NCBI RefSeq assembly: GCF_017349315.1
Contig: NZ_JAFMPP010000012.1
Span: 62,001 to 126,000, forward strand
Source: Jiella flava
GTDB taxonomy: Bacteria; Pseudomonadota; Alphaproteobacteria; Rhizobiales; Rhizobiaceae
Length of the DNA: 64,000 bases
Direction: 5' to 3'
The first letter of the stretch is position 1, and every line of letters starts with the position of its first letter. Of the stretch, positions 1-64,000 are shown piece by piece. The notes below the pieces were generated by a model. It was not told where the DNA came from, made no database searches, and saw only the letters and a program-made list of their open reading frames with translations. The position numbers and the translations under genes are program-made.

Positions 1-219
1 TTCTCCTATGGCGCTGCGCTCGGGCGCGGCGACGATCTGGCCCGCCTCAAACTCGCCGAGGGTGTCTTCACCGCCGCCATTGCCGCGCGCCTTGCCAGGG
101 ACAGCGGCACCGAGGCGCCGATCATCGCGACCGTCGCTGAGGTTCTGTCCCGCAATCTAACCATCGACGAGGCAGTGCAGCAGCTGCTCGCCCGACCGTT
201 GAAACGCGAAGTCGGTTGA
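1..219 (+). CDS. gpsA: Glycerol-3-phosphate dehydrogenase [NAD(P)+], C-terminal end (partial)
   Basis: Frame 1 is open from the first base of the window to a TGA at 217-219 and gives the last 72 residues of a protein whose 5' end lies outside. The residues match the C-terminal helical domain of GpsA: a GAALGRGDDLA stretch, then AEGVFTAA, then a tail ending in EALLARPLK-like sequence (QQLLARPLKREVG). GpsA reduces dihydroxyacetone phosphate to sn-glycerol 3-phosphate for phospholipid synthesis in the cytoplasm. The following YciI and EVE genes on the same strand are its frequent neighbours in Rhizobiales, often with tsaD upstream, which supports the call. The catalytic and NAD-binding parts are not visible here. 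Confidence 0.85.
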   Translation, partial: FSYGAALGRGDDLARLKLAEGVFTAAIAARLARDSGTEAPIIATVAEVLSRNLTIDEAVQQLLARPLKREVG

Positions 220-327
220 AAGCGCGGCAATCCCGAGATAGCTCGTAAGGTGATTTTTCGCTCGCCGGCATCGGTCGCTTTTCGCGGCGCCCACCCGCCT
301 GCCGGCCCATTTCCGGGAACCTCTCTC

Positions 328-618
328 ATGCTCTTTGCCATTCTTTGCACCGACAAGCCGGGGCATCTGCAACTGCGGATGGACACCCGTCCGACGCATC
401 TCGCCTTTCTGACCGGCCTTGGCGATGCGCTGAAATTTGCCGGCCCGTTCCTCGGCGACGACGAGAAGCCGAACGGCAGCCTGGTGGTGATCGACGCCGA
501 AACGCTCGACGCCGCCAAGGCCACCGCCGCCGAAGATCCCTATGCCAAGGCCGGTCTGTTCGAGAGCGTCGACGTCAAGCGCTGGACCTGGGCGATCAAG
601 AATCCGGACGCCGCCTGA
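328..618 (+). CDS. YciI family protein
   Basis: A 96-residue protein with the ferredoxin-like YCII fold signature: an N-terminal strand MLFAILCTDKPG, a charged HLAFL segment, and the FAGPFL-(acid)-PNGSLVVID core, ending in the typical DPYAKAGLFESV and a W-x-W tail. YciI proteins are small cytoplasmic dimers related to muconolactone isomerases; the reaction of this one is unknown. ATG 328 is chosen because the conserved first strand begins there; the frame is open further upstream but that part is not conserved-looking. The gene lies 108 bases after gpsA and one base before the EVE-domain start, so it is probably co-transcribed with both. Confidence 0.85.
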   Translation: MLFAILCTDKPGHLQLRMDTRPTHLAFLTGLGDALKFAGPFLGDDEKPNGSLVVIDAETLDAAKATAAEDPYAKAGLFESVDVKRWTWAIKNPDAA

Positions 619-619
619 C

Positions 620-1057
620 ATGCGCTACTGGCTCTACAAATCCGAACCCATCACGTGGTCCTGGGAGCAGCAGAAGGACAAGGGCGAGGCGGGCGAGGAG
701 TGGACGGGCGTCCGCAACTACCAGGCCCGGAACTTCATGCGGGAGATGGCGATCGGCGATCGCGGCTTCTTCTACCATTCCAACGACGGCAAGGCGGTGG
801 TCGGCATCGTCGAGGTGGTGAAGGCAGCCCATCCCGATTCCAGCACCGACGACCCGAAATGGGAGTGCGTCGACATCAAGGCGGTGATGGACGTGCCAAC
901 GCCGGTGACGCTCGATCAAGTCAAGGCCGAGCCGAAACTTTCCGAAATGGTGCTGGTCAACAATTCCCGTCTCTCGGTCCAGCCGGTCAAAGAGGACGAG
1001 TTTCGCCTGATCTGCGAGATGGGCGGCCTCGACCCGAAAGCGGCGATGAAGGGCTGA
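620..1057 (+). CDS. EVE domain-containing protein
   Basis: A 145-residue protein beginning MRYWLYKSEP, the hallmark start of the EVE (PUA-like) family, followed by the W-x-GVRNYQARNFMREM segment and IGDRGFFYHS, with VGIVEVV and the C-terminal LVNNSRLSVQPV typical of the family. EVE proteins bind modified bases in nucleic acid through an aromatic cage; a physiological role here is not known. The start overlaps the YciI stop region (TGACATG), which implies translational coupling. Length matches the family norm of about 140-150 residues. Confidence 0.88.
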   Translation: MRYWLYKSEPITWSWEQQKDKGEAGEEWTGVRNYQARNFMREMAIGDRGFFYHSNDGKAVVGIVEVVKAAHPDSSTDDPKWECVDIKAVMDVPTPVTLDQVKAEPKLSEMVLVNNSRLSVQPVKEDEFRLICEMGGLDPKAAMKG

Positions 1058-1161
1058 GCCGCAGGCCGATGCGGTGCGGCGATTGGGTCGCATCGCTTCG
1101 GGGAACGACTCGGGCAAAAAGAACTTTTCCGGAACAAGCCCCTCATATCCGGAGATGCCCG

Positions 1162-1389
1162 ATGACCAAATTCTCCCCGAAGACCGACGAGACGTCCAAC
1201 ACCCAGAAGGATCCGTCCGACTGGACCACTGGCGGTGAGCCGATGACCGGCGCCCAGGCCTCCTATCTGAAGACACTGTGCGAGGAGACCGGCCATCCCT
1301 TCGACGAGAGCCTGACCAAGGCCGACGCGTCGAAGCTGATCGAGCTGTTGCAGGACGAGAGCGAACGGGTGAGCGGCGGCGAGACCTGA
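1162..1389 (+). CDS. DUF3072 domain-containing small protein
   Basis: A 75-residue hydrophilic protein. The middle and C-terminal half (MTGAQASYLKTLCEETG, FDESLTKADASKLIELLQ) resembles the DUF3072 / SAP-like helical family in which a short helix-turn unit with T-x-AQ-x-YL-x-L is conserved. The N-terminal 25 residues are polar and probably disordered. No function is established for the family. It stands alone, 104 bases after the EVE gene and facing the rpe gene, whose stop lies 32 bases away. Confidence 0.7.
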   Translation: MTKFSPKTDETSNTQKDPSDWTTGGEPMTGAQASYLKTLCEETGHPFDESLTKADASKLIELLQDESERVSGGET

Positions 1390-1421
1390 GCCGCCGTTCG
1401 GATGACGGGAACGCCGCCGCG

Positions 1422-2108
1422 TCAGGCGGCGTCGGCCAGCGCCCCCGCCGCCGCATCGCGGATCGCCGCCATATTCGCTTCGTAGTGAGCCGGCGTTCCG
1501 CCCTTGAACACCGCGGAGCCGGCGACGAGCGCGTTGGCGCCGGCCGCAACCACTTTCGGCGCGGTTTTCGGCGAGATGCCGCCATCCACCTCGATGTCGA
1601 TCGGCCGATCGCCGATCATCGCTTTCACCCGGGCGATCTTGTCGCAGACGGCGGGGATGAATGCCTGGCCGCCAAAGCCTGGATTGACCGTCATCAACAG
1701 GACGAGGTCGAGCCGGTCGAGGACGTATTCGATCACCTGTTCCGGGGTCGACGGATTCAGCGAGACGCCGGCTTTCTTGCCCAGCGCCTTGATCGCCTGC
1801 AGCGAGCGATCGAGGTGCTTGGTCGCTTCGGCATGGACCGTGATGATGTCGCAGCCGGCCTCGGCGAAGGCTTCGAGATAGGGATCGCACGGCTCGATCA
1901 TCAAATGGCAGTCGAAGATCTTGGCCGAGGCGCCCCGGATCGCTTTGACGATCGGGGGGCCGAAGGTGATGTTCGGCACGAAATGCCCGTCCATGACGTC
2001 GAGATGGATCCAGTCCGCCCCCGCGCGGTCGATCGCCGCGACCTCGTCGCCGAGGCGCGAGAAATCGGACGACAAAATGGATGGCGCGATGACGATCGGG
2101 CGGGTCAT
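1422..2108 (-). CDS. cbbE: Ribulose-phosphate 3-epimerase
   Basis: A 228-residue TIM-barrel enzyme that interconverts xylulose 5-phosphate and ribulose 5-phosphate, feeding ribulose 5-phosphate to phosphoribulokinase. Visible signatures are [10 protein letters not shown] at the N-terminus, the metal-binding [12 protein letters not shown] loop, CHLMIE, the VNPGFGGQ phosphate loop and EVDGGI near the C-terminus. Its start overlaps the cbbX stop by four bases (ATGA type), so it is the last gene of the Calvin cycle operon. It may serve as the cell's general rpe as well; the symbol cbbE reflects its location. Confidence 0.93.
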
Positions 2109-3166
2109 GACGGTCTCTCCTCTGGCCCGTCGCCGGGCCCCCCATCTTCGGGGGAAGTCGAATCTGCGGTCTGTCCCGGCTTTTGCCGGAACACCCGGCT
2201 GACCGCAATGTCTTCGGCGGCGATCTGAGATAACGCATTGGCATCCAGCGGCCCGGCATCGGATTCGAACAGCCGATTGGCCTGCCGCAGCCGCGCCCGA
2301 TCGAGCGCGTTTCGGATCGAGCGCGCATTGGCAAAATGCGGCTGCACCCGCCGATGTTCGATATAGCTCACCAGAATCCGCTCGGCCTCGACGCTCAAGT
2401 GATAGTGCTGGCGCTCCAGCATCCCGACCGCGATCTGCAGAAGCTCCTCGTCGGTGTAGTCGGGAAAGTCGATGTGGTGGGCGATCCGCGAGCGAAAGCC
2501 GGGATTGGACTCGAAAAACTTGTCCATCCGATCGGCATAGCCGGCGAGGATCACCACCAGATCGTCGCGGTGATTCTCCATCACCTGTAAGAGGATCTCG
2601 ATCGCCTCCTGGCCGTAGTCTCGCTCATTTTCCGGCCGGTAGAGGTAATAGGCTTCGTCGATGAACAAGACACCGCCCATCGCCTTCTTCACAATGTCTT
2701 TGGTCTTAGGGGCGGTATGGCCGATATATTGGCCGACCAGATCGTCGCGGGTGACCGAGACGAGATGGCCCTTGCGGATATAGCCGAGCCGGTGGAGCAG
2801 ATCGGCCATCTTCAGCGCGACGGTCGTCTTGCCGGTGCCGGGATTGCCGGTAAAGCTCATATGCAGCGTCGGCGTTTCGTAGGCGAGGCCGAGCCGCCGG
2901 CGCGCCCGCTCGACGAGGAGGAGCGCGGCCGTCTCGCGGATCCGCTTCTTGACCGGCTTCAGACCGACGAGCTCACGATCGAGCTCGTCGAGAACGTCCT
3001 TGACGCCGGCCTCCTCATATTCACGGTGAAGGTCGACCGTGGTCGCAGGCGGTTGCTGCAAAGCGTCGGCCCCGCCTTGCGAGGTGCCGATGTCCAACTT
3101 GGACTCGTCCGGTGGACCCGCATCTTTCGATTTCGCGCCCGTGTTCAACTGATCGAGGTAGCTCAT
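2105..3166 (-). CDS. cbbX: Red-type RuBisCO activase CbbX
   Basis: A 353-residue AAA+ protein that uses ATP to pull the C-terminal tail of form IC RuBisCO and release inhibitory sugar phosphates. Walker A is GNPGTGKT at about residues 107-114, Walker B LFIDEA at about 167-172, and the pore loop YIGHTAPKT at about 147-155 has the aromatic residue used for substrate threading. About 45 residues precede the AAA core, and the C-terminus carries a 30-residue polar tail ([10 protein letters not shown] end) that is longer than usual. It follows cbbS after a 233-base gap that contains a palindromic A repeat, and overlaps cbbE downstream. Confidence 0.95.
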
Positions 3167-3244
3167 GAAATGACCTCCGGTTGGATTGAGGCTCCAGGAC
3201 GGCCGGCGAGGCGAAGGTCATTTCGATTCGCCAAGTCGGTCTCC

Positions 3245-3346
3245 AGCATCGGCCCGAAAATCGGAATCGATTTTCGGCAAAGCACGATGGGTCGATTCAA
3301 AGGGTTGAGCGACCTTTGTGCGCCCGTTCGGACGCAGGGCGCTCTA
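3245..3346 (+). repeat. Palindromic repeat A, copy 1
   Basis: About 100 bases made of two hairpin modules: CCGAAAATCG with CGATTTTCGG (four-base loop), a linker with CGATTCAAAGGG, then a degenerate form of the second hairpin (CTGCGTCC/GGACGCAG in better copies). It lies between cbbS and cbbX inside the operon. The same unit recurs near 5721, 9072, 22659, 26635 and 59696. Confidence 0.85.
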
Positions 3347-3399
3347 AAGCTCTGCGACGGGCTCTTTGACCCAGGCGAAGCCGGACCCTTTCGGCTCCC

Positions 3400-3822
3400 T
3401 CACACCGCGTAGCGCTCGCCCTCCGGCTTGGCGTCGGCATAGGGCTCGGTGGTGTAGCGCATGTTGCGGCCGTGGCCTTCCTGCCGCCTCAAGCGGAAGC
3501 CGGGCTCGTTCTTCGGCCGATTGACCAGGAAGGACAGCTTCACCGACTCCCAGCCGGAGGACGAATCGAAGGCCGACAAGCGGATATAGCGGTCGCCAAA
3601 TGCCTTCCGGCAGCTTGCCAGCTCCATCATGATGCCGGCCGCGTCGGCGATGTCGAACATCGGCTGTCCCCACATCTCCCAATAGGTGTTGCGGGGATGG
3701 GGATCGTCGGTGTGTTCGAGATTCACTGCCCAGCCATTGTCCAGGCAATATTGGATCTGCTTGGTGATCTGCGCGTCGGAGAGATCGGGCAGAAACGAGA
3801 ATGTTCCTTGGGTAATCCGCAT
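3400..3822 (-). CDS. cbbS: RuBisCO small subunit, form IC (red type)
   Basis: A 140-residue small subunit of ribulose-1,5-bisphosphate carboxylase/oxygenase. It begins MRITQGTFSFLPDL and contains YCLDNGW, NTYWEMWG and the C-terminal extension with RYTTEPYADAKPEGERY, the beta-hairpin extension characteristic of red-type small subunits that fill the central channel of the L8S8 complex. ATG at 3822 is preferred over an upstream in-frame start because the conserved protein begins there and AAGGAAC lies just before it. It follows cbbL after 88 bases that include a stable hairpin. Confidence 0.95.
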   Translation of the reverse strand: MRITQGTFSFLPDLSDAQITKQIQYCLDNGWAVNLEHTDDPHPRNTYWEMWGQPMFDIADAAGIMMELASCRKAFGDRYIRLSAFDSSSGWESVKLSFLVNRPKNEPGFRLRRQEGHGRNMRYTTEPYADAKPEGERYAV

Positions 3823-3881
3823 GGGTTCGTTCCTTTTCAAATGATCGCTGACAGAACCCGCGAGCCCGCCGCGTCGATGGA

Positions 3882-3901
3882 GCGGGGCCGACAAGCCCCG
3901 C
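3882..3901 (-). promoter_or_regulatory. Hairpin between cbbL and cbbS
   Basis: Perfect 7-base inverted repeat GCGGGGC / GCCCCGC with a 6-base loop, 10 bases after the cbbL stop on the transcribed strand. It has no T run, so it is more likely an mRNA processing or stability element than a terminator. The role is inferred from position only. Confidence 0.4.
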
Positions 3902-3910
3902 CCGCTGCGG

Positions 3911-5968
<2,058 letters not shown>

Positions 5969-6028
5969 CCGTCATCACCGATGGACGAAACGCCCGCCGC
6001 GCGCCGTGATCTCAAATTTGCCACCTGG

Positions 6029-6056
6029 CTTCGGGGCGGCGCGCGCCGCCCCGAAG
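6029..6056 (-). terminator. 28-base perfect palindrome after cbbT
   Basis: A perfect dyad with 14-base arms (CTTCGGGGCGGCGC and its complement) and no loop, 18 bases past the cbbT stop on the transcribed strand. There is no following U run. It could be a Rho-dependent pause, an attenuator between cbbFPT and cbbLSXE, or an RNA-stabilising 3' end. Function inferred. Confidence 0.45.
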
Positions 6057-6074
6057 CGTCTCGTTCGCAGAGCC

Positions 6075-8084
6075 TTAGCTCTTCACCATCTCACCGGCCG
6101 CCTTGATAACCGCGTCGACGGTGATGCCGAAATGCTCGTAGAGCTGCGGCGCCGGCGCCGAGGCACCGAAGCTCTCCATGCCGATGAACCGGCCATCCTC
6201 GCCGATCCAGCGATCCCAGCCAAGCCGCCCGGCAGCCTCGATGGCGATGCGCGGCGCGGTGCCGAGAACCTCCTTGCGATAGGCCGCGTTCTGCTCCTCG
6301 AACAGCGCCCAGCAGGGCATCGAGACGACGGCGACCTTCAGGCCCTGCGCCGCCAGCTTGTCGGCGGCCTCCAGCGCGATCGAGACCTCGGTTCCGGTGG
6401 ACAGGATCGTCAGATCCCGCGCGCCGTCGGTGTCCTTCAGCACATAGGCACCCTTGCGGGTGCGGTTTTCCGAGACATCGCCCGAGCGCACGGTCGGCAC
6501 GCCCTGCCGCGACAGCGCCATCACCGAGGGCCGCTTCTTCTCGCCGAGCGCGATTTCCCAGGCTTCGTTGGTCTCGACCGCGTCGGCCGGCCGGAACAGA
6601 AGCAGGTTCGGCGTCGCGCGATGGATCGCCAGATGCTCGATCGGCTGATGCGTCGGACCGTCTTCGCCAAGACCGATCGAGTCGTGGGTCATGACATAAA
6701 CCACCCGCACCCCCATCAGCGCCGACAAGCGGATCGCGCCACGGGCATAATCGGTGAAGCACATGAAGGTGCCGCCATAGGGGATGAAGCCGCCATGCAG
6801 CGCCAGACCGTTCATCGCCGCGGCCATGCCGTGCTCGCGGATACCGTAGCGCACGTAGCGGCCGGCATAGTCGCCCGGTTTGACGTCGCTCAGGCCCTTG
6901 GTCTTGGTGTTGTTCGACGGCGTCAGATCGGCCGAGCCGCCAATGGTCACCTCGCTCGCACCGTTGATCACCTCGAGCGCCATCTCGGAGGCCTTGCGGG
7001 TCGCGACCTTGGGCTGATCGGCAACGATTTCGGCGCGGGCCTTGGCCATCAGATCGGCGAGGTTGCGCGGCAGGCTGGTCGCGTATTGCGCCTCGAAGGC
7101 GGCCTTGTTGTCGGCGCCGTCGCGCTTCTTCTCCCAGGCGAGGCGCGCCTCCTTGCCCTTTTCGGCGGCCGCCCGCCAGGCACCGAGGATCGGCTCCGGC
7201 ACGACGAAGGGCTCGGCCGTCCAGCCGAGATGCTTGCGGGTCGCCGCGACCTCGGCCTCACCGAGAGCGTTGCCATGCACCTTGTCGGTGCCTTCGAGAT
7301 TGGGCGCGCCGAAGCCGATGATCGTGCGGCAGGCGATGAAGGCCGGCTTGTCGCTGTGCCGGGCCTCGGCGATCACCCGCTCGATCGCGTCCGGATCGTG
7401 GCCGTCGACCTCATAGACATTCCAGCCATGGGCAGCGAAGCGTTCCTTCTGGTCGATCGACGTGGACAGCTTGATGTCGCCATCGATCGAGATGTGGTTG
7501 TCGTCGAAGAGGACGATGAGCTTGTTCAACTTCAGATGGCCCGCGAGATCGATCGCCTCGTGGGAAATGCCCTCCATAAGGCAGCCATCGCCGCAGAAGA
7601 CATAGGTGTAGTGATCGACAAGGTCCTCACCGAAACGGGCGGCGAGCATGCGCTCGGCGAGCGCCAAGCCGACGGCCATGGAAATACCCTGGCCAAGAGG
7701 TCCGGTGGTCGCTTCGATACCGGCGGCATGACCGTATTCCGGATGCCCAGCGGTGCGGCTGCCGAGCTGGCGGAAATTCTCGATCTCCTCGATCGTCATC
7801 TCCGGGAAGCCGAGCAGGTACATCACTGCATATTGCAGCATCGAGCCGTGGCCGTTCGACAGGATGAACCGGTCGCGATTCGGCCATTCGGGCTGGCTCG
7901 GATCGACGCGCAGAAACTTCGAGAACAGAACGGCGGCGATGTCGGCCATACCCATCGGCATGCCCGGATGGCCGGAATTGGCTTTCTGAACGGCGTCCAT
8001 GGAGAGCGCCCGGATGGCGTTCGCCATGTCGCGGAGGGACACGTTCGCCATCTCGTTTGGCGATTTGTCAGCAGTTTGAGACAT
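6075..8084 (-). CDS. cbbT: Transketolase
   Basis: A 669-residue thiamine diphosphate enzyme that moves two-carbon units between sugar phosphates in the regenerative phase of the Calvin cycle and the pentose phosphate pathway. Visible features are the N-terminal [14 protein letters not shown] motif (about residues 35-48), the ThDP/Mg motif GDGCLMEG at about 165-172 followed by [10 protein letters not shown], the pyrimidine-domain [14 protein letters not shown], and the C-terminal domain with a PCWALFEEQ segment. It follows cbbP after 28 bases. An AAGGAAAG stretch precedes the start. Confidence 0.96.
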
Positions 8085-8112
8085 GAAGTCTTTCCTTGGG
8101 AGTTCTTCGAGC

Positions 8113-8988
8113 TCATGACGCGCGGCGCTTTTTCTCCATCAGTTGGAGGATCAACGGCGTCAAAATGAGCTGCATTGCGATGTCGAGCTTATTGCCAGGA
8201 GCGACGATGGAGTTCGCCCGTGACATGAAGCTCCCGTGGATCATAGACAAAAGATATGGAAAATCGATGCCACGTGGATTGGCGAAGCGAATAACGATCA
8301 TCGATTCATCCGCCGTCGGAATCCAGCGGGCAATGAACGGATCGGAGGTGTCGACGATCGGCACGCGCTGGAAGTTGATATCGGTGCGGGCAAACTGCGG
8401 ACAGATGTATTTAACGTAGTCCGGCATACGCCGCAGGATCGTGTCCATCACGGCTTCGGTCGAATAGCCTCGGGTCGCCTTATCGCGGTGAATCTTCTGG
8501 ATCCATTCGAGATTGATGACCGGAACCACCCCGATCTTGAGATCGGCGAGCGGCGCGAGATCGACGGTGTCGGTCTTCACGCAGCCATGCAGCCCCTCGT
8601 AAAATAAGAGATCGCTGTCGGCCTGGAGAGATGCCCATTCGGAAAAGGTTCCGGGCGCCGCGCCATAGATTTCCGCCTCTCGGTCGTCGTGGATGTAGTG
8701 GCGGGTCCGCCCCCGGCCCTTGCGGCCGTAATCCTGAAACACCTCCTGCAACTCGTCCAGAATGTTGGCCTCGGGGCTGAAATGCGAAAAGTCGCGGTTG
8801 CCGTTGCTTTCCTCCTCCAGCATCTTGGCCTTCATCGCCTGCCGGTCGTAACGATGAAAGGCGTCGCCTTCAATGAAGGCTGCACTGACCTCTTCGCGAC
8901 GAAAAATCTGGTCGAAGATGTTTTTCACCGAAGTGGTGCCGGCTCCTGACGAACCGGTGATGACAATGATCGGATGCTTGGCGGACAT
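8113..8988 (-). CDS. cbbP: Phosphoribulokinase
   Basis: A 291-residue bacterial (class I, octameric type) phosphoribulokinase that makes ribulose 1,5-bisphosphate. The P-loop is TGSSGAGTT at about residues 11-19, with threonine instead of the usual lysine, as is normal in proteobacterial enzymes. [22 protein letters not shown] and GLHGCVKTD are family signatures, as is [20 protein letters not shown] near the C-terminus. The start at 8988 is chosen because the conserved [12 protein letters not shown] begins there with GAGA upstream; an in-frame extension would read into a repeat. The gap to cbbF holds joined B and A repeats. Confidence 0.96.
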
Positions 8989-9010
8989 CTCTCGTTCTCC
9001 TCCCCCCAAA

Positions 9011-9071
9011 AGCGGAATGCGATGAACCGGAATCGTCATTCCGCTCAAAGCCGTTGTTTTGCCGCATGATG
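9011..9071 (+). repeat. Palindromic repeat B, copy 1 (short form)
   Basis: Contains AGCGGAAT ... ATTCCGCT around GAACCGGAATCG, then GTTGTTTTGCCGCATGATG. It lacks the second B hairpin and runs directly into an A repeat in the opposite orientation, in the cbbF-cbbP gap. Confidence 0.8.
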
Positions 9072-9158
9072 CCGTCCGTCCAAAAGGACGCACGATCTGA
9101 CTGCGTTGACGCATCGCGCTTGCCGAAAATCGATTCCGATTTTCGGGCCGATGCTGTC
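9072..9158 (-). repeat. Palindromic repeat A, copy 3 (degenerate)
   Basis: Reverse-orientation copy. The CCGAAAATCG/CGATTTTCGG hairpin and GCATCG flank are intact, but the other end (GTCCAAAAGGACGCACGATC) is diverged. It abuts B copy 1. Confidence 0.75.
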
Positions 9159-9192
9159 GCCGCTGCGCCTCCCAACGCAGCGGATTGCAGCC

Positions 9193-10230
9193 TTATGCTC
9201 TGAACAGGCTTCGCTTGCCGAACAGCGGCGAGCGCTCGGCGAGGGCCGACGGATCCGCAATGTAGCGGGCCACCCGTTCGACCTCCCGTTTCGATCCGAA
9301 CACCAGCGGCGTGCGGTCATGCAGGCCCTTCGGTTCGAGATCGAGGATCGGCGTTGTGCCGTCCGTCGCCTTGCCGCCGGCATGTTCGACGCAGAAGGCA
9401 ATCGGATTGGCTTCATACATCAGCCGCAAGCGGCCCTTGGCATACCCCTTGCGGCCGTCGCCCGGATACAGGAACACCCCGCCCCGCGACAGGATGCGGT
9501 AGCAATCAGCCACCAGCGAGCCGACCCAACGCATGTTGAAGTCACGCTCGCGCGGGCCCTCGCTGCCGGCCAGAAGATCGTCGACATAGCTGCGGATCGG
9601 CTGGTCCCAGTGGCGATAATTCGACGCGTTGATCGCAAATTCCTTGGCCTTGTCGACAATGACGATCGAACTCGACAATTCGATGAAGCCGCCGAAGCTC
9701 GGCGAGAAAATGAAGACATGGGTGCCGTTGCCCATCGACATGACGAGGAGCAACTGCGGTCCGTAGATGAAGAAGCCCGCGCCGAGCTGCCGCGATCCCT
9801 TCTGTGTGAAGACGATGTCCGGATTGGCCCGATGCGCCTCTTCGACGGGCAGAATCGAGAAGATCGTCCCGATCGACACGTTGGTCGAAATGTTGGACGA
9901 ACCGTCCAAGGGGTCGATGGCCATCGCCAGCCGGGCGTCCGGCTTCAAGCGAACCGCGCTCTCCTGTTCCTCGGAGCCAAAGAAGGCGAGCGGCGAGGCT
10001 TTCGCGGCCTTGATGAAAACCTTGTCCGCGACGACGTCCAGCTCCTTCTGGATGTCACCATCGGCGTTGGTCCCGCCATGGGCCTGGCCGAGGCCCTCGC
10101 CGCCGGCGGCGATCGTGTTGCGCAGTTTGATCGCGGCCCCGCAAAGATTGCGGATGGTCTCGGCAACCTCCTGCTTCAGCGGGTCGTCGCCGCATTCCGA
10201 TCCGAGATGGGCGTCGAGTGACGATGCCAT
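9193..10230 (-). CDS. cbbF: Fructose-1,6-bisphosphatase class 1
   Basis: A 345-residue enzyme that hydrolyses fructose 1,6-bisphosphate, and probably sedoheptulose 1,7-bisphosphate in this operon. The metal-binding DPLDGSSN motif lies at about residues 106-113, with GSEEQE near 85 and ANPIAFCVEHAGGKATDG near the C-terminus providing sugar and metal contacts. It is the first gene of the cbb operon; the 128 bases upstream form the shared promoter with cbbR. The B and A repeats follow it before cbbP. Confidence 0.96.
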   Translation of the reverse strand: MASSLDAHLGSECGDDPLKQEVAETIRNLCGAAIKLRNTIAAGGEGLGQAHGGTNADGDIQKELDVVADKVFIKAAKASPLAFFGSEEQESAVRLKPDARLAMAIDPLDGSSNISTNVSIGTIFSILPVEEAHRANPDIVFTQKGSRQLGAGFFIYGPQLLLVMSMGNGTHVFIFSPSFGGFIELSSSIVIVDKAKEFAINASNYRHWDQPIRSYVDDLLAGSEGPRERDFNMRWVGSLVADCYRILSRGGVFLYPGDGRKGYAKGRLRLMYEANPIAFCVEHAGGKATDGTTPILDLEPKGLHDRTPLVFGSKREVERVARYIADPSALAERSPLFGKRSLFRA

Positions 10231-10301
10231 TCATTCCTCCGTTGAGCTGCAGAGTTCTGCGCCCCGCTCGCTCTTTGGTTGGGAGCATGGGCGCGCCGTC
10301 T

Positions 10302-10350
10302 GATTAAGTAAAATTTATTATCTTTACGCAATTCATAAAACAAGATAACC
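10302..10350. promoter_or_regulatory. cbbR-cbbF intergenic operator region
   Basis: An AT-rich island in an otherwise GC-rich sequence, between the divergent starts of cbbF (10230) and cbbR (10359). It holds a perfect 7-base dyad TTATCTT (10318-10324) and AAGATAA (10342-10348), and the near-dyad TTTACGCAATTCATAAA inside it, which fits the T-N11-A style of LysR-type sites. CbbR is expected to bind here to activate cbbF and repress itself. Binding is inferred. Confidence 0.55.
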
Positions 10351-10358
10351 ACCCCTGC

Positions 10359-11324
10359 ATGCGGAACCTCACACTTCGCCAATTGCGCGCCGTCCAAGCC
10401 GTCAGCCGCCTGGGCACGATCGCCGCCGCCGCACGTCAGCTCAGCCTGACGGCACCAGCTGTAACCATACAGGTAAAACAGATCGAGGACGATGTCGGAT
10501 TGGCATTGTTCGACCGCACCAGCGAGGGCATGCGGCTGACGGTGGCCGGCAAGGCTGTCCTGGCCTCGGCGACGGCGATCGAGACGACGCTGCGCAGCCT
10601 CGCGGAAGAAATCGACTCGATCAAGGGCGTGCGGAGCGGGACGATCAATCTCGGCGTCGTCTCCACGGCCAAATACTTCGCGCCGAGACTCATCGCCGCG
10701 TTTCGCGGCGCCTATCCGAAGATCGAAGTCAAGCTCAAGGTCGGCAACCGCCACGACATCGTTTCCGGACTGAAGGACTACAAGCTTGATCTGGCCTTGA
10801 TGGGACGAGCGCCGACGGAGTTTCCGGTCGACGCCGTGTGTTTCGGCGACCATCCGCTGGTGATCATCGCCGATCCCGCCCATCCGCTTGCCGGCGAACG
10901 CGACATCGAGCCCGAGCGACTTTTGGCCGAGACGATCATCATCCGCGAACCGGGCTCGGGGACGCGCCTTGCCCTCGAAGGGCTCTTCATCAACGATCTC
11001 GACCGGTTGCAGGCCTGCAGCGTGGAAATGGGCTCCAACGAGACGATCAAGCAGGCGGTGATGGCCGGGCTCGGCATCGCCTTCATCTCGGCCCACACCA
11101 TCGCCTTCGAGGTCGAGATGGGCCGCTTGAGGGTGCTCGACGTGCGGCAGATGCCGATCCGACGCAAGTGGTATGCGGTCTGCCGGCAGGAGCGCATTCC
11201 GGCGCCGGCCGAACGCGCCTTCAAGGCGTTTCTGCTCGAACGCGGAGCCACCCATCTGCCGCTCGTCGAGCAACTCTATCCCGCCGGCGCGATGCACGGC
11301 GCGCCCGAGAGCGGAATGCGATGA
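10359..11324 (+). CDS. cbbR: LysR-type regulator of the Calvin cycle operon
   Basis: A 321-residue LysR family activator. The winged helix-turn-helix occupies about residues 1-62 (LRQLRAVQAVSRLGTIAAAARQL, then SLTAPAVTIQVKQIE), followed by the effector-binding domain starting near GTINLGVVSTAKYF. The family senses metabolites such as RuBP or ATP, and activates the cbb operon. Divergent placement to cbbF is the classic CbbR arrangement. The last residues (ESGMR) and the TGA stop are encoded by the start of a B repeat, so the native C-terminus was probably slightly different. Confidence 0.93.
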   Translation: MRNLTLRQLRAVQAVSRLGTIAAAARQLSLTAPAVTIQVKQIEDDVGLALFDRTSEGMRLTVAGKAVLASATAIETTLRSLAEEIDSIKGVRSGTINLGVVSTAKYFAPRLIAAFRGAYPKIEVKLKVGNRHDIVSGLKDYKLDLALMGRAPTEFPVDAVCFGDHPLVIIADPAHPLAGERDIEPERLLAETIIIREPGSGTRLALEGLFINDLDRLQACSVEMGSNETIKQAVMAGLGIAFISAHTIAFEVEMGRLRVLDVRQMPIRRKWYAVCRQERIPAPAERAFKAFLLERGATHLPLVEQLYPAGAMHGAPESGMR

Positions 11325-11404
11325 ACCGGAACTGCCATTTCGCTCTCAGTCTTTGTTGAGCCGCATGATGTGACCCGAAAAGTCATGCAACGTTTCGGCA
11401 TTAT
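11306..11404 (+). repeat. Palindromic repeat B, copy 2
   Basis: Full-length B unit: GAGCGGAATGCGATGAACCG, a diverged right arm, TTGTTGAGCCGCATGATGTG, and the second hairpin CCGAAAAGT/CGTTTCGG around CATGCA. It overlaps the last codons of cbbR. Confidence 0.85.
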
Positions 11405-11427
11405 GCCCTGGACGGCGCCGGTCGGTC

Positions 11428-12501
11428 TTAAGCGACGAAGGCCGGCGGATCGATCAGCCGCGCCTGCCGGAGCGCCGCCAGATCCGCCGAGCCGGTACAG
11501 AAGCAGGCGATCCGCAGCTCTTGGATCACCCCGGTGAAATGCGCAACGACGGCCTCTGCCGACTGGTCGGCAGCCGCGAGCGAGGCGGCCGCCTGCCCGG
11601 CAATGTCGGCGCCGAGCCGGATGGCTCTTGCAACCTCGAGACCGGTCTTCAGGCCGCCGGAGCCGATCACCGTGGTCTGCGGACAGGCCGCCCGCACCCC
11701 GGCGATCGCCCGCGCCGTCGGGATCCCCCAATCGGCGAAGGTCATCGCGGTCCGCTTCAAGGCGGCATTTTCCGCGCGCGCTGCCTCGACCGCGGCCCAG
11801 CTCGTCCCGCCGGCGCCGGCAACGTCGATCACCGAGACGCCTTCCTCGACCAGCCGGCGGGCGAGCCCGGCGGAAATCCCGGCGCCAACTTCCTTGACCA
11901 CCACGGGGAGCGGCAGGTCGCGCGCGAGGGCGCCAATGCGCGTCAGAATGCCCCGCCAATCGGTGTCGCCGCCGGCCTGCACCGCCTCCTGCAACGGATT
12001 GAGATGGACGATCACCGCATCGGCGTCGATCATCTCGACCGCCCGTGAAATTTCCGCCCGGCCGTAGCCGAGGCGAAGCTGTGCGGCGCCGACATTGGCC
12101 AGAATCGGGACCGACGGCGCCCGTTGCCGCAGTGTGCGATCAAGGCCGCCGCTCGCCCGGCCTTCGATGGCGATCCGCTGTGAACCGACGGCAAGCGCGA
12201 TTTTGAGCGCCTCGGCCGCCTCGGCAAGATGCGCGTTGATCCGGCCGGCGCGCGCCGGACCGCCGGTCATCGACGAAATCAGCAGCGGCGCCGCGAGCGT
12301 TCGGCCGACAAAATCCGTTGCAAGGTCGATCTCGGACAGCGCCAATTCCGGCAAGGCGCAATGCTCGAAACGGATGTCTTCGAGCCCCGTGAAAACGCCT
12401 TTGCGTGGAATGTCGACGGCGGTGTTCAAGACGATGTCGATGTGATCGCTCTTGCGCTCCGCAATATCTTTGGCCGGGCCGCAATCAGATGGGTTGCTCA
12501 T
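11428..12501 (-). CDS. fni: Type 2 isopentenyl-diphosphate delta-isomerase
   Basis: A 357-residue FMN-dependent enzyme that interconverts IPP and DMAPP. It begins with the [10 protein letters not shown] motif of the family and shows [45 protein letters not shown] (with the glutamine and metal site), VKEVGAGIS and [20 protein letters not shown]. The start at 12501 places translation just before this block; the frame stays open 13 codons upstream. It is divergent from crtE, and supplies DMAPP for geranylgeranyl diphosphate synthesis. Type 2 isomerase next to crt genes is common in zeaxanthin-producing alphaproteobacteria. Confidence 0.93.
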
Positions 12502-12825
12502 GGTCTGTCCGTCATAGGCCAGAGGGTCGGATCGTCGCATTGGCGACTTCGCCCCTGCCGGAAGTCTGCGATCTCGCTATTGTCCTTGGCGAAATCCTTT
12601 GCAACGATACCTGATGTTGCACCGGCCCGCACAGGACACGCGCAACGGGGCGAAATGTGAGTCGAAATCGATGACCGTCGGCAGGTTTTCCATCCGGCAG
12701 ACTGTTCCATGTGGGGCGCGGTGCGCTCGCGCTTTCGCCGCTGCCGGGCATGCCGCGAATGACGTTTGGCCGCAAGTCGCGGGGCGCTCGTGCACCACCA
12801 AGATCAGCTCACAGGGGCCCGCGCG
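12502..12825. promoter_or_regulatory. Divergent fni-crtE intergenic region with a candidate operator
   Basis: 324 bases without a gene. The one clear element is a dyad TGCAAC (12600-12605), ten bases, GTTGCA (12616-12621). It lies about 100 bases before the fni start and 205 before crtE, so it could control one or both. No regulator gene is adjacent. I see no other structure. Confidence 0.35.
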
Positions 12826-13740
12826 ATGACCCCGGATTTGAAACGTGGCCTTTCGCTCCGGCGCCAAATGATCGATGAGCGGCTGCGCCGCCTGGTTCCC
12901 CGCGCCTTGCCCGGCCAGACGCAGCTCGACGAGGCGATCGCCGCCAGCGTTCTGGCGCCCGGCAAACGCCTGCGCCCGATGATGACCGCGATGATCGCGA
13001 CCGATCTTGGCGGCGACGTCGCCACGGCGATCGACGCCGGCTGCGCGATCGAGATGGTGCACGCCGCTTCGCTCACCCTCGACGACCTGCCCTCGATGGA
13101 CGACGCGACGCTCCGCCGCGGCCGGCCGGCGGTGCATGCAGCCTATGGCGAGGACGTCGCCGTGCTGGCGGCGATCGCCGCCCTTTCCGGCGCGTTCGAA
13201 ACGCTCGCCAAACTCTCTGGCGCGAGCGACGTGGTGCGCGCCCAATGTGTGGTGATTCTCACCCGGGCGGTCGGCGTCGCCGGCCTCGTTGCCGGCCAGT
13301 TCGCCGATCTGCGCGATGGCGCGCACGCCCGCGACGTGACCGACATCGCCACCACCAACAGCCTGAAGACAGGCTCGTTGTTTTCGGCCGCCGTCGAAAT
13401 CGGCGCGGTGGTCGCCGGTGCCGATCAAGCCGCGCGCCTGAAGCTGCGTAGCTTCGCCGCCGAACTCGGCCACGCCTTTCAGCTGCTCGACGATCTCCTC
13501 GACAACGACACCCATGAGGGCCTCACCGGCAAGGATGTCGGCAAGGATGTCGGCAAATCCACCATCGGTTCGGTGATCGGCAGCGACTCCGTCGTCGATC
13601 GGATCAGGGCCCATGTCGCCGAGGCGCACCGTACACTCGATCAGGTCGTCGGCCCGGAGAGCTTGATGCATGGCTGCGTCGACCTCATCTTCGAACAGGC
13701 ACTGCCGGCGGCCGATCCGCTGCTGGCCAGCCAGGCATGA
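12826..13740 (+). CDS. crtE: Geranylgeranyl diphosphate synthase
   Basis: A 304-residue class I prenyltransferase that condenses IPP with allylic diphosphates to GGPP, the precursor of phytoene. First aspartate-rich motif DDLPSMDD at about residues 86-93 followed by RRGRPAVH; second motif FQLLDDLLDND at about 219-228; GKRLRP near 46 binds diphosphate. A GKDVGKDVGK stretch after the second motif is typical. ATG 12826 is taken because conserved sequence starts soon after; an upstream in-frame start would add 20 poorly conserved residues. crtZ follows 77 bases later on the same strand. Confidence 0.93.
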   Translation: MTPDLKRGLSLRRQMIDERLRRLVPRALPGQTQLDEAIAASVLAPGKRLRPMMTAMIATDLGGDVATAIDAGCAIEMVHAASLTLDDLPSMDDATLRRGRPAVHAAYGEDVAVLAAIAALSGAFETLAKLSGASDVVRAQCVVILTRAVGVAGLVAGQFADLRDGAHARDVTDIATTNSLKTGSLFSAAVEIGAVVAGADQAARLKLRSFAAELGHAFQLLDDLLDNDTHEGLTGKDVGKDVGKSTIGSVIGSDSVVDRIRAHVAEAHRTLDQVVGPESLMHGCVDLIFEQALPAADPLLASQA

Positions 13741-13817
13741 TCGCCGCCGCGGCCTTCTTGGCAGAACGCCCCGCAGCGCGCATTCTGCACCAGCGCTTCG
13801 GGCGATGGGAGTGAGAC

Positions 13818-14354
13818 GTGACGCCGCTTGAATATCTCGGCCTTGCCATCGTCGCGATCGCCGTGTTCCTGATTATGGAAGGCGTCGCCTGGGCGGCCCA
13901 CAAATACATCATGCACGGCTTCGGCTGGGGCTGGCACAAGTCCCATCACGAGGACACCGAGGGGATTTTCGAGAAGAACGACCTCTATGCGGCGGTGTTC
14001 TCGGTGCTTGCCATCGTTCTGTTCGCCGTCGCCTCGCAAGGGCATCCGCTGATCGGCGCGATCGCCATCGGCGTGACGCTCTACGGCGCCTTCTATTTCA
14101 TCGTTCATGACGGGCTGGTTCACCAACGCTGGCCGTTCCGCAACATTCCCCACCGCGGCTATGCCAAGCGCCTCGTCCAGGCCCACCGCCTGCACCACGC
14201 GGTGGAGGGCAAGGATGGCTGCGTGTCCTTCGGCTTTCTCTACGCCCCGCCGGTGGAAAAACTCTCGGCCGAGCTGCGCCAGCGCGGCACCGTCGCGGCG
14301 GAAAAGCGTGGGCGCAGCGCCAGCCCGGTGAATAAAGCACCGACAATCCATTGA
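13818..14354 (+). CDS. crtZ: Beta-carotene hydroxylase
   Basis: A 178-residue membrane di-iron hydroxylase that converts beta-carotene to zeaxanthin via cryptoxanthin. The four histidine clusters are present: HKYIMHG (about 28-34), HKSHH (40-44), HDGLVH and HRLHH. Hydrophobic spans surround them (residues about 5-22 and 60-95). Translation starts at GTG 13818, preceded by GGGAG. It converges on the crtB end with a 33-base gap, the same arrangement as in Pantoea crt clusters. Confidence 0.93.
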   Translation: MTPLEYLGLAIVAIAVFLIMEGVAWAAHKYIMHGFGWGWHKSHHEDTEGIFEKNDLYAAVFSVLAIVLFAVASQGHPLIGAIAIGVTLYGAFYFIVHDGLVHQRWPFRNIPHRGYAKRLVQAHRLHHAVEGKDGCVSFGFLYAPPVEKLSAELRQRGTVAAEKRGRSASPVNKAPTIH

Positions 14355-14387
14355 AGCAAAAGACGAAGCAAAGTCGGTAAGGCCAGC

Positions 14388-15362
14388 CTATCGCGGCCGC
14401 GTCCAAAGTTCCGGCGGACGCGGCGCCGACGGACCAAGGCGGCTCGATGCGACCTTCGCTGCCCCCTGGCCGACATGGCGAAGCTTCGCCAAGGTGCCGG
14501 TCGAAACACGGTCGCCATACGCCGCGGCGCCGGCGGATTTGAGCTCCATGCCGATCTGACGATAGACGCCGTGAGCGGTCGCGACCGCCCAGGCGGAACG
14601 CGGCGGCAGTGCCGACAGCCCGACAAGCGCCGAACGGTAATAAGGCTCGGCACAATCGACCAGCCTGATCGCCAGCGCTCCGACGGCTCGCCGGCGCGTG
14701 GGATCGCTGAGATCCGAAGGCTTCAGCTTAGCCTCATCGAGCCACACCGCCGGCAGATAGACGCGGCCGGCCCCGGCATCTTCGACGATATCGCGGGCGA
14801 TGTTGGTCAGCTGGAAGCCCAGGCCGAGATCGCAGGCCCGATCGAGCGTCGCCTCACCATCGGCGCCCATCACCCGCGCCATCATCACGCCGACCACGCC
14901 GGCGACATGGTAGCAATAAGCGAGCGTCTCCTCGATCGTCTCGTAAAGCCGCCCCTCCACATCCATCCGGTAACCGGCGAGATGATCAAGAAGCAGCTGC
15001 GGCGACAGATCATGCCGGGCCACGACATCGGCAATCGACAGGAAGCTCGGATGCAGCGCCCGCTCGCCGGCAAGGGCGCGCATCGTGTCGGCCTCGATCC
15101 GGTCGAGCCGTTCGCGGGCCTTGGCCGCGCAATCGGCCGGCGCACGAGCAAAGCCAAGGATCTGTCCATCAACCGCATCGTCACAATGGCGGCACCAGGC
15201 GTAGAGCATCATCGCACTGCGGCGCGTTTCCGGCGCAAACAGCTTCGCCGCCGCCGCAAAGCTCTTCGAGCCCTTGGCAATCGTCTCTTCAGCATGCGCG
15301 GCAAGGTCGTCGCGCGCAATACCTTCGATCGGTAACGGCAAGGGTTCTGAGGCAGACGACAT
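14388..15362 (-). CDS. crtB: Phytoene synthase
   Basis: A 324-residue head-to-head prenyltransferase joining two GGPP to phytoene. Aspartate-rich motifs are DDAVD at about residues 61-65 and DIVED at about 191-195; YCYHVAGVVG and YLPAVWLDEA are further family marks. Start ATG 15362 follows the crtI stop (15367-15369) closely; another ATG at 15380 would overlap crtI and is possible. The gene is the last of the crtX-Y-I-B operon. Confidence 0.94.
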   Translation of the reverse strand: MSSASEPLPLPIEGIARDDLAAHAEETIAKGSKSFAAAAKLFAPETRRSAMMLYAWCRHCDDAVDGQILGFARAPADCAAKARERLDRIEADTMRALAGERALHPSFLSIADVVARHDLSPQLLLDHLAGYRMDVEGRLYETIEETLAYCYHVAGVVGVMMARVMGADGEATLDRACDLGLGFQLTNIARDIVEDAGAGRVYLPAVWLDEAKLKPSDLSDPTRRRAVGALAIRLVDCAEPYYRSALVGLSALPPRSAWAVATAHGVYRQIGMELKSAGAAAYGDRVSTGTLAKLRHVGQGAAKVASSRLGPSAPRPPELWTRPR

Positions 15363-15366
15363 CTGT

Positions 15367-16878
15367 TCAGCCCACACCATCCGCGATCATCAGCCCGGCC
15401 GTCGCCTTCGCCGAACCGACGACCCCCGGGACACCCGCGCCCGGATGAGTGCCGGCCCCGACGAAATAGAGATTGGCGATCTTGTCGTCCCGGTTATGGG
15501 GACGAAACCAGGCGCTCTGGGTCAGCACCGGATCGAGGGAAAAGGCCGATCCGAGATGCGAATTCAATTCGTCGCGAAAATCAATCGGCGTAAAAATCCG
15601 GCAGGTCACAAGGTCGGCGCGCAGGCCGGGAATGTAGCGCTGTTCGAGATAATCGAGGATGCGGTCGCGATAGCGCGGTCCCTCGCTCTGCCAGTCGATC
15701 TCGGCATGGCCGAGATGGGGAACCGGCGAGAGCACATAGAACGCCCCTGCCCCCGCCGGCGCCAGCGACGGATCGGTAACACAGGGATTGTGCAGGTAAA
15801 GCGAGAAATCGCCCGGCAGGTCGCTGCCGTTGAAGATCTCGGAAATCAGTTCACGATAGCGCGCGCCAAAACAGACCGTGTGATGGCGGATGTCGGGCCG
15901 ATGGGTCTTGAGGCCGAAATAGATGACGAAGAGAGACATGGAAAAGCGCTTCTTCTTCAATCGCCTCGCTTCGGATGCTCCACGATCGCTAGACCCGAGC
16001 AGGCCGCCATAGGTGTGAACGACATCAGCGTTCGATGCGACCATGTCGGCGGCGAACCGCCGTCCGTCCTTGAGCCGCACGGCACGCGCCCGGCCGCCCG
16101 CCATTTCGATCTCGGCGACCTCGGCCGACAGCTCGATCCGCCCGCCGATGTCGGTGAAAAGACGCACCAGACCGCGAACCAGCGCGCCGGTGCCGCCCTT
16201 GGCGAACCAGACGCCCCACTGGCGCTCCAGAGCGTGAATGAGGGCGTAGATGGAGGAGGTCGCGAACGGGTTGCCGCCGACCAGCAACGAATGGAAGGAA
16301 AAGGTCTGGCGCAGCTGCTCGTCGCGAAGGAATTCGCCGACCTTTGAATAAACGCTCCGCCAAGCTTGCAGGCGGGCAAGTTGCGGCCCGGCGCGGATCA
16401 TGTCCCGGAAAGAGAGGAACGGCACGGTGCCGAGCTTCTCATAGCCCTCGCGAAACACCTCGCGGGAATAGGCAAGGAACCGGCGATAGCCGTCAACATC
16501 CGCCGGCTCGAAAGCTTCGATCTGGCGGTCGAGTTTGGCCTGGTCGTTGACATAGTCGAAAAAGCGACCGTCCTCCCAGCAGAGGCGATAAAACGGCGAG
16601 ACCGGCAAGAGCGTCACGTAGTCCGCCATCTTGCGCCCTGCCGCGGCAAACAGCTCGTCGAGGGCCGTCGGATCGGTGATCACCGTCGGCCCAGCATCGA
16701 AGACGTAGCCGGCGTCTTCGTAGACATAGGCCCGCCCGCCCGGCTTGTCGCGCTTCTCGACAAGCACCGTCTGGATGCCGGCGGCCTGCAGGCGGATCGC
16801 CAAGGCGATACCGCCGAAGCCGGCGCCGATGACTACCGCCTGGCGTTGCTTGGCATCGATGTCGAGCGCCGCGCTCAT
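15367..16878 (-). CDS. crtI: Phytoene desaturase (lycopene-forming)
   Basis: A 503-residue FAD-dependent desaturase introducing four double bonds into phytoene. The Rossmann motif VIGAGFGGIALAIRL lies near residues 16-30, followed by EKRDKPGGRAYVYEDAGYVFDAGPTVI. The C-terminus has the bacterial-type dehydrogenase signature NLYFVGAGTHPGAGVPGVVG. Its ATG overlaps the crtY stop by four bases, indicating coupling. Confidence 0.96.
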   Translation of the reverse strand: MSAALDIDAKQRQAVVIGAGFGGIALAIRLQAAGIQTVLVEKRDKPGGRAYVYEDAGYVFDAGPTVITDPTALDELFAAAGRKMADYVTLLPVSPFYRLCWEDGRFFDYVNDQAKLDRQIEAFEPADVDGYRRFLAYSREVFREGYEKLGTVPFLSFRDMIRAGPQLARLQAWRSVYSKVGEFLRDEQLRQTFSFHSLLVGGNPFATSSIYALIHALERQWGVWFAKGGTGALVRGLVRLFTDIGGRIELSAEVAEIEMAGGRARAVRLKDGRRFAADMVASNADVVHTYGGLLGSSDRGASEARRLKKKRFSMSLFVIYFGLKTHRPDIRHHTVCFGARYRELISEIFNGSDLPGDFSLYLHNPCVTDPSLAPAGAGAFYVLSPVPHLGHAEIDWQSEGPRYRDRILDYLEQRYIPGLRADLVTCRIFTPIDFRDELNSHLGSAFSLDPVLTQSAWFRPHNRDDKIANLYFVGAGTHPGAGVPGVVGSAKATAGLMIADGVG

Positions 16879-18047
16879 GCAAGTTCTCCGGTCAGGCGAT
16901 GGCGAGCGAGAACGCGGATCGCGTTGCCGAATGGAACGGGCGGTTTGCCGGTGAGAATGCGCAGCTTGTCGCGCGTCTTCAGCCGGGCCGCGTAGAATCG
17001 GGCGACCAGCGGCGCGTCGAGCCGGTAGAAATGTTCGAGGATGCGATAGCGCTGGGAGGCATCGCCAGCGAAATAGAGCAGCCGGTTGAGCATTCGGAAG
17101 AAGCCCCGCGCCTTCCAGGTCGCGATCGAATGGGCGCGGGTTTCGGCGAACAGCGTGGCCGCCGAATGATCGCGAAGCGCGGCGAGACGGTCGGCAAGCT
17201 TGACCGCATCGGGCAGCGAATAGCCGGTGGTCGGATGAAACAGCCCGGCTGCGAGCCCCGAGGCCGCCACCCCTTGCTTATCGGCCCAGAACGCCGCGAT
17301 GTCGCCATCGATCGCGATCGGAAGAATGCCCTCCTCCTCACGCAGGATCTCCGCCGCCTGCCAGCCATGGGCCGCGACATAGGCGGCAATCGAAGCGGCC
17401 AGGCGCGCGCGATCGAGATCAGCGCCATCGGCATAGTAGGTGTCCTCGATCAACAGGCGCGTGGCGGTGAGCGGCAGTAGATAGACGAAGCGATAGCCGT
17501 CCGACTGTGGCACCGTGGCGTCCATGATCACCGGTCGCGCGACGCCATGGGGCGCCGTCATCGCGATTTCCTGGCCGAGGAATTTCTGGAAACCGAGGCG
17601 CATATGCGGGCTCTCGGCATGGCCCCGCCCATCAATAACCGCGCCGGCCGTGACGGGCGGGCCGGCCTCGAATTCGAGCGCCGTCGGTGTGACGGCGCGG
17701 ACAAAAGCCTTGCAGTGAATGCGACCGGCGAGCCGGGAGGCCAGAACCTCACGAAACCGCTCCGAGGTCACGCTGCAATAGCCCGTGCCGAGATGCTTCC
17801 GGCGATTTGGAAAGCGCACCTCGTTGTCGTCCCAGGCGTAGCTGATGAACGGCTGCATCCAGGCGTGTTCGGCAGCGGTGAGATCGCCGGCGTGAAAAGA
17901 CCAGGTGTGGTTGCCACCGAGAGCCGGCCCGGCCTCGAAGATCGCGATCGTCAGATCGGGCCGGGCCTGCGCCAGCCGCCAGGCGATCAGCCCGTTGGCA
18001 AGACCGCCACCGACGAAGGCGATGTCGAGCCCATCCCGTTCGACCAT
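16875..18047 (-). CDS. crtY: Lycopene beta-cyclase
   Basis: A 390-residue FAD-dependent cyclase forming beta-ionone rings on both ends of lycopene. Signatures are DIAFVGGGLANGLIAWRL at the N-terminus, GGNHTWSFH, the DGRG segment (VIDGRGHAESPHMRLGFQKF), MDATVPQSDGYRFVYLLP and FHPTTGYSLPDAV. It matches the CrtY (not CrtL) subfamily in length. It lies 19 bases after crtX and overlaps crtI. Confidence 0.95.
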   Translation of the reverse strand: MVERDGLDIAFVGGGLANGLIAWRLAQARPDLTIAIFEAGPALGGNHTWSFHAGDLTAAEHAWMQPFISYAWDDNEVRFPNRRKHLGTGYCSVTSERFREVLASRLAGRIHCKAFVRAVTPTALEFEAGPPVTAGAVIDGRGHAESPHMRLGFQKFLGQEIAMTAPHGVARPVIMDATVPQSDGYRFVYLLPLTATRLLIEDTYYADGADLDRARLAASIAAYVAAHGWQAAEILREEEGILPIAIDGDIAAFWADKQGVAASGLAAGLFHPTTGYSLPDAVKLADRLAALRDHSAATLFAETRAHSIATWKARGFFRMLNRLLYFAGDASQRYRILEHFYRLDAPLVARFYAARLKTRDKLRILTGKPPVPFGNAIRVLARHRLTGELA

Positions 18048-18066
18048 TCGCCCTGCGCCTTTCCGT

Positions 18067-19314
18067 TCAAGTCGCCACCACCGCCGCTTCGATCAGATCG
18101 GCTGCCCGCGCCACGCCGCCGGGGGCCTCGATATCGCGACCGATCGCACGCGCATTTCGTGCATAGCTAGCCTCGCTTAGCAACCGCTCAAGGCAAGCGG
18201 CAATCGCGCGCACCGTCGCATGGCGCGGGGACAGCCTCAGGCCGACCTCGTGATGGACGATCCGCGCGGCGATCCCCGGCTGATCGAAGGCCATCGGAAT
18301 CGCCAGCATGGGTGTCGCTGCTTCGAGGGCGTCGAGAACCGTATTCATCCCGGCATGGGTCACGCAGAGATCGGCCTCATGCAGCATCGCGCGCTGGGGC
18401 AGAAAGTCGGTGACGAATGCGGCGTCAATTGTCTTGGCCTGTGCCGGGCTCAGCCGGCCGCAATGGGCGACGACGCAATCGGCGCCGATCCAGCGGCAGG
18501 CCGCCGCGATCTTGCGGAACAGCCCCGCCCGGTGACCCTGCAGCGTGCCGAAAGAGGCAAAGACCAGTTGGCGATCGAAGGCTCGGCGCAGCGGCAGCGG
18601 CGCGGCCGAGCCAGCCACAGTCCGGATCGGCCCGACGGCGTGGCGGATCGGCGATGGCGGGCGGGGAAAGTCGAAGCTTTCGGTGAGTTGGCTGATCTGG
18701 CACCGCGGCGACAGACAATCGGAGAGGCTCTCCAGCCGCCCCAGCCCGAACCGACTGGCCCATTTGGCGATCACCCGCCGCTGCTCGGCAAGCAGCCATC
18801 GCGCGATCATCACGCCGCCGCGATTGCGCTTCAGCCCCGCCTCGCTCGAATCATAGGGCCAGGACAGGAACGGCAGCGGCACGCTCGGATCATCATGCAC
18901 CGGCAGCGCGGCGGCAAGCGAGATCTGCGGCAGGCGCAGGTGGCGGGCGAGCAGCCCCGCCGCCGGCTCCATCTGGTCGCCGATCACCGCCTCGACACCG
19001 AGCGAGCGCAATAGCGCCGGGCCACCGCGGCAAAATTCGTCGGTGAGCTTGGCAGCATCATGCACCGTCCGCAGCACCGACAGCGGCCCGCCGCCGCCGG
19101 CTGCGCGTGCGGTCAGGCGCGCGAGCGCACGCGGCGAGCGCACGCCGACGGTCTGAACGCTCATTCCCACTGTGTCGCCGCCCACCATCGGGCCGGCCCC
19201 GGCATTGACGACGAGGTGCAGGCGGTGTCCGCGCCGGAAAAGTTCAGCCCCGAGGGCCTCGAACAGCCGGAGGTGACTGTAATAGGGCGGGCAAAGCAGC
19301 GCGAAACAGGTCAT
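18067..19314 (-). CDS. crtX: Zeaxanthin glucosyltransferase
   Basis: A 415-residue GT1 family glycosyltransferase, probably adding glucose to the hydroxyl groups of zeaxanthin. It begins CFALLCPPYYSHLRLF, and has a C-terminal donor-binding region VTDFLPQRAMLHEADLCVTH, with THAGMNTVLDALEAATPMLA and FDQPGIAARIV. The order X-Y-I-B supports CrtX. Start 19314 is chosen because the conserved region begins there; 18 further in-frame codons lie upstream. It is 34 bases downstream of the HerA-like gene and may share its transcript. Confidence 0.9.
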   Translation of the reverse strand: MTCFALLCPPYYSHLRLFEALGAELFRRGHRLHLVVNAGAGPMVGGDTVGMSVQTVGVRSPRALARLTARAAGGGGPLSVLRTVHDAAKLTDEFCRGGPALLRSLGVEAVIGDQMEPAAGLLARHLRLPQISLAAALPVHDDPSVPLPFLSWPYDSSEAGLKRNRGGVMIARWLLAEQRRVIAKWASRFGLGRLESLSDCLSPRCQISQLTESFDFPRPPSPIRHAVGPIRTVAGSAAPLPLRRAFDRQLVFASFGTLQGHRAGLFRKIAAACRWIGADCVVAHCGRLSPAQAKTIDAAFVTDFLPQRAMLHEADLCVTHAGMNTVLDALEAATPMLAIPMAFDQPGIAARIVHHEVGLRLSPRHATVRAIAACLERLLSEASYARNARAIGRDIEAPGGVARAADLIEAAVVAT

Positions 19315-19348
19315 CGCCGCGCCCTCACGCCCGGCAGAGCGCCTCGCC

Positions 19349-20926
19349 TCATCCGCTCTGGCGGGCAAGCCGCGCGGCGCGGCGGGCGCGGGCTTCGTCG
19401 ATGCTGTCGAGCTTGACCTCCGGCAGCTTGGTGCGCCAGTCGGTGCCGGCGATCGTCACCACCCGGTTGCCGCGAAAATCGCGATCCGCCTTGATCAGCC
19501 CGCGCTCGTCCATGAAGGAGAGCAAAAACCGGCCGCGCGACGGCGAATGGCTGCCATAGGCCCGCGCCAGCGCGTCGTCCGAAGGACATTCGGCCTCGTC
19601 GCGGGCGGCCCGGGCGAGCATCATGAAAACGCCCTGCATCTCCTCCGGCAACTCGCTGGCCCGCTCGATCACCGCTTGCCATTCCGGGTCGTCGGTCTCT
19701 TCGCCGATGCCCGCCCGTGCCAGCGACAGGCGCCGGCGAAACACCGTCATATCCGTCGCCGCGCCGGAGATCCGCTTCAGGCGGCAATGGGTGAGAAACT
19801 CCTGATAGAGCACCGGCACCGGGCGGAAGGCCGCTTCCGGATCCTCCAGCATCTCGGCGAAGATCGCGTCGACGGCCGCCGAGCGCTCTTCGGTGGATCG
19901 CGGGTCGTCCTCTTCGACGGGCTCGCTGATCGACGGGCTCTGGCTGACCCGTTCGAGAATCGCTCGGGTCGGCACCACAGGGCTCGCCGCTTCGGGTCGC
20001 GGCTGAGCCGCGGGCGGCGGCGGAAAACCGGGAACGCCCCGTCGGGCCTGACGCCGCTCGGCGTCTTCTTCCTCGGGGCTCTTGGTGAAGACGAGGTCGG
20101 CCAAATCCTCGGGCGCCAATTGCGGCAAGGGGGCGAGCGTCGGGCGACCGGCCTTGGAGCGGGTCTCGGTCGGGCCGATCCGCACCTGCTCGGGGCGGCG
20201 ATAGAGCGCCGGGCCGAGGGCGACGAATTCGCCGGTGTTGAGATCGCGGAACCGCTCGGCGGCGCGCCGGTCCATGCCGAGAAGATCGGCAGCCCGGGCC
20301 ATGTCGATATCGAGGAAGGTGCGGCCCATCAGGAAATTGGAGGCCTCCGCCGCGACATTCTTGGCGAGCTTAGCCAGGCGCTGGGTGGCGATGACGCCGG
20401 CGAGGCCACGTTTGCGGCCCCGGCACATCAGATTGGTCATCGCCCCGAGCGAGGCCTTGCGCGCCTCTTCCGAATATTCGCCGGACATCGACGGCGCGAA
20501 GAGATGCGCCTCGTCGACGGCGATCAGCATCGGAAACCAGAAGGCGCGATCGGCATCGAACAGGCCGTTCAGAAAGGCCGCCGAGCAATGCATCTGCACT
20601 TCGGCGTCGAGCCCTTCCAGATCGAGAACGACCGAAGCCCGATGCTGGCGAATGCGATTGGCGATGCGCGTCAACTCGGCGGGCGTGCGATTGGCATCGA
20701 CCACGACGTGACCATAGCGCTCGGCAAGCGTGACGAAATCGCCTTCTGGATCGATGATCGCCTGCTGGACGTGACCGGCGCTGCGTTCGAGCAGCCGGCG
20801 CAGCAGATGCGATTTGCCCGACCCGGAATTGCCCTGGACGAGCAGCCGCGTCGACAAAAGCTCTTCCAGATCGAGTTCCGCGGGCTCGCCGTTGCGGGTC
20901 GTGCCGAGATCGACGGCGACAGTCAT
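19349..20926 (-). CDS. HerA-like (DUF87) ATP-binding protein
   Basis: A 525-residue protein with an N-terminal RecA/FtsK-HerA-type ATPase: Walker A GNSGSGKS at about residues 32-39, Walker B LIAVDEAHLF near 140, and MCRGRKRGLAGVIATQRLAKL as the sensor/arginine region. An IDPEGDF motif follows Walker A as in HerA relatives. A proline-rich linker (about 325-350) leads to a C-terminal helical domain of unknown role ending in a GLIKADRDFRGNRV winged-helix-like segment. Such proteins are proposed to act on DNA or as pumps; the substrate is unknown. Start 20926 has GAGG just upstream; an in-frame extension to 21010 is open. Confidence 0.75.
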   Translation of the reverse strand: MTVAVDLGTTRNGEPAELDLEELLSTRLLVQGNSGSGKSHLLRRLLERSAGHVQQAIIDPEGDFVTLAERYGHVVVDANRTPAELTRIANRIRQHRASVVLDLEGLDAEVQMHCSAAFLNGLFDADRAFWFPMLIAVDEAHLFAPSMSGEYSEEARKASLGAMTNLMCRGRKRGLAGVIATQRLAKLAKNVAAEASNFLMGRTFLDIDMARAADLLGMDRRAAERFRDLNTGEFVALGPALYRRPEQVRIGPTETRSKAGRPTLAPLPQLAPEDLADLVFTKSPEEEDAERRQARRGVPGFPPPPAAQPRPEAASPVVPTRAILERVSQSPSISEPVEEDDPRSTEERSAAVDAIFAEMLEDPEAAFRPVPVLYQEFLTHCRLKRISGAATDMTVFRRRLSLARAGIGEETDDPEWQAVIERASELPEEMQGVFMMLARAARDEAECPSDDALARAYGSHSPSRGRFLLSFMDERGLIKADRDFRGNRVVTIAGTDWRTKLPEVKLDSIDEARARRAARLARQSG

Positions 20927-21083
20927 CCTCTGCCTTTCGATGGGGTTCAGATTTGTGGAGACAGGCCATTCCCGAAGCGGACGCGCCACGTTCTGACCAT
21001 AACCTATCACGGCGAGTTCGCCGAAGGGCGAGGTAGCCTTGCCCTTTCCACAGAATCGCAGAGTCGACGATCTATCGCCACGC

Positions 21084-22376
21084 TCAGCCCACCAAAATCA
21101 CCCGGCAATCATTGACGTTGGTGTGGGTCGGGCCGGGCTGCAAAAGATCGCCGATCGCCTGAAAGAAGCCGGTCGAATCGTTGTTCGCAAGAGCCTGTTC
21201 GGGATCGAGACCGGCCGCACGGGCGCGCTCGAGCGTCGAGGGCAGGACGAAGGCACCAGCGGGATCGGTGGCAAGACCGGTGCCGCCGTCGGTGCCGTCG
21301 GTATCACCGGAGACCGCGATGATACCGTCCGCGCCATCCAGCGCGACGGCGAGCGCCAAAGCATATTCCTGGTTCGGACCGCCCTGCCCGTTGCCCCTGA
21401 TCGTCACGGTGAGTTCACCGCCGGACAGGATGGCGAGCTTGTCGCCCCTCGCCTTCGCATCGAGCGCCAGTCGGGCATGGGCCGCAGCCACCTCGCGCGC
21501 TTCGCCTTCGACGTCGCCGCCGAGATTCTCGACCCGGTAACCGGCCTCGCTCGCCGCGCATTCGGCAGCGGCCAGCGCCTCGGCCGGCGTCGCGACGATT
21601 GTGAAGGGGGCACCTTCAAAGGCCGCGTCGCCGGGCTTCGGACTTTCGTTTGCGGGATCGTTCAGCGCCTTCTCGCAGCTCTCCGGCAAAGCGATCGCGC
21701 GCTTCGAAATGATCGCCCTGGCATCGGCGAGAGTCGAGGCGTCGGGCACCGTCGGACCAGAGGCGATGACGCTCGGGTCGTCGCCGGGCACGTCGGAAAT
21801 CGCCAGCGTTACCAGCCGTGCGCCGTCGCGCCGCGCCGCCGCGGCCAGCCGTCCGCCTTTGATCTGTGACAGATGCTTGCGCACGCAGTTGATTTCGTCG
21901 ATGCCAGCGCCGCTGCGCAGCAGGGCCTTGGTGACCGCCTGCTTGTCGGCGAGGCTGACGCCTCCGGCCGGCGCCAGCCAGTTCGCCGAGCCGCCGCCGG
22001 AAATCAGCGCGAGGACGAGATCGTCAGCTCCCGCCTCGGCGGCCAGCGCCAGCACGTCCTTCGTCGCCGCCAGCCCGGCTTCGTTCGGCAGCGGATGTCC
22101 AGCCTCGACGACGCGGATCGGCTCCGCCGGCAGCGCATAGCCATCGCGGGTGACCGCGATGCCGGTGATGCGGCCGGCATCCAGCCCGAGCGCGCCGCAA
22201 TAATGCTCGACGGCAGCATTCGCCATCGATGCGGCCGCCTTGCCAGCCGCCAAGACGATGATCCGGCCGACCGGCGGCTCCGGCAGATATCTGGCGAGGA
22301 TCGCCCGCGGATGGGCCGCTTCCACGCAAGCTTTGAAAATCGTCTCCAGCCGACGCACCGCCTGTTTTTCGTCCAT
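21084..22376 (-). CDS. Glycerate 2-kinase (DUF4147 / MOFRL type)
   Basis: A 430-residue class II glycerate kinase (GckA/TtuD family) that phosphorylates D-glycerate to 2-phosphoglycerate. Marks are VLAAGKAAASMA near the N-terminus, AGHPLPNEAGLAAT, ALISGGGSANWLAPA, NCVRKHLSQIKGGRLA, SDVPGDDPSVIASGPT, and the MOFRL end LSGGELTVTIRGNGQGGPNQE with SGDTDGTDGGTGLATDP. In an organism with RuBisCO it can complete the glycerate branch of photorespiratory glycolate recycling; this link is inferred. It is read away from the cydAB relic. Confidence 0.9.
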   Translation of the reverse strand: MDEKQAVRRLETIFKACVEAAHPRAILARYLPEPPVGRIIVLAAGKAAASMANAAVEHYCGALGLDAGRITGIAVTRDGYALPAEPIRVVEAGHPLPNEAGLAATKDVLALAAEAGADDLVLALISGGGSANWLAPAGGVSLADKQAVTKALLRSGAGIDEINCVRKHLSQIKGGRLAAAARRDGARLVTLAISDVPGDDPSVIASGPTVPDASTLADARAIISKRAIALPESCEKALNDPANESPKPGDAAFEGAPFTIVATPAEALAAAECAASEAGYRVENLGGDVEGEAREVAAAHARLALDAKARGDKLAILSGGELTVTIRGNGQGGPNQEYALALAVALDGADGIIAVSGDTDGTDGGTGLATDPAGAFVLPSTLERARAAGLDPEQALANNDSTGFFQAIGDLLQPGPTHTNVNDCRVILVG

Positions 22377-22508
22377 CGTTCCTCAAATCCTCCCGATTTA
22401 TTGCTCGCCGGACAGCGACTCCCCCGGGCCATCAAGCACTTATCGCATGGCAACAACGCAATGGGCCGTTCAGAGTGCCCGAGACGCGATACGAACCGGG
22501 GCTCCGTC

Positions 22509-23045
22509 ATGTTCCAAGACTTTGACGCCGTCGATCTGGCTCGCTTCCAGTTCGCCGTCACCGTTTCCTTTCACATCATCGGTCCCGCTTTTACCATCGG
22601 TCCCGCAGCGTAACGCACTAAGCCCGAAAGCTTGTGGCCTGAGACCGGCAAGCCCGTCTACAGCATCGGCCCAAAAATCGGAATCAGATTTCGGAAAGCA
22701 CGATGCGTCGATTCAAAGGGTGAGAGCGACCTTTCTGCGTCCGAAAGGACGCAGGGCGACCTAGTGGTCAGATTCGGACATTTGATCCCGTGCTGTGGAA
22801 ACCGCTCAGCACATGTCGGAATCGAAAAGACCACGAGCCAAGGTTATGATCCTCGTCGATTTTTCGAATTTGACATTTCATTCAACAGACGATCCCAACT
22901 GGGATTCAAATATCAAATTCAATCCACTACATGGACACATTTCGCGATTGGATGAAAATCTTCGCCGGTCCCGTCGGCATGCGCGTCATCTCCGGTATCG
23001 TCATGCGCCACCAGTTTGGCACGAACGAGTCGGCGCTTTCGATAA
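22509..23045 (+). pseudogene. cydA: Relic of cytochrome d / cyanide-insensitive quinol oxidase subunit I
   Basis: The first 34 codons (MFQDFDAVDLARFQFAVTVS, then FHIIGPAFTIGPAA) match the N-terminus of CydA/CioA. A TAA (22611-22613) replaces the next codon, and past it the same frame continues ESLWPETGKPVY, which lines up with the next CydA residues without gap. Repeat A copy 4 then enters, followed by about 180 AT-richer bases. At about 22945 CydA-like sequence resumes: DWMKIFAGPVGMRVISGIVM and RHQFGTNES (normally FWTKIFAVSFGMGVVSGIV...FGTNWS). The rest of the gene, several hundred codons with the haem ligands, is deleted. Clearly non-functional. Confidence 0.85.
22659..22762 (+). repeat. 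Palindromic repeat A, copy 4 (inside the cydA relic)
   Basis: Starts CTACAGCATCGGCC directly after the GKPVY codons of the cydA relic and ends with the intact hairpin CTGCGTCC-GAAA-GGACGCAG. The first hairpin is slightly diverged (CCAAAAATCG / CAGATTTCGG). Confidence 0.88.
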
Positions 23046-23085
23046 CGATGTGGGTGGCCATCATCGTTGACCTTTTCTGTCAACG

Positions 23086-23309
23086 CGCGGCATTTTCCTG
23101 TTGTGCTTCGTCGGCCTCGAGATCAACGTCGGGCCGACCAACCTTCCGCCCGACGTGACGATCTGGCGGGCGGCGGGGCGGATTCGAGCCTCCTCGTCCG
23201 GCTGGTCGGCACGGCGGTGCGGATCTCGACTGTTCACATCGATATAGGCGTTGCCGACCGAATCGTCCGTGGCAAAAAACGCAAGGAGAATGCGACCCGT
23301 GCCCCCTGA
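23086..23309 (+). pseudogene. cydB: Relic of quinol oxidase subunit II (C-terminal end)
   Basis: From about 23092 one frame reads FLLCFVGLEINVGPTNLPPD then VTIWRAA, matching the last transmembrane part of CydB (LPPSVTIWEAA in intact homologues). The match then shifts to another frame: DSSLLVRLVGTAVRIST, followed by DRIVRGKK and stop TGA at 23307-23309, corresponding to the PPSSLLFLLVGTAV...YWVFRGK end of CydB. At least one frameshift and a large N-terminal deletion are present. It abuts the cydA relic, so one deletion probably fused the two genes. Confidence 0.8.
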
Positions 23310-23439
23310 AGACGTCCGAGACCGAACCGCCGAACGCCCGCCTTGGGAGCGGATTTTGTGGCTCGTCATCCTGTGTCTGACCGGAATCGGCATCTTCGGT
23401 GCCGTCGTCATCGCGCTGCGGCTGATCCTGATCGGGTGA
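23299..23439 (+). CDS. DUF2474 small membrane protein of the cyd operon
   Basis: A 46-residue protein with a charged N-terminus (DRTAERPPWERIL) and one membrane span (about residues 22-44, LVILCLTGIGIFGAVVIALR). This matches DUF2474 proteins, which are encoded after cydB in cyanide-insensitive oxidase operons and resemble CydX. It is intact although its partner genes are destroyed. GTG 23299 is preferred as it lies about 10 bases after AAGGAG and overlaps the old cydB stop; ATG 23290 is an alternative. Whether it is still expressed is unknown. Confidence 0.6.
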   Translation: MPPEDVRDRTAERPPWERILWLVILCLTGIGIFGAVVIALRLILIG

Positions 23440-23466
23440 TTCGGCGGCGCTGGCCCAACGGCCCGC

Positions 23467-24129
23467 TCATGTCGGTCGCACGAAAGCCGCCCGCTCCGCT
23501 TCGCAGGCAGCGCGCACCGAACAGCCCTCGAGATGGTCGTTGACGAAGCCCATCGACTGCATGAAGGCGTAGACCGTCGTCGGGCCGACGAAGCTGAACC
23601 CCTCGCGTTTCAAGGCCTTGGACAGCCTGGTCGAGGCCGCGCTCTGCGGCGTTGCCCGCACGAACGCTGCGGTCACGACGGCCGGGCGTTCCTCTGCCCC
23701 AGGCTCGAAAGCCCACAAAAACGCCGCGAGCGAACGGCCGCGATCGCGCAGGCGCTGGGCCTGGCGTGCATTGTTGATCGCCGAAGCGATCTTGCCGCGA
23801 TGGCGGATGATGCCGGCATTCAACACCAAACGATCGACGTCGGCATCGCCCATGCGCGCGACGCGCTCGATCGAAAAGCCATCAAAAGCCGCACGAAACG
23901 CCTCCCGCTTGCGCAGGATCGTCAGCCAGGACAGCCCCGCCTGAAAGCCTTCCAGACAGAGCTTCTCAAACAGACGATCGTCGTCGGCCGCCGGCCGCCC
24001 CCATTCCCCATCGTGATAGCGGCGATAGAGTGGGTCGGCGCCATGCCAGGCGCAACCGACGGCGCCGTCGGGCCGGCGCACCAGGCCTTCGGGGAGACCA
24101 TTTTCATCACTCAAAGCTTGGGTCATCAT
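23467..24129 (-). CDS. tag: DNA-3-methyladenine glycosylase I
   Basis: A 220-residue base-excision repair enzyme that removes 3-methyladenine from DNA. It has the N-terminal zinc-site residues (CAWHGADPLYRRYHDGEWG, Cys about 26 and His about 39), the helix-hairpin-helix core FQAGLSWLTILRKREAFRAAF, NAGIIRHRGKI and the C-terminal SKALKREGFSFVGPTTVYAF and MGFVNDH with the second zinc ligands. It stands alone, converging on the DUF2474 gene. Confidence 0.93.
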   Translation of the reverse strand: MMTQALSDENGLPEGLVRRPDGAVGCAWHGADPLYRRYHDGEWGRPAADDDRLFEKLCLEGFQAGLSWLTILRKREAFRAAFDGFSIERVARMGDADVDRLVLNAGIIRHRGKIASAINNARQAQRLRDRGRSLAAFLWAFEPGAEERPAVVTAAFVRATPQSAASTRLSKALKREGFSFVGPTTVYAFMQSMGFVNDHLEGCSVRAACEAERAAFVRPT

Positions 24130-24186
24130 GGCAACGAGTGATGGCAGGTCGACGCCGGCGTCGCAAGCGGCTGCAGCGGCTGCGTC

Positions 24187-24381
24187 TCAGGCGTCGGTCA
24201 AGCGGCGAGAGCTGCAACGATAGCGTTTCAGCGACCACTTCGGCCGCGCCCGCATGTAGTTCGCAGCGGCCGCTTGGCCGAACAGGGCGCATTGCATGAT
24301 CGAGCCGTCGAAAGCGACGTTTTCCCTATGGCAATCGGTAGGGTTGGAATTCAGGCACAACAGCAAGGTCAGGGCGATCAT
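24187..24381 (-). CDS. Small secreted-type protein of unknown function
   Basis: A 64-residue protein with a short hydrophobic N-terminus (MIALTLLLCLNSNPTDC), then FDGSIMQCALFGQAAAANYM, and a basic end WSLKRYRCSSRR. Three or four cysteines and the Q-C-x-x-FGQ core suggest a conserved small exported protein seen in Rhizobiales, but I can assign no function. The start at 24381 is chosen at the beginning of the hydrophobic segment; the frame is open further upstream. It lies 57 bases upstream of tag on the same strand. Confidence 0.55.
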   Translation of the reverse strand: MIALTLLLCLNSNPTDCHRENVAFDGSIMQCALFGQAAAANYMRARPKWSLKRYRCSSRRLTDA

Positions 24382-24875
24382 CGATCCACTCCGTCGATGG
24401 AACCGCGCCTCCCACGCAGCAAGGTTAAAGGTCGCTCGCCACCCAGCCCCGCTGCCCACGATCAGGCGTATTTCCCCGCGACGCACGCCTCCCCGTCCCC
24501 TTGGGCGTGTCTCATTAATGTGATGCCGAGCCAGGCAGACCAGCGATCATCCCAGTCTCAACCGACGCGAAGCGAGGCTAGCAAACAGGCCACCCGGCAA
24601 CAATGCCTAACTCTTGCACATATTTTTTATTTGACCACTTCTTTATCATGCAGGCTTGGCAAATGGAAACTGCACCGCCTTCGACCAACGCCACGCTTCA
24701 ACGTCGACCGCAGCAGCGAGCCCGGCGCAACCGGACGTTAACCCTATAAAGCGGTTTCGAAACAGCGTTACCGCACCCTGCCGCAAGGTTAACCAAACGC
24801 TTGGGCTTTCGCGCGAGCTTCATTGTGAGATGCGGCGCCGTGATCGGCGCCCGAAGCACATTTGAGGAGAGACCG
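24382..24875. other. 494-base gene-free region upstream of the L,D-transpeptidases
   Basis: No convincing coding frame. A short AT-rich stretch lies at 24615-24650. Two TTAACC motifs (24738-24743 and 24789-24794) stand upstream of the first transpeptidase and resemble CtrA half-sites. Otherwise nothing recognisable. Confidence 0.4.
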
Positions 24876-25607
24876 ATGCTTAGACGCGTGGCCTTCACCG
24901 CCCTGGCTCTGACCGCGGGCCTTGCCGCCCTGGGCAGCGGTGCTTCCGCTGAAGATCGCGGAGCCTGGCGACCCGAGGTGCGGATTGCGGCCGAGACCCG
25001 CACCCCCTGGCTGATCGAATTTGGCGACCCGAGCGGCGTCGTTCTCGGCGCCCGCACGCCGGACAGTGGCACCGCCATTCGCAGCGCCACCCTCGAAACG
25101 CGCATAGCGGCCCCTGCCCGCGTGCGCGCCATCGACCCGCATCACGCAATCGACCCGAAGTTCCTGCCACAGACGGTCGCTTATCGTGGCCGTGAAAAGC
25201 CGGGCACGATCATCATCAATTCCGACGCGCATTTTCTTTATCTGGTCGGCCCGAACGGCACGGCCCGGCGCTATGGCGTCGGCACCGGCAAGCCAGGATT
25301 TGGCTGGCGCGGCATCCACCAGATCAGCCGCAAGGCCGAGTGGCCGGGCTGGACACCACCAGCGCAGATGATCGCCCGCGAACGCGCCAAGGGCCGCATT
25401 CTGCCCGTCCATATGCCCGGCGGCATTCAGAACCCGCTCGGCGCCCGCGCCATGTATCTCGGCTCGACGCTGTTTCGGATCCACGGCACCAATCAACCCT
25501 GGACGATCGGTCAAGCGGTTTCGTCGGGCTGCATCCGGATGCGAAACCAGGATGTCGTCGACCTCTATGACCGTGTCAAACTCGGCACGCGCGTCGTCGT
25601 GCGCTGA
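24876..25607 (+). CDS. L,D-transpeptidase (YkuD domain), first of a tandem pair
   Basis: A 243-residue exported enzyme that cross-links peptidoglycan stems 3-3 or attaches proteins to it. Signal peptide MLRRVAFTALALTAGLAALG with a GASA cleavage region at about 22-25. The YkuD domain runs from about residue 108 (KPGTIIINSDAHFLYLV) to the end, with catalytic site H203 in RIHGTNQPWT and C219 in SSGCIRM. ATG 24876 has GAGGAGAG upstream. The second copy lies 232 bases downstream with very similar core sequence. Confidence 0.92.
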   Translation: MLRRVAFTALALTAGLAALGSGASAEDRGAWRPEVRIAAETRTPWLIEFGDPSGVVLGARTPDSGTAIRSATLETRIAAPARVRAIDPHHAIDPKFLPQTVAYRGREKPGTIIINSDAHFLYLVGPNGTARRYGVGTGKPGFGWRGIHQISRKAEWPGWTPPAQMIARERAKGRILPVHMPGGIQNPLGARAMYLGSTLFRIHGTNQPWTIGQAVSSGCIRMRNQDVVDLYDRVKLGTRVVVR

Positions 25608-25839
25608 GGCAAACCATAAAACATCACGAACTTGTGACCGCACAGGCCATCAACGGCTGGATCGATCAGAGAACCAGACCGTTCGAAATATGGCAAAATC
25701 TTGATCCGATGATGGCCCGACTGGCTCAATATTGGGCGGAACCGCCCTCGCTAACCGACCCGGCGCAAATGACCGGGCGGTTCAACAACAACAACAACAT
25801 CCTGCGTGAATGCGGGCTCATGGCTGGAGATCGAAACTC

Positions 25840-26568
25840 ATGCGATCGATGAACAAACTCGTCCTTGGCGCGGCCGTCGCGGGGATGGTGGCCGGCGTTG
25901 CCAACCAGGCATCGGCCGAAATGGTTCAACGTTATAACTACGCGACCTTCTCGTTCGAGACCGTCGACACCGACGCGATTGCGCAGAAGCGCAATCTGAT
26001 GAGCAAGCGCCCGGCGCCGCAGTTCATGCGCACCGAAGTGCGCCTGAGGACCGCGGAGAAGGCGGGGACCATCATCGTCGATTCCAGCAAGCGCTACCTC
26101 TATTACGTCGAGGGCAACGGCATGGCGACCCGCTACGGCGTCGGCGTCGGCCGCGAAGGCTTCGGCTGGTCAGGCGTGATGAAGGTCGGCCGCAAGGCCG
26201 AATGGCCGGGCTGGACGCCGCCGGCGCGCATGATCGTTCGCGAGCGCAACAACGGCCACATCATTCCGGACTACATGGCAGGCGGCCCCAACAATCCGCT
26301 CGGCGCCCGCGCGATGTATCTCTACCGCGACGGCCACGACTCGATGTTCCGCATTCACGGCACCAACCAACCCTGGACGATCGGCCAGCGCATGTCGTCC
26401 GGCTGCATCCGGATGATGAACCAGGATGTCGAGCATCTTTACGGCCGCGTCCCGGTGGGCTCCAAGGTGATCGTCATCGGCCCGAACGCCACCAATTCGA
26501 GCCAATATTACGCCGATCTCGGACCGGCCGAGAAGCCGAACCTCCTGCAGGCGATTTTCGGCGGCTAA
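25840..26568 (+). CDS. L,D-transpeptidase (YkuD domain), second of a tandem pair
   Basis: A 242-residue paralogue of the preceding gene. Signal peptide about residues 1-26 ending NQASA. The YkuD core starts AGTIIVDSSKRYLYYVEG and has H173 in RIHGTNQPWT and C189 in SSGCIRMMNQDVEHLY. Segments WPGWTPPARMI and GARAMYL are nearly identical to the first copy, so the pair arose by duplication or shares strong constraint. GGAG precedes ATG 25840. The leader between the two genes includes five AAC units at about 25785-25799. Confidence 0.92.
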   Translation: MRSMNKLVLGAAVAGMVAGVANQASAEMVQRYNYATFSFETVDTDAIAQKRNLMSKRPAPQFMRTEVRLRTAEKAGTIIVDSSKRYLYYVEGNGMATRYGVGVGREGFGWSGVMKVGRKAEWPGWTPPARMIVRERNNGHIIPDYMAGGPNNPLGARAMYLYRDGHDSMFRIHGTNQPWTIGQRMSSGCIRMMNQDVEHLYGRVPVGSKVIVIGPNATNSSQYYADLGPAEKPNLLQAIFGG

Positions 26569-26634
26569 GCTGACGTCTGTGCACCGAACGACAGTTGCGC
26601 CTGTCGGCCAGTCTGGGGCCAGCGGGCGCTTTTC

Positions 26635-26739
26635 TACAGCATCGGCCCGAAAATCGGTATCGATTTTCGGCAAAGCACGATGCGGCGATTTAAGAGCTTA
26701 GCGACCTTTCTGCGTCCGATAGGACGCAGGGCGCATCTA
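26635..26739 (+). repeat. Palindromic repeat A, copy 5
   Basis: Full-length copy with CCGAAAATCG/CGATTTTCGG and CTGCGTCC-GATA-GGACGCAG. It joins B copy 3 directly through a shared TCTAGAG, forming an A-B composite between the transpeptidases and the pilus operon. Confidence 0.88.
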
Positions 26740-26843
26740 GAGCGGAATGCGATAAACTGGAATCGCCATTCCGCTCTAAGCCATTGTTTTGCCGCATGAT
26801 GTGACCCGAAAAGTCATGCAACTTTTCGGCACCATGCTCTAGA
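26738..26843 (+). repeat. Palindromic repeat B, copy 3 (most complete)
   Basis: Both hairpins are intact: AGAGCGGAAT ... ATTCCGCTCT as outer arms, and CCGAAAAGT-CATGCA-ACTTTTCGG as the second, closed by ATGCTCTAGA. Between them is GCCATTGTTTTGCCGCATGA. Confidence 0.88.
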
Positions 26844-26950
26844 CCAGCGCTGTTGCCCGGATTTTCCCTCATCGTGCCTTTCGGAAAGCTGGAGCCGCAC
26901 AGCCTTCTGCGTGAAAAGATTGACGAATCCCTGCAGCTGGAGAGGCTTTG

Positions 26951-26958
26951 TTAACCAT
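26951..26958 (+). promoter_or_regulatory. Candidate CtrA half-site upstream of cpaB
   Basis: TTAACCAT, identical to the half-site described for the alphaproteobacterial cell-cycle regulator CtrA, about 70 bases before cpaB. Pilus genes are CtrA targets in Caulobacter; binding here is inferred from an 8-base match only. Confidence 0.3.
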
Positions 26959-27028
26959 ACATTGAGGTTTTGTGCCCGATAACGAGCGTGAACAGCCGGA
27001 AGACCGGCACGTTTGCAGGAGTTTTCGG

Positions 27029-27865
27029 ATGAGCCTTGCACGTTTCGCAGTCGTCGGAGTGGCGGCCGTCGCCGCCGTCGGCGCCGGACTGCTGGCGATG
27101 AATCTCAGTGAAAACAAGCCGCAAGAGCCGGTGATCATCACCACCGCGCCGGCGCAGCCGCCCATCCGCCTGGTCGACGTTCTCGTCACCAAGACCGCCG
27201 TGCCGATGGGCAATCTGGTCAGCGGCCATCTGGGTTGGCAGAAATGGCCCGAAGACGGCGTCGGTCCTGATCTCATTCTCAAGTCGAACAAGCCGAACGC
27301 TGTCGACTCGTTTGCCGGCGCGATCGCCAAGCAATCGTTCTTTGCCGGCGAGCCGGTGCGCGAGTCCAAGCTGATCCGCCCCGATCACGGCTTCATGTCG
27401 GCAATCCTCGATGAGGGCAAGCGGGCCGTCGCCGTGCGCATTTCGGCGGACACCGCGGCGGGCGGATTCATTCTTCCCAACGACCATGTCGACGTCATCA
27501 TGACCCGCCGGGTCGACACCTCCGATGGTCCGGGCGGGGTGGGGCAGCGACAGCGCACCACGACCGAGACAGTGCTGAAGAATCTCCGGGTTCTCGCCAT
27601 CGATCAGTCGGTGCAGGAAAAGGACGGCGAGAAGGTGGTGCTCGGCCAGACGGCGACGCTTGAGGTGACCCCGCAACAGGCCGAGGCGTTGACCGCCGCC
27701 CAGCAGATGGCTGACCGGCTGGTTCTGTCGCTGCGTGCGTTGGCCGATTCCGTGCCCGGCTCGCCCGGTTATGCGCGCTTCCTGCTCGAACAGAAACAGG
27801 CCGATCCTAACAAGATCCGCGTCGTTCGATACGGCCGGATCGACGACGTGACCACGACGCAGTGA
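27029..27865 (+). CDS. cpaB: Flp pilus assembly protein CpaB
   Basis: A 278-residue periplasmic protein anchored by an N-terminal membrane span (about residues 4-24), with a SAF/ChapFlgA domain (VDVLVTKTAVPMGNLVSGHL) and the conserved block VAVRISADTAAGGFILPNDHVDVIMTR. It supports the outer-membrane secretin of the Tad system. AGGAG lies 8 bases before ATG 27029. It is the first gene of cpaBCDEF-tadBC; no pilin or prepilin peptidase gene is present upstream, where repeats lie instead. Confidence 0.92.
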   Translation: MSLARFAVVGVAAVAAVGAGLLAMNLSENKPQEPVIITTAPAQPPIRLVDVLVTKTAVPMGNLVSGHLGWQKWPEDGVGPDLILKSNKPNAVDSFAGAIAKQSFFAGEPVRESKLIRPDHGFMSAILDEGKRAVAVRISADTAAGGFILPNDHVDVIMTRRVDTSDGPGGVGQRQRTTTETVLKNLRVLAIDQSVQEKDGEKVVLGQTATLEVTPQQAEALTAAQQMADRLVLSLRALADSVPGSPGYARFLLEQKQADPNKIRVVRYGRIDDVTTTQ

Positions 27866-27876
27866 GGGTAAAACCG

Positions 27877-29493
27877 ATGTCGTTCCTCTTTCGCTCGAAC
27901 CGCCTGCGCCCCGCCGTCTTGCGTCCGTTGCTGCGCCCCATTCTGGTTGCCGTCACCGCGATCGCGACGACCTTGAGCCCGGTCATGCCGATGGCGTCCG
28001 CTTCCGCCGAGCAGACGGTGATCCAAGTGCGCCAGGGACATCAGACGATCCGCCTTGGTCTTAACAAGTCGAAGGTGATCGTTCTTTCGCGGGATGCGCA
28101 CGATATTCTGGTTGCCAATCCGGCGGTTGCGGACGCGGTGACCCGTGACGCGCGCCGGATCTATATTTTCGGCAAGAAGATCGGCCAGACCAATATCGTC
28201 GTTTTCGATCAATCGGGCGGCCAGATCGCCTCGATCGATCTGGAGATCGAGCGCGATATCACCGGCCTGGAAGCCTCGATCCAAAAATATATCCCGACCT
28301 CCGACGTCAAGGTCGAGATGCTCAACGACAACGTCGTCCTGACCGGCTCGGTCGAGACTCCCCAGGACGCGGCGAAGGTCGAGCAGCTTGCCAACATCTT
28401 CGTCACCGGCGGCGAGGGCACGACCGGTCAATATATCCAGTCGGCCTCGGCGACGGGCAGCGGCACCGGCAGCGGCGCCGATGTCGCCTTTGCCCAGGAA
28501 CAGCGGCGCAAGAGCCAGATCGTCAATCTCCTGACCATCGCCGGCCAGGACCAGGTGACGCTGAAGGTCACCGTCGCGGAGATCCAGCGCTCGATCGTCA
28601 AGCAGCTCGGCCTCAACGGCAGCCTGTCGTCGGCGATCGATGGCGTCAGTTTCGGCGTAATGGGCGACAATCCCTTCGGTCTCGGCAAGGCTCTGTCCGG
28701 CAGTGGCGGCGGGATCGCCGGAACCATCGGCAACACTTCGCTCGATTCCGAAATCTCGGCGCTGGAGCAGGCCGGGGTGATGCGCACCCTCGCCGAGCCG
28801 AGTCTGACGGCGATCTCCGGCGAGAAGGCGAGCTTCAAGGTCGGTGGCAGTTTCTCAACGGCATCCGGCAAGACCGAAACACCGGAGAAACGCACGCCGA
28901 TCTTGAACAATGCCGGCAATATCGTCGGCTATGATACCACGCCTGCCACCGTGACCTACGACCATAAGGACATCGACTACGGCATTGGGCTCGATTTCAC
29001 CCCCGTCGTGCTGTCGGCCGGCCGGATCAATCTGAAAATCCGCACCAGCGTCTCGGAGCCGACTTTCGAAAGCCCGTTCAACATTCCGAAAGGCGTTGCC
29101 CCCGGCATCAATCTGATCGGTCTGCGCAAGCGCCTCGCCGATACCACCGTCGAGCTTCCGTCGGGTGGATCGCTGGTGATCGCCGGTCTGGTGCGCGACG
29201 AAGTCCGACAGGTTCTCTCCGGATTGCCGGGGCTGTCCAAGCTGCCGGTGCTCGGCTCGCTGTTTCGCAGCCGCGATTTCCAGCGCTACGAGACCGAACT
29301 GGTGGTGATCGTGACGCCCTATCTGGTGCGGCCGGTCGCCCGGCAGGCGCTGGCGCGGCCCGACGACAATTTCAACGTCTCCAGCGATGGCTCGGCGGAC
29401 TTCCTCGGTCGTCTCAACCGCATCTATGGGCACATGGAAACCGATCTGCCGCCTGGCCGATATCACGGTGTCGTCGGCTTCATCTACAAGTGA
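27877..29493 (+). CDS. cpaC: Flp pilus secretin CpaC
   Basis: A 538-residue outer-membrane secretin (RcpA family) that forms the pilus exit pore. After a long signal region (about residues 1-45), the N-domain begins IRLGLNKSKVIVLSRDAHDI; a BON-like segment follows (VEMLNDNVVLTGSVETPQDA); the secretin core includes LNGSLSSAIDGVSFGVM, MRTLAEPSLTAISGEKASF, and VELPSGGSLVIAGLVRDEVRQ with LPVLGSLFRSRDFQ and ELVVIVTPYLVRP. ATG 27877 has GAGGG upstream; a GTG five codons earlier overlaps the cpaB stop. Confidence 0.95.
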   Translation: MSFLFRSNRLRPAVLRPLLRPILVAVTAIATTLSPVMPMASASAEQTVIQVRQGHQTIRLGLNKSKVIVLSRDAHDILVANPAVADAVTRDARRIYIFGKKIGQTNIVVFDQSGGQIASIDLEIERDITGLEASIQKYIPTSDVKVEMLNDNVVLTGSVETPQDAAKVEQLANIFVTGGEGTTGQYIQSASATGSGTGSGADVAFAQEQRRKSQIVNLLTIAGQDQVTLKVTVAEIQRSIVKQLGLNGSLSSAIDGVSFGVMGDNPFGLGKALSGSGGGIAGTIGNTSLDSEISALEQAGVMRTLAEPSLTAISGEKASFKVGGSFSTASGKTETPEKRTPILNNAGNIVGYDTTPATVTYDHKDIDYGIGLDFTPVVLSAGRINLKIRTSVSEPTFESPFNIPKGVAPGINLIGLRKRLADTTVELPSGGSLVIAGLVRDEVRQVLSGLPGLSKLPVLGSLFRSRDFQRYETELVVIVTPYLVRPVARQALARPDDNFNVSSDGSADFLGRLNRIYGHMETDLPPGRYHGVVGFIYK

Positions 29494-29512
29494 GCGCACG
29501 GGGATATTGATC

Positions 29513-30220
29513 ATGACGACGCAGACTCTTCTTCCCCGCCGCATCGCGGGCGTCAGGCCGGCGCTCGCTGGCGCCGCGCTCGCGTTGCTGGCGGGTTGTG
29601 CCAACGTTCATCACGTCGAGGTCGGCGCGATCCCGGACGACTATCGCACCCGCCATCCGATCATTGTCTCCCAGGCCGAGACGGCGATCGATATTCCGGT
29701 GACCACGTCGCAGGATCGCCTGACGCTGTCGAGCCGCAGCCGGGTGCGGGAATTTGCCCAGGAATTTCGCGTCCAGAAGATCGACACGATGCGGGTTCTC
29801 GTGCCCTACGGCTCGGTCAATGAGCGGGCCGCCGAAGCCGTCTCGCGGGATGTCGTCAAGACCTTGCGCCAGTATCATGTCGGCCGAGGCCAGATCATCA
29901 TCTCGCCCTATTCGGCAGTCGGTGATACCGGGCCGACGCCGATCCGGCTCGCCTATTCGACGCTCGTCGCCAAGACCGGGCCTTGTGGGCGTTGGCCGGA
30001 AGACCTCGCCGACACGTCGGAGAACAAGAACTACTTCAATTTCGGCTGTGCCAGTCAGCAGAACCTGGCGGCGCAGATCGCCGATCCGCGCGATCTTCTC
30101 GCTCCGCGCGGCATTGATCCTTCGGATCCGGAGCGCCGCACCACGGTCATCGACAAGTACCGCAACGGTGAAAACACCAGCGCGGCAGAGCAGGACGCCC
30201 TGTCCAACTACGATTGGTAA
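29513..30220 (+). CDS. cpaD: Flp pilus assembly lipoprotein CpaD
   Basis: A 235-residue lipoprotein: signal peptide with lipobox LLAGC at about residues 22-26, then the CpaD motif DDYRTRHPIIV. The domain ends with NFGCASQQNLAAQIADPRDL and SDPERR. It is thought to help assemble the CpaC secretin. It follows cpaC by 19 bases, and its stop overlaps the possible upstream start of cpaE. Confidence 0.93.
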   Translation: MTTQTLLPRRIAGVRPALAGAALALLAGCANVHHVEVGAIPDDYRTRHPIIVSQAETAIDIPVTTSQDRLTLSSRSRVREFAQEFRVQKIDTMRVLVPYGSVNERAAEAVSRDVVKTLRQYHVGRGQIIISPYSAVGDTGPTPIRLAYSTLVAKTGPCGRWPEDLADTSENKNYFNFGCASQQNLAAQIADPRDLLAPRGIDPSDPERRTTVIDKYRNGENTSAAEQDALSNYDW

Positions 30221-30234
30221 TGGAAGAGAAGTCG

Positions 30235-31497
30235 ATGGATCAGACGCGCAACGATGACGGCGCTTTCCCGGCGTCCGACCCGCAGGCTCAGGTCGACAAA
30301 ATCCGTCCGATTCCGCGGATTTCGATCCAGGCCTTCTGCGAGACCGAGTCGGTGTCCCATCCGATCGAAATGGCCGGGGCGGACCGGCGCATGGCCAAAG
30401 CCCATCTGAAAGTGCAGATGGGAGGTATCAAGGCGGCGATCGAGCACTTCCAATCGGCGCCGACGCCCAATCTGGTGATCCTGGAATCGCGTCAGCGGCC
30501 GCAGGAGCTGATCGGCGAACTCGAGCTTCTGGCCGATGTCTGCGATCCCGGCTCCAAGGTCGTGATGATCGGCCACCACAACGACGTGGCACTTTATCGC
30601 GACCTGATCCATCGCGGCATTTCCGAATATCTCGTCGCGCCGGTCTCGCTTGCCGACGTGATGAGCGTGATCGGCGACCTGTTCACCGCCGAGGGCGCCG
30701 AACCGCTCGGCCGTACGATCGCCTTCGTCGGCGCCAAGGGCGGGGTTGGCTCCTCGACCATCGCGCACAATGTCGCCTGGTCGATCGCCAAGCTGTTTTC
30801 AAGCGACGTGGTGCTCGCCGATCTCGATCTCGCCTTCGGCACCGCCAACATCAATTTCGACCAGGATCCGGCTCAGGGCATCGCCGAGGCTCTGTTCTCG
30901 GCCGATCGGATCGACGACGTCTATTTCGACCGGCTGCTGGCCCAATGCGCCGACCATCTCTCGCTCTTGGCCGCCCCGTCGGTGCTCGATCGCACCTATG
31001 ATTTTCCGGGCGACGCCTTCAATGCCCTCATCGAAATCGCCCAGCGCGGCGCGCCGGCCGTGGTGCTCGACGTGCCCCATAGCTGGAACGAGTGGACGCG
31101 CTCGGTGCTCTCGCGCGCCGACCAGGTGGTGATCACGGCAACGCCTGATCTCGCCAATCTGCGCAATGCCAAAAATCTCGTCGACAACTTGGTGAAGTTG
31201 CGGCCGAATGATTCGCTGCCGTTTCTGGTGCTCAACCAGTTGGCCATGCCGAAGCGGCCGGAGATTTCCTCGGCCGAATTCAGCGAGCCGCTGGGAGTCG
31301 AGCCTTTGGCCGAGATCGTGTTTGATCCAGGGGGCTTCGGCAATGCCGCCAATAGCGGCCGGATGATTGCCGAGATCGATTCCAAACATCCGGCGGTCTC
31401 GGTGTTTCACCACATTGCCCATGTGCTGACCGGCCGCGGTGAGGCGAAAAAGCAGAAGAAGGGCGGACTGCTCGAAAAGCTGCGGCTGCGCGCCTGA
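30235..31497 (+). CDS. cpaE: Flp pilus localisation ATPase CpaE (TadZ)
   Basis: A 420-residue protein with an atypical receiver-like N-terminal domain (about residues 45-150) and a ParA/MinD-type ATPase domain whose deviant Walker A is KGGVGSSTIAHNVAW. It places the Tad machinery at the cell pole in relatives. GGAAGAG precedes ATG 30235; ATG 30220 is an alternative start that overlaps the cpaD stop. Confidence 0.92.
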   Translation: MDQTRNDDGAFPASDPQAQVDKIRPIPRISIQAFCETESVSHPIEMAGADRRMAKAHLKVQMGGIKAAIEHFQSAPTPNLVILESRQRPQELIGELELLADVCDPGSKVVMIGHHNDVALYRDLIHRGISEYLVAPVSLADVMSVIGDLFTAEGAEPLGRTIAFVGAKGGVGSSTIAHNVAWSIAKLFSSDVVLADLDLAFGTANINFDQDPAQGIAEALFSADRIDDVYFDRLLAQCADHLSLLAAPSVLDRTYDFPGDAFNALIEIAQRGAPAVVLDVPHSWNEWTRSVLSRADQVVITATPDLANLRNAKNLVDNLVKLRPNDSLPFLVLNQLAMPKRPEISSAEFSEPLGVEPLAEIVFDPGGFGNAANSGRMIAEIDSKHPAVSVFHHIAHVLTGRGEAKKQKKGGLLEKLRLRA

Positions 31498-31632
31498 CAG
31501 GGCAACGGCCTGCAAGATCCCCTTGGGGTGCCGGAACCGTTATCGGCTTCGTCACCCAAGGCGGTTGAACGAACCCGCCGCCGGAACCCCGTAAATCCGG
31601 TGGTCGGCGTCAGATGATCGGGGAGTGAGACA

Positions 31633-33126
31633 ATGTTCGGCAAGCGCGGAAATGAACGAGCGCCAAGCCAGGGCGCGGCGACCATGCCCCGGCCGGCGCC
31701 GCCGCAGCCGGCGTCCGCAAGCCCGCGCCCGGCCACGCCGCCGCCACCGGCGCCAAGTGCGCCGGCCGCGCCCGCAGCCACGCGGACAGCTGCGCCGCCG
31801 GTGCCGGCGCCCCGGCCCACCGCCGACAAGTCGCCGGAATATTACGATCGCAAGAGTCAGGTCTTTGCGGCGCTGATCGACACCATCGACCTGTCGCAGC
31901 TTGCCGGCATGGAGCAGGAGGCGGCGCGCGAGGAAATCCGCGACATCGTCAATGACATCATCGCGATCAAGAACTTCGCCATGTCGATCGCCGAGCAGGA
32001 GGAGCTGCTCGCCGACATCTGCAACGACGTTCTCGGCTACGGCCCGCTGGAGCCGCTGCTCGCGCGCGACGACATCGCCGACATCATGGTCAATGGCTCC
32101 CGCCAGACCTTTATCGAAGTCAATGGCAAGGTCGAGGAGACGGCGATCCGTTTCCGCGACAATCAGCAGCTTCTCAACATCTGCCAGCGCATCGTCAGCC
32201 AGGTCGGCCGACGCGTCGACGAGACCTCGCCGATCTGCGATGCCCGTCTTCCCGATGGCTCGCGCGTCAACGTGATCGCCCCGCCGCTGGCGATCGATGG
32301 CGCCGCGCTGACCATTCGTAAGTTCAAGAAGGACAAGCTCACCCTTGATCAGCTCGTGCAGTATGGGTCGATCACACAGCCTGGTGCGGAGATCCTGCAG
32401 ATCATCGGCCGGGTGCGCTGCAATGTGGTGATCTCGGGCGGCACCGGCTCCGGCAAGACCACGCTGTTGAACTGCCTCACCCGCTATATCGATGAAGACG
32501 AGCGCATCATCACCTGCGAGGATTCGGCCGAACTTCAGCTCCAGCAGCCGCATGTGGTGCGCCTGGAAACCCGTCCGCCCAATATCGAGGGCGAGGGTGA
32601 AATCACCATGCGCGATCTTGTCAAGAACTGCCTGCGTATGCGTCCCGAGCGGATCATCGTTGGCGAGGTGCGCGGACCCGAGGTCTTCGATCTGTTGCAG
32701 GCGATGAACACCGGTCACGATGGCTCGATGGGCACGATCCACGCCAACTCACCGCGCGAGTGCCTCAACCGCATGGAATCGATGATCGCGATGGGAGGCT
32801 ATTCGCTGCCCTCGCGCACGGTCAAGGAGATCATCACCGGGTCGGTCGATGTGATCATCCAAGCCACCCGCCTGCGCGACGGCTCGCGCCGCATCACCCA
32901 CATCACCGAGGTCATCGGCATGGAGGGCGATGTGATCACCACCCAGGACCTCTTCGTCTATAACATCGTCGGCGAGGATGCGGCGGGGCGGATCGTCGGC
33001 CGCCATCAATCGACCGGTATCGGCCGGCCGGCCTTCTGGGATCGCGCCCGCTACTTCAACGAGGAACAGCGGCTGGCGCGGGCATTGGATGCCAGCCTGC
33101 CCGAAGCCACCGAGGCGGCGATCTGA
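31633..33126 (+). CDS. cpaF: Flp pilus assembly ATPase CpaF (TadA)
   Basis: A 497-residue cytoplasmic secretion ATPase powering pilus extension and retraction. A proline/alanine-rich N-terminus (residues about 15-65) precedes the helical N-domain; the ATPase core has Walker A GGTGSGKT at about 275, the aspartate box [20 protein letters not shown] and the histidine box [20 protein letters not shown] lies upstream of ATG 31633. A 135-base gap separates it from cpaE. Confidence 0.96.
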
Positions 33127-33130
33127 TCCG

Positions 33131-34138
33131 ATGGAAGCCGGCGCCCTCATCCTCTTCGTGCTGCTCTCGACGGTCGCGGCCGGCGGTCTCGCCTTCGCCG
33201 TGCTGCAGCCGCGTCTGGCCCGCGACAAGCGTGTCGCGCAGCGCCGCAATGTCGTCAGCCGCAATGAGAGCGATCGCAAGGCCCATAAGGTTCAGCGTGA
33301 TCGCCTGCAGGAGCAGGTGAAGCGCCGCAGATCGATTCAGAACTCGCTGAAGGAACTGGAGGCACGGCAAAAGGAGCGTGACAAGAATCTCTCCAAACTG
33401 CCGTTGAAACGGCGAATGGAGCAGGCCGGCTGGAAGATCAGTGTCGGCCAGTTTGTCGCCATGAGTTTCGGTTTTGGTCTCTTTGCGACGCTGATATCCG
33501 TGGCTTTTGGGTTGCCCTTGCTGGTGATCTTCGGCATTGTCGTGATCGCGGGTCTCGGTCTGCCGCGATTTCTGCTCTCCCGCTCACGCAAGAAGCGCTT
33601 CCAAGCCTTTACGCAGGAATTCCCCACCGCGATTGATTTGATCGTGCGCGGCGTGAAATCCGGCTTGCCGCTGAACGACACCCTCAAGATGATCGCCGGC
33701 GAAACCTCCGAGCCGGTGCGATCGGAGTTTCGCCGGGTCGTCGAGAGCCAGCAGATGGGCATGTCGATGGCCGACTCGGTCGAGCGCCTGTACCGCAACA
33801 TTCCGACGCCCGAGGTGAATTTCTTCGTCATTGTGATTGGCATTCAGGCTCAGGCGGGCGGCAACCTGTCCGAAGCGCTTGGCAATCTGTCGCGGGTGCT
33901 GCGCGAGCGCAAGAAGATGCGCGACAAGGTTCAGGCGGTATCGATGGAGGCGAAGGCCTCAGCCGGCATCATCGGTGCCTTGCCGGTGGTCGTCTTTGGC
34001 CTCGTGACCTTGACCAACCCCGCCTACATTAGCCTGCTCTACACCAATGTCTACGGCAAGATTCTGCTCGGTATCAGTGCAATCTGGATGCTCCTCGGTG
34101 TCCTGATGATGAAGAAGATGATCAATTTCGATATTTGA
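33131..34138 (+). CDS. tadB: Tad inner-membrane platform protein TadB
   Basis: A 335-residue T2SS F-type membrane protein. An N-terminal span (about residues 4-22) is followed by a charged coiled-coil-like stretch (QRDRLQEQVKRRRSIQNSLK), two spans near 110-150, the F domain (FPTAIDLIVRGVKSGLPLNDTL, IQAQAGGNLSEALGNLSRVLRERKKM) and C-terminal spans. It pairs with TadC beneath the ATPase. It starts 4 bases after the cpaF stop. Confidence 0.93.
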   Translation: MEAGALILFVLLSTVAAGGLAFAVLQPRLARDKRVAQRRNVVSRNESDRKAHKVQRDRLQEQVKRRRSIQNSLKELEARQKERDKNLSKLPLKRRMEQAGWKISVGQFVAMSFGFGLFATLISVAFGLPLLVIFGIVVIAGLGLPRFLLSRSRKKRFQAFTQEFPTAIDLIVRGVKSGLPLNDTLKMIAGETSEPVRSEFRRVVESQQMGMSMADSVERLYRNIPTPEVNFFVIVIGIQAQAGGNLSEALGNLSRVLRERKKMRDKVQAVSMEAKASAGIIGALPVVVFGLVTLTNPAYISLLYTNVYGKILLGISAIWMLLGVLMMKKMINFDI

Positions 34139-35234
34139 TGGCGTCTGAACGGGACGCTTTGAAAATGCAAAATGACCTCACGATCGCCGCGCCTCGACAT
34201 CGCCGCGCCGTCCGGTCGCTGTCACACAACGATGCGGTGCCGGGGTGATATCGGCAACGCTGATCCGCCACGGTTCGGAAAGCGGCACGCCATGCAAGAC
34301 GTCTTTCAAACGCTCGGCCTGTCGAGCCAGTTCGTTCTCAGCGCGATCGTGGCTATCGGCGTGTTCACCACGTTGCTGGCGATCGCCGTGCCAATCCTTG
34401 CCGGGAACAAGTTGAAGTCGCGGATGAAGGCCGTCGCGCTCGAGCGCGATCAGATCCGCGCCCGCGAGCGCGCCCGCCTCGCTTCGGAAAAGGAGCGGGG
34501 CCGGGGATTGCGCCAGGAGCACAATCGCGGCTTTGCCGGCATGGTGGTCGAGCGGCTCAATCTGCGCAGCGCGCTCGTCGACGACAAGACCGTCGCCAAT
34601 CTGAGGGCCGCCGGCTATCGCGGCCAGCGGCCGCTGACAATGTTTCTGTTCGCACGCGTGACGATCCCGCTCGTTTTTTTCGCGATCGCGGCATTTTACA
34701 TCTTCGGTCTTGGCCTCTTGGCGAGCTGGCCATTCCCCGTCCGGTTGCTGGTCTTTTTGATCGCTGGTTATCTCGGTTTCTACATACCTGTCATTCTGGT
34801 CAACAACACCGCCCAGAAGCGTCGCCAGTCGATTATGCAGGCGTGGCCGGATGCGCTCGATCTGCTGTTGATCTGCGTCGAATCGGGGAGCTCGATCGAG
34901 GCGGCCTTCCGCCGGGTCGCCGAGGAGGTCGGCATTCAGTCGATCCCGCTGGCCGAGGAACTCACCCTTTTGACCGCAGAGCTGTCCTTTCTGCCTGACC
35001 GCAAGCAGGCCTATGACAACCTCTCCAGCCGCACCGGGCTCGAGGGAGTCAAAGCCGTTTGTACAGCGCTAATCCAGGCCGAACGTTACGGCACGCCGAT
35101 CAGTCAGGCGCTGCGCGTCATGGCGCAGGAAAACCGCGACATCCGCATGAACGCCGCCGAAAAGAAAGCGGCCGCTCTGCCGCCGAAACTGACCGTGCCG
35201 ATGATCGTGTTCTTCCTGCCGGTCCTCTTCGTCG

Positions 35235-37280
<2,046 letters not shown>

Positions 37281-37382
37281 TCTATCTCAGCCTCGCCCGG
37301 CCGCTGAAACCGGGCATGTTTCTGAAGCATTTCTTCGCCGTTGCCCCAGCGCCGGCCGAGACCGGCGCGGGCGATGCCGGTC

Positions 37383-38105
37383 TTACTCCGGCGAGAAGAT
37401 GTAGCCGACGCCACGCACCGTGCGGATCACCGTCGGGCGGGCCGGATCGGGCTCAATCTTTTTGCGGATCCGGGTGATCCTGACGTCGACGGCACGATCG
37501 AAGGGCTCGTTGTCGCGGGCGCTGGCGAGGTCGAGCAGGCGTTCGCGCGACATGACGCGGCGCGGATTTTCGGCAAACGCCTTGAGCAGGATGAACTCCG
37601 AATGGACGAGCGGATGTTCCTCGCCGTCGCTGCCGCGTAGCGACCGGGTGTCGAGATCGAGCCACTTGGTTCCAAAGCGGATCTCGCGGCGGACGGGCGA
37701 CGGTTCGGGTGGTGGCATGCTGGCCGCATGACGGGACCGGCGCAGCACCGAGCGGATCCGGGCGAGAAGCTCCCGCAGCTCACAAGGCTTGGCGAGATAG
37801 TCGTCGGCGCCGAGTTCCAGGCCGACAACACGATCGACGAGGCTTGCTGTCGCGGTCAGCATGATCACCGGAACCGGGCTCTCGGTCTTCAGCCGGCGGA
37901 CGATCGAAAGGCCGTCCTCACCCGGCATGTTGAGATCGAGGACGATCAGATCCGGTTGTTCGATCGCCATTTGATCGCGCAACGCCTTGCCACCATCGAG
38001 AAGACGGACACGAAAGCCGTTCATGGCGAGATAATCACCGATCAGTTCGCGCGTCTCGACTTCGTCGTCGACAACGAAGAGGATGGGCTCGGCACGCATG
38101 ACCAT
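37383..38105 (-). CDS. OmpR-family response regulator
   Basis: A 240-residue regulator: receiver domain (about residues 8-120) with acidic pocket VDDE, phospho-acceptor in LIVLDLNMPGEDGL and the K of DYLAKPCEL; then a winged helix DNA-binding domain with LVHSEFILLKAFAENPRRVMSR and the end RTVRGVGYIF. The start overlaps the stop of the upstream hybrid gene (TGATG), so the two are translationally coupled. Likely partner of the adjacent kinase; targets unknown. Confidence 0.92.
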   Translation of the reverse strand: MVMRAEPILFVVDDEVETRELIGDYLAMNGFRVRLLDGGKALRDQMAIEQPDLIVLDLNMPGEDGLSIVRRLKTESPVPVIMLTATASLVDRVVGLELGADDYLAKPCELRELLARIRSVLRRSRHAASMPPPEPSPVRREIRFGTKWLDLDTRSLRGSDGEEHPLVHSEFILLKAFAENPRRVMSRERLLDLASARDNEPFDRAVDVRITRIRKKIEPDPARPTVIRTVRGVGYIFSPE

Positions 38106-39823
38106 CAGGACTCCCGAAGCGGAAGTAGGATTGAAAAGCTGGCACCGCCGAGCGCACCCTTCTCTTCGACGACGATTTCACCGTCATGCAGCTCGACGAT
38201 TTTGGAAACGATCGACAGGCCGAGACCGGTTGAGCTTTCGCCGCCGGTCGGCTGGGCCGACAATCGTTGAAAGCGCCCGAACAGGCGCAAGGTGTCCTGG
38301 GCGTTGAGACCCGGACCGGAATCGGCCACCGTCACCCGGGCATTGCCGTTGCTGCGAACGGCCTCGATCCTGATATCGCCACCGGGCGGGGCATATTTCA
38401 TCGCATTGCTGACGAGGTTGTCGATCGCTTCCGCAAGCCGGTCGGGATCGCCCTCGATCATCAAGCGCTCGGCGATCGAGATCGCGAGGCTTTGGCCCTT
38501 GCGATCGGCGATCGCGCGGCTGAGTTCGGCCGTCGTCTCGGTGATCGCCGCCAGATCGACGCTGCGCCGCTCAATGGTGATGTCGAGGGCATCGGCCAGG
38601 GCGTCGGCGATGGATCTCTCGACGATCCGGGTCATCCGTTCGGCCGAGGCGCGGATATGATCGAGCTGCTTGGCAAAGCGCTCGCGCATCTCGGTTTCGA
38701 TCGTTTCGGTCAGACTGGTCAGCATCTCGGAGCGTCCAAGGACGACCGCGATCGGATTTTTTAGATCATGGGCGATGGTGCCGAGGATTTCGTTCTTGAA
38801 GGCGTTGACCCGCTTCAACAAGGCGCGTTGCGCGCGCAGTCGTTCATTGGCGCCGGCAAGTTCAAGCGTGCGTTCGGCGACACGCGCTTCCAGTTCTTCG
38901 TTGGCCAGACGCAATTCGTCGTAGAGCCGCGCATTGTCGAAGGCGATGGCGAGCTTGGCCGAAAACACCGAAACCAGCGAGGCCTGGGTTTCCGACAAGT
39001 CGTCGGCGGTGGCGAGCGCGACCAGGATTTCCGCGCCGCTGCCGGTTTTGACGAACAGGCAAACGAGGCCGTCGTGCCGGAAGGGCTTACCGGCGCTCGC
39101 CGCATGGGCGAACAATCGGCTGCGATCGAACGGCATGCAGTCGGTGGATTCGAATTTGCCGAGGCTGGCAAGGACATGAGGGTCGGCGCCGTTGGTCTCA
39201 CGCATGATCAAGATGCCGTCGGTCTCGATCTCGAGCAGCGCGCTGATCTGGATCAACACGCCATGGGCCAGGGTCTGGAGCGAACGATCGTCGAATAGCG
39301 AGGCGGATGCGCCGACGATCATCTCAAGGCCGATTCGGGTGTCGTCGAGGCGCTTCAGCTGGTCGAAACCGCGCAGCGCCGTCGTCAGCGTGGTGAACAG
39401 TTTGTCGGCCGTCAACTCGGTCTTCGCCTTGTAATCGTTGATGTCATAGTCGACGACCACTTGGCGTTCCGGTGCCTGGCCCGGCTGGCCGGTTCGCAAG
39501 ATGATGCGGATCAGCTCGTTCTTCAGCTCTTCGCGGATGCGTTTGGCCAGTTTCAGTCCGGCATCGTCGCTCTCCATCACCACGTCGAGCAACACGACAG
39601 CCGTGTCGGGATGGGCCTTCAGAAGCTCAAAGCCCTCCTCTGCCGAGCGGGCGCCGACGATTTCCAATCCATATCCTTCGAGGACGAAATGGCGGAGCGC
39701 GAAGCGTGTGCCCTCGTGGACGACCTCGTCGTCATCAATGACGGCGAGCTTCCAACCAGGCTCGATCGCCGGCTGGCGAAGGGGGTCGTCAATCGTCGCA
39801 AATTCCAGGAAATCACTTGGCAT
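38105..39823 (-). CDS. Response regulator / histidine kinase with DUF3369
   Basis: A 572-residue cytoplasmic protein. An N-terminal receiver (about residues 25-145) has VIDDDE and the phospho-acceptor Asp about 80 in VLLDVVME; a DUF3369 (GAF-like) sensor region (about 155-310) follows, then a coiled coil (EELEARVAERTLELAGANER), HisKA with GTIAHDLKNPIAVVLG and HATPase_c with DNLVSNAMKYAPPGG and STGLGLSIV. Receiver-DUF3369-kinase proteins are known from other proteobacteria but signals are not. It heads the three-gene operon. Confidence 0.88.
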   Translation of the reverse strand: MPSDFLEFATIDDPLRQPAIEPGWKLAVIDDDEVVHEGTRFALRHFVLEGYGLEIVGARSAEEGFELLKAHPDTAVVLLDVVMESDDAGLKLAKRIREELKNELIRIILRTGQPGQAPERQVVVDYDINDYKAKTELTADKLFTTLTTALRGFDQLKRLDDTRIGLEMIVGASASLFDDRSLQTLAHGVLIQISALLEIETDGILIMRETNGADPHVLASLGKFESTDCMPFDRSRLFAHAASAGKPFRHDGLVCLFVKTGSGAEILVALATADDLSETQASLVSVFSAKLAIAFDNARLYDELRLANEELEARVAERTLELAGANERLRAQRALLKRVNAFKNEILGTIAHDLKNPIAVVLGRSEMLTSLTETIETEMRERFAKQLDHIRASAERMTRIVERSIADALADALDITIERRSVDLAAITETTAELSRAIADRKGQSLAISIAERLMIEGDPDRLAEAIDNLVSNAMKYAPPGGDIRIEAVRSNGNARVTVADSGPGLNAQDTLRLFGRFQRLSAQPTGGESSTGLGLSIVSKIVELHDGEIVVEEKGALGGASFSILLPLRES

Positions 39824-40514
39824 CGGCGCGGCGATCGTCGTTTCGCTGGTCGGCGAGAGATGTGTCCGCTAGTGCTCCGGAAGGTAGACCAGCCGGATTA
39901 TCAGCAGAACTTGGATGAGAAGCGCGAAATTGTTCGATCATCGTCTCTCGAAAGGCATTTTTTGACATTTAACCGGCAAGCGACTCAAAATTCAAAGGCA
40001 TTTTTCCGTAACGGCAGTTTAAGGGCGAGCTTGATCTCACATGATGATCGGTCACCGCTTGAAAGACTGCGCCGGACAATGCTTGAGGGTTTTCGATGAA
40101 GCGATTGGGTTCTCAGAGAAAAAGAGATCCATCTCAGTCCTGGCGAGTGATGGGAAACGGCGCCCAAATCCTTCAGAATGGAGCGATTCATTTGGGGTGG
40201 CGGAATGGGAGGCGTGTTGGAGGGACTTCGCAAATGCGTTTCATGGCGTTATCCAACCGGCTCGACTGGCTGCTTCGACATCGAAGCTGGCGATGGATGG
40301 GGGCAGTGCGGCCGTGTTTCATCGCTGCTTCATGGCAAGGCGATCGGATTTTGTCGGTGTTTCGTCGCGGGACGGGTCCAACTGTCGATCGGGCCGGCCC
40401 AGCATTGCCCATCATATGCCCGTCGTAAGATGGCGGTCCGCACACCAAACGAGACGGAAGCGGCCGCGCCTTTGCGGTTAAAACGCTGGGCACTGGTGGC
40501 ACTTGGGGATTTGC
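39824..40514. other. 691-base gene-free region
   Basis: Divergent space between the hybrid kinase (minus) and the deacetylase gene (plus). A 146-codon open frame at 40041-40481 and others overlap here, but none shows family motifs. The sequence is visibly less GC-rich around 39900-40250 than the flanking genes. No clear promoter or repeat was seen. Confidence 0.4.
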
Positions 40515-41324
40515 ATGCAAGCATTCGACGCACTCGATGAAGAACTCGACCGCTGGACCGCGAGCGGCCGCACGGTGGCGCTATGGTGGCGCGACGACGA
40601 TGCGGCGGGCGCCAGTGCGCAGCTGACGCGGCTGATCGGCGCCGCGCGGCGTCACCGCTTGCCGCTGGCGATCGCCGCGGTGCCCGCGACGATGCAGCCG
40701 GATCTCGTCGGAGCGCTGGCGGTGCCTGGGATCACGGTGCTGCAGCACGGCTTTGCCCATCGCAATCACGCCGGTGCCGGCATGCGGGCGGTCGAATGCG
40801 GTGGCGATCGCGCGACCAAGGCGGTCCTCGACGAGCTCGGCGAGGGCATGCGGATCTTGATGCGGACGTTCGGCGCGAGCTTCCTGCCCTTCATGGTGCC
40901 GCCGTGGAACCGGATTGATCCGCTGGTCGCGGCGGCCCTGCCGCAGCAGGGCTATTTCGGCCTGTCCGGGTTTGGGCCGCGCCTCTATCAAGGCGCCGGC
41001 GGCGGCGGCGCGACCGACGGCCAGCCGCTGGCGCTGCCGCCGCGGCTGGCGGCGATCAACGCCCATCTCGACCTTCTCACCTGGAAGGGCGGGGCGCGTT
41101 TTGCCGGCATTGAGAAGCTGATCACGCTCTTTGCCGAGCGCTTGGCCGATCGCCGGCTGCGGCGAACCGATCCGGACGAGCCCTTCGGCCTTCTCACCCA
41201 TCACCTCGACCATGACGAGGCGACCTGGTCGTTTCTGGAGCGGCTGCTCGGGCGACTCGGGGCGCATCCGGCAATCCGCTTTCAGCCGATCACCACTCTT
41301 CTTGCCGAAACTCCGATGGGCTGA
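40515..41324 (+). CDS. NodB-like polysaccharide deacetylase family protein
   Basis: A 269-residue protein. Elements of the NodB fold are visible: an acidic triplet in ALWWRDDDAAG (motif 1, about residues 24-34), the LQHGFAHRNH histidine pair (motif 2, about 78-87), and MVPPWNRID (motif 3). A C-terminal GLLTHHLDHDEATW adds histidines. It may remove an acyl group from a glycan, or act on a related substrate; no signal peptide is seen, so it is probably cytoplasmic. It heads a plus-strand run with a GNAT and glycosyltransferases, starting 3 bases before the GNAT start. Confidence 0.7.
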   Translation: MQAFDALDEELDRWTASGRTVALWWRDDDAAGASAQLTRLIGAARRHRLPLAIAAVPATMQPDLVGALAVPGITVLQHGFAHRNHAGAGMRAVECGGDRATKAVLDELGEGMRILMRTFGASFLPFMVPPWNRIDPLVAAALPQQGYFGLSGFGPRLYQGAGGGGATDGQPLALPPRLAAINAHLDLLTWKGGARFAGIEKLITLFAERLADRRLRRTDPDEPFGLLTHHLDHDEATWSFLERLLGRLGAHPAIRFQPITTLLAETPMG

Positions 41325-41327
41325 GCG

Positions 41328-42197
41328 ATGGCGGCGCACATTCGCCCAGCGGGCCTTGAGGACATCGACGCGGTCGCGGGGCTTCTCAATGAACGGATGA
41401 ACGCCCGCATTCCAATCGAGCGATGGCGGCGGATCCTCGATTATCCGTTTCGCCCGCCGGAGGTCGAGCGTGGTTGGCTGGCCGAGGATGCCGGACGCAT
41501 CGTCGGCTTCATGGGTACGATCTATTCGGACCGGCCCACCGCCAAGGGAATACGGCGCTTCTGCGATCTGTCGTCCTGGTATCTCCTGGCCGATTATCGC
41601 GGCAGCGGCGTCGGCGACGATCTCTTGCGGTCGGGCATGGCGAAGCCGGATGTCACCTATCAGACGATGACCGCTCGCCGTGCCACCGGTCGCAAGATCC
41701 GCGCGCTCGGCTTTTCGGTGCTCGATTCCACCCGCAGCCTGTTTCGCCCCGGCGCCAATCCCGGCATGGGCGGCTTGCGGCTCATTGCGGACGAGACGGC
41801 CATCCGCGAAAAGCTCACGGCGGCCCAGCGCCAAAGGCTCGACGACCATCGCGGCCTTGATATCCATCACGCCTATCTGGAAAGCGACAAGACCGGAACG
41901 GGCACCTGGCTCGTCTGGCAGCGCAAGCTGAAGGGCGCGGCGATCGCCTATCACGAGGTGCTGCACGCCTCCGATCTCAGTTTTCTCTCCCAGCATGCGA
42001 GCGCAATCGCCGATTGCGTCTGCACCGGTGAGGCGGCGGTGCTTGCCGTCGACACGCGGATGCTCGATGAATGCGCCGACAAGGGCGTCGTGGAGACGAT
42101 CCCCTTGGCGCGCTGGTATCGCTCGCCGGACGTCGCGCCTCGCGATATCGATCATCTCTACAGCGAAGTGCTGCTGCTCGATCAAAAGCTGCCCTGA
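41328..42197 (+). CDS. GNAT family N-acetyltransferase-like protein
   Basis: A 289-residue protein with an N-terminal GNAT domain: HIRPAGLEDIDAVAGLLNER, then WLAEDAGRIVGFMGTIYSDR, and the acetyl-CoA loop segment YRGSGVGDDLL, with MTARRATGRKIRALGF in place of the usual final helix. The C-terminal 130 residues are not recognised. It starts 3 bases after the deacetylase stop, so the two are likely co-translated. A glycan or sugar-nucleotide substrate is suggested by neighbours only. Confidence 0.7.
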   Translation: MAAHIRPAGLEDIDAVAGLLNERMNARIPIERWRRILDYPFRPPEVERGWLAEDAGRIVGFMGTIYSDRPTAKGIRRFCDLSSWYLLADYRGSGVGDDLLRSGMAKPDVTYQTMTARRATGRKIRALGFSVLDSTRSLFRPGANPGMGGLRLIADETAIREKLTAAQRQRLDDHRGLDIHHAYLESDKTGTGTWLVWQRKLKGAAIAYHEVLHASDLSFLSQHASAIADCVCTGEAAVLAVDTRMLDECADKGVVETIPLARWYRSPDVAPRDIDHLYSEVLLLDQKLP

Positions 42198-42771
42198 ACG
42201 GTTACGGCGACGGCGGATCGGCACGAGGCTCTTGGCCAACATCGAGTCGGCCGGTTTTGGGGCGATGATCTCGACCGGCATGATGAACAGGCTGATGACC
42301 AGCTGGACCCGGCCAGCCAGTTTTTCGCTGCCGGCATTGACACGGGAGATGTCTGCCACGATCTGCGCGGACAGCGGCCGGGGCACGGATCGGTCGATCA
42401 AAGTCTCAGCATGAGCGGGCTTGTTTCGGCACCGGGGCGCGGATGATCGTGGCTGCAGGTTCGCCGCAAAGGCCGCCGACGCAAGGCGATGCCGCACGCG
42501 ACTCTGTGTGACGCATTGGAAACACTCGCAACGGCATCATCTGTCCTTCGGCTTGTCTCTGCCACGAGATGACGGCAATCGCGGCCATGCTTGCTTGATC
42601 GGACGATGGCGACGCAATAGGAAGAATCATCGGACGGGCAGCCGGAAACGTGCCGGAGGGCAGCGGTACAACCTTCCGAAACGTCAGTATATGCCCCCCC
42701 CCCGGGGACGGTTGAACCGTCGCCCATTCGGGGTCGTCCCAGCGTCAAAACGGGCGGCGACAGGAGTTGCC
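42198..42771. other. 574-base region with a C10 homopolymer tract
   Basis: No convincing gene on either strand. At 42694-42703 there is a run of ten C followed by four G, just after an ATG (42691) that is in frame with the downstream glycosyltransferase and would add 27 residues. The tract length decides whether that ATG stays in frame. The true start of the next gene appears to be at 42772, which has CAGGAG upstream. Confidence 0.5.
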
Positions 42772-44028
42772 ATGCAGTCTCGGTCTCCCCGCATCCTGAT
42801 CTACAGCCACGACACCTTCGGCCTTGGTCATTTGCGACGCAGTCGGGTGATCGCCCAGGCGCTGGTCGATCATCGGCCGGAGATTTCGATCCTCATTGTC
42901 GCCGGCTCGCCGGTGGTCGGCTCCTTCAGCTTTCCGCCGCAGGTGGATTTCATCCGCGTACCGGGCGTCGTCAAGCTTGGGGCGGAAAGCTACGCGCCTT
43001 CCAATCCCGGCCTGTCGATCGAGGATTTGACCGAGATCCGCTCGGCGATCATCACCAAGACCGCCGAGATCTTCGATCCCGACATCTTCCTTGTCGACAA
43101 GGAGCCGCTCGGTATGCGCGGCGAGGTCGAGGCGAGCCTGAATTTCCTCAAGTCGACCGGGTGCCGGCTGGTTCTGGGCCTGCGCGACATCATGGATGAC
43201 CCCTCGCGGCTGAGCGAGGAATGGCAGCGCAAGGGCGCCTTTGCCGCCATCGAAAGCCTCTACGACGACGTCTGGATCTACGGCCTGCCGGAGATCTGTG
43301 ATCCGCTGGAAGGGATCGGGGTCTCTCAGCGGATCCGCGACCATGCCGTGTTCACCGGCTATCTACCCCGCGCCGACGAGCCCTCGGGCGCACTGCCCGA
43401 GCGGATCCGCCTCGGCGAGCAGCCTTATGTGCTTGTCACCACCGGTGGCGGTGGCGATGGGGCGCGGCTGGTCGACTGGGTGCTGCGCGCCTATGAGAGC
43501 GATCCGGCGATCGGGGTGCGGGCAAAGATCGTGCTTGGTCCATTCATGGAGACGGGCTTCGCCGCCGACTTCCAGACCCGTGCGGCCAAGCTCGACAGTG
43601 TCGATCTGATCACCTTTGCCGCCTCCATCGAACCCTTGTTCGAGGGGGCTGAGGGGGTCGTCGCCATGGGCGGCTACAACACCTTTTGCGAAATCCTCTC
43701 CTTCGACAAGCCGGCGGTGATCGTGCCGCGTCGCCAGCCCCGGCTCGAGCAGTTCATTCGGGCGTCGCGGGCTGCCGACCTTGGCCTTGCGCGCATGTTG
43801 CTTGACGATGAGGTCGAGGATGCCGCGGTGATGGCGGAGGCAATTCGAGCGCTGCCCGGTCAGGCCGGTCCGCAGTCGACGGCGATCCCGAAGCTGCTCG
43901 GCGGTGTCGAGACGATCCGCCGGCTGGTCGATGCGATCATTGCCGATGGTCGCCCCAGCGGCACGACGGGCCGCCGCGAGACGGCGGATGATCTGCGATA
44001 CCGGATGGCCGGCGTCGGCCGGTCATGA
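42772..44028 (+). CDS. GT-B fold glycosyltransferase with GHLRR motif (first)
   Basis: A 418-residue protein starting ILIYSHDTFGLGHLRRSRVI, a nucleotide-sugar transferase start of the MurG/GT28-like type, with a C-terminal donor site LFEGAEGVVAMGGYNTFCEI and VIVPRRQPRLEQ. No membrane spans. Acceptor and donor are unknown. It overlaps the next glycosyltransferase by four bases. The third transferase downstream shares the same GHLRR and GYNT signatures. The start with CAGGAG at 42772 is chosen over the in-frame extension through the poly-C tract. Confidence 0.8.
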   Translation: MQSRSPRILIYSHDTFGLGHLRRSRVIAQALVDHRPEISILIVAGSPVVGSFSFPPQVDFIRVPGVVKLGAESYAPSNPGLSIEDLTEIRSAIITKTAEIFDPDIFLVDKEPLGMRGEVEASLNFLKSTGCRLVLGLRDIMDDPSRLSEEWQRKGAFAAIESLYDDVWIYGLPEICDPLEGIGVSQRIRDHAVFTGYLPRADEPSGALPERIRLGEQPYVLVTTGGGGDGARLVDWVLRAYESDPAIGVRAKIVLGPFMETGFAADFQTRAAKLDSVDLITFAASIEPLFEGAEGVVAMGGYNTFCEILSFDKPAVIVPRRQPRLEQFIRASRAADLGLARMLLDDEVEDAAVMAEAIRALPGQAGPQSTAIPKLLGGVETIRRLVDAIIADGRPSGTTGRRETADDLRYRMAGVGRS

Positions 44029-45197
44029 GGATCTCGTTTTATGCGCCGATGAAGGCCCCGGACGACCCGGTGCCGTCGGGCGACCGGCAGGTTGCCCGCC
44101 ATCTGATCGCCGCCCTGCAAAAGGCCGGACATACGGTGTCGATCGCCAGTCGCTTTCGTAGCTATGATCGCGGCGATCCGCAGCGCCAGGAGCGGCTGGC
44201 CGCGATCGGAAGCCGGCTCGCCCGGAGGCTGGCGAGGCGCTGGGACAAACCCGTGGCGAGGCCGGACCTCTGGTTCACCTATCACCTTTATCACAAGGCG
44301 CCGGACCATCTCGGGCCGGTGGTCAGCGCGGCGCTCGGGATCCCCTATGTCGTCGCCGAAGTGTCCGTCGCCGGCAAGCAGCGCGGCGGACCGTTTGACC
44401 GCGGCTATCGCGCCAGTGTCGACGCCCTGCGCCGCGCCGATCTCGTGTTCAACCTCAATGCCGACGACGCGGCCGGCATCGCCCCGCATCTGCGGCCCGG
44501 GGTACCGATGGCGGGCCTGTCGCCGTTCACCGATGTCGCCCCCCTCGCCGCGGCACGGGCCGAGCGCGACAAGGTTCGCGATCATCTGGCCGGCCGGTTT
44601 GGGCTCGATCCGGCGGTGCCCTGGCTGGTGACCGCGGCGATGATGCGGGCCGATCAGAAACTTGCCTCTTACCGGCTGCTCGCCGAAGCCCTGTCGCAGC
44701 TTGGCGGCGAGCAGTTCGCCCTGTTGGTCGCGGGCACGGGGCCGGCCGAGGCGGAGGTACGCCAGGCCTTTGCGAAGGCGGGCGTCTCCGCCGTCTTTCT
44801 CGGCCTTGTTCCCGACAGCGGGATGCCGGCGATTCTCGCCGCGTCGGATCTTTATGTCTGGCCGGCGATCAAGGAGGCCTTCGGCATGGCGCTGGTCGAG
44901 GCGGGCGCGGCCGGCCTGCCGGTGGTTGCCGGCAAGAGCTGCGGCGTTGCCGGCGTCGTCGAGGATGGGATCACCGGCCTCTTGGTGCCGCAGAATGAGG
45001 CGCTCGCCTTCGCGACGGGCGTTCGCGCATTGCTCGATCTCCGACGTCGCGCGGCATATTCCGACGCGGCCAGGCGGCAAGCGCAGGCGCACCACTCCGT
45101 CGAGGCCGCCGCATCGCGGCTCGACGCGGCGCTGCGCGAGGTTTCAGGGCGATTTGCGAGCGGCGAAACGTGCAATGCGATCGTGAGTCAGGTCTGA
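44025..45197 (+). CDS. Glycosyltransferase family 4 protein
   Basis: A 390-residue GT-B retaining transferase. N-terminus MRISFYAPMKAPDDPVPSGD is typical of sugar transferases, followed by VARHLIAALQKAGHTVSIAS; the C-terminal GT4 signature is YVWPAIKEAFGMALVEAGAAG, then GVAGVVEDGITGLLVP. It sits between two GHLRR transferases with ATGA and TGATG overlaps, so all three are translated as one unit. Product unknown. Confidence 0.87.
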   Translation: MRISFYAPMKAPDDPVPSGDRQVARHLIAALQKAGHTVSIASRFRSYDRGDPQRQERLAAIGSRLARRLARRWDKPVARPDLWFTYHLYHKAPDHLGPVVSAALGIPYVVAEVSVAGKQRGGPFDRGYRASVDALRRADLVFNLNADDAAGIAPHLRPGVPMAGLSPFTDVAPLAAARAERDKVRDHLAGRFGLDPAVPWLVTAAMMRADQKLASYRLLAEALSQLGGEQFALLVAGTGPAEAEVRQAFAKAGVSAVFLGLVPDSGMPAILAASDLYVWPAIKEAFGMALVEAGAAGLPVVAGKSCGVAGVVEDGITGLLVPQNEALAFATGVRALLDLRRRAAYSDAARRQAQAHHSVEAAASRLDAALREVSGRFASGETCNAIVSQV

Positions 45198-46336
45198 TGC
45201 GGGTTCTCTTTCATGTCCAGCATCTTCTCGGCGTTGGCCATTTGCGGCGCGGCGAGTTGATCACCCGCGCGCTGGCCGCCCGCGGCATCGAGGTGACCGT
45301 CGCGCTTGGCGGCCATCCGGTACCGGAAATGCCCTTTGCCGATGCCGACGTGGTGGCCCTGCCGCCCGTCTCGATCGAGGGCGCGAATTTCAAGACGCTC
45401 TACGATGACGCCGGCCAGCCGATCACCGAGGCCTGGAAGGCGGCGCGGGTGAAGGCGCTCATCGACGTCTATGACGCGGTGCGCCCGGATGTCGTCTTGA
45501 TGGAGATGTTCCCCTTTGGCCGCTGGCGCTTCCGCTTCGAGCTGGTGCCGCTGGTCGAGCACGTCAAGGCCGACAACCGCCCGGTCCAATGCGTCACCTC
45601 GGTGCGTGACATCCTGGTCGCAAGTCAGCGTCCCGACCGGGCGACATTTGCGGCGCGATTTGCCCGCGACCATTTGTCCGCGGTGCTCGTCCACGCCGAT
45701 CCAACGCTCTTTACCTTCGACGAGACCTATCCCCATGCCGGCGAAATCGCCGATCTCATCCATTATACCGGCTATGTCACCGAGGATGCTGAGCGCGGGC
45801 CAGGGGAGCGGAACGGCAAAGTGGTCGTCTCGGCTGGTGGCGGGGCCGCGGCGGGGTCGCTGCTGCGCACCGCACTGGCGGCGCGCGAGCTCTGCCCGCC
45901 AACCATTCGTGACCGAGACTGGCACATCCTCACCGGGGCTCGGGCGAGCGACGCCGACACGGCCGCCCTCGTGGCGAAGGCCGATCGGCGCACCATCGTC
46001 GAGCGCTTCTCGCCGCGTTTTCAGGCGCTGCTCGACGGCGCTGCGCTGTCGATTTCCCAGGCGGGCTACAACACCGTGATGAATCTGTTGCGAGCCAAGA
46101 TTCCGGCTGTCGTCGTACCCTATGAGGACGGCGGCGAGACCGAGCAGGCCTTTCGCGCCATGCGGCTGGAACAGCGCAATCTGCTCAACGTGGTGAACGG
46201 CGCGGCGCTGTCGCCACAAACTCTGGCGGCTGCGATCGTTTCGGCCGATGCCCGCCGCGATCGGCCGGTCTCGAGGATCGACCTCGAAGGGGCAAGCGCC
46301 AGCGCGGCCGCAATCGAACGGCTGATCCGGACCTGA
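45197..46336 (+). CDS. GT-B fold glycosyltransferase with GHLRR motif (second)
   Basis: A 379-residue paralogue of the first transferase: VLFHVQHLLGVGHLRRGELI at the N-terminus, SVRDILVASQRPD in the middle, and LLDGAALSISQAGYNTVMNL followed by VVVPYEDGGETEQAFRAMRL at the C-terminus, the donor-nucleotide site. The start shares bases with the GT4 stop (TGATG). Together the three transferases could build a short glycan or decorate a lipid or protein. Confidence 0.8.
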   Translation: MRVLFHVQHLLGVGHLRRGELITRALAARGIEVTVALGGHPVPEMPFADADVVALPPVSIEGANFKTLYDDAGQPITEAWKAARVKALIDVYDAVRPDVVLMEMFPFGRWRFRFELVPLVEHVKADNRPVQCVTSVRDILVASQRPDRATFAARFARDHLSAVLVHADPTLFTFDETYPHAGEIADLIHYTGYVTEDAERGPGERNGKVVVSAGGGAAAGSLLRTALAARELCPPTIRDRDWHILTGARASDADTAALVAKADRRTIVERFSPRFQALLDGAALSISQAGYNTVMNLLRAKIPAVVVPYEDGGETEQAFRAMRLEQRNLLNVVNGAALSPQTLAAAIVSADARRDRPVSRIDLEGASASAAAIERLIRT

Positions 46337-46481
46337 GGGCAATGACGGGCTTGCGGGGCTTCAGGGCGAATTCCTCTGGCGAAGCCGCCCGGGCATCGTA
46401 ATAATGACCATGTCATGGGATGATCGGCACGCTTGTCGGTGCGACCGCGCCACGGCACAGGATAGGACAGGGGAAAACGGC

Positions 46482-48464
46482 TTGGCGGGTGACTCGGGCG
46501 TGCTTTCGCCGCCGGCAACGACGGCGGTTTTGAACGATCGCGCGGCGGGTGCCCTCTTATCGGTCGAAAACCTGTCGGTCGAATTCCGCTCCATGGCCGG
46601 TATCACCAAGGCCGTCACCGGCTTTTCGATGACGATCGCGCCGGGGCGCACCGTGGCGTTGGTCGGCGAGTCGGGATCCGGCAAGTCGGTCACCTCCCAG
46701 GCGATCCTCGGCCTGCTGCCGAAGAACGGCGTCGTCACCTCCGGAAAGATCCAGTTCCGCGACAAACAGCTCGGCCTGGTCGATCTCGCCAAGATCCCGC
46801 GCGCCTCGCCGCAGTTTCGCTCGATTCGCGGTCGTTCCATTGCGATGGTGTTTCAGGAGCCGATGACGGCGTTTTCGCCGCTCCACACGCTGGGCGATCA
46901 GATCGGCGAGATGGCGGCTGCCCACCGCAGCGGGTCGAAGGCCGAGATTCGCGAGCTGACCGCCGAAACCCTGCGTCTGGTGCGCTTTCCCGAGCCGGAA
47001 CGGGCAATGCGGATGTATCCGTTCGAGCTCTCCGGGGGCTTACGCCAGCGCGCGATGATCGCCATGGCACTGATGTGCCGGCCGCCGCTGTTGATCGCCG
47101 ACGAACCGACGACCGCCCTCGACGTGACGTTGCAGGCGCAGATTCTCAAGCTCTTGAAGGATCTCCAGGCCGAGCTCGACATGGCGGTGCTGTTGATCAC
47201 CCACGATCTCGGCGTCGTCGCCAATCTCGCCGAAGAGGTGGTGGTGATGCATCACGGCCGGATCGTTGAATCCGGCCCGGTCGGAACGATCTTCTCGGCG
47301 CCGTCGCATCCCTATCTCGTCTCGCTCATGAAGGCCGTACCGGATTTTTCCGACGCCGAGCGTCGGCGTTTGACCCCGATCCGCGAGATCCGGATCGACG
47401 CCGACATTCTGGTCAAGCCGAAGGCGCGGGGGCCGCTGGGCGCGCCGCTGATCACGGCGAGAGGTTTGCAGAAGAGCTTCTCGCTGCGCGGTGATCGCCG
47501 CCTTGTCGGCCGCGCGCCGGCCCGTGTCATCCACGCGCTGAACGACGTCTCGCTGACGGTGCGTCGGGGCGAATGCCTCGGCCTCGTCGGTGAATCGGGC
47601 TCGGGGAAAACGACCCTCGCCCGCGCCCTGATGCGGGCCGTGGCGGTCGATCGGGGCGAGATCGTACTGCATGGCGAAGGGGCGCCGGTCGATCTCGTCA
47701 GCGCCGACCGCGAGGCGTTGTTCAAGGTCAGGAAGCGCATGCAATATGTCTTCCAGGATCCGTTCTCCTCGCTCGATCCGCGCATGACGGTCGGGGCGAT
47801 CTTGTCCGAGCCGCTGGAAATTCATGGGCTCTGCGCCAGCTCCGATCGCCGCGAGCGGGTCGAGCGGCTGCTGGCGGCCGTCGGCCTCGATCAAAGCTTT
47901 GCCGGCCGCTATCCGCACAGTTTTTCCGGTGGTCAACGCCAGCGGATCGGCATCGCCCGGGCGCTGGCCCTGGAACCCGAAATCCTCATCTGCGACGAGC
48001 CGGTGGCTGCCCTCGACGTTTCGGTTCAGGCGCAGATTCTCAATCTCTTGAAGGATCTGCAGCGCCTGTCGGGCCTGACCTATGTCTTCATCACCCACAA
48101 TCTCGCGGTGGTGAATCACATCGCCGACCGCATCGTGGTGATGTGCGACGGGGCGATCGTCGAAATGGCGCCGCGCGAGGCGCTGCTGCGCCGGCCGCTT
48201 CACCCCTATACCAAGCTGCTGATTGAGGCCGTGCCCCACGCCGATCTCGGCCGGCCGTTGGATTTCAGCAACTTGCCCGAGGTCGGGCTGATCGGGCGCC
48301 GCGACTGGCCGGCGCCCTTCGCCGTGCGCCCGGACCAGCCGCTGCCGCCGCTGCTCGAAGCCGGTCCCGACCATTTCGTGCGGGCCAAGAGCCTCGATGG
48401 GCTGCTCTTGCGCGGTGACGATCGACATGACGCCGTACGTCTTGACCGCGAGGTCGGCGCATGA
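46482..48464 (+). CDS. Fused double ABC ATPase, oligopeptide/microcin C type
   Basis: A 660-residue protein with two complete nucleotide-binding domains, both with intact Walker A (GESGSGKS and GESGSGKT), signature (LSGGLRQR; FSGGQRQR) and Walker B followed by ADEPTTALD and CDEPVAALD. This is the DppD-DppF / YejF pattern of peptide importers, with the oligopeptide-type end HPYTKLLIEAVPH. No permease or binding-protein gene is nearby, so partners must be elsewhere. TTG 46482 has AGGGG upstream; an ATG at 46404 is open but adds non-conserved residues. It overlaps the next gene by four bases. Confidence 0.85.
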   Translation: MAGDSGVLSPPATTAVLNDRAAGALLSVENLSVEFRSMAGITKAVTGFSMTIAPGRTVALVGESGSGKSVTSQAILGLLPKNGVVTSGKIQFRDKQLGLVDLAKIPRASPQFRSIRGRSIAMVFQEPMTAFSPLHTLGDQIGEMAAAHRSGSKAEIRELTAETLRLVRFPEPERAMRMYPFELSGGLRQRAMIAMALMCRPPLLIADEPTTALDVTLQAQILKLLKDLQAELDMAVLLITHDLGVVANLAEEVVVMHHGRIVESGPVGTIFSAPSHPYLVSLMKAVPDFSDAERRRLTPIREIRIDADILVKPKARGPLGAPLITARGLQKSFSLRGDRRLVGRAPARVIHALNDVSLTVRRGECLGLVGESGSGKTTLARALMRAVAVDRGEIVLHGEGAPVDLVSADREALFKVRKRMQYVFQDPFSSLDPRMTVGAILSEPLEIHGLCASSDRRERVERLLAAVGLDQSFAGRYPHSFSGGQRQRIGIARALALEPEILICDEPVAALDVSVQAQILNLLKDLQRLSGLTYVFITHNLAVVNHIADRIVVMCDGAIVEMAPREALLRRPLHPYTKLLIEAVPHADLGRPLDFSNLPEVGLIGRRDWPAPFAVRPDQPLPPLLEAGPDHFVRAKSLDGLLLRGDDRHDAVRLDREVGA

Positions 48465-51163
48465 AAGCCGACGACGAACTCGACGAAAGCATCTTCCGCT
48501 ATGTCTGGCGCTACACCAGGCGCCAGCAGATGTGGCTGTTCGGCGTCCTCTTGTTGTCGCTGCCGCTCTATTATCTGACGCTCGATCTACCCAAACGCAT
48601 CGTCAACGGCCCGATCCAGGGCACATGGCCGGCCGGCCACACCGAGACGCTGTTCGCCTTCTCGATCCCGTTGCCCGGCTTTCTCGGCGGCGGCACGATC
48701 CATTTGTTCGACGGCATCGCGCTGGATCGCGTGGGCGTGCTGATCGGCCTGTCACTGACCTTTTTGTTCTTCGTCATCGTCAACGGCCTCTTCAAGTTCT
48801 ACCTCTCGACCTACAAGGGCAAGCTCGGCGAGCGACTGTTGCGGCGGCTGCGATTTCAACTGGTCGATCGCGTGCTGCGGTTCCCGACGGGACGATTCAA
48901 GCAGGTGCGCGGCTCCGAGATCGCCTCGATGATCAAGGACGAGACCGAGCCGGTCGGCGGCTTCGGCGGCAGCGCCTTCGCCGATCCGGCGCTGCTCATG
49001 AGCCAGGCGTTGACGGCGCTCGTCTTCATCGTGATGCAGAATTTTTGGCTCGGCCTCGTCGCCGCGCTGATCGTCGCGGTGCAGATCATCATGATTCCGC
49101 GGATGCGCCGGCGGCTGGTGGTTCTGGCGCGCCATCGCCAGTTGACTGCGCGGATCCTGTCGGGCCGGATCGGCGAGGTGGTCGAAGGCATCGTCTCGAT
49201 CCGCACCAACGACACCTCCAATTACGAGCGGGCGGAGATCGGCGAGCGGCTCGGCAAGATCCTGAAGATCCGCTACGACTTCTATCAGTGGAAGTTCTTC
49301 GTGAACTTCCTCAACAATCTGCTCGCCCAGACGACGCCCTTCATCTTCTATCTCGGCGGCGGCTATCTGGTGATCACCGGCCGGCTCGACATCGGCCAGC
49401 TGGTGGCGGTCATCGCCGCTTACAAGGATCTCCCCTCGCCGCTGAAGGAACTGATCGCCTGGGACCAGTTTCGGGTCGACGTGCAATCGAAATACGCTCA
49501 GATCCGCGAGCAGTTCGTGATCCCCGATCTGGTCGCGGCCGAGTTGCAGCAGATCAGCTTCGATGCGCCGCCGCGACTCGATGGCGAGGTGACGGTCAGC
49601 AATCTGAGGATCAGCGACGATTCCGGCAATGAGCTGCTTTATCCGACGACGGTGAAATTTGCCCCCGGTGAGAGCGTCGCGCTGGTCGGGCCGCCGGGCG
49701 GCGGCGGCGAATATCTTGCCGAGGCGCTGGTGCGGCTGCTGCAGCCGAGCGGTGGGCGGGTGGCGTTCGCCGGCGCGATGCTCGATACCATGCCGGATGC
49801 GATCCCCGGCCGGCGCCTCGGCTATTCGGCCTCTGGCCTGTTTCTGCCGCAGTTGAGCGTGCGCGATTCCCTGACCTACGGCTTGAAACACGCGCCGCTG
49901 CGGCGCGAGGAGCGGACCGACCGCGCCGAAATGCTGCGGCTCGAAGAAGCCCGGCTGTCCGGCAATATCGACCTCGACATCCGCGACGACTGGATCGACT
50001 ATGAGGCGGCGGGCGTGTCCGGTGCGGATGCGCTGCCGCAGCGGCTGGCCGACGTGCTGGCGATCGTCGAGCTGCGAACCGAGATCGCTCGCCTCGGCCT
50101 GCGCGGCAAGTTGCCGGAGATGTTGGCAGAGGATGTCACCGGTCGCATCCTCGACGCGCGGGCGCGCTTTCGCCAGCGGCTGATCGAAGGCGGCGACGAG
50201 GACTATTTCGAGAGTTTCGATCGCCGTCGTTATTCCGACTATGCGACGGTGTTCGAGAATCTCGTCTTCGGCATCGCCGATCCCGATGCGGAGGCCGAGT
50301 GGCCGATGGCCGATCGCCCGTCGGTCCGCGCGGCACTCGAAGCGAGCGGCCTCGATGACAAGCTCGTTCGGGTCGGCCGGCAGATCGCCGAGACGCTGAT
50401 GGATATCTTCGGCGATCTGGCTGCCGACAATCCGCTGCTCGACGACATGGATCTGATGTCGCCCGACGAGGTCGAGATCTATCGCGCGGCGTTGCGCCGA
50501 AGCGAGGGCGATGGCAAGCGTGAGACCCTTGACCGGCAAGCGTTTCAACGTCTCGCCTTCGGTTATGTCGAGCCGCGCCATCGCCTCGGCCTGCTCGAGC
50601 CCGAGCTGCAGCAGGCGATCGTCGCGGCTCGCGACCACTTTGCCGACGGGCTCGAGGCCGATCTGCGCGGCGCGGTGTCCCTGCACGATCCGGCCGGCAT
50701 CAACCGGGCGGCAAGTCTGCAGGACAACATCCTCTTCGGCCGTATCATCACGCGCTATGCCGAGGCGGCGGGCCGCATCAACACGGTGTTGGCAGAGACG
50801 CTGCGCGAGGCCGGTCTGTTCGATGTGGTGTTCGATCTCGGGCTCGACTTCGATATCGGCAGTGGCGCCAAGCGGCTGTCCGCCGGCCAGCAGCAGAAGC
50901 TCACCTTGGCGCGGGCGATCTTGAAGCGGCCGGACGTTCTGGTCCTCAATCGGCCGCTGTCGGCGCTGGATGGCGAGACGCAGCGCCGGATCACCGCTGC
51001 CGTCCTCAATGCCCGTGAGGAGCTCGGCATTGCCGGCCAGACCGTCGTCTGGGTGCTGACCCATGCCGATCATGCCGAGCTTTTCGATCGGACCATGGCC
51101 TTCCGCGACGGGCGGCTCGACGCAAACGAAGAGCGACGGGCGCCGTCGATGGCGGTCACGTGA
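48461..51163 (+). CDS. ABC transporter-like protein with degenerate ATP site and large insertion
   Basis: A 900-residue protein. Residues about 1-350 form an exporter-type membrane domain (spans near 25-42, 92-112, 175-212 and 290-320). The nucleotide domain begins near 375, but its Walker A is GPPGGGGEYL (410-419), lacking the lysine and Ser/Thr, and its Walker B is VLVLNRPLSALD, with Asn and Arg replacing Asp-Glu. The signature LSAGQQQKLTLARAIL (806-821), D-loop and the H-loop VLTHADH are kept. Between them lies an insertion of about 270 residues. ATP hydrolysis at the Walker site is unlikely. It overlaps the double ABC ATPase gene upstream by four bases. Confidence 0.82.
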   Translation: MKADDELDESIFRYVWRYTRRQQMWLFGVLLLSLPLYYLTLDLPKRIVNGPIQGTWPAGHTETLFAFSIPLPGFLGGGTIHLFDGIALDRVGVLIGLSLTFLFFVIVNGLFKFYLSTYKGKLGERLLRRLRFQLVDRVLRFPTGRFKQVRGSEIASMIKDETEPVGGFGGSAFADPALLMSQALTALVFIVMQNFWLGLVAALIVAVQIIMIPRMRRRLVVLARHRQLTARILSGRIGEVVEGIVSIRTNDTSNYERAEIGERLGKILKIRYDFYQWKFFVNFLNNLLAQTTPFIFYLGGGYLVITGRLDIGQLVAVIAAYKDLPSPLKELIAWDQFRVDVQSKYAQIREQFVIPDLVAAELQQISFDAPPRLDGEVTVSNLRISDDSGNELLYPTTVKFAPGESVALVGPPGGGGEYLAEALVRLLQPSGGRVAFAGAMLDTMPDAIPGRRLGYSASGLFLPQLSVRDSLTYGLKHAPLRREERTDRAEMLRLEEARLSGNIDLDIRDDWIDYEAAGVSGADALPQRLADVLAIVELRTEIARLGLRGKLPEMLAEDVTGRILDARARFRQRLIEGGDEDYFESFDRRRYSDYATVFENLVFGIADPDAEAEWPMADRPSVRAALEASGLDDKLVRVGRQIAETLMDIFGDLAADNPLLDDMDLMSPDEVEIYRAALRRSEGDGKRETLDRQAFQRLAFGYVEPRHRLGLLEPELQQAIVAARDHFADGLEADLRGAVSLHDPAGINRAASLQDNILFGRIITRYAEAAGRINTVLAETLREAGLFDVVFDLGLDFDIGSGAKRLSAGQQQKLTLARAILKRPDVLVLNRPLSALDGETQRRITAAVLNAREELGIAGQTVVWVLTHADHAELFDRTMAFRDGRLDANEERRAPSMAVT

Positions 51164-51356
51164 GGTCGCGGGCGGCGATTTTTGCCACGTCGCTGGTGCG
51201 TCGCGCGCGCCATGCTATTGATCGGGCTGGCCGCGGCGTGCCAAGCTTGGCAACGATCGATGCCGCGCCGGGCGTTGTGTTTGACGGTGCCGAGCGGATA
51301 AAGCCCTGGCAAGGAGATGAGGACGTGCCCGGCGTGTCACACGGGGATCGAAGACG

Positions 51357-51827
51357 ATGATGTTGAAATCCGAAATCGATCTTCTTCGGGCGGTCCCGCT
51401 GTTTGCGGCGATCGATCCGAGCCGGTTGAAGCTCATCGCCTATACCGCCGAGACCGTCGCCTATCGGCAGGGCCAGGTTCTGTGCCGGCAAGGCGATGCC
51501 GGCGATGCCGCCTATGTGCTCATCGAGGGCGAGGCCGACGTCTCGATCGCTGCCGATACGGGAGATTTCGTGGTCGCGGCCCTGAAGCCCGGCGACGTCG
51601 TCGGCGAGATTGCGATTCTTTGCGACGTGCCGCGCACCGCCACCGTGCGGGCCACGACGCAGCTGTCGGCGCTCAGGGTGCGCAAGGAGGCGTTTCTGCA
51701 GCTCGTCAAACAGTTCCCGGAGGTCGCGACGGAAATCATGCGGGGCCTGGCCGAACGGCTCACCCACACCAATGAGGAGCTGGTGAGGGCGCGCAATCTT
51801 GCGGTGGGGGAAGGCCAGCCGCAATGA
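51357..51827 (+). CDS. Cyclic nucleotide-binding domain protein
   Basis: A 156-residue protein that is essentially one CRP-type cNMP-binding domain. The phosphate-binding cassette reads PGDVVGEIAILCDVPRTATVRA (about residues 79-99, cut here only in words) with the key Glu 84 and Arg 93; glycine turns G46 and G58 are in place. There is no helix-turn-helix, so it is not a DNA-binding regulator but more likely a regulatory subunit. It overlaps the following hydrolase gene by four bases, and a cyclase gene lies 1.2 kb downstream. Confidence 0.85.
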   Translation: MMLKSEIDLLRAVPLFAAIDPSRLKLIAYTAETVAYRQGQVLCRQGDAGDAAYVLIEGEADVSIAADTGDFVVAALKPGDVVGEIAILCDVPRTATVRATTQLSALRVRKEAFLQLVKQFPEVATEIMRGLAERLTHTNEELVRARNLAVGEGQPQ

Positions 51828-52648
51828 GCCGTTTCGAGCTGACCGTGTGGGGCGCGCGGGGCTCGATCCCGGCGCCCGCCGCCGCCAACACCGTCTATGG
51901 CAGCGACACCAGCTGCATCGAGCTGCGCTGCGGCGAACGGCTGATCTTTCTCGACGCCGGCACCGGCATCATCACGGCCGGCCGCCGGCTCTACGAGGCC
52001 CATGTCTTCGATTTCGACATCCTCCTCACCCATTGCCATTTCGACCACATCATGGGCCTGCCCTTCCTGCTGCCGCTCTATAAGGACCATGTCTCGGCCC
52101 GCATTTACGCCGGCCATTTCCTCGACGAGACCAGCTGCCAGGAAATGGTCGCGGGATTCATGTGTCCGCCCTATTTTCCGGTCAAGCCGAAGCAGTTCGC
52201 CGCGCGCATTGACTATCGCGACTTTCGCCCGCCGCAGGAGCTTGACCTCGGCGACGGCATCGTCGTGAAGACCTTTCGGCTCAACCATCCGAACGGCGCC
52301 GTCGGGTATCGCATCGACTATGACGGGCGCTCGCTCTGCTATATCACCGACACCGAGCATCAGCCCGGCACGATCGACGACTCACTGGTCGCTTTCATTG
52401 CCGGAGCCGAGGTGATGATCTACGACGCGACCTACACCGACGAAGATTTCCAGCGCTATGCCGGCTTCGGCCATTCGACCTGGCAGCAGGGTGTTCGGCT
52501 CTGCCGGGCGGCGAAGGTCGATCGGTTCGTCGCCTTCCACCATGACGTCTCGCGCACCGATTCATGGCTCGCCGAACTCGATGCGCGCATGGCCGCGGAA
52601 TTCAGTGGCGCCATGGTGGCGCGCACGGGGCTGACCCTGTTCCTCTAG
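51824..52648 (+). CDS. Metallo-beta-lactamase fold hydrolase
   Basis: A 274-residue soluble enzyme. It begins with the VWGARGSIPAP motif of phosphodiesterase-like MBL proteins, has the metal motif LTHCHFDHIMGLPF (His70, His72, Asp74, His75), a second metal histidine in FRLNHPNGAVGYRI, and the Asp of CYITDTEH, with HST in GFGHSTWQQG. Members of this type can cleave cyclic or phosphodiester bonds, so hydrolysis of the cyclic nucleotide sensed by the preceding protein is possible but inferred. The TAG stop lies at the first bases of a B repeat. Confidence 0.85.
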   Translation: MSRFELTVWGARGSIPAPAAANTVYGSDTSCIELRCGERLIFLDAGTGIITAGRRLYEAHVFDFDILLTHCHFDHIMGLPFLLPLYKDHVSARIYAGHFLDETSCQEMVAGFMCPPYFPVKPKQFAARIDYRDFRPPQELDLGDGIVVKTFRLNHPNGAVGYRIDYDGRSLCYITDTEHQPGTIDDSLVAFIAGAEVMIYDATYTDEDFQRYAGFGHSTWQQGVRLCRAAKVDRFVAFHHDVSRTDSWLAELDARMAAEFSGAMVARTGLTLFL

Positions 52649-52748
52649 AACGGAAGGCGATGAACCGTAGCCGCCATTTCGCTCCAAGCCCTTGTTTTGC
52701 CGCATGATGTGACCCGAAACGTCATGCAACTTTTCGGCCCGATGCTGT
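52648..52748 (+). repeat. Palindromic repeat B, copy 4
   Basis: Full-length but diverged: AGAACGGAAGGCGATGAACC, then TTGTTTTGCCGCATGATGTG, and CCGAAACGT-CATGCA-ACTTTTCGG. It begins at the stop codon of the MBL-fold gene and separates it from the cyclase. Confidence 0.85.
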
Positions 52749-53015
52749 AAGGCGCGACGCCCGCATCGGGAGTTGGCACAACGAAAATCCGGCCACCGGA
52801 CTGGCGGGTCCGCAGAAGAAGGCCCATATGCCTCAACGCATCGCCTCGATCGGCGCTTGCCACGACGTCGAGAAGGGATGGGTTCGAACGCCGCCCCAAA
52901 GCCGATGGTGTTGGCGCCGCGGCGCAGACGCGATGAAACATTTCAAAGCTTCGGTGCGAGTCTTCTGCGAGCGAGCGTGAAGCGCGCGCGGACGGGTCAA
53001 GAAGGTGGCGGTGCC

Positions 53016-54242
53016 ATGGGGCTTGCCGATCAAGTCAACGAATGGCTTTTGCGCGAGGCTCTCGGAGAGCCGAAGCTGGAAGATCTCTTCTACAATTTGT
53101 GTATGAAGCTGCTCGGCATCGGCGTGCCGATTTCACGCGCCCGGCTCAACTGGCCGACGCTGCATCCGTTGTTTCGGGCCGAGATGATCTCTTGGAACCG
53201 GCATGACCAAAAGGCGACGCTCGACCACTTCAACCATCAGGAAGCCAACACCGATGCCTGGCAGAAGAGCGTGCTCTGGCACATGCTGGAATATGATCTG
53301 TCGATGCTGCGGCGACGGCTCTCCGGCCCGGGCAAACTGCTCGATTTTCCCTTGCTCGGTGAGCTCGCCGCCCAGGGCTATACTGATTATTTCGTCTTGA
53401 AGACGCTGTTCGAGCAACCCGGCATGGCGACCGATTCCCGGTGGTCCGGAATCTTCGTTATCTGGGGTTGTGATCGCGAGAGCGGTTTCACCGATGAAGA
53501 TTTGACCATCTTGCAGGAAATCCAGCGCAGCCTGGCCTTGGCCTGCAAGTCGATCATCCAGTCGCAGATCACCACCAATATCGTCGAGACCTATCTCGGC
53601 CGCCAAGCCGGGCGCAGCGTGCTTGACGGCAACATCAAGCTCGGCGACGGCGCCACCGCCAAGGCACTGGTCTGGTATTCGGATATGCGTGGCTCGACGC
53701 ATTTGACCGGCACGTTGCCGAGCGAGGAGTTTCTGAAACTCCTCAACGACTATTTCGAATGCGCCGCGCGCCCGGCCATTCGCGCCGGTGGCGAGGTGCT
53801 GGCTTTCATTGGTGATGCGGTGCTGGTCATCTTTCCGCTCGAAAGCCGGGCCGAGGGCGAACGGGTGACGGCCAAGATCCTCGACGCCGTCGCTCAGTCC
53901 TTCCGGATGCGGGACACGGTCAATGCCGCACGTCGCGAACGGGGCGAAGCGGAGATCAACTTCGGCATCGGGCTGAATGTCGGAACGGTGGTGTTCGGCA
54001 ATATCGGCGTGCCGGAGCGCCTGTCCTTCACCGTCATCGGTTCAGCGGTGACGGAGGTCGAGCGGATCGAGAAGCTGACTAAGACCCTTGACGCCAATGT
54101 CCTGGCGACAGCGCAGGTTGCCGGTCTCGTGCCCGGACGATGGTCGTCGGCGGGGCACCATTGCCTGGCCGGCGTCGAGGAGCCGATGGAACTCTTCGTG
54201 CCGCTCGATTGCGGTGAAGCCGTTCTCAAAGCCGCTGAATAG
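53016..54242 (+). CDS. Class III adenylate/guanylate cyclase domain protein
   Basis: A 408-residue protein: an N-terminal region of about 190 residues resembling a GAF-type sensor (GYTDYFVLKTLFEQPGMATD; FTDEDLTILQEIQRSLALAC), then the class III catalytic domain. Metal-binding aspartates are D223 in YSDMRGST and D267 in FIGDAVLVIF. In the substrate region VIGSAVTEVERIEKL, the usual Asp is Ser343 and the transition-state Asn is Thr346, while Arg350 is kept. No membrane span. ATG 53016 is chosen with AAGGTGG upstream. It probably makes the ligand for the adjacent cNMP-binding protein, if active. Confidence 0.87.
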   Translation: MGLADQVNEWLLREALGEPKLEDLFYNLCMKLLGIGVPISRARLNWPTLHPLFRAEMISWNRHDQKATLDHFNHQEANTDAWQKSVLWHMLEYDLSMLRRRLSGPGKLLDFPLLGELAAQGYTDYFVLKTLFEQPGMATDSRWSGIFVIWGCDRESGFTDEDLTILQEIQRSLALACKSIIQSQITTNIVETYLGRQAGRSVLDGNIKLGDGATAKALVWYSDMRGSTHLTGTLPSEEFLKLLNDYFECAARPAIRAGGEVLAFIGDAVLVIFPLESRAEGERVTAKILDAVAQSFRMRDTVNAARRERGEAEINFGIGLNVGTVVFGNIGVPERLSFTVIGSAVTEVERIEKLTKTLDANVLATAQVAGLVPGRWSSAGHHCLAGVEEPMELFVPLDCGEAVLKAAE

Positions 54243-54251
54243 CGACGGGTC

Positions 54252-54767
54252 TCAGAGCGTCAACGGCAGGGTGAAGGGCGTGCCGGAAAAGGCGTCTTCG
54301 CCTCTGCCGATGGCGCGGATCGCCGCGACCATGCGTCCGCCGCGCTGGAGTTTGGCGTCGGCCATGGCCACGATGCGGGGGTTGGGGCTTGCCGAGGGCG
54401 CGCGCCGTCGCAGCTCCTTCGCCAGCCTCGCCTCGTCGAGTGCGGGATTGACCGCCAGCGCGAGCACATAGGCGGCCGCTGTCGAGCGGCTGATGCCCGC
54501 CCAGCAGTGAATGGCCAGCGGCGCCTGGCGGTCCCAGCGATGGCCGAAATCGATCAGTTGGTCGACATGCAGGGCCCCCGGCGCGGTGAACCCGTCCATC
54601 GGCTCGGCGATGTCGTTGAAGGCGAGAAAGAGGTGACGGGACGCTTCAACCGTCTCGGGCCGCGCCACGGGCGTCTCGGCGTTGATCAGCGTCAGGAGAT
54701 CGCGCGCGCCGTGTTCGGCGACCGTCTTCGGCATATCGGCGAGGGAGGAAACGACGAGATAGCTCAT
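54252..54767 (-). CDS. Tyrosine/dual-specificity phosphatase-like protein
   Basis: A 171-residue protein with the phosphatase P-loop HCWAGISRS (CX5R, about residues 93-101), and general-acid candidate Asp in FNDIAEP. It resembles the small predicted protein-tyrosine phosphatase family of alphaproteobacteria. Start 54767 is chosen at MSYLVVSSLADMPKTV, where conservation begins. It follows the HD hydrolase and ygfZ genes on the same strand. Substrate unknown. Confidence 0.8.
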   Translation of the reverse strand: MSYLVVSSLADMPKTVAEHGARDLLTLINAETPVARPETVEASRHLFLAFNDIAEPMDGFTAPGALHVDQLIDFGHRWDRQAPLAIHCWAGISRSTAAAYVLALAVNPALDEARLAKELRRRAPSASPNPRIVAMADAKLQRGGRMVAAIRAIGRGEDAFSGTPFTLPLTL

Positions 54768-54824
54768 GACTATGCGATAGATCCTTGCCCGGTGATGATC
54801 AGCATCGGGGCGCTCCTGGTCCAC

Positions 54825-55538
54825 TCACGAGGTCGAGGGCGCGCCGGCATTGACCGCTTGCTGCAACTTGGCCGCCGACCCGTTCGACCGAGGCTCCGCC
54901 GATATCGCGCTGCCGATCAGCGCCGCGTCAAGCGCGGCGAAACGGTCGAGAAAGGCCGCTTCCATCGCCTTGGCCGGCTGCGGCACGAAGGCGTCGGCCT
55001 CGCAGGCGGTCGTGCCGGGCTCGCCGAAGAATTTCGCCGCCTCCCGGGCTTCGAAGCCGGCCAGCAGCGTCGCCTCGAAATAGGCCGAGATCCGGTCGGC
55101 TGCCTTGATCGCCTTTTCGATCGGTTTCGGCAGCTCGCCGGGCAGGCCGAAGCGCAGATGGATCGCTGCCTGCAGGCGCTTTTCCACCGTCTTGTAGTCG
55201 CCGCCGATCACGCTTTTGAAAGGCGAGATCATGTCGCCGACGACATATTCCGGACCGTCATGCAGCAGCGCCGCCATCCGCCAGCGCGGGTCGGGTTCCT
55301 TCGCCGCCACCAGCGTTTCGACGATCAGCGAATGCTGGGCGACGGAAAAGGCGTAATCGCCGCGGGTCTGGCCATTCCAGCGCGCGACGCGGGCCAGCCC
55401 ATGCGCGATGTCGGCGATTTCGACGTCGAGGGGCGAGGGATCGAGGAGGTCGAGGCGGCGGCCGGAGAGCATGCGCTGCCAGACGCGGGCCGAGGCTTTA
55501 GGCTCGACGGCGATGCGGGAGGCGGGCTTGCGGCTCAT
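54825..55538 (-). CDS. HD-domain hydrolase (YfbR-like 5'-nucleotidase family)
   Basis: A 237-residue metal-dependent phosphohydrolase. HD motif residues are visible as SVAQHSLIV (first His), LLHDGPEYVVGDMISPFK (His-Asp) and a downstream ADRISAYFEA Asp. This matches YfbR-type enzymes that dephosphorylate deoxyribonucleoside monophosphates. Its ATG overlaps the ygfZ stop by four bases. Confidence 0.83.
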   Translation of the reverse strand: MSRKPASRIAVEPKASARVWQRMLSGRRLDLLDPSPLDVEIADIAHGLARVARWNGQTRGDYAFSVAQHSLIVETLVAAKEPDPRWRMAALLHDGPEYVVGDMISPFKSVIGGDYKTVEKRLQAAIHLRFGLPGELPKPIEKAIKAADRISAYFEATLLAGFEAREAAKFFGEPGTTACEADAFVPQPAKAMEAAFLDRFAALDAALIGSAISAEPRSNGSAAKLQQAVNAGAPSTS

Positions 55539-56401
55539 GCGGCGTCGCCGGCGGGATCGGCCGCCGCGTCGCTCGGCTCGGGCAGGACGTAGCCGGCATA
55601 AGCGGGAATGGCGAGCGCGATCGGCTCGCCCTCGGCGGTGATCGCCTCGCCTCTGGCGGCGGCGTTGGCGAGCTTGTCGATCCGCACCAGCGCGAGGCCG
55701 GCGGCGTCAACGACCGATACCAGCTCGCCGATGCTCTTGTCGCCGGCTTTCACCGCGGTGTTTGCCATCAGCGGGGCGTCGCCGGTGACCAGCATCAGAC
55801 GGCGCCGGGCGGTGCGGCGATGCTGCATGCGCGAGACCACCTCCTGGCCAACGTAACAGCCCTTCTTGAACGAGACGGCGCCGGAGAAATCCATCAGGAC
55901 GTCGTGGGGAAAGACCTCCGAGGGTGGATAGTCGGCAAGAAGTTCGGCAACGCCGGCCGAAATCCGCAAAGCGCGGAAGGCTTCGGCCGACGCTTCTGCC
56001 AGTCCGCTCGGCGCGCGGCCATAGACGCGGGCAACGGCGCCGGTGGCAAAGCGCCGGTCGGTCAGCGCCTCGACCGGATCGATCGCCTCTTCGCCCCAAA
56101 GGGCGAAAACCGGCACCTCACTCTCGGCAATCTCGATCTTGCGGCGCAAACGATAGAGGGTCAGGCGCTTTTTCAGCTCGGCTCGCGTCATCGCCGGACA
56201 ATCGAGCCGAAATCCGTCATCGATCCGGCTGAGCAGAAATTCGAACATGACCTTGCCCTGCGGCGTCAGCAGCGCGGCCGGCGCCACCGAATCGGCGGTG
56301 ACGGCGGTCACGTCGGCGGTGACGAGGCCTTGCAGGAAATCTGAAGCCTCAGGGCCGGTCAGCGTGAGCAGGGCGCGGTCTGGAAGGGCGGCATAGAGCA
56401 T
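55535..56401 (-). CDS. ygfZ: tRNA-modifying / Fe-S maturation protein YgfZ
   Basis: A 288-residue folate-binding protein of the YgfZ/IBA57 family, involved in Fe-S cluster enzyme maturation. The signature KGCYVGQEVVSRMQHR is intact, with FPHDVLMDFSGAVSF upstream and LTGPEASDFLQGLVTADV at the N-terminus. Start ATG 56401 is chosen at MLYAALPDRALLTL; the in-frame upstream extension overlaps the divergent pyrC leader. Confidence 0.9.
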   Translation of the reverse strand: MLYAALPDRALLTLTGPEASDFLQGLVTADVTAVTADSVAPAALLTPQGKVMFEFLLSRIDDGFRLDCPAMTRAELKKRLTLYRLRRKIEIAESEVPVFALWGEEAIDPVEALTDRRFATGAVARVYGRAPSGLAEASAEAFRALRISAGVAELLADYPPSEVFPHDVLMDFSGAVSFKKGCYVGQEVVSRMQHRRTARRRLMLVTGDAPLMANTAVKAGDKSIGELVSVVDAAGLALVRIDKLANAAARGEAITAEGEPIALAIPAYAGYVLPEPSDAAADPAGDAA

Positions 56402-56573
56402 GAAACGGCTCGTCTTCGTCGTCGGGGGCCGGCCAGCGGCAAGGGACGGCCGACGATGCCGCAGGCCCGCCACGGGCGACGGCTTGAGGTCGGCCTGGAA
56501 ACTACGTAAGTCCGTCGGCGAACCAGGACAAGCCGGCAATGGCCCGGCAAGGACACAAGCGGAAGGGCGAGCC

Positions 56574-57908
56574 ATGGCCGAGATCTTCGACACGATCCTC
56601 AAGGGAGGCACTCTCGTCAATCAGGATGGAGCGATCTTGCGCGATGTTGGCATCCGCAACGGCTCGATCGCCGCGATCGCTGACCTATCCACAGCCTCGG
56701 CCGGCGAGACGATCGACTGCACCGGCCTGACCATCCTGCCGGGCGTTATCGACAGCCAGGTGCATTTCCGCGAGCCCGGCGCCGAGCATAAGGAAGATCT
56801 GGAGACGGGTTCGCGCGCGGCCGTGCTCGGCGGGGTCACCACCGTTTTCGAGATGCCGAACACCAACCCCTTGACCGTCACCGAAGCGGCGTTGGCCGAC
56901 AAGATCGCCCGCGGCAGCGATCGCATGCATTGCGACTTCGCCTTCTGGGTCGGCGGCACCCGTGAAAACGCCGCCGACGTCGCCGAGCTGGAACGGCTGC
57001 CGGGCGCCGCAGGCATCAAGGTGTTCATGGGATCGTCCACCGGTTCGCTGCTGGTCGAGGACGATGAGGGCGTGCGTGAGATCCTGAAGCGCACCCGCCG
57101 CCGGGCAGCGTTTCATTCGGAGGACGAATACCGGCTGCGCGCGCGCCTCGGCGAGCGCGTCGAGAACGACCCCGCCTCCCATCCGGTCTGGCGCGACGAG
57201 GTGGCGGCATTGACCTGCACGGAGCGGCTGGTGCGGATTGCCGAGGAGACCGGCGCGCGGATCCATGTCCTCCATATCTCGACCGCCGAGGAGATCGACT
57301 TTCTCAGTGCCCACAAGCGCAACGCCACCTGCGAGGCGACGCCCCACCATCTGACCATGACCGCCGATGATTATGCCCGGCTCGGCACCAAGCTGCAGAT
57401 GAACCCGCCAGTGCGCGAAGCCCGCCACCGCGCCGGCATCTGGCAGGGCATCGCCAGTGGCGTCGTCGACGTGCTCGGCTCCGATCACGCGCCGCATACG
57501 CTGGAGGAAAAGGCTCAGCCCTATCCGAAGTCGCCGTCGGGGATGACCGGCGTGCAGACCCTGGTGCCGATCATGCTCGACCATGTCGCCAACGGCCGCC
57601 TGTCGCTCGCCCGTTTCGTCGATCTGACCTCGGCCGGACCGCAGCGCCTGTTCGGCCTGGCGAAAAAGGGCCGCATCGCGCTCGGCTACGACGCCGATTT
57701 CACCATCGTCGACCTGAAGCGCCAGGTGACGATCAGCAACGACTGGATCGGCTCAAAATCGCAATGGACGCCCTATGACGGCAAATCCGTGACCGGCTGG
57801 CCGGTCGGCGCACTGGTCCGCGGCCGCCGGGTGATGTGGGAGGGCGAGATCGTCACCCCCGCGACCGGGCGGCCGGCAGAGTTTGTCGAAACGCTGGGGC
57901 CGATTTGA
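56574..57908 (+). CDS. pyrC: Dihydroorotase
   Basis: A 444-residue amidohydrolase that cyclises N-carbamoylaspartate to dihydroorotate in pyrimidine synthesis. The first metal motif reads DSQVHFREPG, so a Gln replaces the first His of DxHxH, as I recall for a subgroup of alphaproteobacterial proteins annotated as dihydroorotase. Also present are MPNTNPLT, GIKVFMGSSTG, HVLHISTAEE, ATPHHLT and DVLGSDHAPHT with the catalytic Asp. ATG 56574 has GGAAGGGCGAG upstream. Divergent from ygfZ. Confidence 0.85.
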   Translation: MAEIFDTILKGGTLVNQDGAILRDVGIRNGSIAAIADLSTASAGETIDCTGLTILPGVIDSQVHFREPGAEHKEDLETGSRAAVLGGVTTVFEMPNTNPLTVTEAALADKIARGSDRMHCDFAFWVGGTRENAADVAELERLPGAAGIKVFMGSSTGSLLVEDDEGVREILKRTRRRAAFHSEDEYRLRARLGERVENDPASHPVWRDEVAALTCTERLVRIAEETGARIHVLHISTAEEIDFLSAHKRNATCEATPHHLTMTADDYARLGTKLQMNPPVREARHRAGIWQGIASGVVDVLGSDHAPHTLEEKAQPYPKSPSGMTGVQTLVPIMLDHVANGRLSLARFVDLTSAGPQRLFGLAKKGRIALGYDADFTIVDLKRQVTISNDWIGSKSQWTPYDGKSVTGWPVGALVRGRRVMWEGEIVTPATGRPAEFVETLGPI

Positions 57909-58174
57909 GGCGAGGACGACGAACTGTCGACGCCGTCGGTCTCACATGGCAAGAAGAAGAGCGAGCCGGAGACGGGCACCGGTCCCGGATGAAATCATCC
58001 GAGGCGTTGCCGCTCTCTTGTTCAAACAGCGGCTGTGCGCTATAGCCTCCCCGTCCGCGCGGACACCCTTGGAGGCAGCGCGGAGTGAAGCGGTTCCCGA
58101 CCGGGGCGCCGCTTTTCGTCGTTTCGGGCATGGGGCCCGACGCGACCCCTCGAAAACTTGAAGGACGCAAAGCC

Positions 58175-58834
58175 ATGCACCAGACCTTCACGGTCAAGGC
58201 CGAAGCGCGCGAAAAGGTCGGCAAGGGGGCCGCCAGACATCTGCGCCGCAACAACATGATTCCCGCTGTCATCTATGGCGGCAAGGAAGAGCCCCTGCCG
58301 ATCGCGCTTCCCTACAAGGAAACCTTCCTGGCGCTGCACGCCGGCGGTTTCATGACCTCGATCGCGACGATCGAAGTCAACGGCAAGAAGATCAAGGTTC
58401 TGCCGAAGGACTATCAGCTCGAGCCGGTTCGCGACTTCCTCACCCATGTCGACTTTTTGCGGGTGTCCGAATCGACACGCGTGACCGTCGAGGTCCCGGT
58501 CCATTTCGAGAACGAAGAGAAATCGCCGGGCCTGAAGCGCGGCGGCACGCTGAACGTCGTTCGCCACGAAGTCGAAGTCGAAGCTCCGGCCGGCTCGATC
58601 CCGGAGGCGTTCACGCTCGATCTGAGCGGCCTCGAGATCAACGATTCCGTGCACGCTTCGGCGCTCACCCTGCCGAAGGGCGTCGAGCTAACGATTACCG
58701 ATCGCGACTTCACCATCGCGACCATCGCCACCCCGGCCGCCCTGCGCTCCGAGGATGAGGGCGAAGAAGCCGCCGAGGCTCCGGAGACCGAAGTCACCGA
58801 GCAGAGCGACGAAGGCGAGGGAACGGCCGAATAA
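58175..58834 (+). CDS. rplY: 50S ribosomal protein L25/general stress protein Ctc
   Basis: A 219-residue long-form bL25 (TL5/Ctc type) that binds 5S rRNA. The RNA-binding N-terminal domain shows [23 protein letters not shown], followed by the [12 protein letters not shown] strand and the C-terminal beta domain with [18 protein letters not shown]. It ends in an acidic tail (about residues 190-219). ATG 58175 has AAGGA upstream. A terminator hairpin follows. Confidence 0.94.
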
Positions 58835-58865
58835 TCGGGCGCTTCGTTTGACGACGCCAATTGCG

Positions 58866-58891
58866 ACGGCCGGGCATTGTCCGGCCGTTTT
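58866..58891 (+). terminator. Rho-independent terminator after rplY
   Basis: Perfect 8-base stem ACGGCCGG / CCGGCCGT with loop GCATTGT, followed by TTTT-C, 32 bases after the rplY stop. Confidence 0.75.
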
Positions 58892-58966
58892 CGCGTCAAG
58901 CGGCTCTTTCTGGCTGCAGGCAGACACCAAGACGCGGCATAGGGCAAACGGACAAGGAGATGCACC

Positions 58967-59698
58967 TTGCTTCTTATCGCAGGTCTGGGCAATCCGGGGC
59001 CGCGCTATGCCGGCAACCGCCACAATATCGGCTTCATGGCGATCGACGAGATCGCCCGGCAGGCCAATTTTCCGAGCTTTTCGAAGAAGTTTTCCGGCGA
59101 GATTGCCGAAGGCGTCATCGGCGGCGAGAAGGTTCTTCTGCTGAAGCCCCTGACCTTCATGAACAACTCCGGTCGCTCGGTCGGCGAAGCGGTGCGTTTC
59201 TATAAGCTGGAGCCGCAGCAGATCGTGGTGATCCATGACGAGCTCGATCTCGCACCGGGCAAGATGCGGGTGAAGACCGGCGGCGGCCACGGTGGCCACA
59301 ACGGCCTGAAATCGATCGACGCGCATCTTGGGTCGAAGGATTACCGCCGCGTGCGGCTCGGCATCGGCCATCCCGGCCGCAAGGAAGCGGTCAACCCGCA
59401 CGTCCTCGGCGACTTCTCCAAGGTCGATCAGGACTGGCTCGACCCGTTCCTCAGCGCGATCGCCCGGCATAGCGACAGCCTCGTCAAAGGCGACGACGGA
59501 CTGTTTATGAACAAGGTGAGCGTGGCCATCGGCGGCTCGACGGAGCCCACCGGCGCAAAGGGCGGCGGCGCGTCAAAGTCGGCGCCGAAGGGCAAGAGCC
59601 ACATCCATCAGGCCCGCGCGCCGAAACCCTCGGTCAAGGTGCCCGAGAAAGGCCCGATGGCCGAAATGCTGAAACGGATGTTCGGCGCAAAAGACTAG
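58967..59698 (+). CDS. pth: Peptidyl-tRNA hydrolase
   Basis: A 243-residue enzyme that recycles peptidyl-tRNA. Signatures are IAGLGNPGPRYAGNRHNIGF (catalytic His about 19), KPLTFMNNSG, HDELDLAPGK and GGGHGGHNGL. A basic, lysine-rich C-terminal tail of about 50 residues extends beyond the common enzyme, as in many alphaproteobacteria. Translation starts at TTG 58967 with AAGGAG seven bases upstream. Its stop codon lies on the edge of an A repeat. Confidence 0.94.
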   Translation: MLLIAGLGNPGPRYAGNRHNIGFMAIDEIARQANFPSFSKKFSGEIAEGVIGGEKVLLLKPLTFMNNSGRSVGEAVRFYKLEPQQIVVIHDELDLAPGKMRVKTGGGHGGHNGLKSIDAHLGSKDYRRVRLGIGHPGRKEAVNPHVLGDFSKVDQDWLDPFLSAIARHSDSLVKGDDGLFMNKVSVAIGGSTEPTGAKGGGASKSAPKGKSHIHQARAPKPSVKVPEKGPMAEMLKRMFGAKD

Positions 59699-59802
59699 AG
59701 TGCCCTGCGTACTATCGGACGCAGAAAAGTCGCTCCAACCCTTTGAACCGACGCATCGTGCTTTGCCGAAAATCGATTCCGATTGTCGGGCCGATGCTGG
59801 AG
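59696..59802 (-). repeat. Palindromic repeat A, copy 6
   Basis: Reverse-orientation copy beginning TAGAGTGCCCTGCGTAC at the pth stop codon, with diverged CTGCGTAC-TATC-GGACGCAG and CCGAAAATCG/CGATTGTCGG. The rest of the gap to ychF (59803-60072) shows nothing recognisable. Confidence 0.85.
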
Positions 59803-60072
59803 GTTCAGCACCTCAAGGCGTGGGTACCGTCGATGTCGATGACCTTCCGCCTGCCACCACGCGCCAGTCTCAACGGCAACCGACCGCCGTGAGCTGTGCC
59901 ACCTCACTTTTGATGATAGACGGGTGCGGCCGGAGCACCCTTAGTGGCAACTCTGGAATGACACGACGTCATGTGAAGCCAGCCCTGTTGACCCCAGGCG
60001 CATTCGCCTGCAAACAGCGGCCCAGGATCGGGCTCGACGCGGCCCCAAAAGCCATTTCCAAAGGACGACCCC

Positions 60073-61176
<1,104 letters not shown>

Positions 61177-61190
61177 CGTCGTCGATCGGA

Positions 61191-62267
61191 TCAGGGCGCG
61201 CGCCTCACGCGCAGCGGATCCGCCTTGGTCCAGAGAAATTCCAGCATCAGATTGCGCTGGAGAACCGACCCGTTGTTGTCGGAGACGAGCGTGACGTGGA
61301 GCCGCCCGGAGCGGTCCGGCCAGACATCGAGCCCTTCCATATTGTCGATCTCCTCCGAAAGATCGGCCTCGAAGACCACCGGTCCGTCAACCACGGCCCC
61401 CGGCTTGATCGATCTTCCCTCGATCAGGCGAATGCGCGCCCCAAGGCCGAACACGCCCTCGAACCGTCGTTCAAGCAGCAAGAGATCGCCATTTGGCAGA
61501 AAGTCGCCGTCAGTCACATCCCAGCGCGGATCGTGGCGAACCTTGAACACGCCGCCCCCCTTGCCGAGGATCGCGGCAAACACATTGCCGTCCTTATCGA
61601 GTGCCCGTTCCGTAACGGTCACCAGTGCGCCATGAAGAAAAGAATCTGCCGGCGCCTTCATCAGGGCTTCCATGCCCTTATTCGCCGGGATCTTCTGAAC
61701 CGGAATTGGAACGTCGACGAGGCGGGCCTTGCTCGTTGCAAGTGCGTCGACGTGATAGGCCCAGATCCTATGAAGCTCCTCGAAGCCGACATAAGCCCTG
61801 CGCGTTACCTCATCGACCGCCAGTGACTCGGCGTCGCCCATCGCCTTGCCGAAGACGATCTGACCGACGCGATTGCGCAGAGCGAGCAAGGACGCATCGG
61901 CAATGCCGATCGGCTGACCGTGCTTGTCACGCTTGATCCGGCCAATCAGCCAGTCGCCATTGTCGGTGACAGCGAGAAAGCGTGTGCCGTGATCGGTCGT
62001 GCGGATCGCAGAAATTCCGGAAACGCGCGGATCGGAAGCGGAAAAGGAAAAGCCTCCGACATAGGTCAATGCGCCGAATTGTGTCGCGGTCGAAATCTTG
62101 TCGAAATACGCGATGGGCTTGGCGGTGATCGTTACCGGTCCGCCGGCGAGCGACACGCGCGGTTTCCCGCTCGCGGCGATCGGCAAGAGGATGGCGACCA
62201 AGCAGCCGCAGATGATCCGCCCGAAAAGGCGGAACGCATCACGACCGATCGCACCGGGCTGCGTCAC
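61191..62267 (-). CDS. Exported esterase-like activity of phytase family protein
   Basis: A 358-residue protein with an N-terminal hydrophobic signal (about residues 13-32, [19 protein letters not shown]) and a beta-propeller-type body with [38 protein letters not shown] and [13 protein letters not shown], the pattern of the esterase-like phytase family (PF13449 type). Activity is not established for close relatives. Its start overlaps the cobT stop by four bases, so it is co-transcribed with cobT. Confidence 0.8.
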
Positions 62268-64000
62268 CGGCGCCCGCCAGCGCGGCGGCCGGACCCGGCG
62301 CCGGCCGGAAAACCGCCGCCCTCTTCCTCGAACAGATCGGCCAGCTGCTCGGTCATCGCGCCGGCCAGTTCCTCGGCATCGACGATGGTCACCGCGCGGC
62401 GGTAGTAGCGCGTCACGTCATGGCCGATACCGATGGCGAGAAGCTCGACTGGCGAGCGAGTCTCGATTTCCTCGATGATCGCTCGCAAATGCCGCTCCAA
62501 ATAGTTGCCGGGATTGACCGAAAGCGTCGAGTCGTCGACCGGGGCGCCGTCGGAGATCATCATCAGGATGCGACGCTGTTCCGACCGAGCAAGCAGCCGG
62601 TTATGCGCCCAGATCAACGCCTCACCGTCGATATTTTCCTTCAGCAGTCCCTCGCGCATCATCAGCCCGAGATTGCGCCGGGCGCGGCGCCAGGGGGCGT
62701 CGGCGGACTTGTAGACGATGTGGCGCAGATCGTTCAGCCGACCGGGACGAGCCGGCTTGCCGGCCTTCAGCCAGGCCTCGCGCGACTGGCCGCCCTTCCA
62801 GGCTCGGGTGGTGAAGCCCAGCACCTCGACCTTGACACCGCAACGCTCCAGCGTGCGGGCGAGAATATCGGCGCAGGTCGCAGCAACGGTGATCGGGCGG
62901 CCGCGCATCGAGCCGGAATTGTCGATCACCAGCGAAACGATCGTGTCGCGAAAATCGGTGTCGCGCTCCATTTTATAGGAGAGCGGCTGCGTCGGATCGA
63001 TGACCAAGCGGGTCAACCGCGCGGTGTCGAGATAGCCCTCTTCGAGATCAAAATCCCAGGACCGGTTCTGCTGCGCCATCAGCCGCCGTTGCAGGCGATT
63101 GGCGAGCCGGCCGACGACTCCCTGCAACGACGACAACTGCTTGTCGAGAAAGGCCCGCAGCCGGTCGAGCTCGGCTTCGTCGCACAGATCCTCCGCCCCG
63201 ACGATCTCGTCGAATTGCGGGGTGAAAACATGATAGTCGAATTGCGGCGCGTCGCGGTCGAGCGGCTGGTTCGGCCGGCGGGACTCGCCCGGAGTCTCGG
63301 TGTCCTGGCTGTCGTCGTCGACCGGATCTTCGGCGGTGACCTCGGAGGATTCCGCCTCGGCGGTCTCCTCATTCTCGCCTTCGGTCTCAGTCTCCTCGGC
63401 TTCGGCCTCGTCGCTGCCGGCATCCTTCTCGGAGCCGTTCTCCTCGTTGTCGCGGGCCTGGTTGTCGCCCTGCTCTTCCTCGTCGTCCTCGTCGTCGTCG
63501 GAGCTTTGCTCCTCGGAGAGCTGCTCGGCCATTTCCAGCGAGACGAGCATCTCGCGCATCGCCCGCGCGAAAGCCTGCTGGTCCTCGACGGTCTCCGACA
63601 GCTTGTCGAAGTTGCCGCCGGCCTTGTCGACGACGAAATCGCGCCAGACATCGACCAGCGCCCGGGCACTTTCGGGAATGACCCGGCCCGTCAGCTTCTC
63701 GCGCACCAACAACGCCACGGCATCCTCGATCGGCGCCTCGGCACGATCCGTCACATCGGCGAGATTGGAGCGGAAATACTTGTCTTCGAGCATCGCCGCG
63801 AGATTGTCGCCAACGCCGCTCATCGCATTGGCGCCGATCGCCTCGCAGCGGGCTTGCTCCACCGCGTCATAGACGGCCCGGGCGCTCTTGCCCTCGGGCG
63901 AGAGGCTGGCATGCAGCCGGCTGTCATGGCGCGCCTTGCGCAGGGCCATAGCATCGGCAAGGCCTCGCGTCACCGAGACGTCGTTCTTCGTCGCGCGCTT
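62264..64000 (-). CDS. cobT: Cobaltochelatase subunit CobT (5' end outside window)
   Basis: The minus-strand frame is open to the window edge and gives 578 residues of CobT, the VWA-type subunit of the aerobic cobaltochelatase that inserts cobalt into hydrogenobyrinate a,c-diamide with CobN and CobS. The N-terminal part reads [17 protein letters not shown], then [20 protein letters not shown] long acidic region (about residues 165-240 of the visible protein) follows, then the VWA domain with [17 protein letters not shown]. Roughly 50-60 N-terminal residues should lie outside the window. Confidence 0.93.

Follow-up and report, generated by a model that had tools for sequence, protein, structure and literature searches.

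Do the glycan enzymes, ABC proteins and cyclic-nucleotide genes that follow one another in Jiella flava belong to one system, or do they share a place by chance? The locus occupies positions 40515–54242 of the analyzed window (64,000 nucleotides of contig NZ_JAFMPP010000012.1, positions 62,001 to 126,000, forward strand; all coordinates below are those of the window). Judging by sequence comparison, the region probably represents one branch of a module conserved in Alphaproteobacteria, in which a cyclic-nucleotide-controlled, ATPase-dead ABC membrane protein (abcX) would serve a glycan cassette.

Organization of the locus

Ten plus-strand open reading frames are present between 40515 and 54242, in agreement with the original prediction, and Pfam supports its labels GNAT, GT28, GT4, GT28, double ABC ATPase, ABC exporter, cNMP_binding, MBL and Guanylate_cyc. 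The likely starts of GT28a and the cyclase are 42772 and the ATG at 53016, respectively. It had also been claimed that most junctions overlap or are shorter than 10 bases. This holds for five of them: deac and GNAT are separated by 3 bp, the pairs GT28a–GT4, abcD–abcX and CNB–MBL overlap by 4 bp each, and GT4–GT28b by 1 bp. It does not hold for the other four, where gaps of 574, 67, 193 and 367 bp are found with the revised starts, the 193-bp gap being the break already noted ahead of the cNMP-binding gene. Synthesis of a single transcript is therefore not obvious.

The repeat noted ahead of the cyclase is also real. It is a dispersed element of about 104 bp (52646..52749, no strand assigned), recognized by sequence comparison in the gap between MBL and the cyclase, and shares 86.5% identity with positions 26738–26841; shorter copies lie at 11308–11399 and 9013–9071. 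No copy was found in the searched loci of relatives. PHROGs matches for the module belong to generic ABC and hydrolase families, plus one family of unknown function.

Glycan enzymes and their tie to abcX

The first gene, deac (40515..41324, plus strand), encodes a WWRDDDA motif and is possibly DUF2334/polysaccharide-deacetylase-like, the fold assignment being weak. The window protein has no Pfam or NCBIfam match at E 0.01, and a profile search against solved structures gave nothing useful. Among seven relatives, DUF2334 is matched in three (E 0.027) and Polysacc_deac_1 in one (E 0.13); a better score (E 0.0063, two of seven) comes from Autoind_bind, an unrelated model. With such faint matches, confined to relatives, the earlier label of deacetylase is weak; homologues of deac do occur in the cassette of distant relatives. 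The GNAT acetyltransferase (41328..42197, plus strand; PF00583, 22.5 bits) is matched, among the compared loci, only in those of Aurantimonads and in the window.

Three glycosyltransferases follow on the plus strand: GT28a (42772..44028, PF04101), GT4 (44025..45197, PF00534) and GT28b (45197..46336, PF04101). GT28a is the phyletic partner of abcX. Across 190 genomes of the class, 56 possess both genes, three abcX only, two GT28a only and 129 neither. The fetched stretch lacks a GT28 match in 20 of 60 class loci and 17 of 60 order loci; in the class loci, for which this check was made, GT28a is encoded elsewhere in the genome in 18 of the 20 cases. The predicted link between the glycan enzymes and the ABC protein is thus strong by GT28a co-occurrence.

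abcX and abcD

The protein encoded by abcX (48461..51163, plus strand; 900 aa) belongs to an alphaproteobacterial family and matches PF00664 and PF00005, the transmembrane domain (TMD) and nucleotide-binding domain (NBD) of the ABC-exporter fold. Its AlphaFold2 model has a mean pLDDT of 78.9, the confidence being low in some parts of the TMD. Foldseek relates the model to TmrAB (E 8e-15) with a query TM-score of 0.37–0.39 and an rmsd of 14–16 Å, so the whole chain superposes poorly. Many columns of the TMD are nearly invariant in the family alignment, and no peptidase match was found with Pfam.

The ATPase motifs are degenerate. In the aligned columns of the 133 full-length sequences (out of 149), Walker A GK[ST] and Walker B DE never occur together; both are absent in 128, DE alone is retained in four and GK[ST] alone in one. 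Remnants persist in part of the family, namely the P-loop Lys (37/133), the signature Gly (36/133) and the D-loop Asp (97/133). In the fused forms L113 and L125, the P-loop is unrecognizable. The NBD also holds a triplicated segment (repeat profile match, E 2.1e-14): the helical-subdomain motif occurs three times, with 255–291 residues between the first and third copies. Since intact motifs are missing family-wide, abcX is not an ordinary ABC machine; it looks like an ATPase-dead ABC membrane protein. In some ABC proteins, degenerate sites retain ATP binding.

The adjacent abcD (46404..48464, plus strand; start codon uncertain) encodes a double ATPase of the Opp/Dpp/Gsi type, both of whose ABC domains are intact. 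In Rhizobium, a substrate-binding protein (SBP) and two permeases are contiguous with it, and in Rhizobium johnstonii the co-directional run reads cyclase-abcD-SBP-perm-perm-GT28-GT4-GT28-abcX-CNB. Because abcD neighbors these genes in relatives, and the SBP and permease subunits of the window's strain are located on another contig, a role of abcD as the partner motor of abcX was judged unlikely. It is most likely the motor of an oligopeptide-type importer.

Conservation of the neighborhood

Two sets of loci were compared. For the class, 60 stretches were fetched, leaving out the window's own place, G157:C153, G071:C302, G178:C170 and G107:C4 (own, short contigs or partial matches). For the order, 60 places were fetched, excluding the window's own place as well as the fragments G301, G234, G310, G266:C68 and G279:C3. 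Loci within one family are not independent, and family counts are therefore given beside locus counts.

The stand-alone CNB gene (51357..51827, plus strand) has a counterpart 3' of abcX on the same strand, or fused to it, in 116 of the 120 fetched loci. Addition of the short contigs L044 (G071, CNB present) and L043 (G157, none within 1.5 kb past abcX) gives 117 of 122. CNB is missing beside abcX in L096, L108 and L043, the last lying outside the main count. Fusion to abcX is indicated by the open frame in 18 of 149 loci; eight C-termini were read, and three fusions were confirmed by Pfam. The abcX–CNB pair is often accompanied by a GT28/GT4/GT28 cassette and an importer of the Opp type. A gene for an MBL-fold hydrolase lies directly 3' in 29 of 60 own-order loci versus 0 of 60 outside the order; the chance expectation given below refers to cyclase proximity.

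A class III cyclase is found near the 3' side in 33 of 60 own-order loci, in 17 of 27 families. Only 0.64 such loci would be expected by chance, given 599 PF00211 matches in 55 genomes (the 60 abcX-carrying genomes of the order except G212, G266, G310, G301 and G234); this background was obtained with an E-value rule and the loci with a bit-score rule, so the two differ. Outside the order, a cyclase is present within the stretch in 4 of 60 loci.

The original check, whether the CNB, MBL and cyclase genes remain with the ABC protein across Alphaproteobacteria, thus turns out largely in favor of the grouping. The abcX–CNB pair is kept class-wide, and MBL and the cyclase accompany it in the window's own order; since both nearly vanish elsewhere, only abcX–CNB forms the universal core. 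These class-wide neighborhoods rule out local chance as the origin of the grouping.

Cyclic-nucleotide components

The CNB protein comprises 155–156 aa with PF00027 as the sole domain, and Pfam found no helix-turn-helix (HTH) in it. Its family profile matches the CNB domains of PKG, PKA and SthK, among others. The phosphate-binding motif G83 E84 ... R93 T94 A95 is invariant in 16 of 16 aligned sequences, of which only the L025 frame is not of the separate-gene type. With this cassette, including the conserved Glu and Arg, CNB is a putative cNMP receptor domain.

The hydrolase (51824..52648, plus strand) is RNase Z/phosphodiesterase-like. HxHxDH occurs in 48 of 49 MBL frames, and H70, H72, D74 and H75 are invariant in the 28 chosen for alignment A6. 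In the profile search the nearest solved chains were RNase Z and ELAC1, followed by the metal-dependent hydrolase 6kns, which we take to be YhfI, and others; the match to NF041851 (56.5 bits) is far under the 400-bit cut-off. The protein carries the metal motif expected of a class II cNMP phosphodiesterase, and this activity is putative.

The soluble class III cyclase (53016..54242, plus strand) has an additional N-terminal domain. It retains the metal Asp residues; Ala replaces the usual Lys, and Thr the usual Asn. In the 13 Aurantimonad soluble cyclases, D227, D271 and R354 (numbering of alignment A2), presumably the metal-binding Asp residues and the transition-state Arg, are invariant. So is A267, in what we assume to be the place of the base-selecting Lys; Thr occupies the presumed place of the transition-state Asn in all but L018. 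Other cyclases among the relatives retain Lys.

Type c14, the second class III cyclase, survives in the window as a remnant of 57 codons (42216..42386, minus strand; 52% identity), and several Jiella and Aurantimonas relatives have an open frame at this place. The cyclases of the loci are heterogeneous: type c14 is the best match in all 16 loci with both MBL and a cyclase, and the window type is matched in others. L129, L136, L138 and L142–L144 exemplify a further group, where the cyclase match covers only about one-third to one-half of the query. PF00211 has two matches in the window's own genome, and up to 38 per genome are found in this order; we know of no established output for most class III cyclases of the order.

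Proposed mechanism and alternative explanations

The findings suggest that a small signal molecule, not ATP, controls abcX. The cyclase would produce a cyclic nucleotide, which would be bound by the CNB protein. This protein would then dock on abcX, as its fusion to abcX in other lineages implies, and ligand binding would replace ATP as the conformational switch. The MBL enzyme would hydrolyze the signal. In response, abcX would pass or flip a glycosyltransferase product or, alternatively, switch the glycosyltransferase machinery at the membrane. As only a remnant of the second cyclase type is left in the window's strain, either the non-canonical soluble cyclase or the cell's other cyclase may supply the signal. 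Since MBL is found in 0 and the cyclase in 4 of the 60 loci outside the order, a dedicated circuit is not universal. The cyclic-nucleotide circuit gating a glycan-linked ABC machine, as originally predicted, survives with respect to the conserved CNB, the own-order MBL and cyclase, and the glycan link; it needs revision in that abcD is most likely an importer motor and the ATPase motifs of abcX are broken.

Tentatively, and with the balance somewhat against so broad a claim, abcX could represent a class of ABC proteins with a cyclic nucleotide as the switch instead of ATP. It would be equipped with a triplicated helical subdomain, its own CNB and, in many Rhizobiales, a dedicated cyclase and hydrolase, and would govern how an envelope glycan is made or translocated in about one-third of the sampled Alphaproteobacteria genomes.

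Alternatively, abcX–CNB could be a scaffold or receptor that senses the cyclic nucleotide and assembles or inhibits glycosyltransferases at the membrane while moving nothing. This reading, possible though rather unlikely, agrees with the ATPase-dead ABC fold, with the extended helical region between the motif copies and with the strict GT28a co-occurrence even where the genes are far apart; however, the many near-invariant TMD columns are what would be expected of a translocation path. An ordinary ATP-driven glycan exporter, with tolerated motif changes and CNB as an accessory regulator, is distinctly unlikely: the exporter fold and the remnant Lys, Gly and Asp residues favor it, but GK[ST] and DE occur together in none of the 133 sequences, and ATP hydrolysis is hard to imagine in L113 and L125.

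Two further possibilities concern the receptor domain. The annotation of the Sinorhizobium meliloti RCAM1750 protein as a Crp/Fnr family transcriptional regulator would make the neighborhood a reflection of local regulation. This is very improbable for a domain standing alone without an HTH match and fused to abcX in several lineages, and a Crp-type role was rejected on these grounds. It is equally hard to credit a Pycsar-like anti-phage system, where a cyclic pyrimidine made by the class III cyclase would activate a CNB membrane effector, even though the effectors of such systems include membrane proteins (PMC11224242). Among the PADLOC models, PycC matches the catalytic domain of the cyclase (E 6e-18), PycTIR matches CNB (E 1.3e-18) and mad3 is matched by a short part of the abcX NBD (E 3.8e-7); no match is named PycTM. 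However, these matches cover generic cyclase, CNB and ABC parts only: PycTIR is matched in its CNB part, and a TIR domain is lacking. Most loci outside the order also have no cyclase in the stretch. The module is kept in tens of families, in most cases together with glycan genes, and its near-perfect phyletic tie to GT28a is unlike the distribution of patchy defense genes.

Comparison with known systems

ABC-exporter-type proteins with a changed energy source or a channel role include the SbmA/BacA peptide transporters and CFTR, none of which has a CNB domain to our knowledge; the CFTR structure 8v81 is only match 47 for the abcX model in Foldseek. SthK, a cyclic-nucleotide-gated channel whose chains are matched by the CNB profile, resembles abcX–CNB as a membrane protein under a C-terminal CNB; the membrane part of abcX has an ABC-exporter fold instead of a channel pore.

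HetC of Nostoc PCC 7120 resembles abcX–CNB in being an ABC exporter that includes a CNB domain. PMC10986499 reports that this domain is needed for exporter function and that ppGpp was the best binder among the ligands tested, whereas cAMP did not protect; CNB domains can thus bind ligands other than cNMPs. The CNB of HetC is N-terminal and is accompanied by a C39 peptidase and an essential ATPase residue (PMC10986499); that of abcX is C-terminal or encoded separately, the ATPase motifs are degenerate and no peptidase match was found. A regulatory CNB has also been recruited by a membrane transporter in MFS-CNBD proteins, which differ in their MFS fold and for which the passage in the review PMC10710835 describes no cyclase or hydrolase module. 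Pycsar likewise combines a class III cyclase with a CNB receptor, which may sit in the membrane (PMC11224242); the module differs from it in the missing TIR domain, the glycan and importer genes and the tight GT28a link. Its MBL protein shares the HxHxDH MBL fold with the class II cNMP phosphodiesterases Apyc1, which cleaves all cNMPs tested, and YhfI, which favors cAMP and cGMP (PMC9117128). This putative phosphodiesterase differs in that its nearest solved chains are RNase Z and ELAC1.

In bacteria, cyclic nucleotides are mostly regarded as ligands of transcription factors, a view that PMC10127613 states for the most prevalent receptors. If the proposed reading is true, a membrane receptor with a fused CNB would be a direct, non-transcriptional target for class III cyclases, and abcX would offer a natural example of an ABC fold no longer relying on ATP.

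None of the papers listed in the literature search, which excluded supplementary files and partly used guessed locus tags that may miss a description, deals with this module. The module occurs in the tractable strains Rhizobium johnstonii 3841 and Sinorhizobium meliloti 2011, which opens the proposal to direct testing. Dpp-like smb20141/smb20142, which might correspond to this locus, appear in PMC2651895. The conserved hypothetical gene pRL110044, which by our count lies just beside the module, is associated with impaired growth in PMC5118466.

The abcX-CNB pair

The core of the module is abcX (48461-51163), coding for a degenerate protein of ABC-exporter fold, plus the cyclic-nucleotide-binding domain gene CNB (51357-51827), and among the evidence for this core the fusion of the two weighs most. 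abcX occurs in 59 of 190 genomes drawn evenly across the class (threshold E<=1e-40). A draw across the phylum gave a match in 21 of 299 genomes, all 21 in the same class, the number of out-of-class genomes among the 299 not being given. Loci were fetched around 60 abcX homologues outside the window's order and 60 within it, the order being taken from named relatives as Rhizobiales (NCBI: Hyphomicrobiales). abcX has a CNB match to its 3' side on its own strand, or inside its frame, in 57/60 loci outside the order and 59/60 inside it. Two of the misses (L118, L152) have a partial abcX in the contig, and in two others (L096, L108) the absence of CNB beside abcX looks real; a fifth absence (L043, a short contig) was left out of the 120-locus count.

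Where the genes are separate, 0-625 bp (median 50) lie between the abcX stop and the CNB match. Of 149 loci, 18 have both in a single open frame; eight of these fused C-termini were read directly, the remaining ten being called from the open frame alone. Pfam places ABC_membrane, a weak ABC_tran and cNMP_binding on a single polypeptide for Azospirillum lipoferum 4B (ABC_tran below the Pfam cut-off), Ruegeria sp. THAF33 and L098. The flanks are rearranged while abcX and CNB stay together, which argues for selection on the pair. The phosphate-binding motif of CNB (G83, E84, R93, T94, A95) is invariant across 16 aligned sequences, and PKG, PKA and bacterial CNB domains are among the best matches of its profile.

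One genome (G154) carries three fused paralogues (L113, L116, L117), possibly a case of subfunctionalisation; the fetched stretches around them hold no GT28 glycosyltransferase gene, and GT28a lies elsewhere in that genome. In L130 (G243) and L132 (G279) abcX has one in-frame TAA each. The CNB gene and the glycosyltransferase cassette still adjoin these copies, which are possibly decaying.

Sequence and fold of abcX

abcX is, as judged from its motifs, predicted to be ATPase-dead. Among 133 full-length sequences, counted in columns of one MAFFT alignment, 128 have neither GK[ST] nor the Walker B DE, four have DE only and one GK[ST] only; the Walker B Asp is replaced by Asn in 79/133, and the P-loop Lys is kept in 37/133. 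In the nucleotide-binding domain (residues 440-850) the segment following the Q-loop is present three times, family-wide, with 255-291 residues between the first and third copies. Profile comparison relates copies 2 and 3 at E 2.1e-14, 1 and 3 at 2.7e-9 and 1 and 2 at 3.8e-7, and an Asn is invariant in copies 2 and 3 (133/133).

The AF2 model (21 sequences, mean pLDDT 78.9, weak stretches in the transmembrane domain) was matched by Foldseek (E ~1e-14) to ABC exporters such as TmrAB, P-glycoprotein, PCAT1 and TM287/288. The query TM-score is at most 0.39 and the rmsd at least 14 Å; the fold is therefore assigned from domains and not from the full chain. abcX had no hit above cut-off among the best 25 of 155 NCBIfam models; the annotated records examined name it 'ABC transporter protein', or in one case 'hypothetical protein'.

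Proposed mechanism

Beyond the demonstrated linkage, fusion, motif loss in abcX and motifs of CNB and of the MBL hydrolase (HxHxDH, 51824-52648), the state of abcX could depend on a cyclic nucleotide bound to CNB, a signal that the MBL enzyme would end, and a glycan product may be passed or regulated by abcX, which would act as either a conduit or a scaffold. HetC demonstrates that the CNB domain of an ABC exporter can be essential and can have a ligand other than a cyclic nucleotide (PMC10986499). Apyc1 and YhfI show cNMPs to be cleavable by MBL enzymes of this general kind (PMC9117128). S. meliloti Clr responds to cAMP and cGMP alike (PMC10127613), so the CNB ligand could be either.

Glycan cassette and importer

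Over the 190 class genomes GT28a and abcX occur together in 56, abcX alone in 3, GT28a alone in 2 and neither in 129 (Fisher p 7.5e-42, uncorrected for phylogeny); of the two GT28a-only genomes, one is 86% complete and the other gives a weak 36% match. GT28 lies upstream of and divergent from abcX in 38/60 class loci (outside the order) and 32/60 order loci (within it), upstream in the same direction as abcX in 11 order loci and downstream in 2 class loci. It was not found within the fetched stretch in 20/60 class and 17/60 order loci; in 18 of the 20 class cases GT28a lies at another place in the same genome. In S. meliloti RCAM1750 (L122, 12873-14076) a GT28b homologue is unannotated and lies in two overlapping frames; its R. 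johnstonii counterpart is annotated as a single gene.

The double ATPase abcD (46404-48464) is probably not the motor of abcX. In R. johnstonii 3841 a co-directional run comprises cyclase, double ATPase, solute-binding protein, two permeases, GT28, GT4, GT28, abcX and CNB. In the window's own genome, homologues of the solute-binding protein (47%) and permeases (63%, 64%) lie together on another contig (C7; L191, 6602-12994), with a second deacetylase-like gene and a second GT4 divergent from them. Together they make up the module's importer half, which in this genome is separated from the window locus; abcD is therefore most probably the motor of this importer rather than of abcX.

MBL and cyclase genes

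Within the order, the MBL gene follows in 29/60 loci (13/27 families). In 33/60 (17/27 families) a match to a class III cyclase begins to the 3' side of abcX, 2.5-7 kb from its start, and 30 of these matches share the strand of abcX; MBL and cyclase occur together in 16/60 (8 families). The chance expectation for a 4.5-kb interval, computed for the cyclase (PF00211) alone, is 0.64 loci (599 hits in 55 order genomes with abcX). Outside the order MBL is directly 3' in 0/60 loci, and the fetched stretch contains a cyclase in 4/60: accompanied by an MBL match, the two lying on the opposite strand 5.8-8.4 kb off (L093); directly 5' of the fused abcX-CNB (L098); directly 3' of CNB and split over two frames (L104); and ~7.9 kb 5' (L110). 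MBL follows in all 16 named Aurantimonad loci (L003-L018) and a cyclase match in 15 of them, one of the 15 (L013) with an early stop within the frame.

The window's soluble cyclase (53016-54242) keeps both metal Asp residues and the Arg, and its structure model resembles bacterial class III cyclases; Lys is replaced by Ala and Asn by Thr, which makes its predicted activity uncertain. R. johnstonii and S. meliloti have this type too (S. meliloti: 34% over 405 aa). A second type, c14, differs in its N-terminus, keeps the Lys before the GD motif in many members and is the best match in 16/16 order loci with both MBL and cyclase. In a further group the match spans just one third to one half of the query. 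Between GNAT and GT28a, on the minus strand, ten loci among the named L003-L017 of the Jiella/Aurantimonas group (L003, L004, L006, L007, L009, L013-L017) have c14 as an open frame of 445-512 codons, and in L005 and L008 it seems interrupted. In the window its sole recognisable part is a remnant at 42216-42386 (minus strand; 52% identity over 60 columns): c14, a signalling enzyme beside the module, is lost there.

Biological context

Gene counting would place the R. leguminosarum module at the old tags pRL110046 (CNB) to pRL110055 (cyclase), with the nucleotide sugar dehydrogenase next to it as pRL110056 and the MFS gene flanking the opposite end as pRL110043. One source gives pRL110056 as an O-antigen enzyme that matters for root colonization (PMC11103875), and another gives pRL110043 for attachment (PMC11406972); the passages concerned contain no gene of the module. 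No description of the module was found in the open-access full-text literature.

The gene run in the window

All ten plus-strand genes of the original prediction (40515-54242) are present. Their labels are backed by Pfam except for the deacetylase, which is placed weakly. The close packing held in part: with corrected starts, five junctions are tight and four loose (574, 67, 193 and 367 bp). The closest named relatives are Jiella, Aurantimonas and Fulvimarina, abcX identity being 66-83% in eleven aligned Aurantimonad rows and 47% in Aureimonas glaciei. A dispersed repeat (up to ~104 bp, ~86% identity) occurs at 52646-52749, in the MBL-cyclase gap, and at 26738-26841, 11308-11399 and 9013-9071; it was not found in the relatives' loci searched. 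Just before the run, the opposite strand (35235-39823, minus) encodes a response regulator and a pair of histidine kinases, one of which has a DUF3369 domain.
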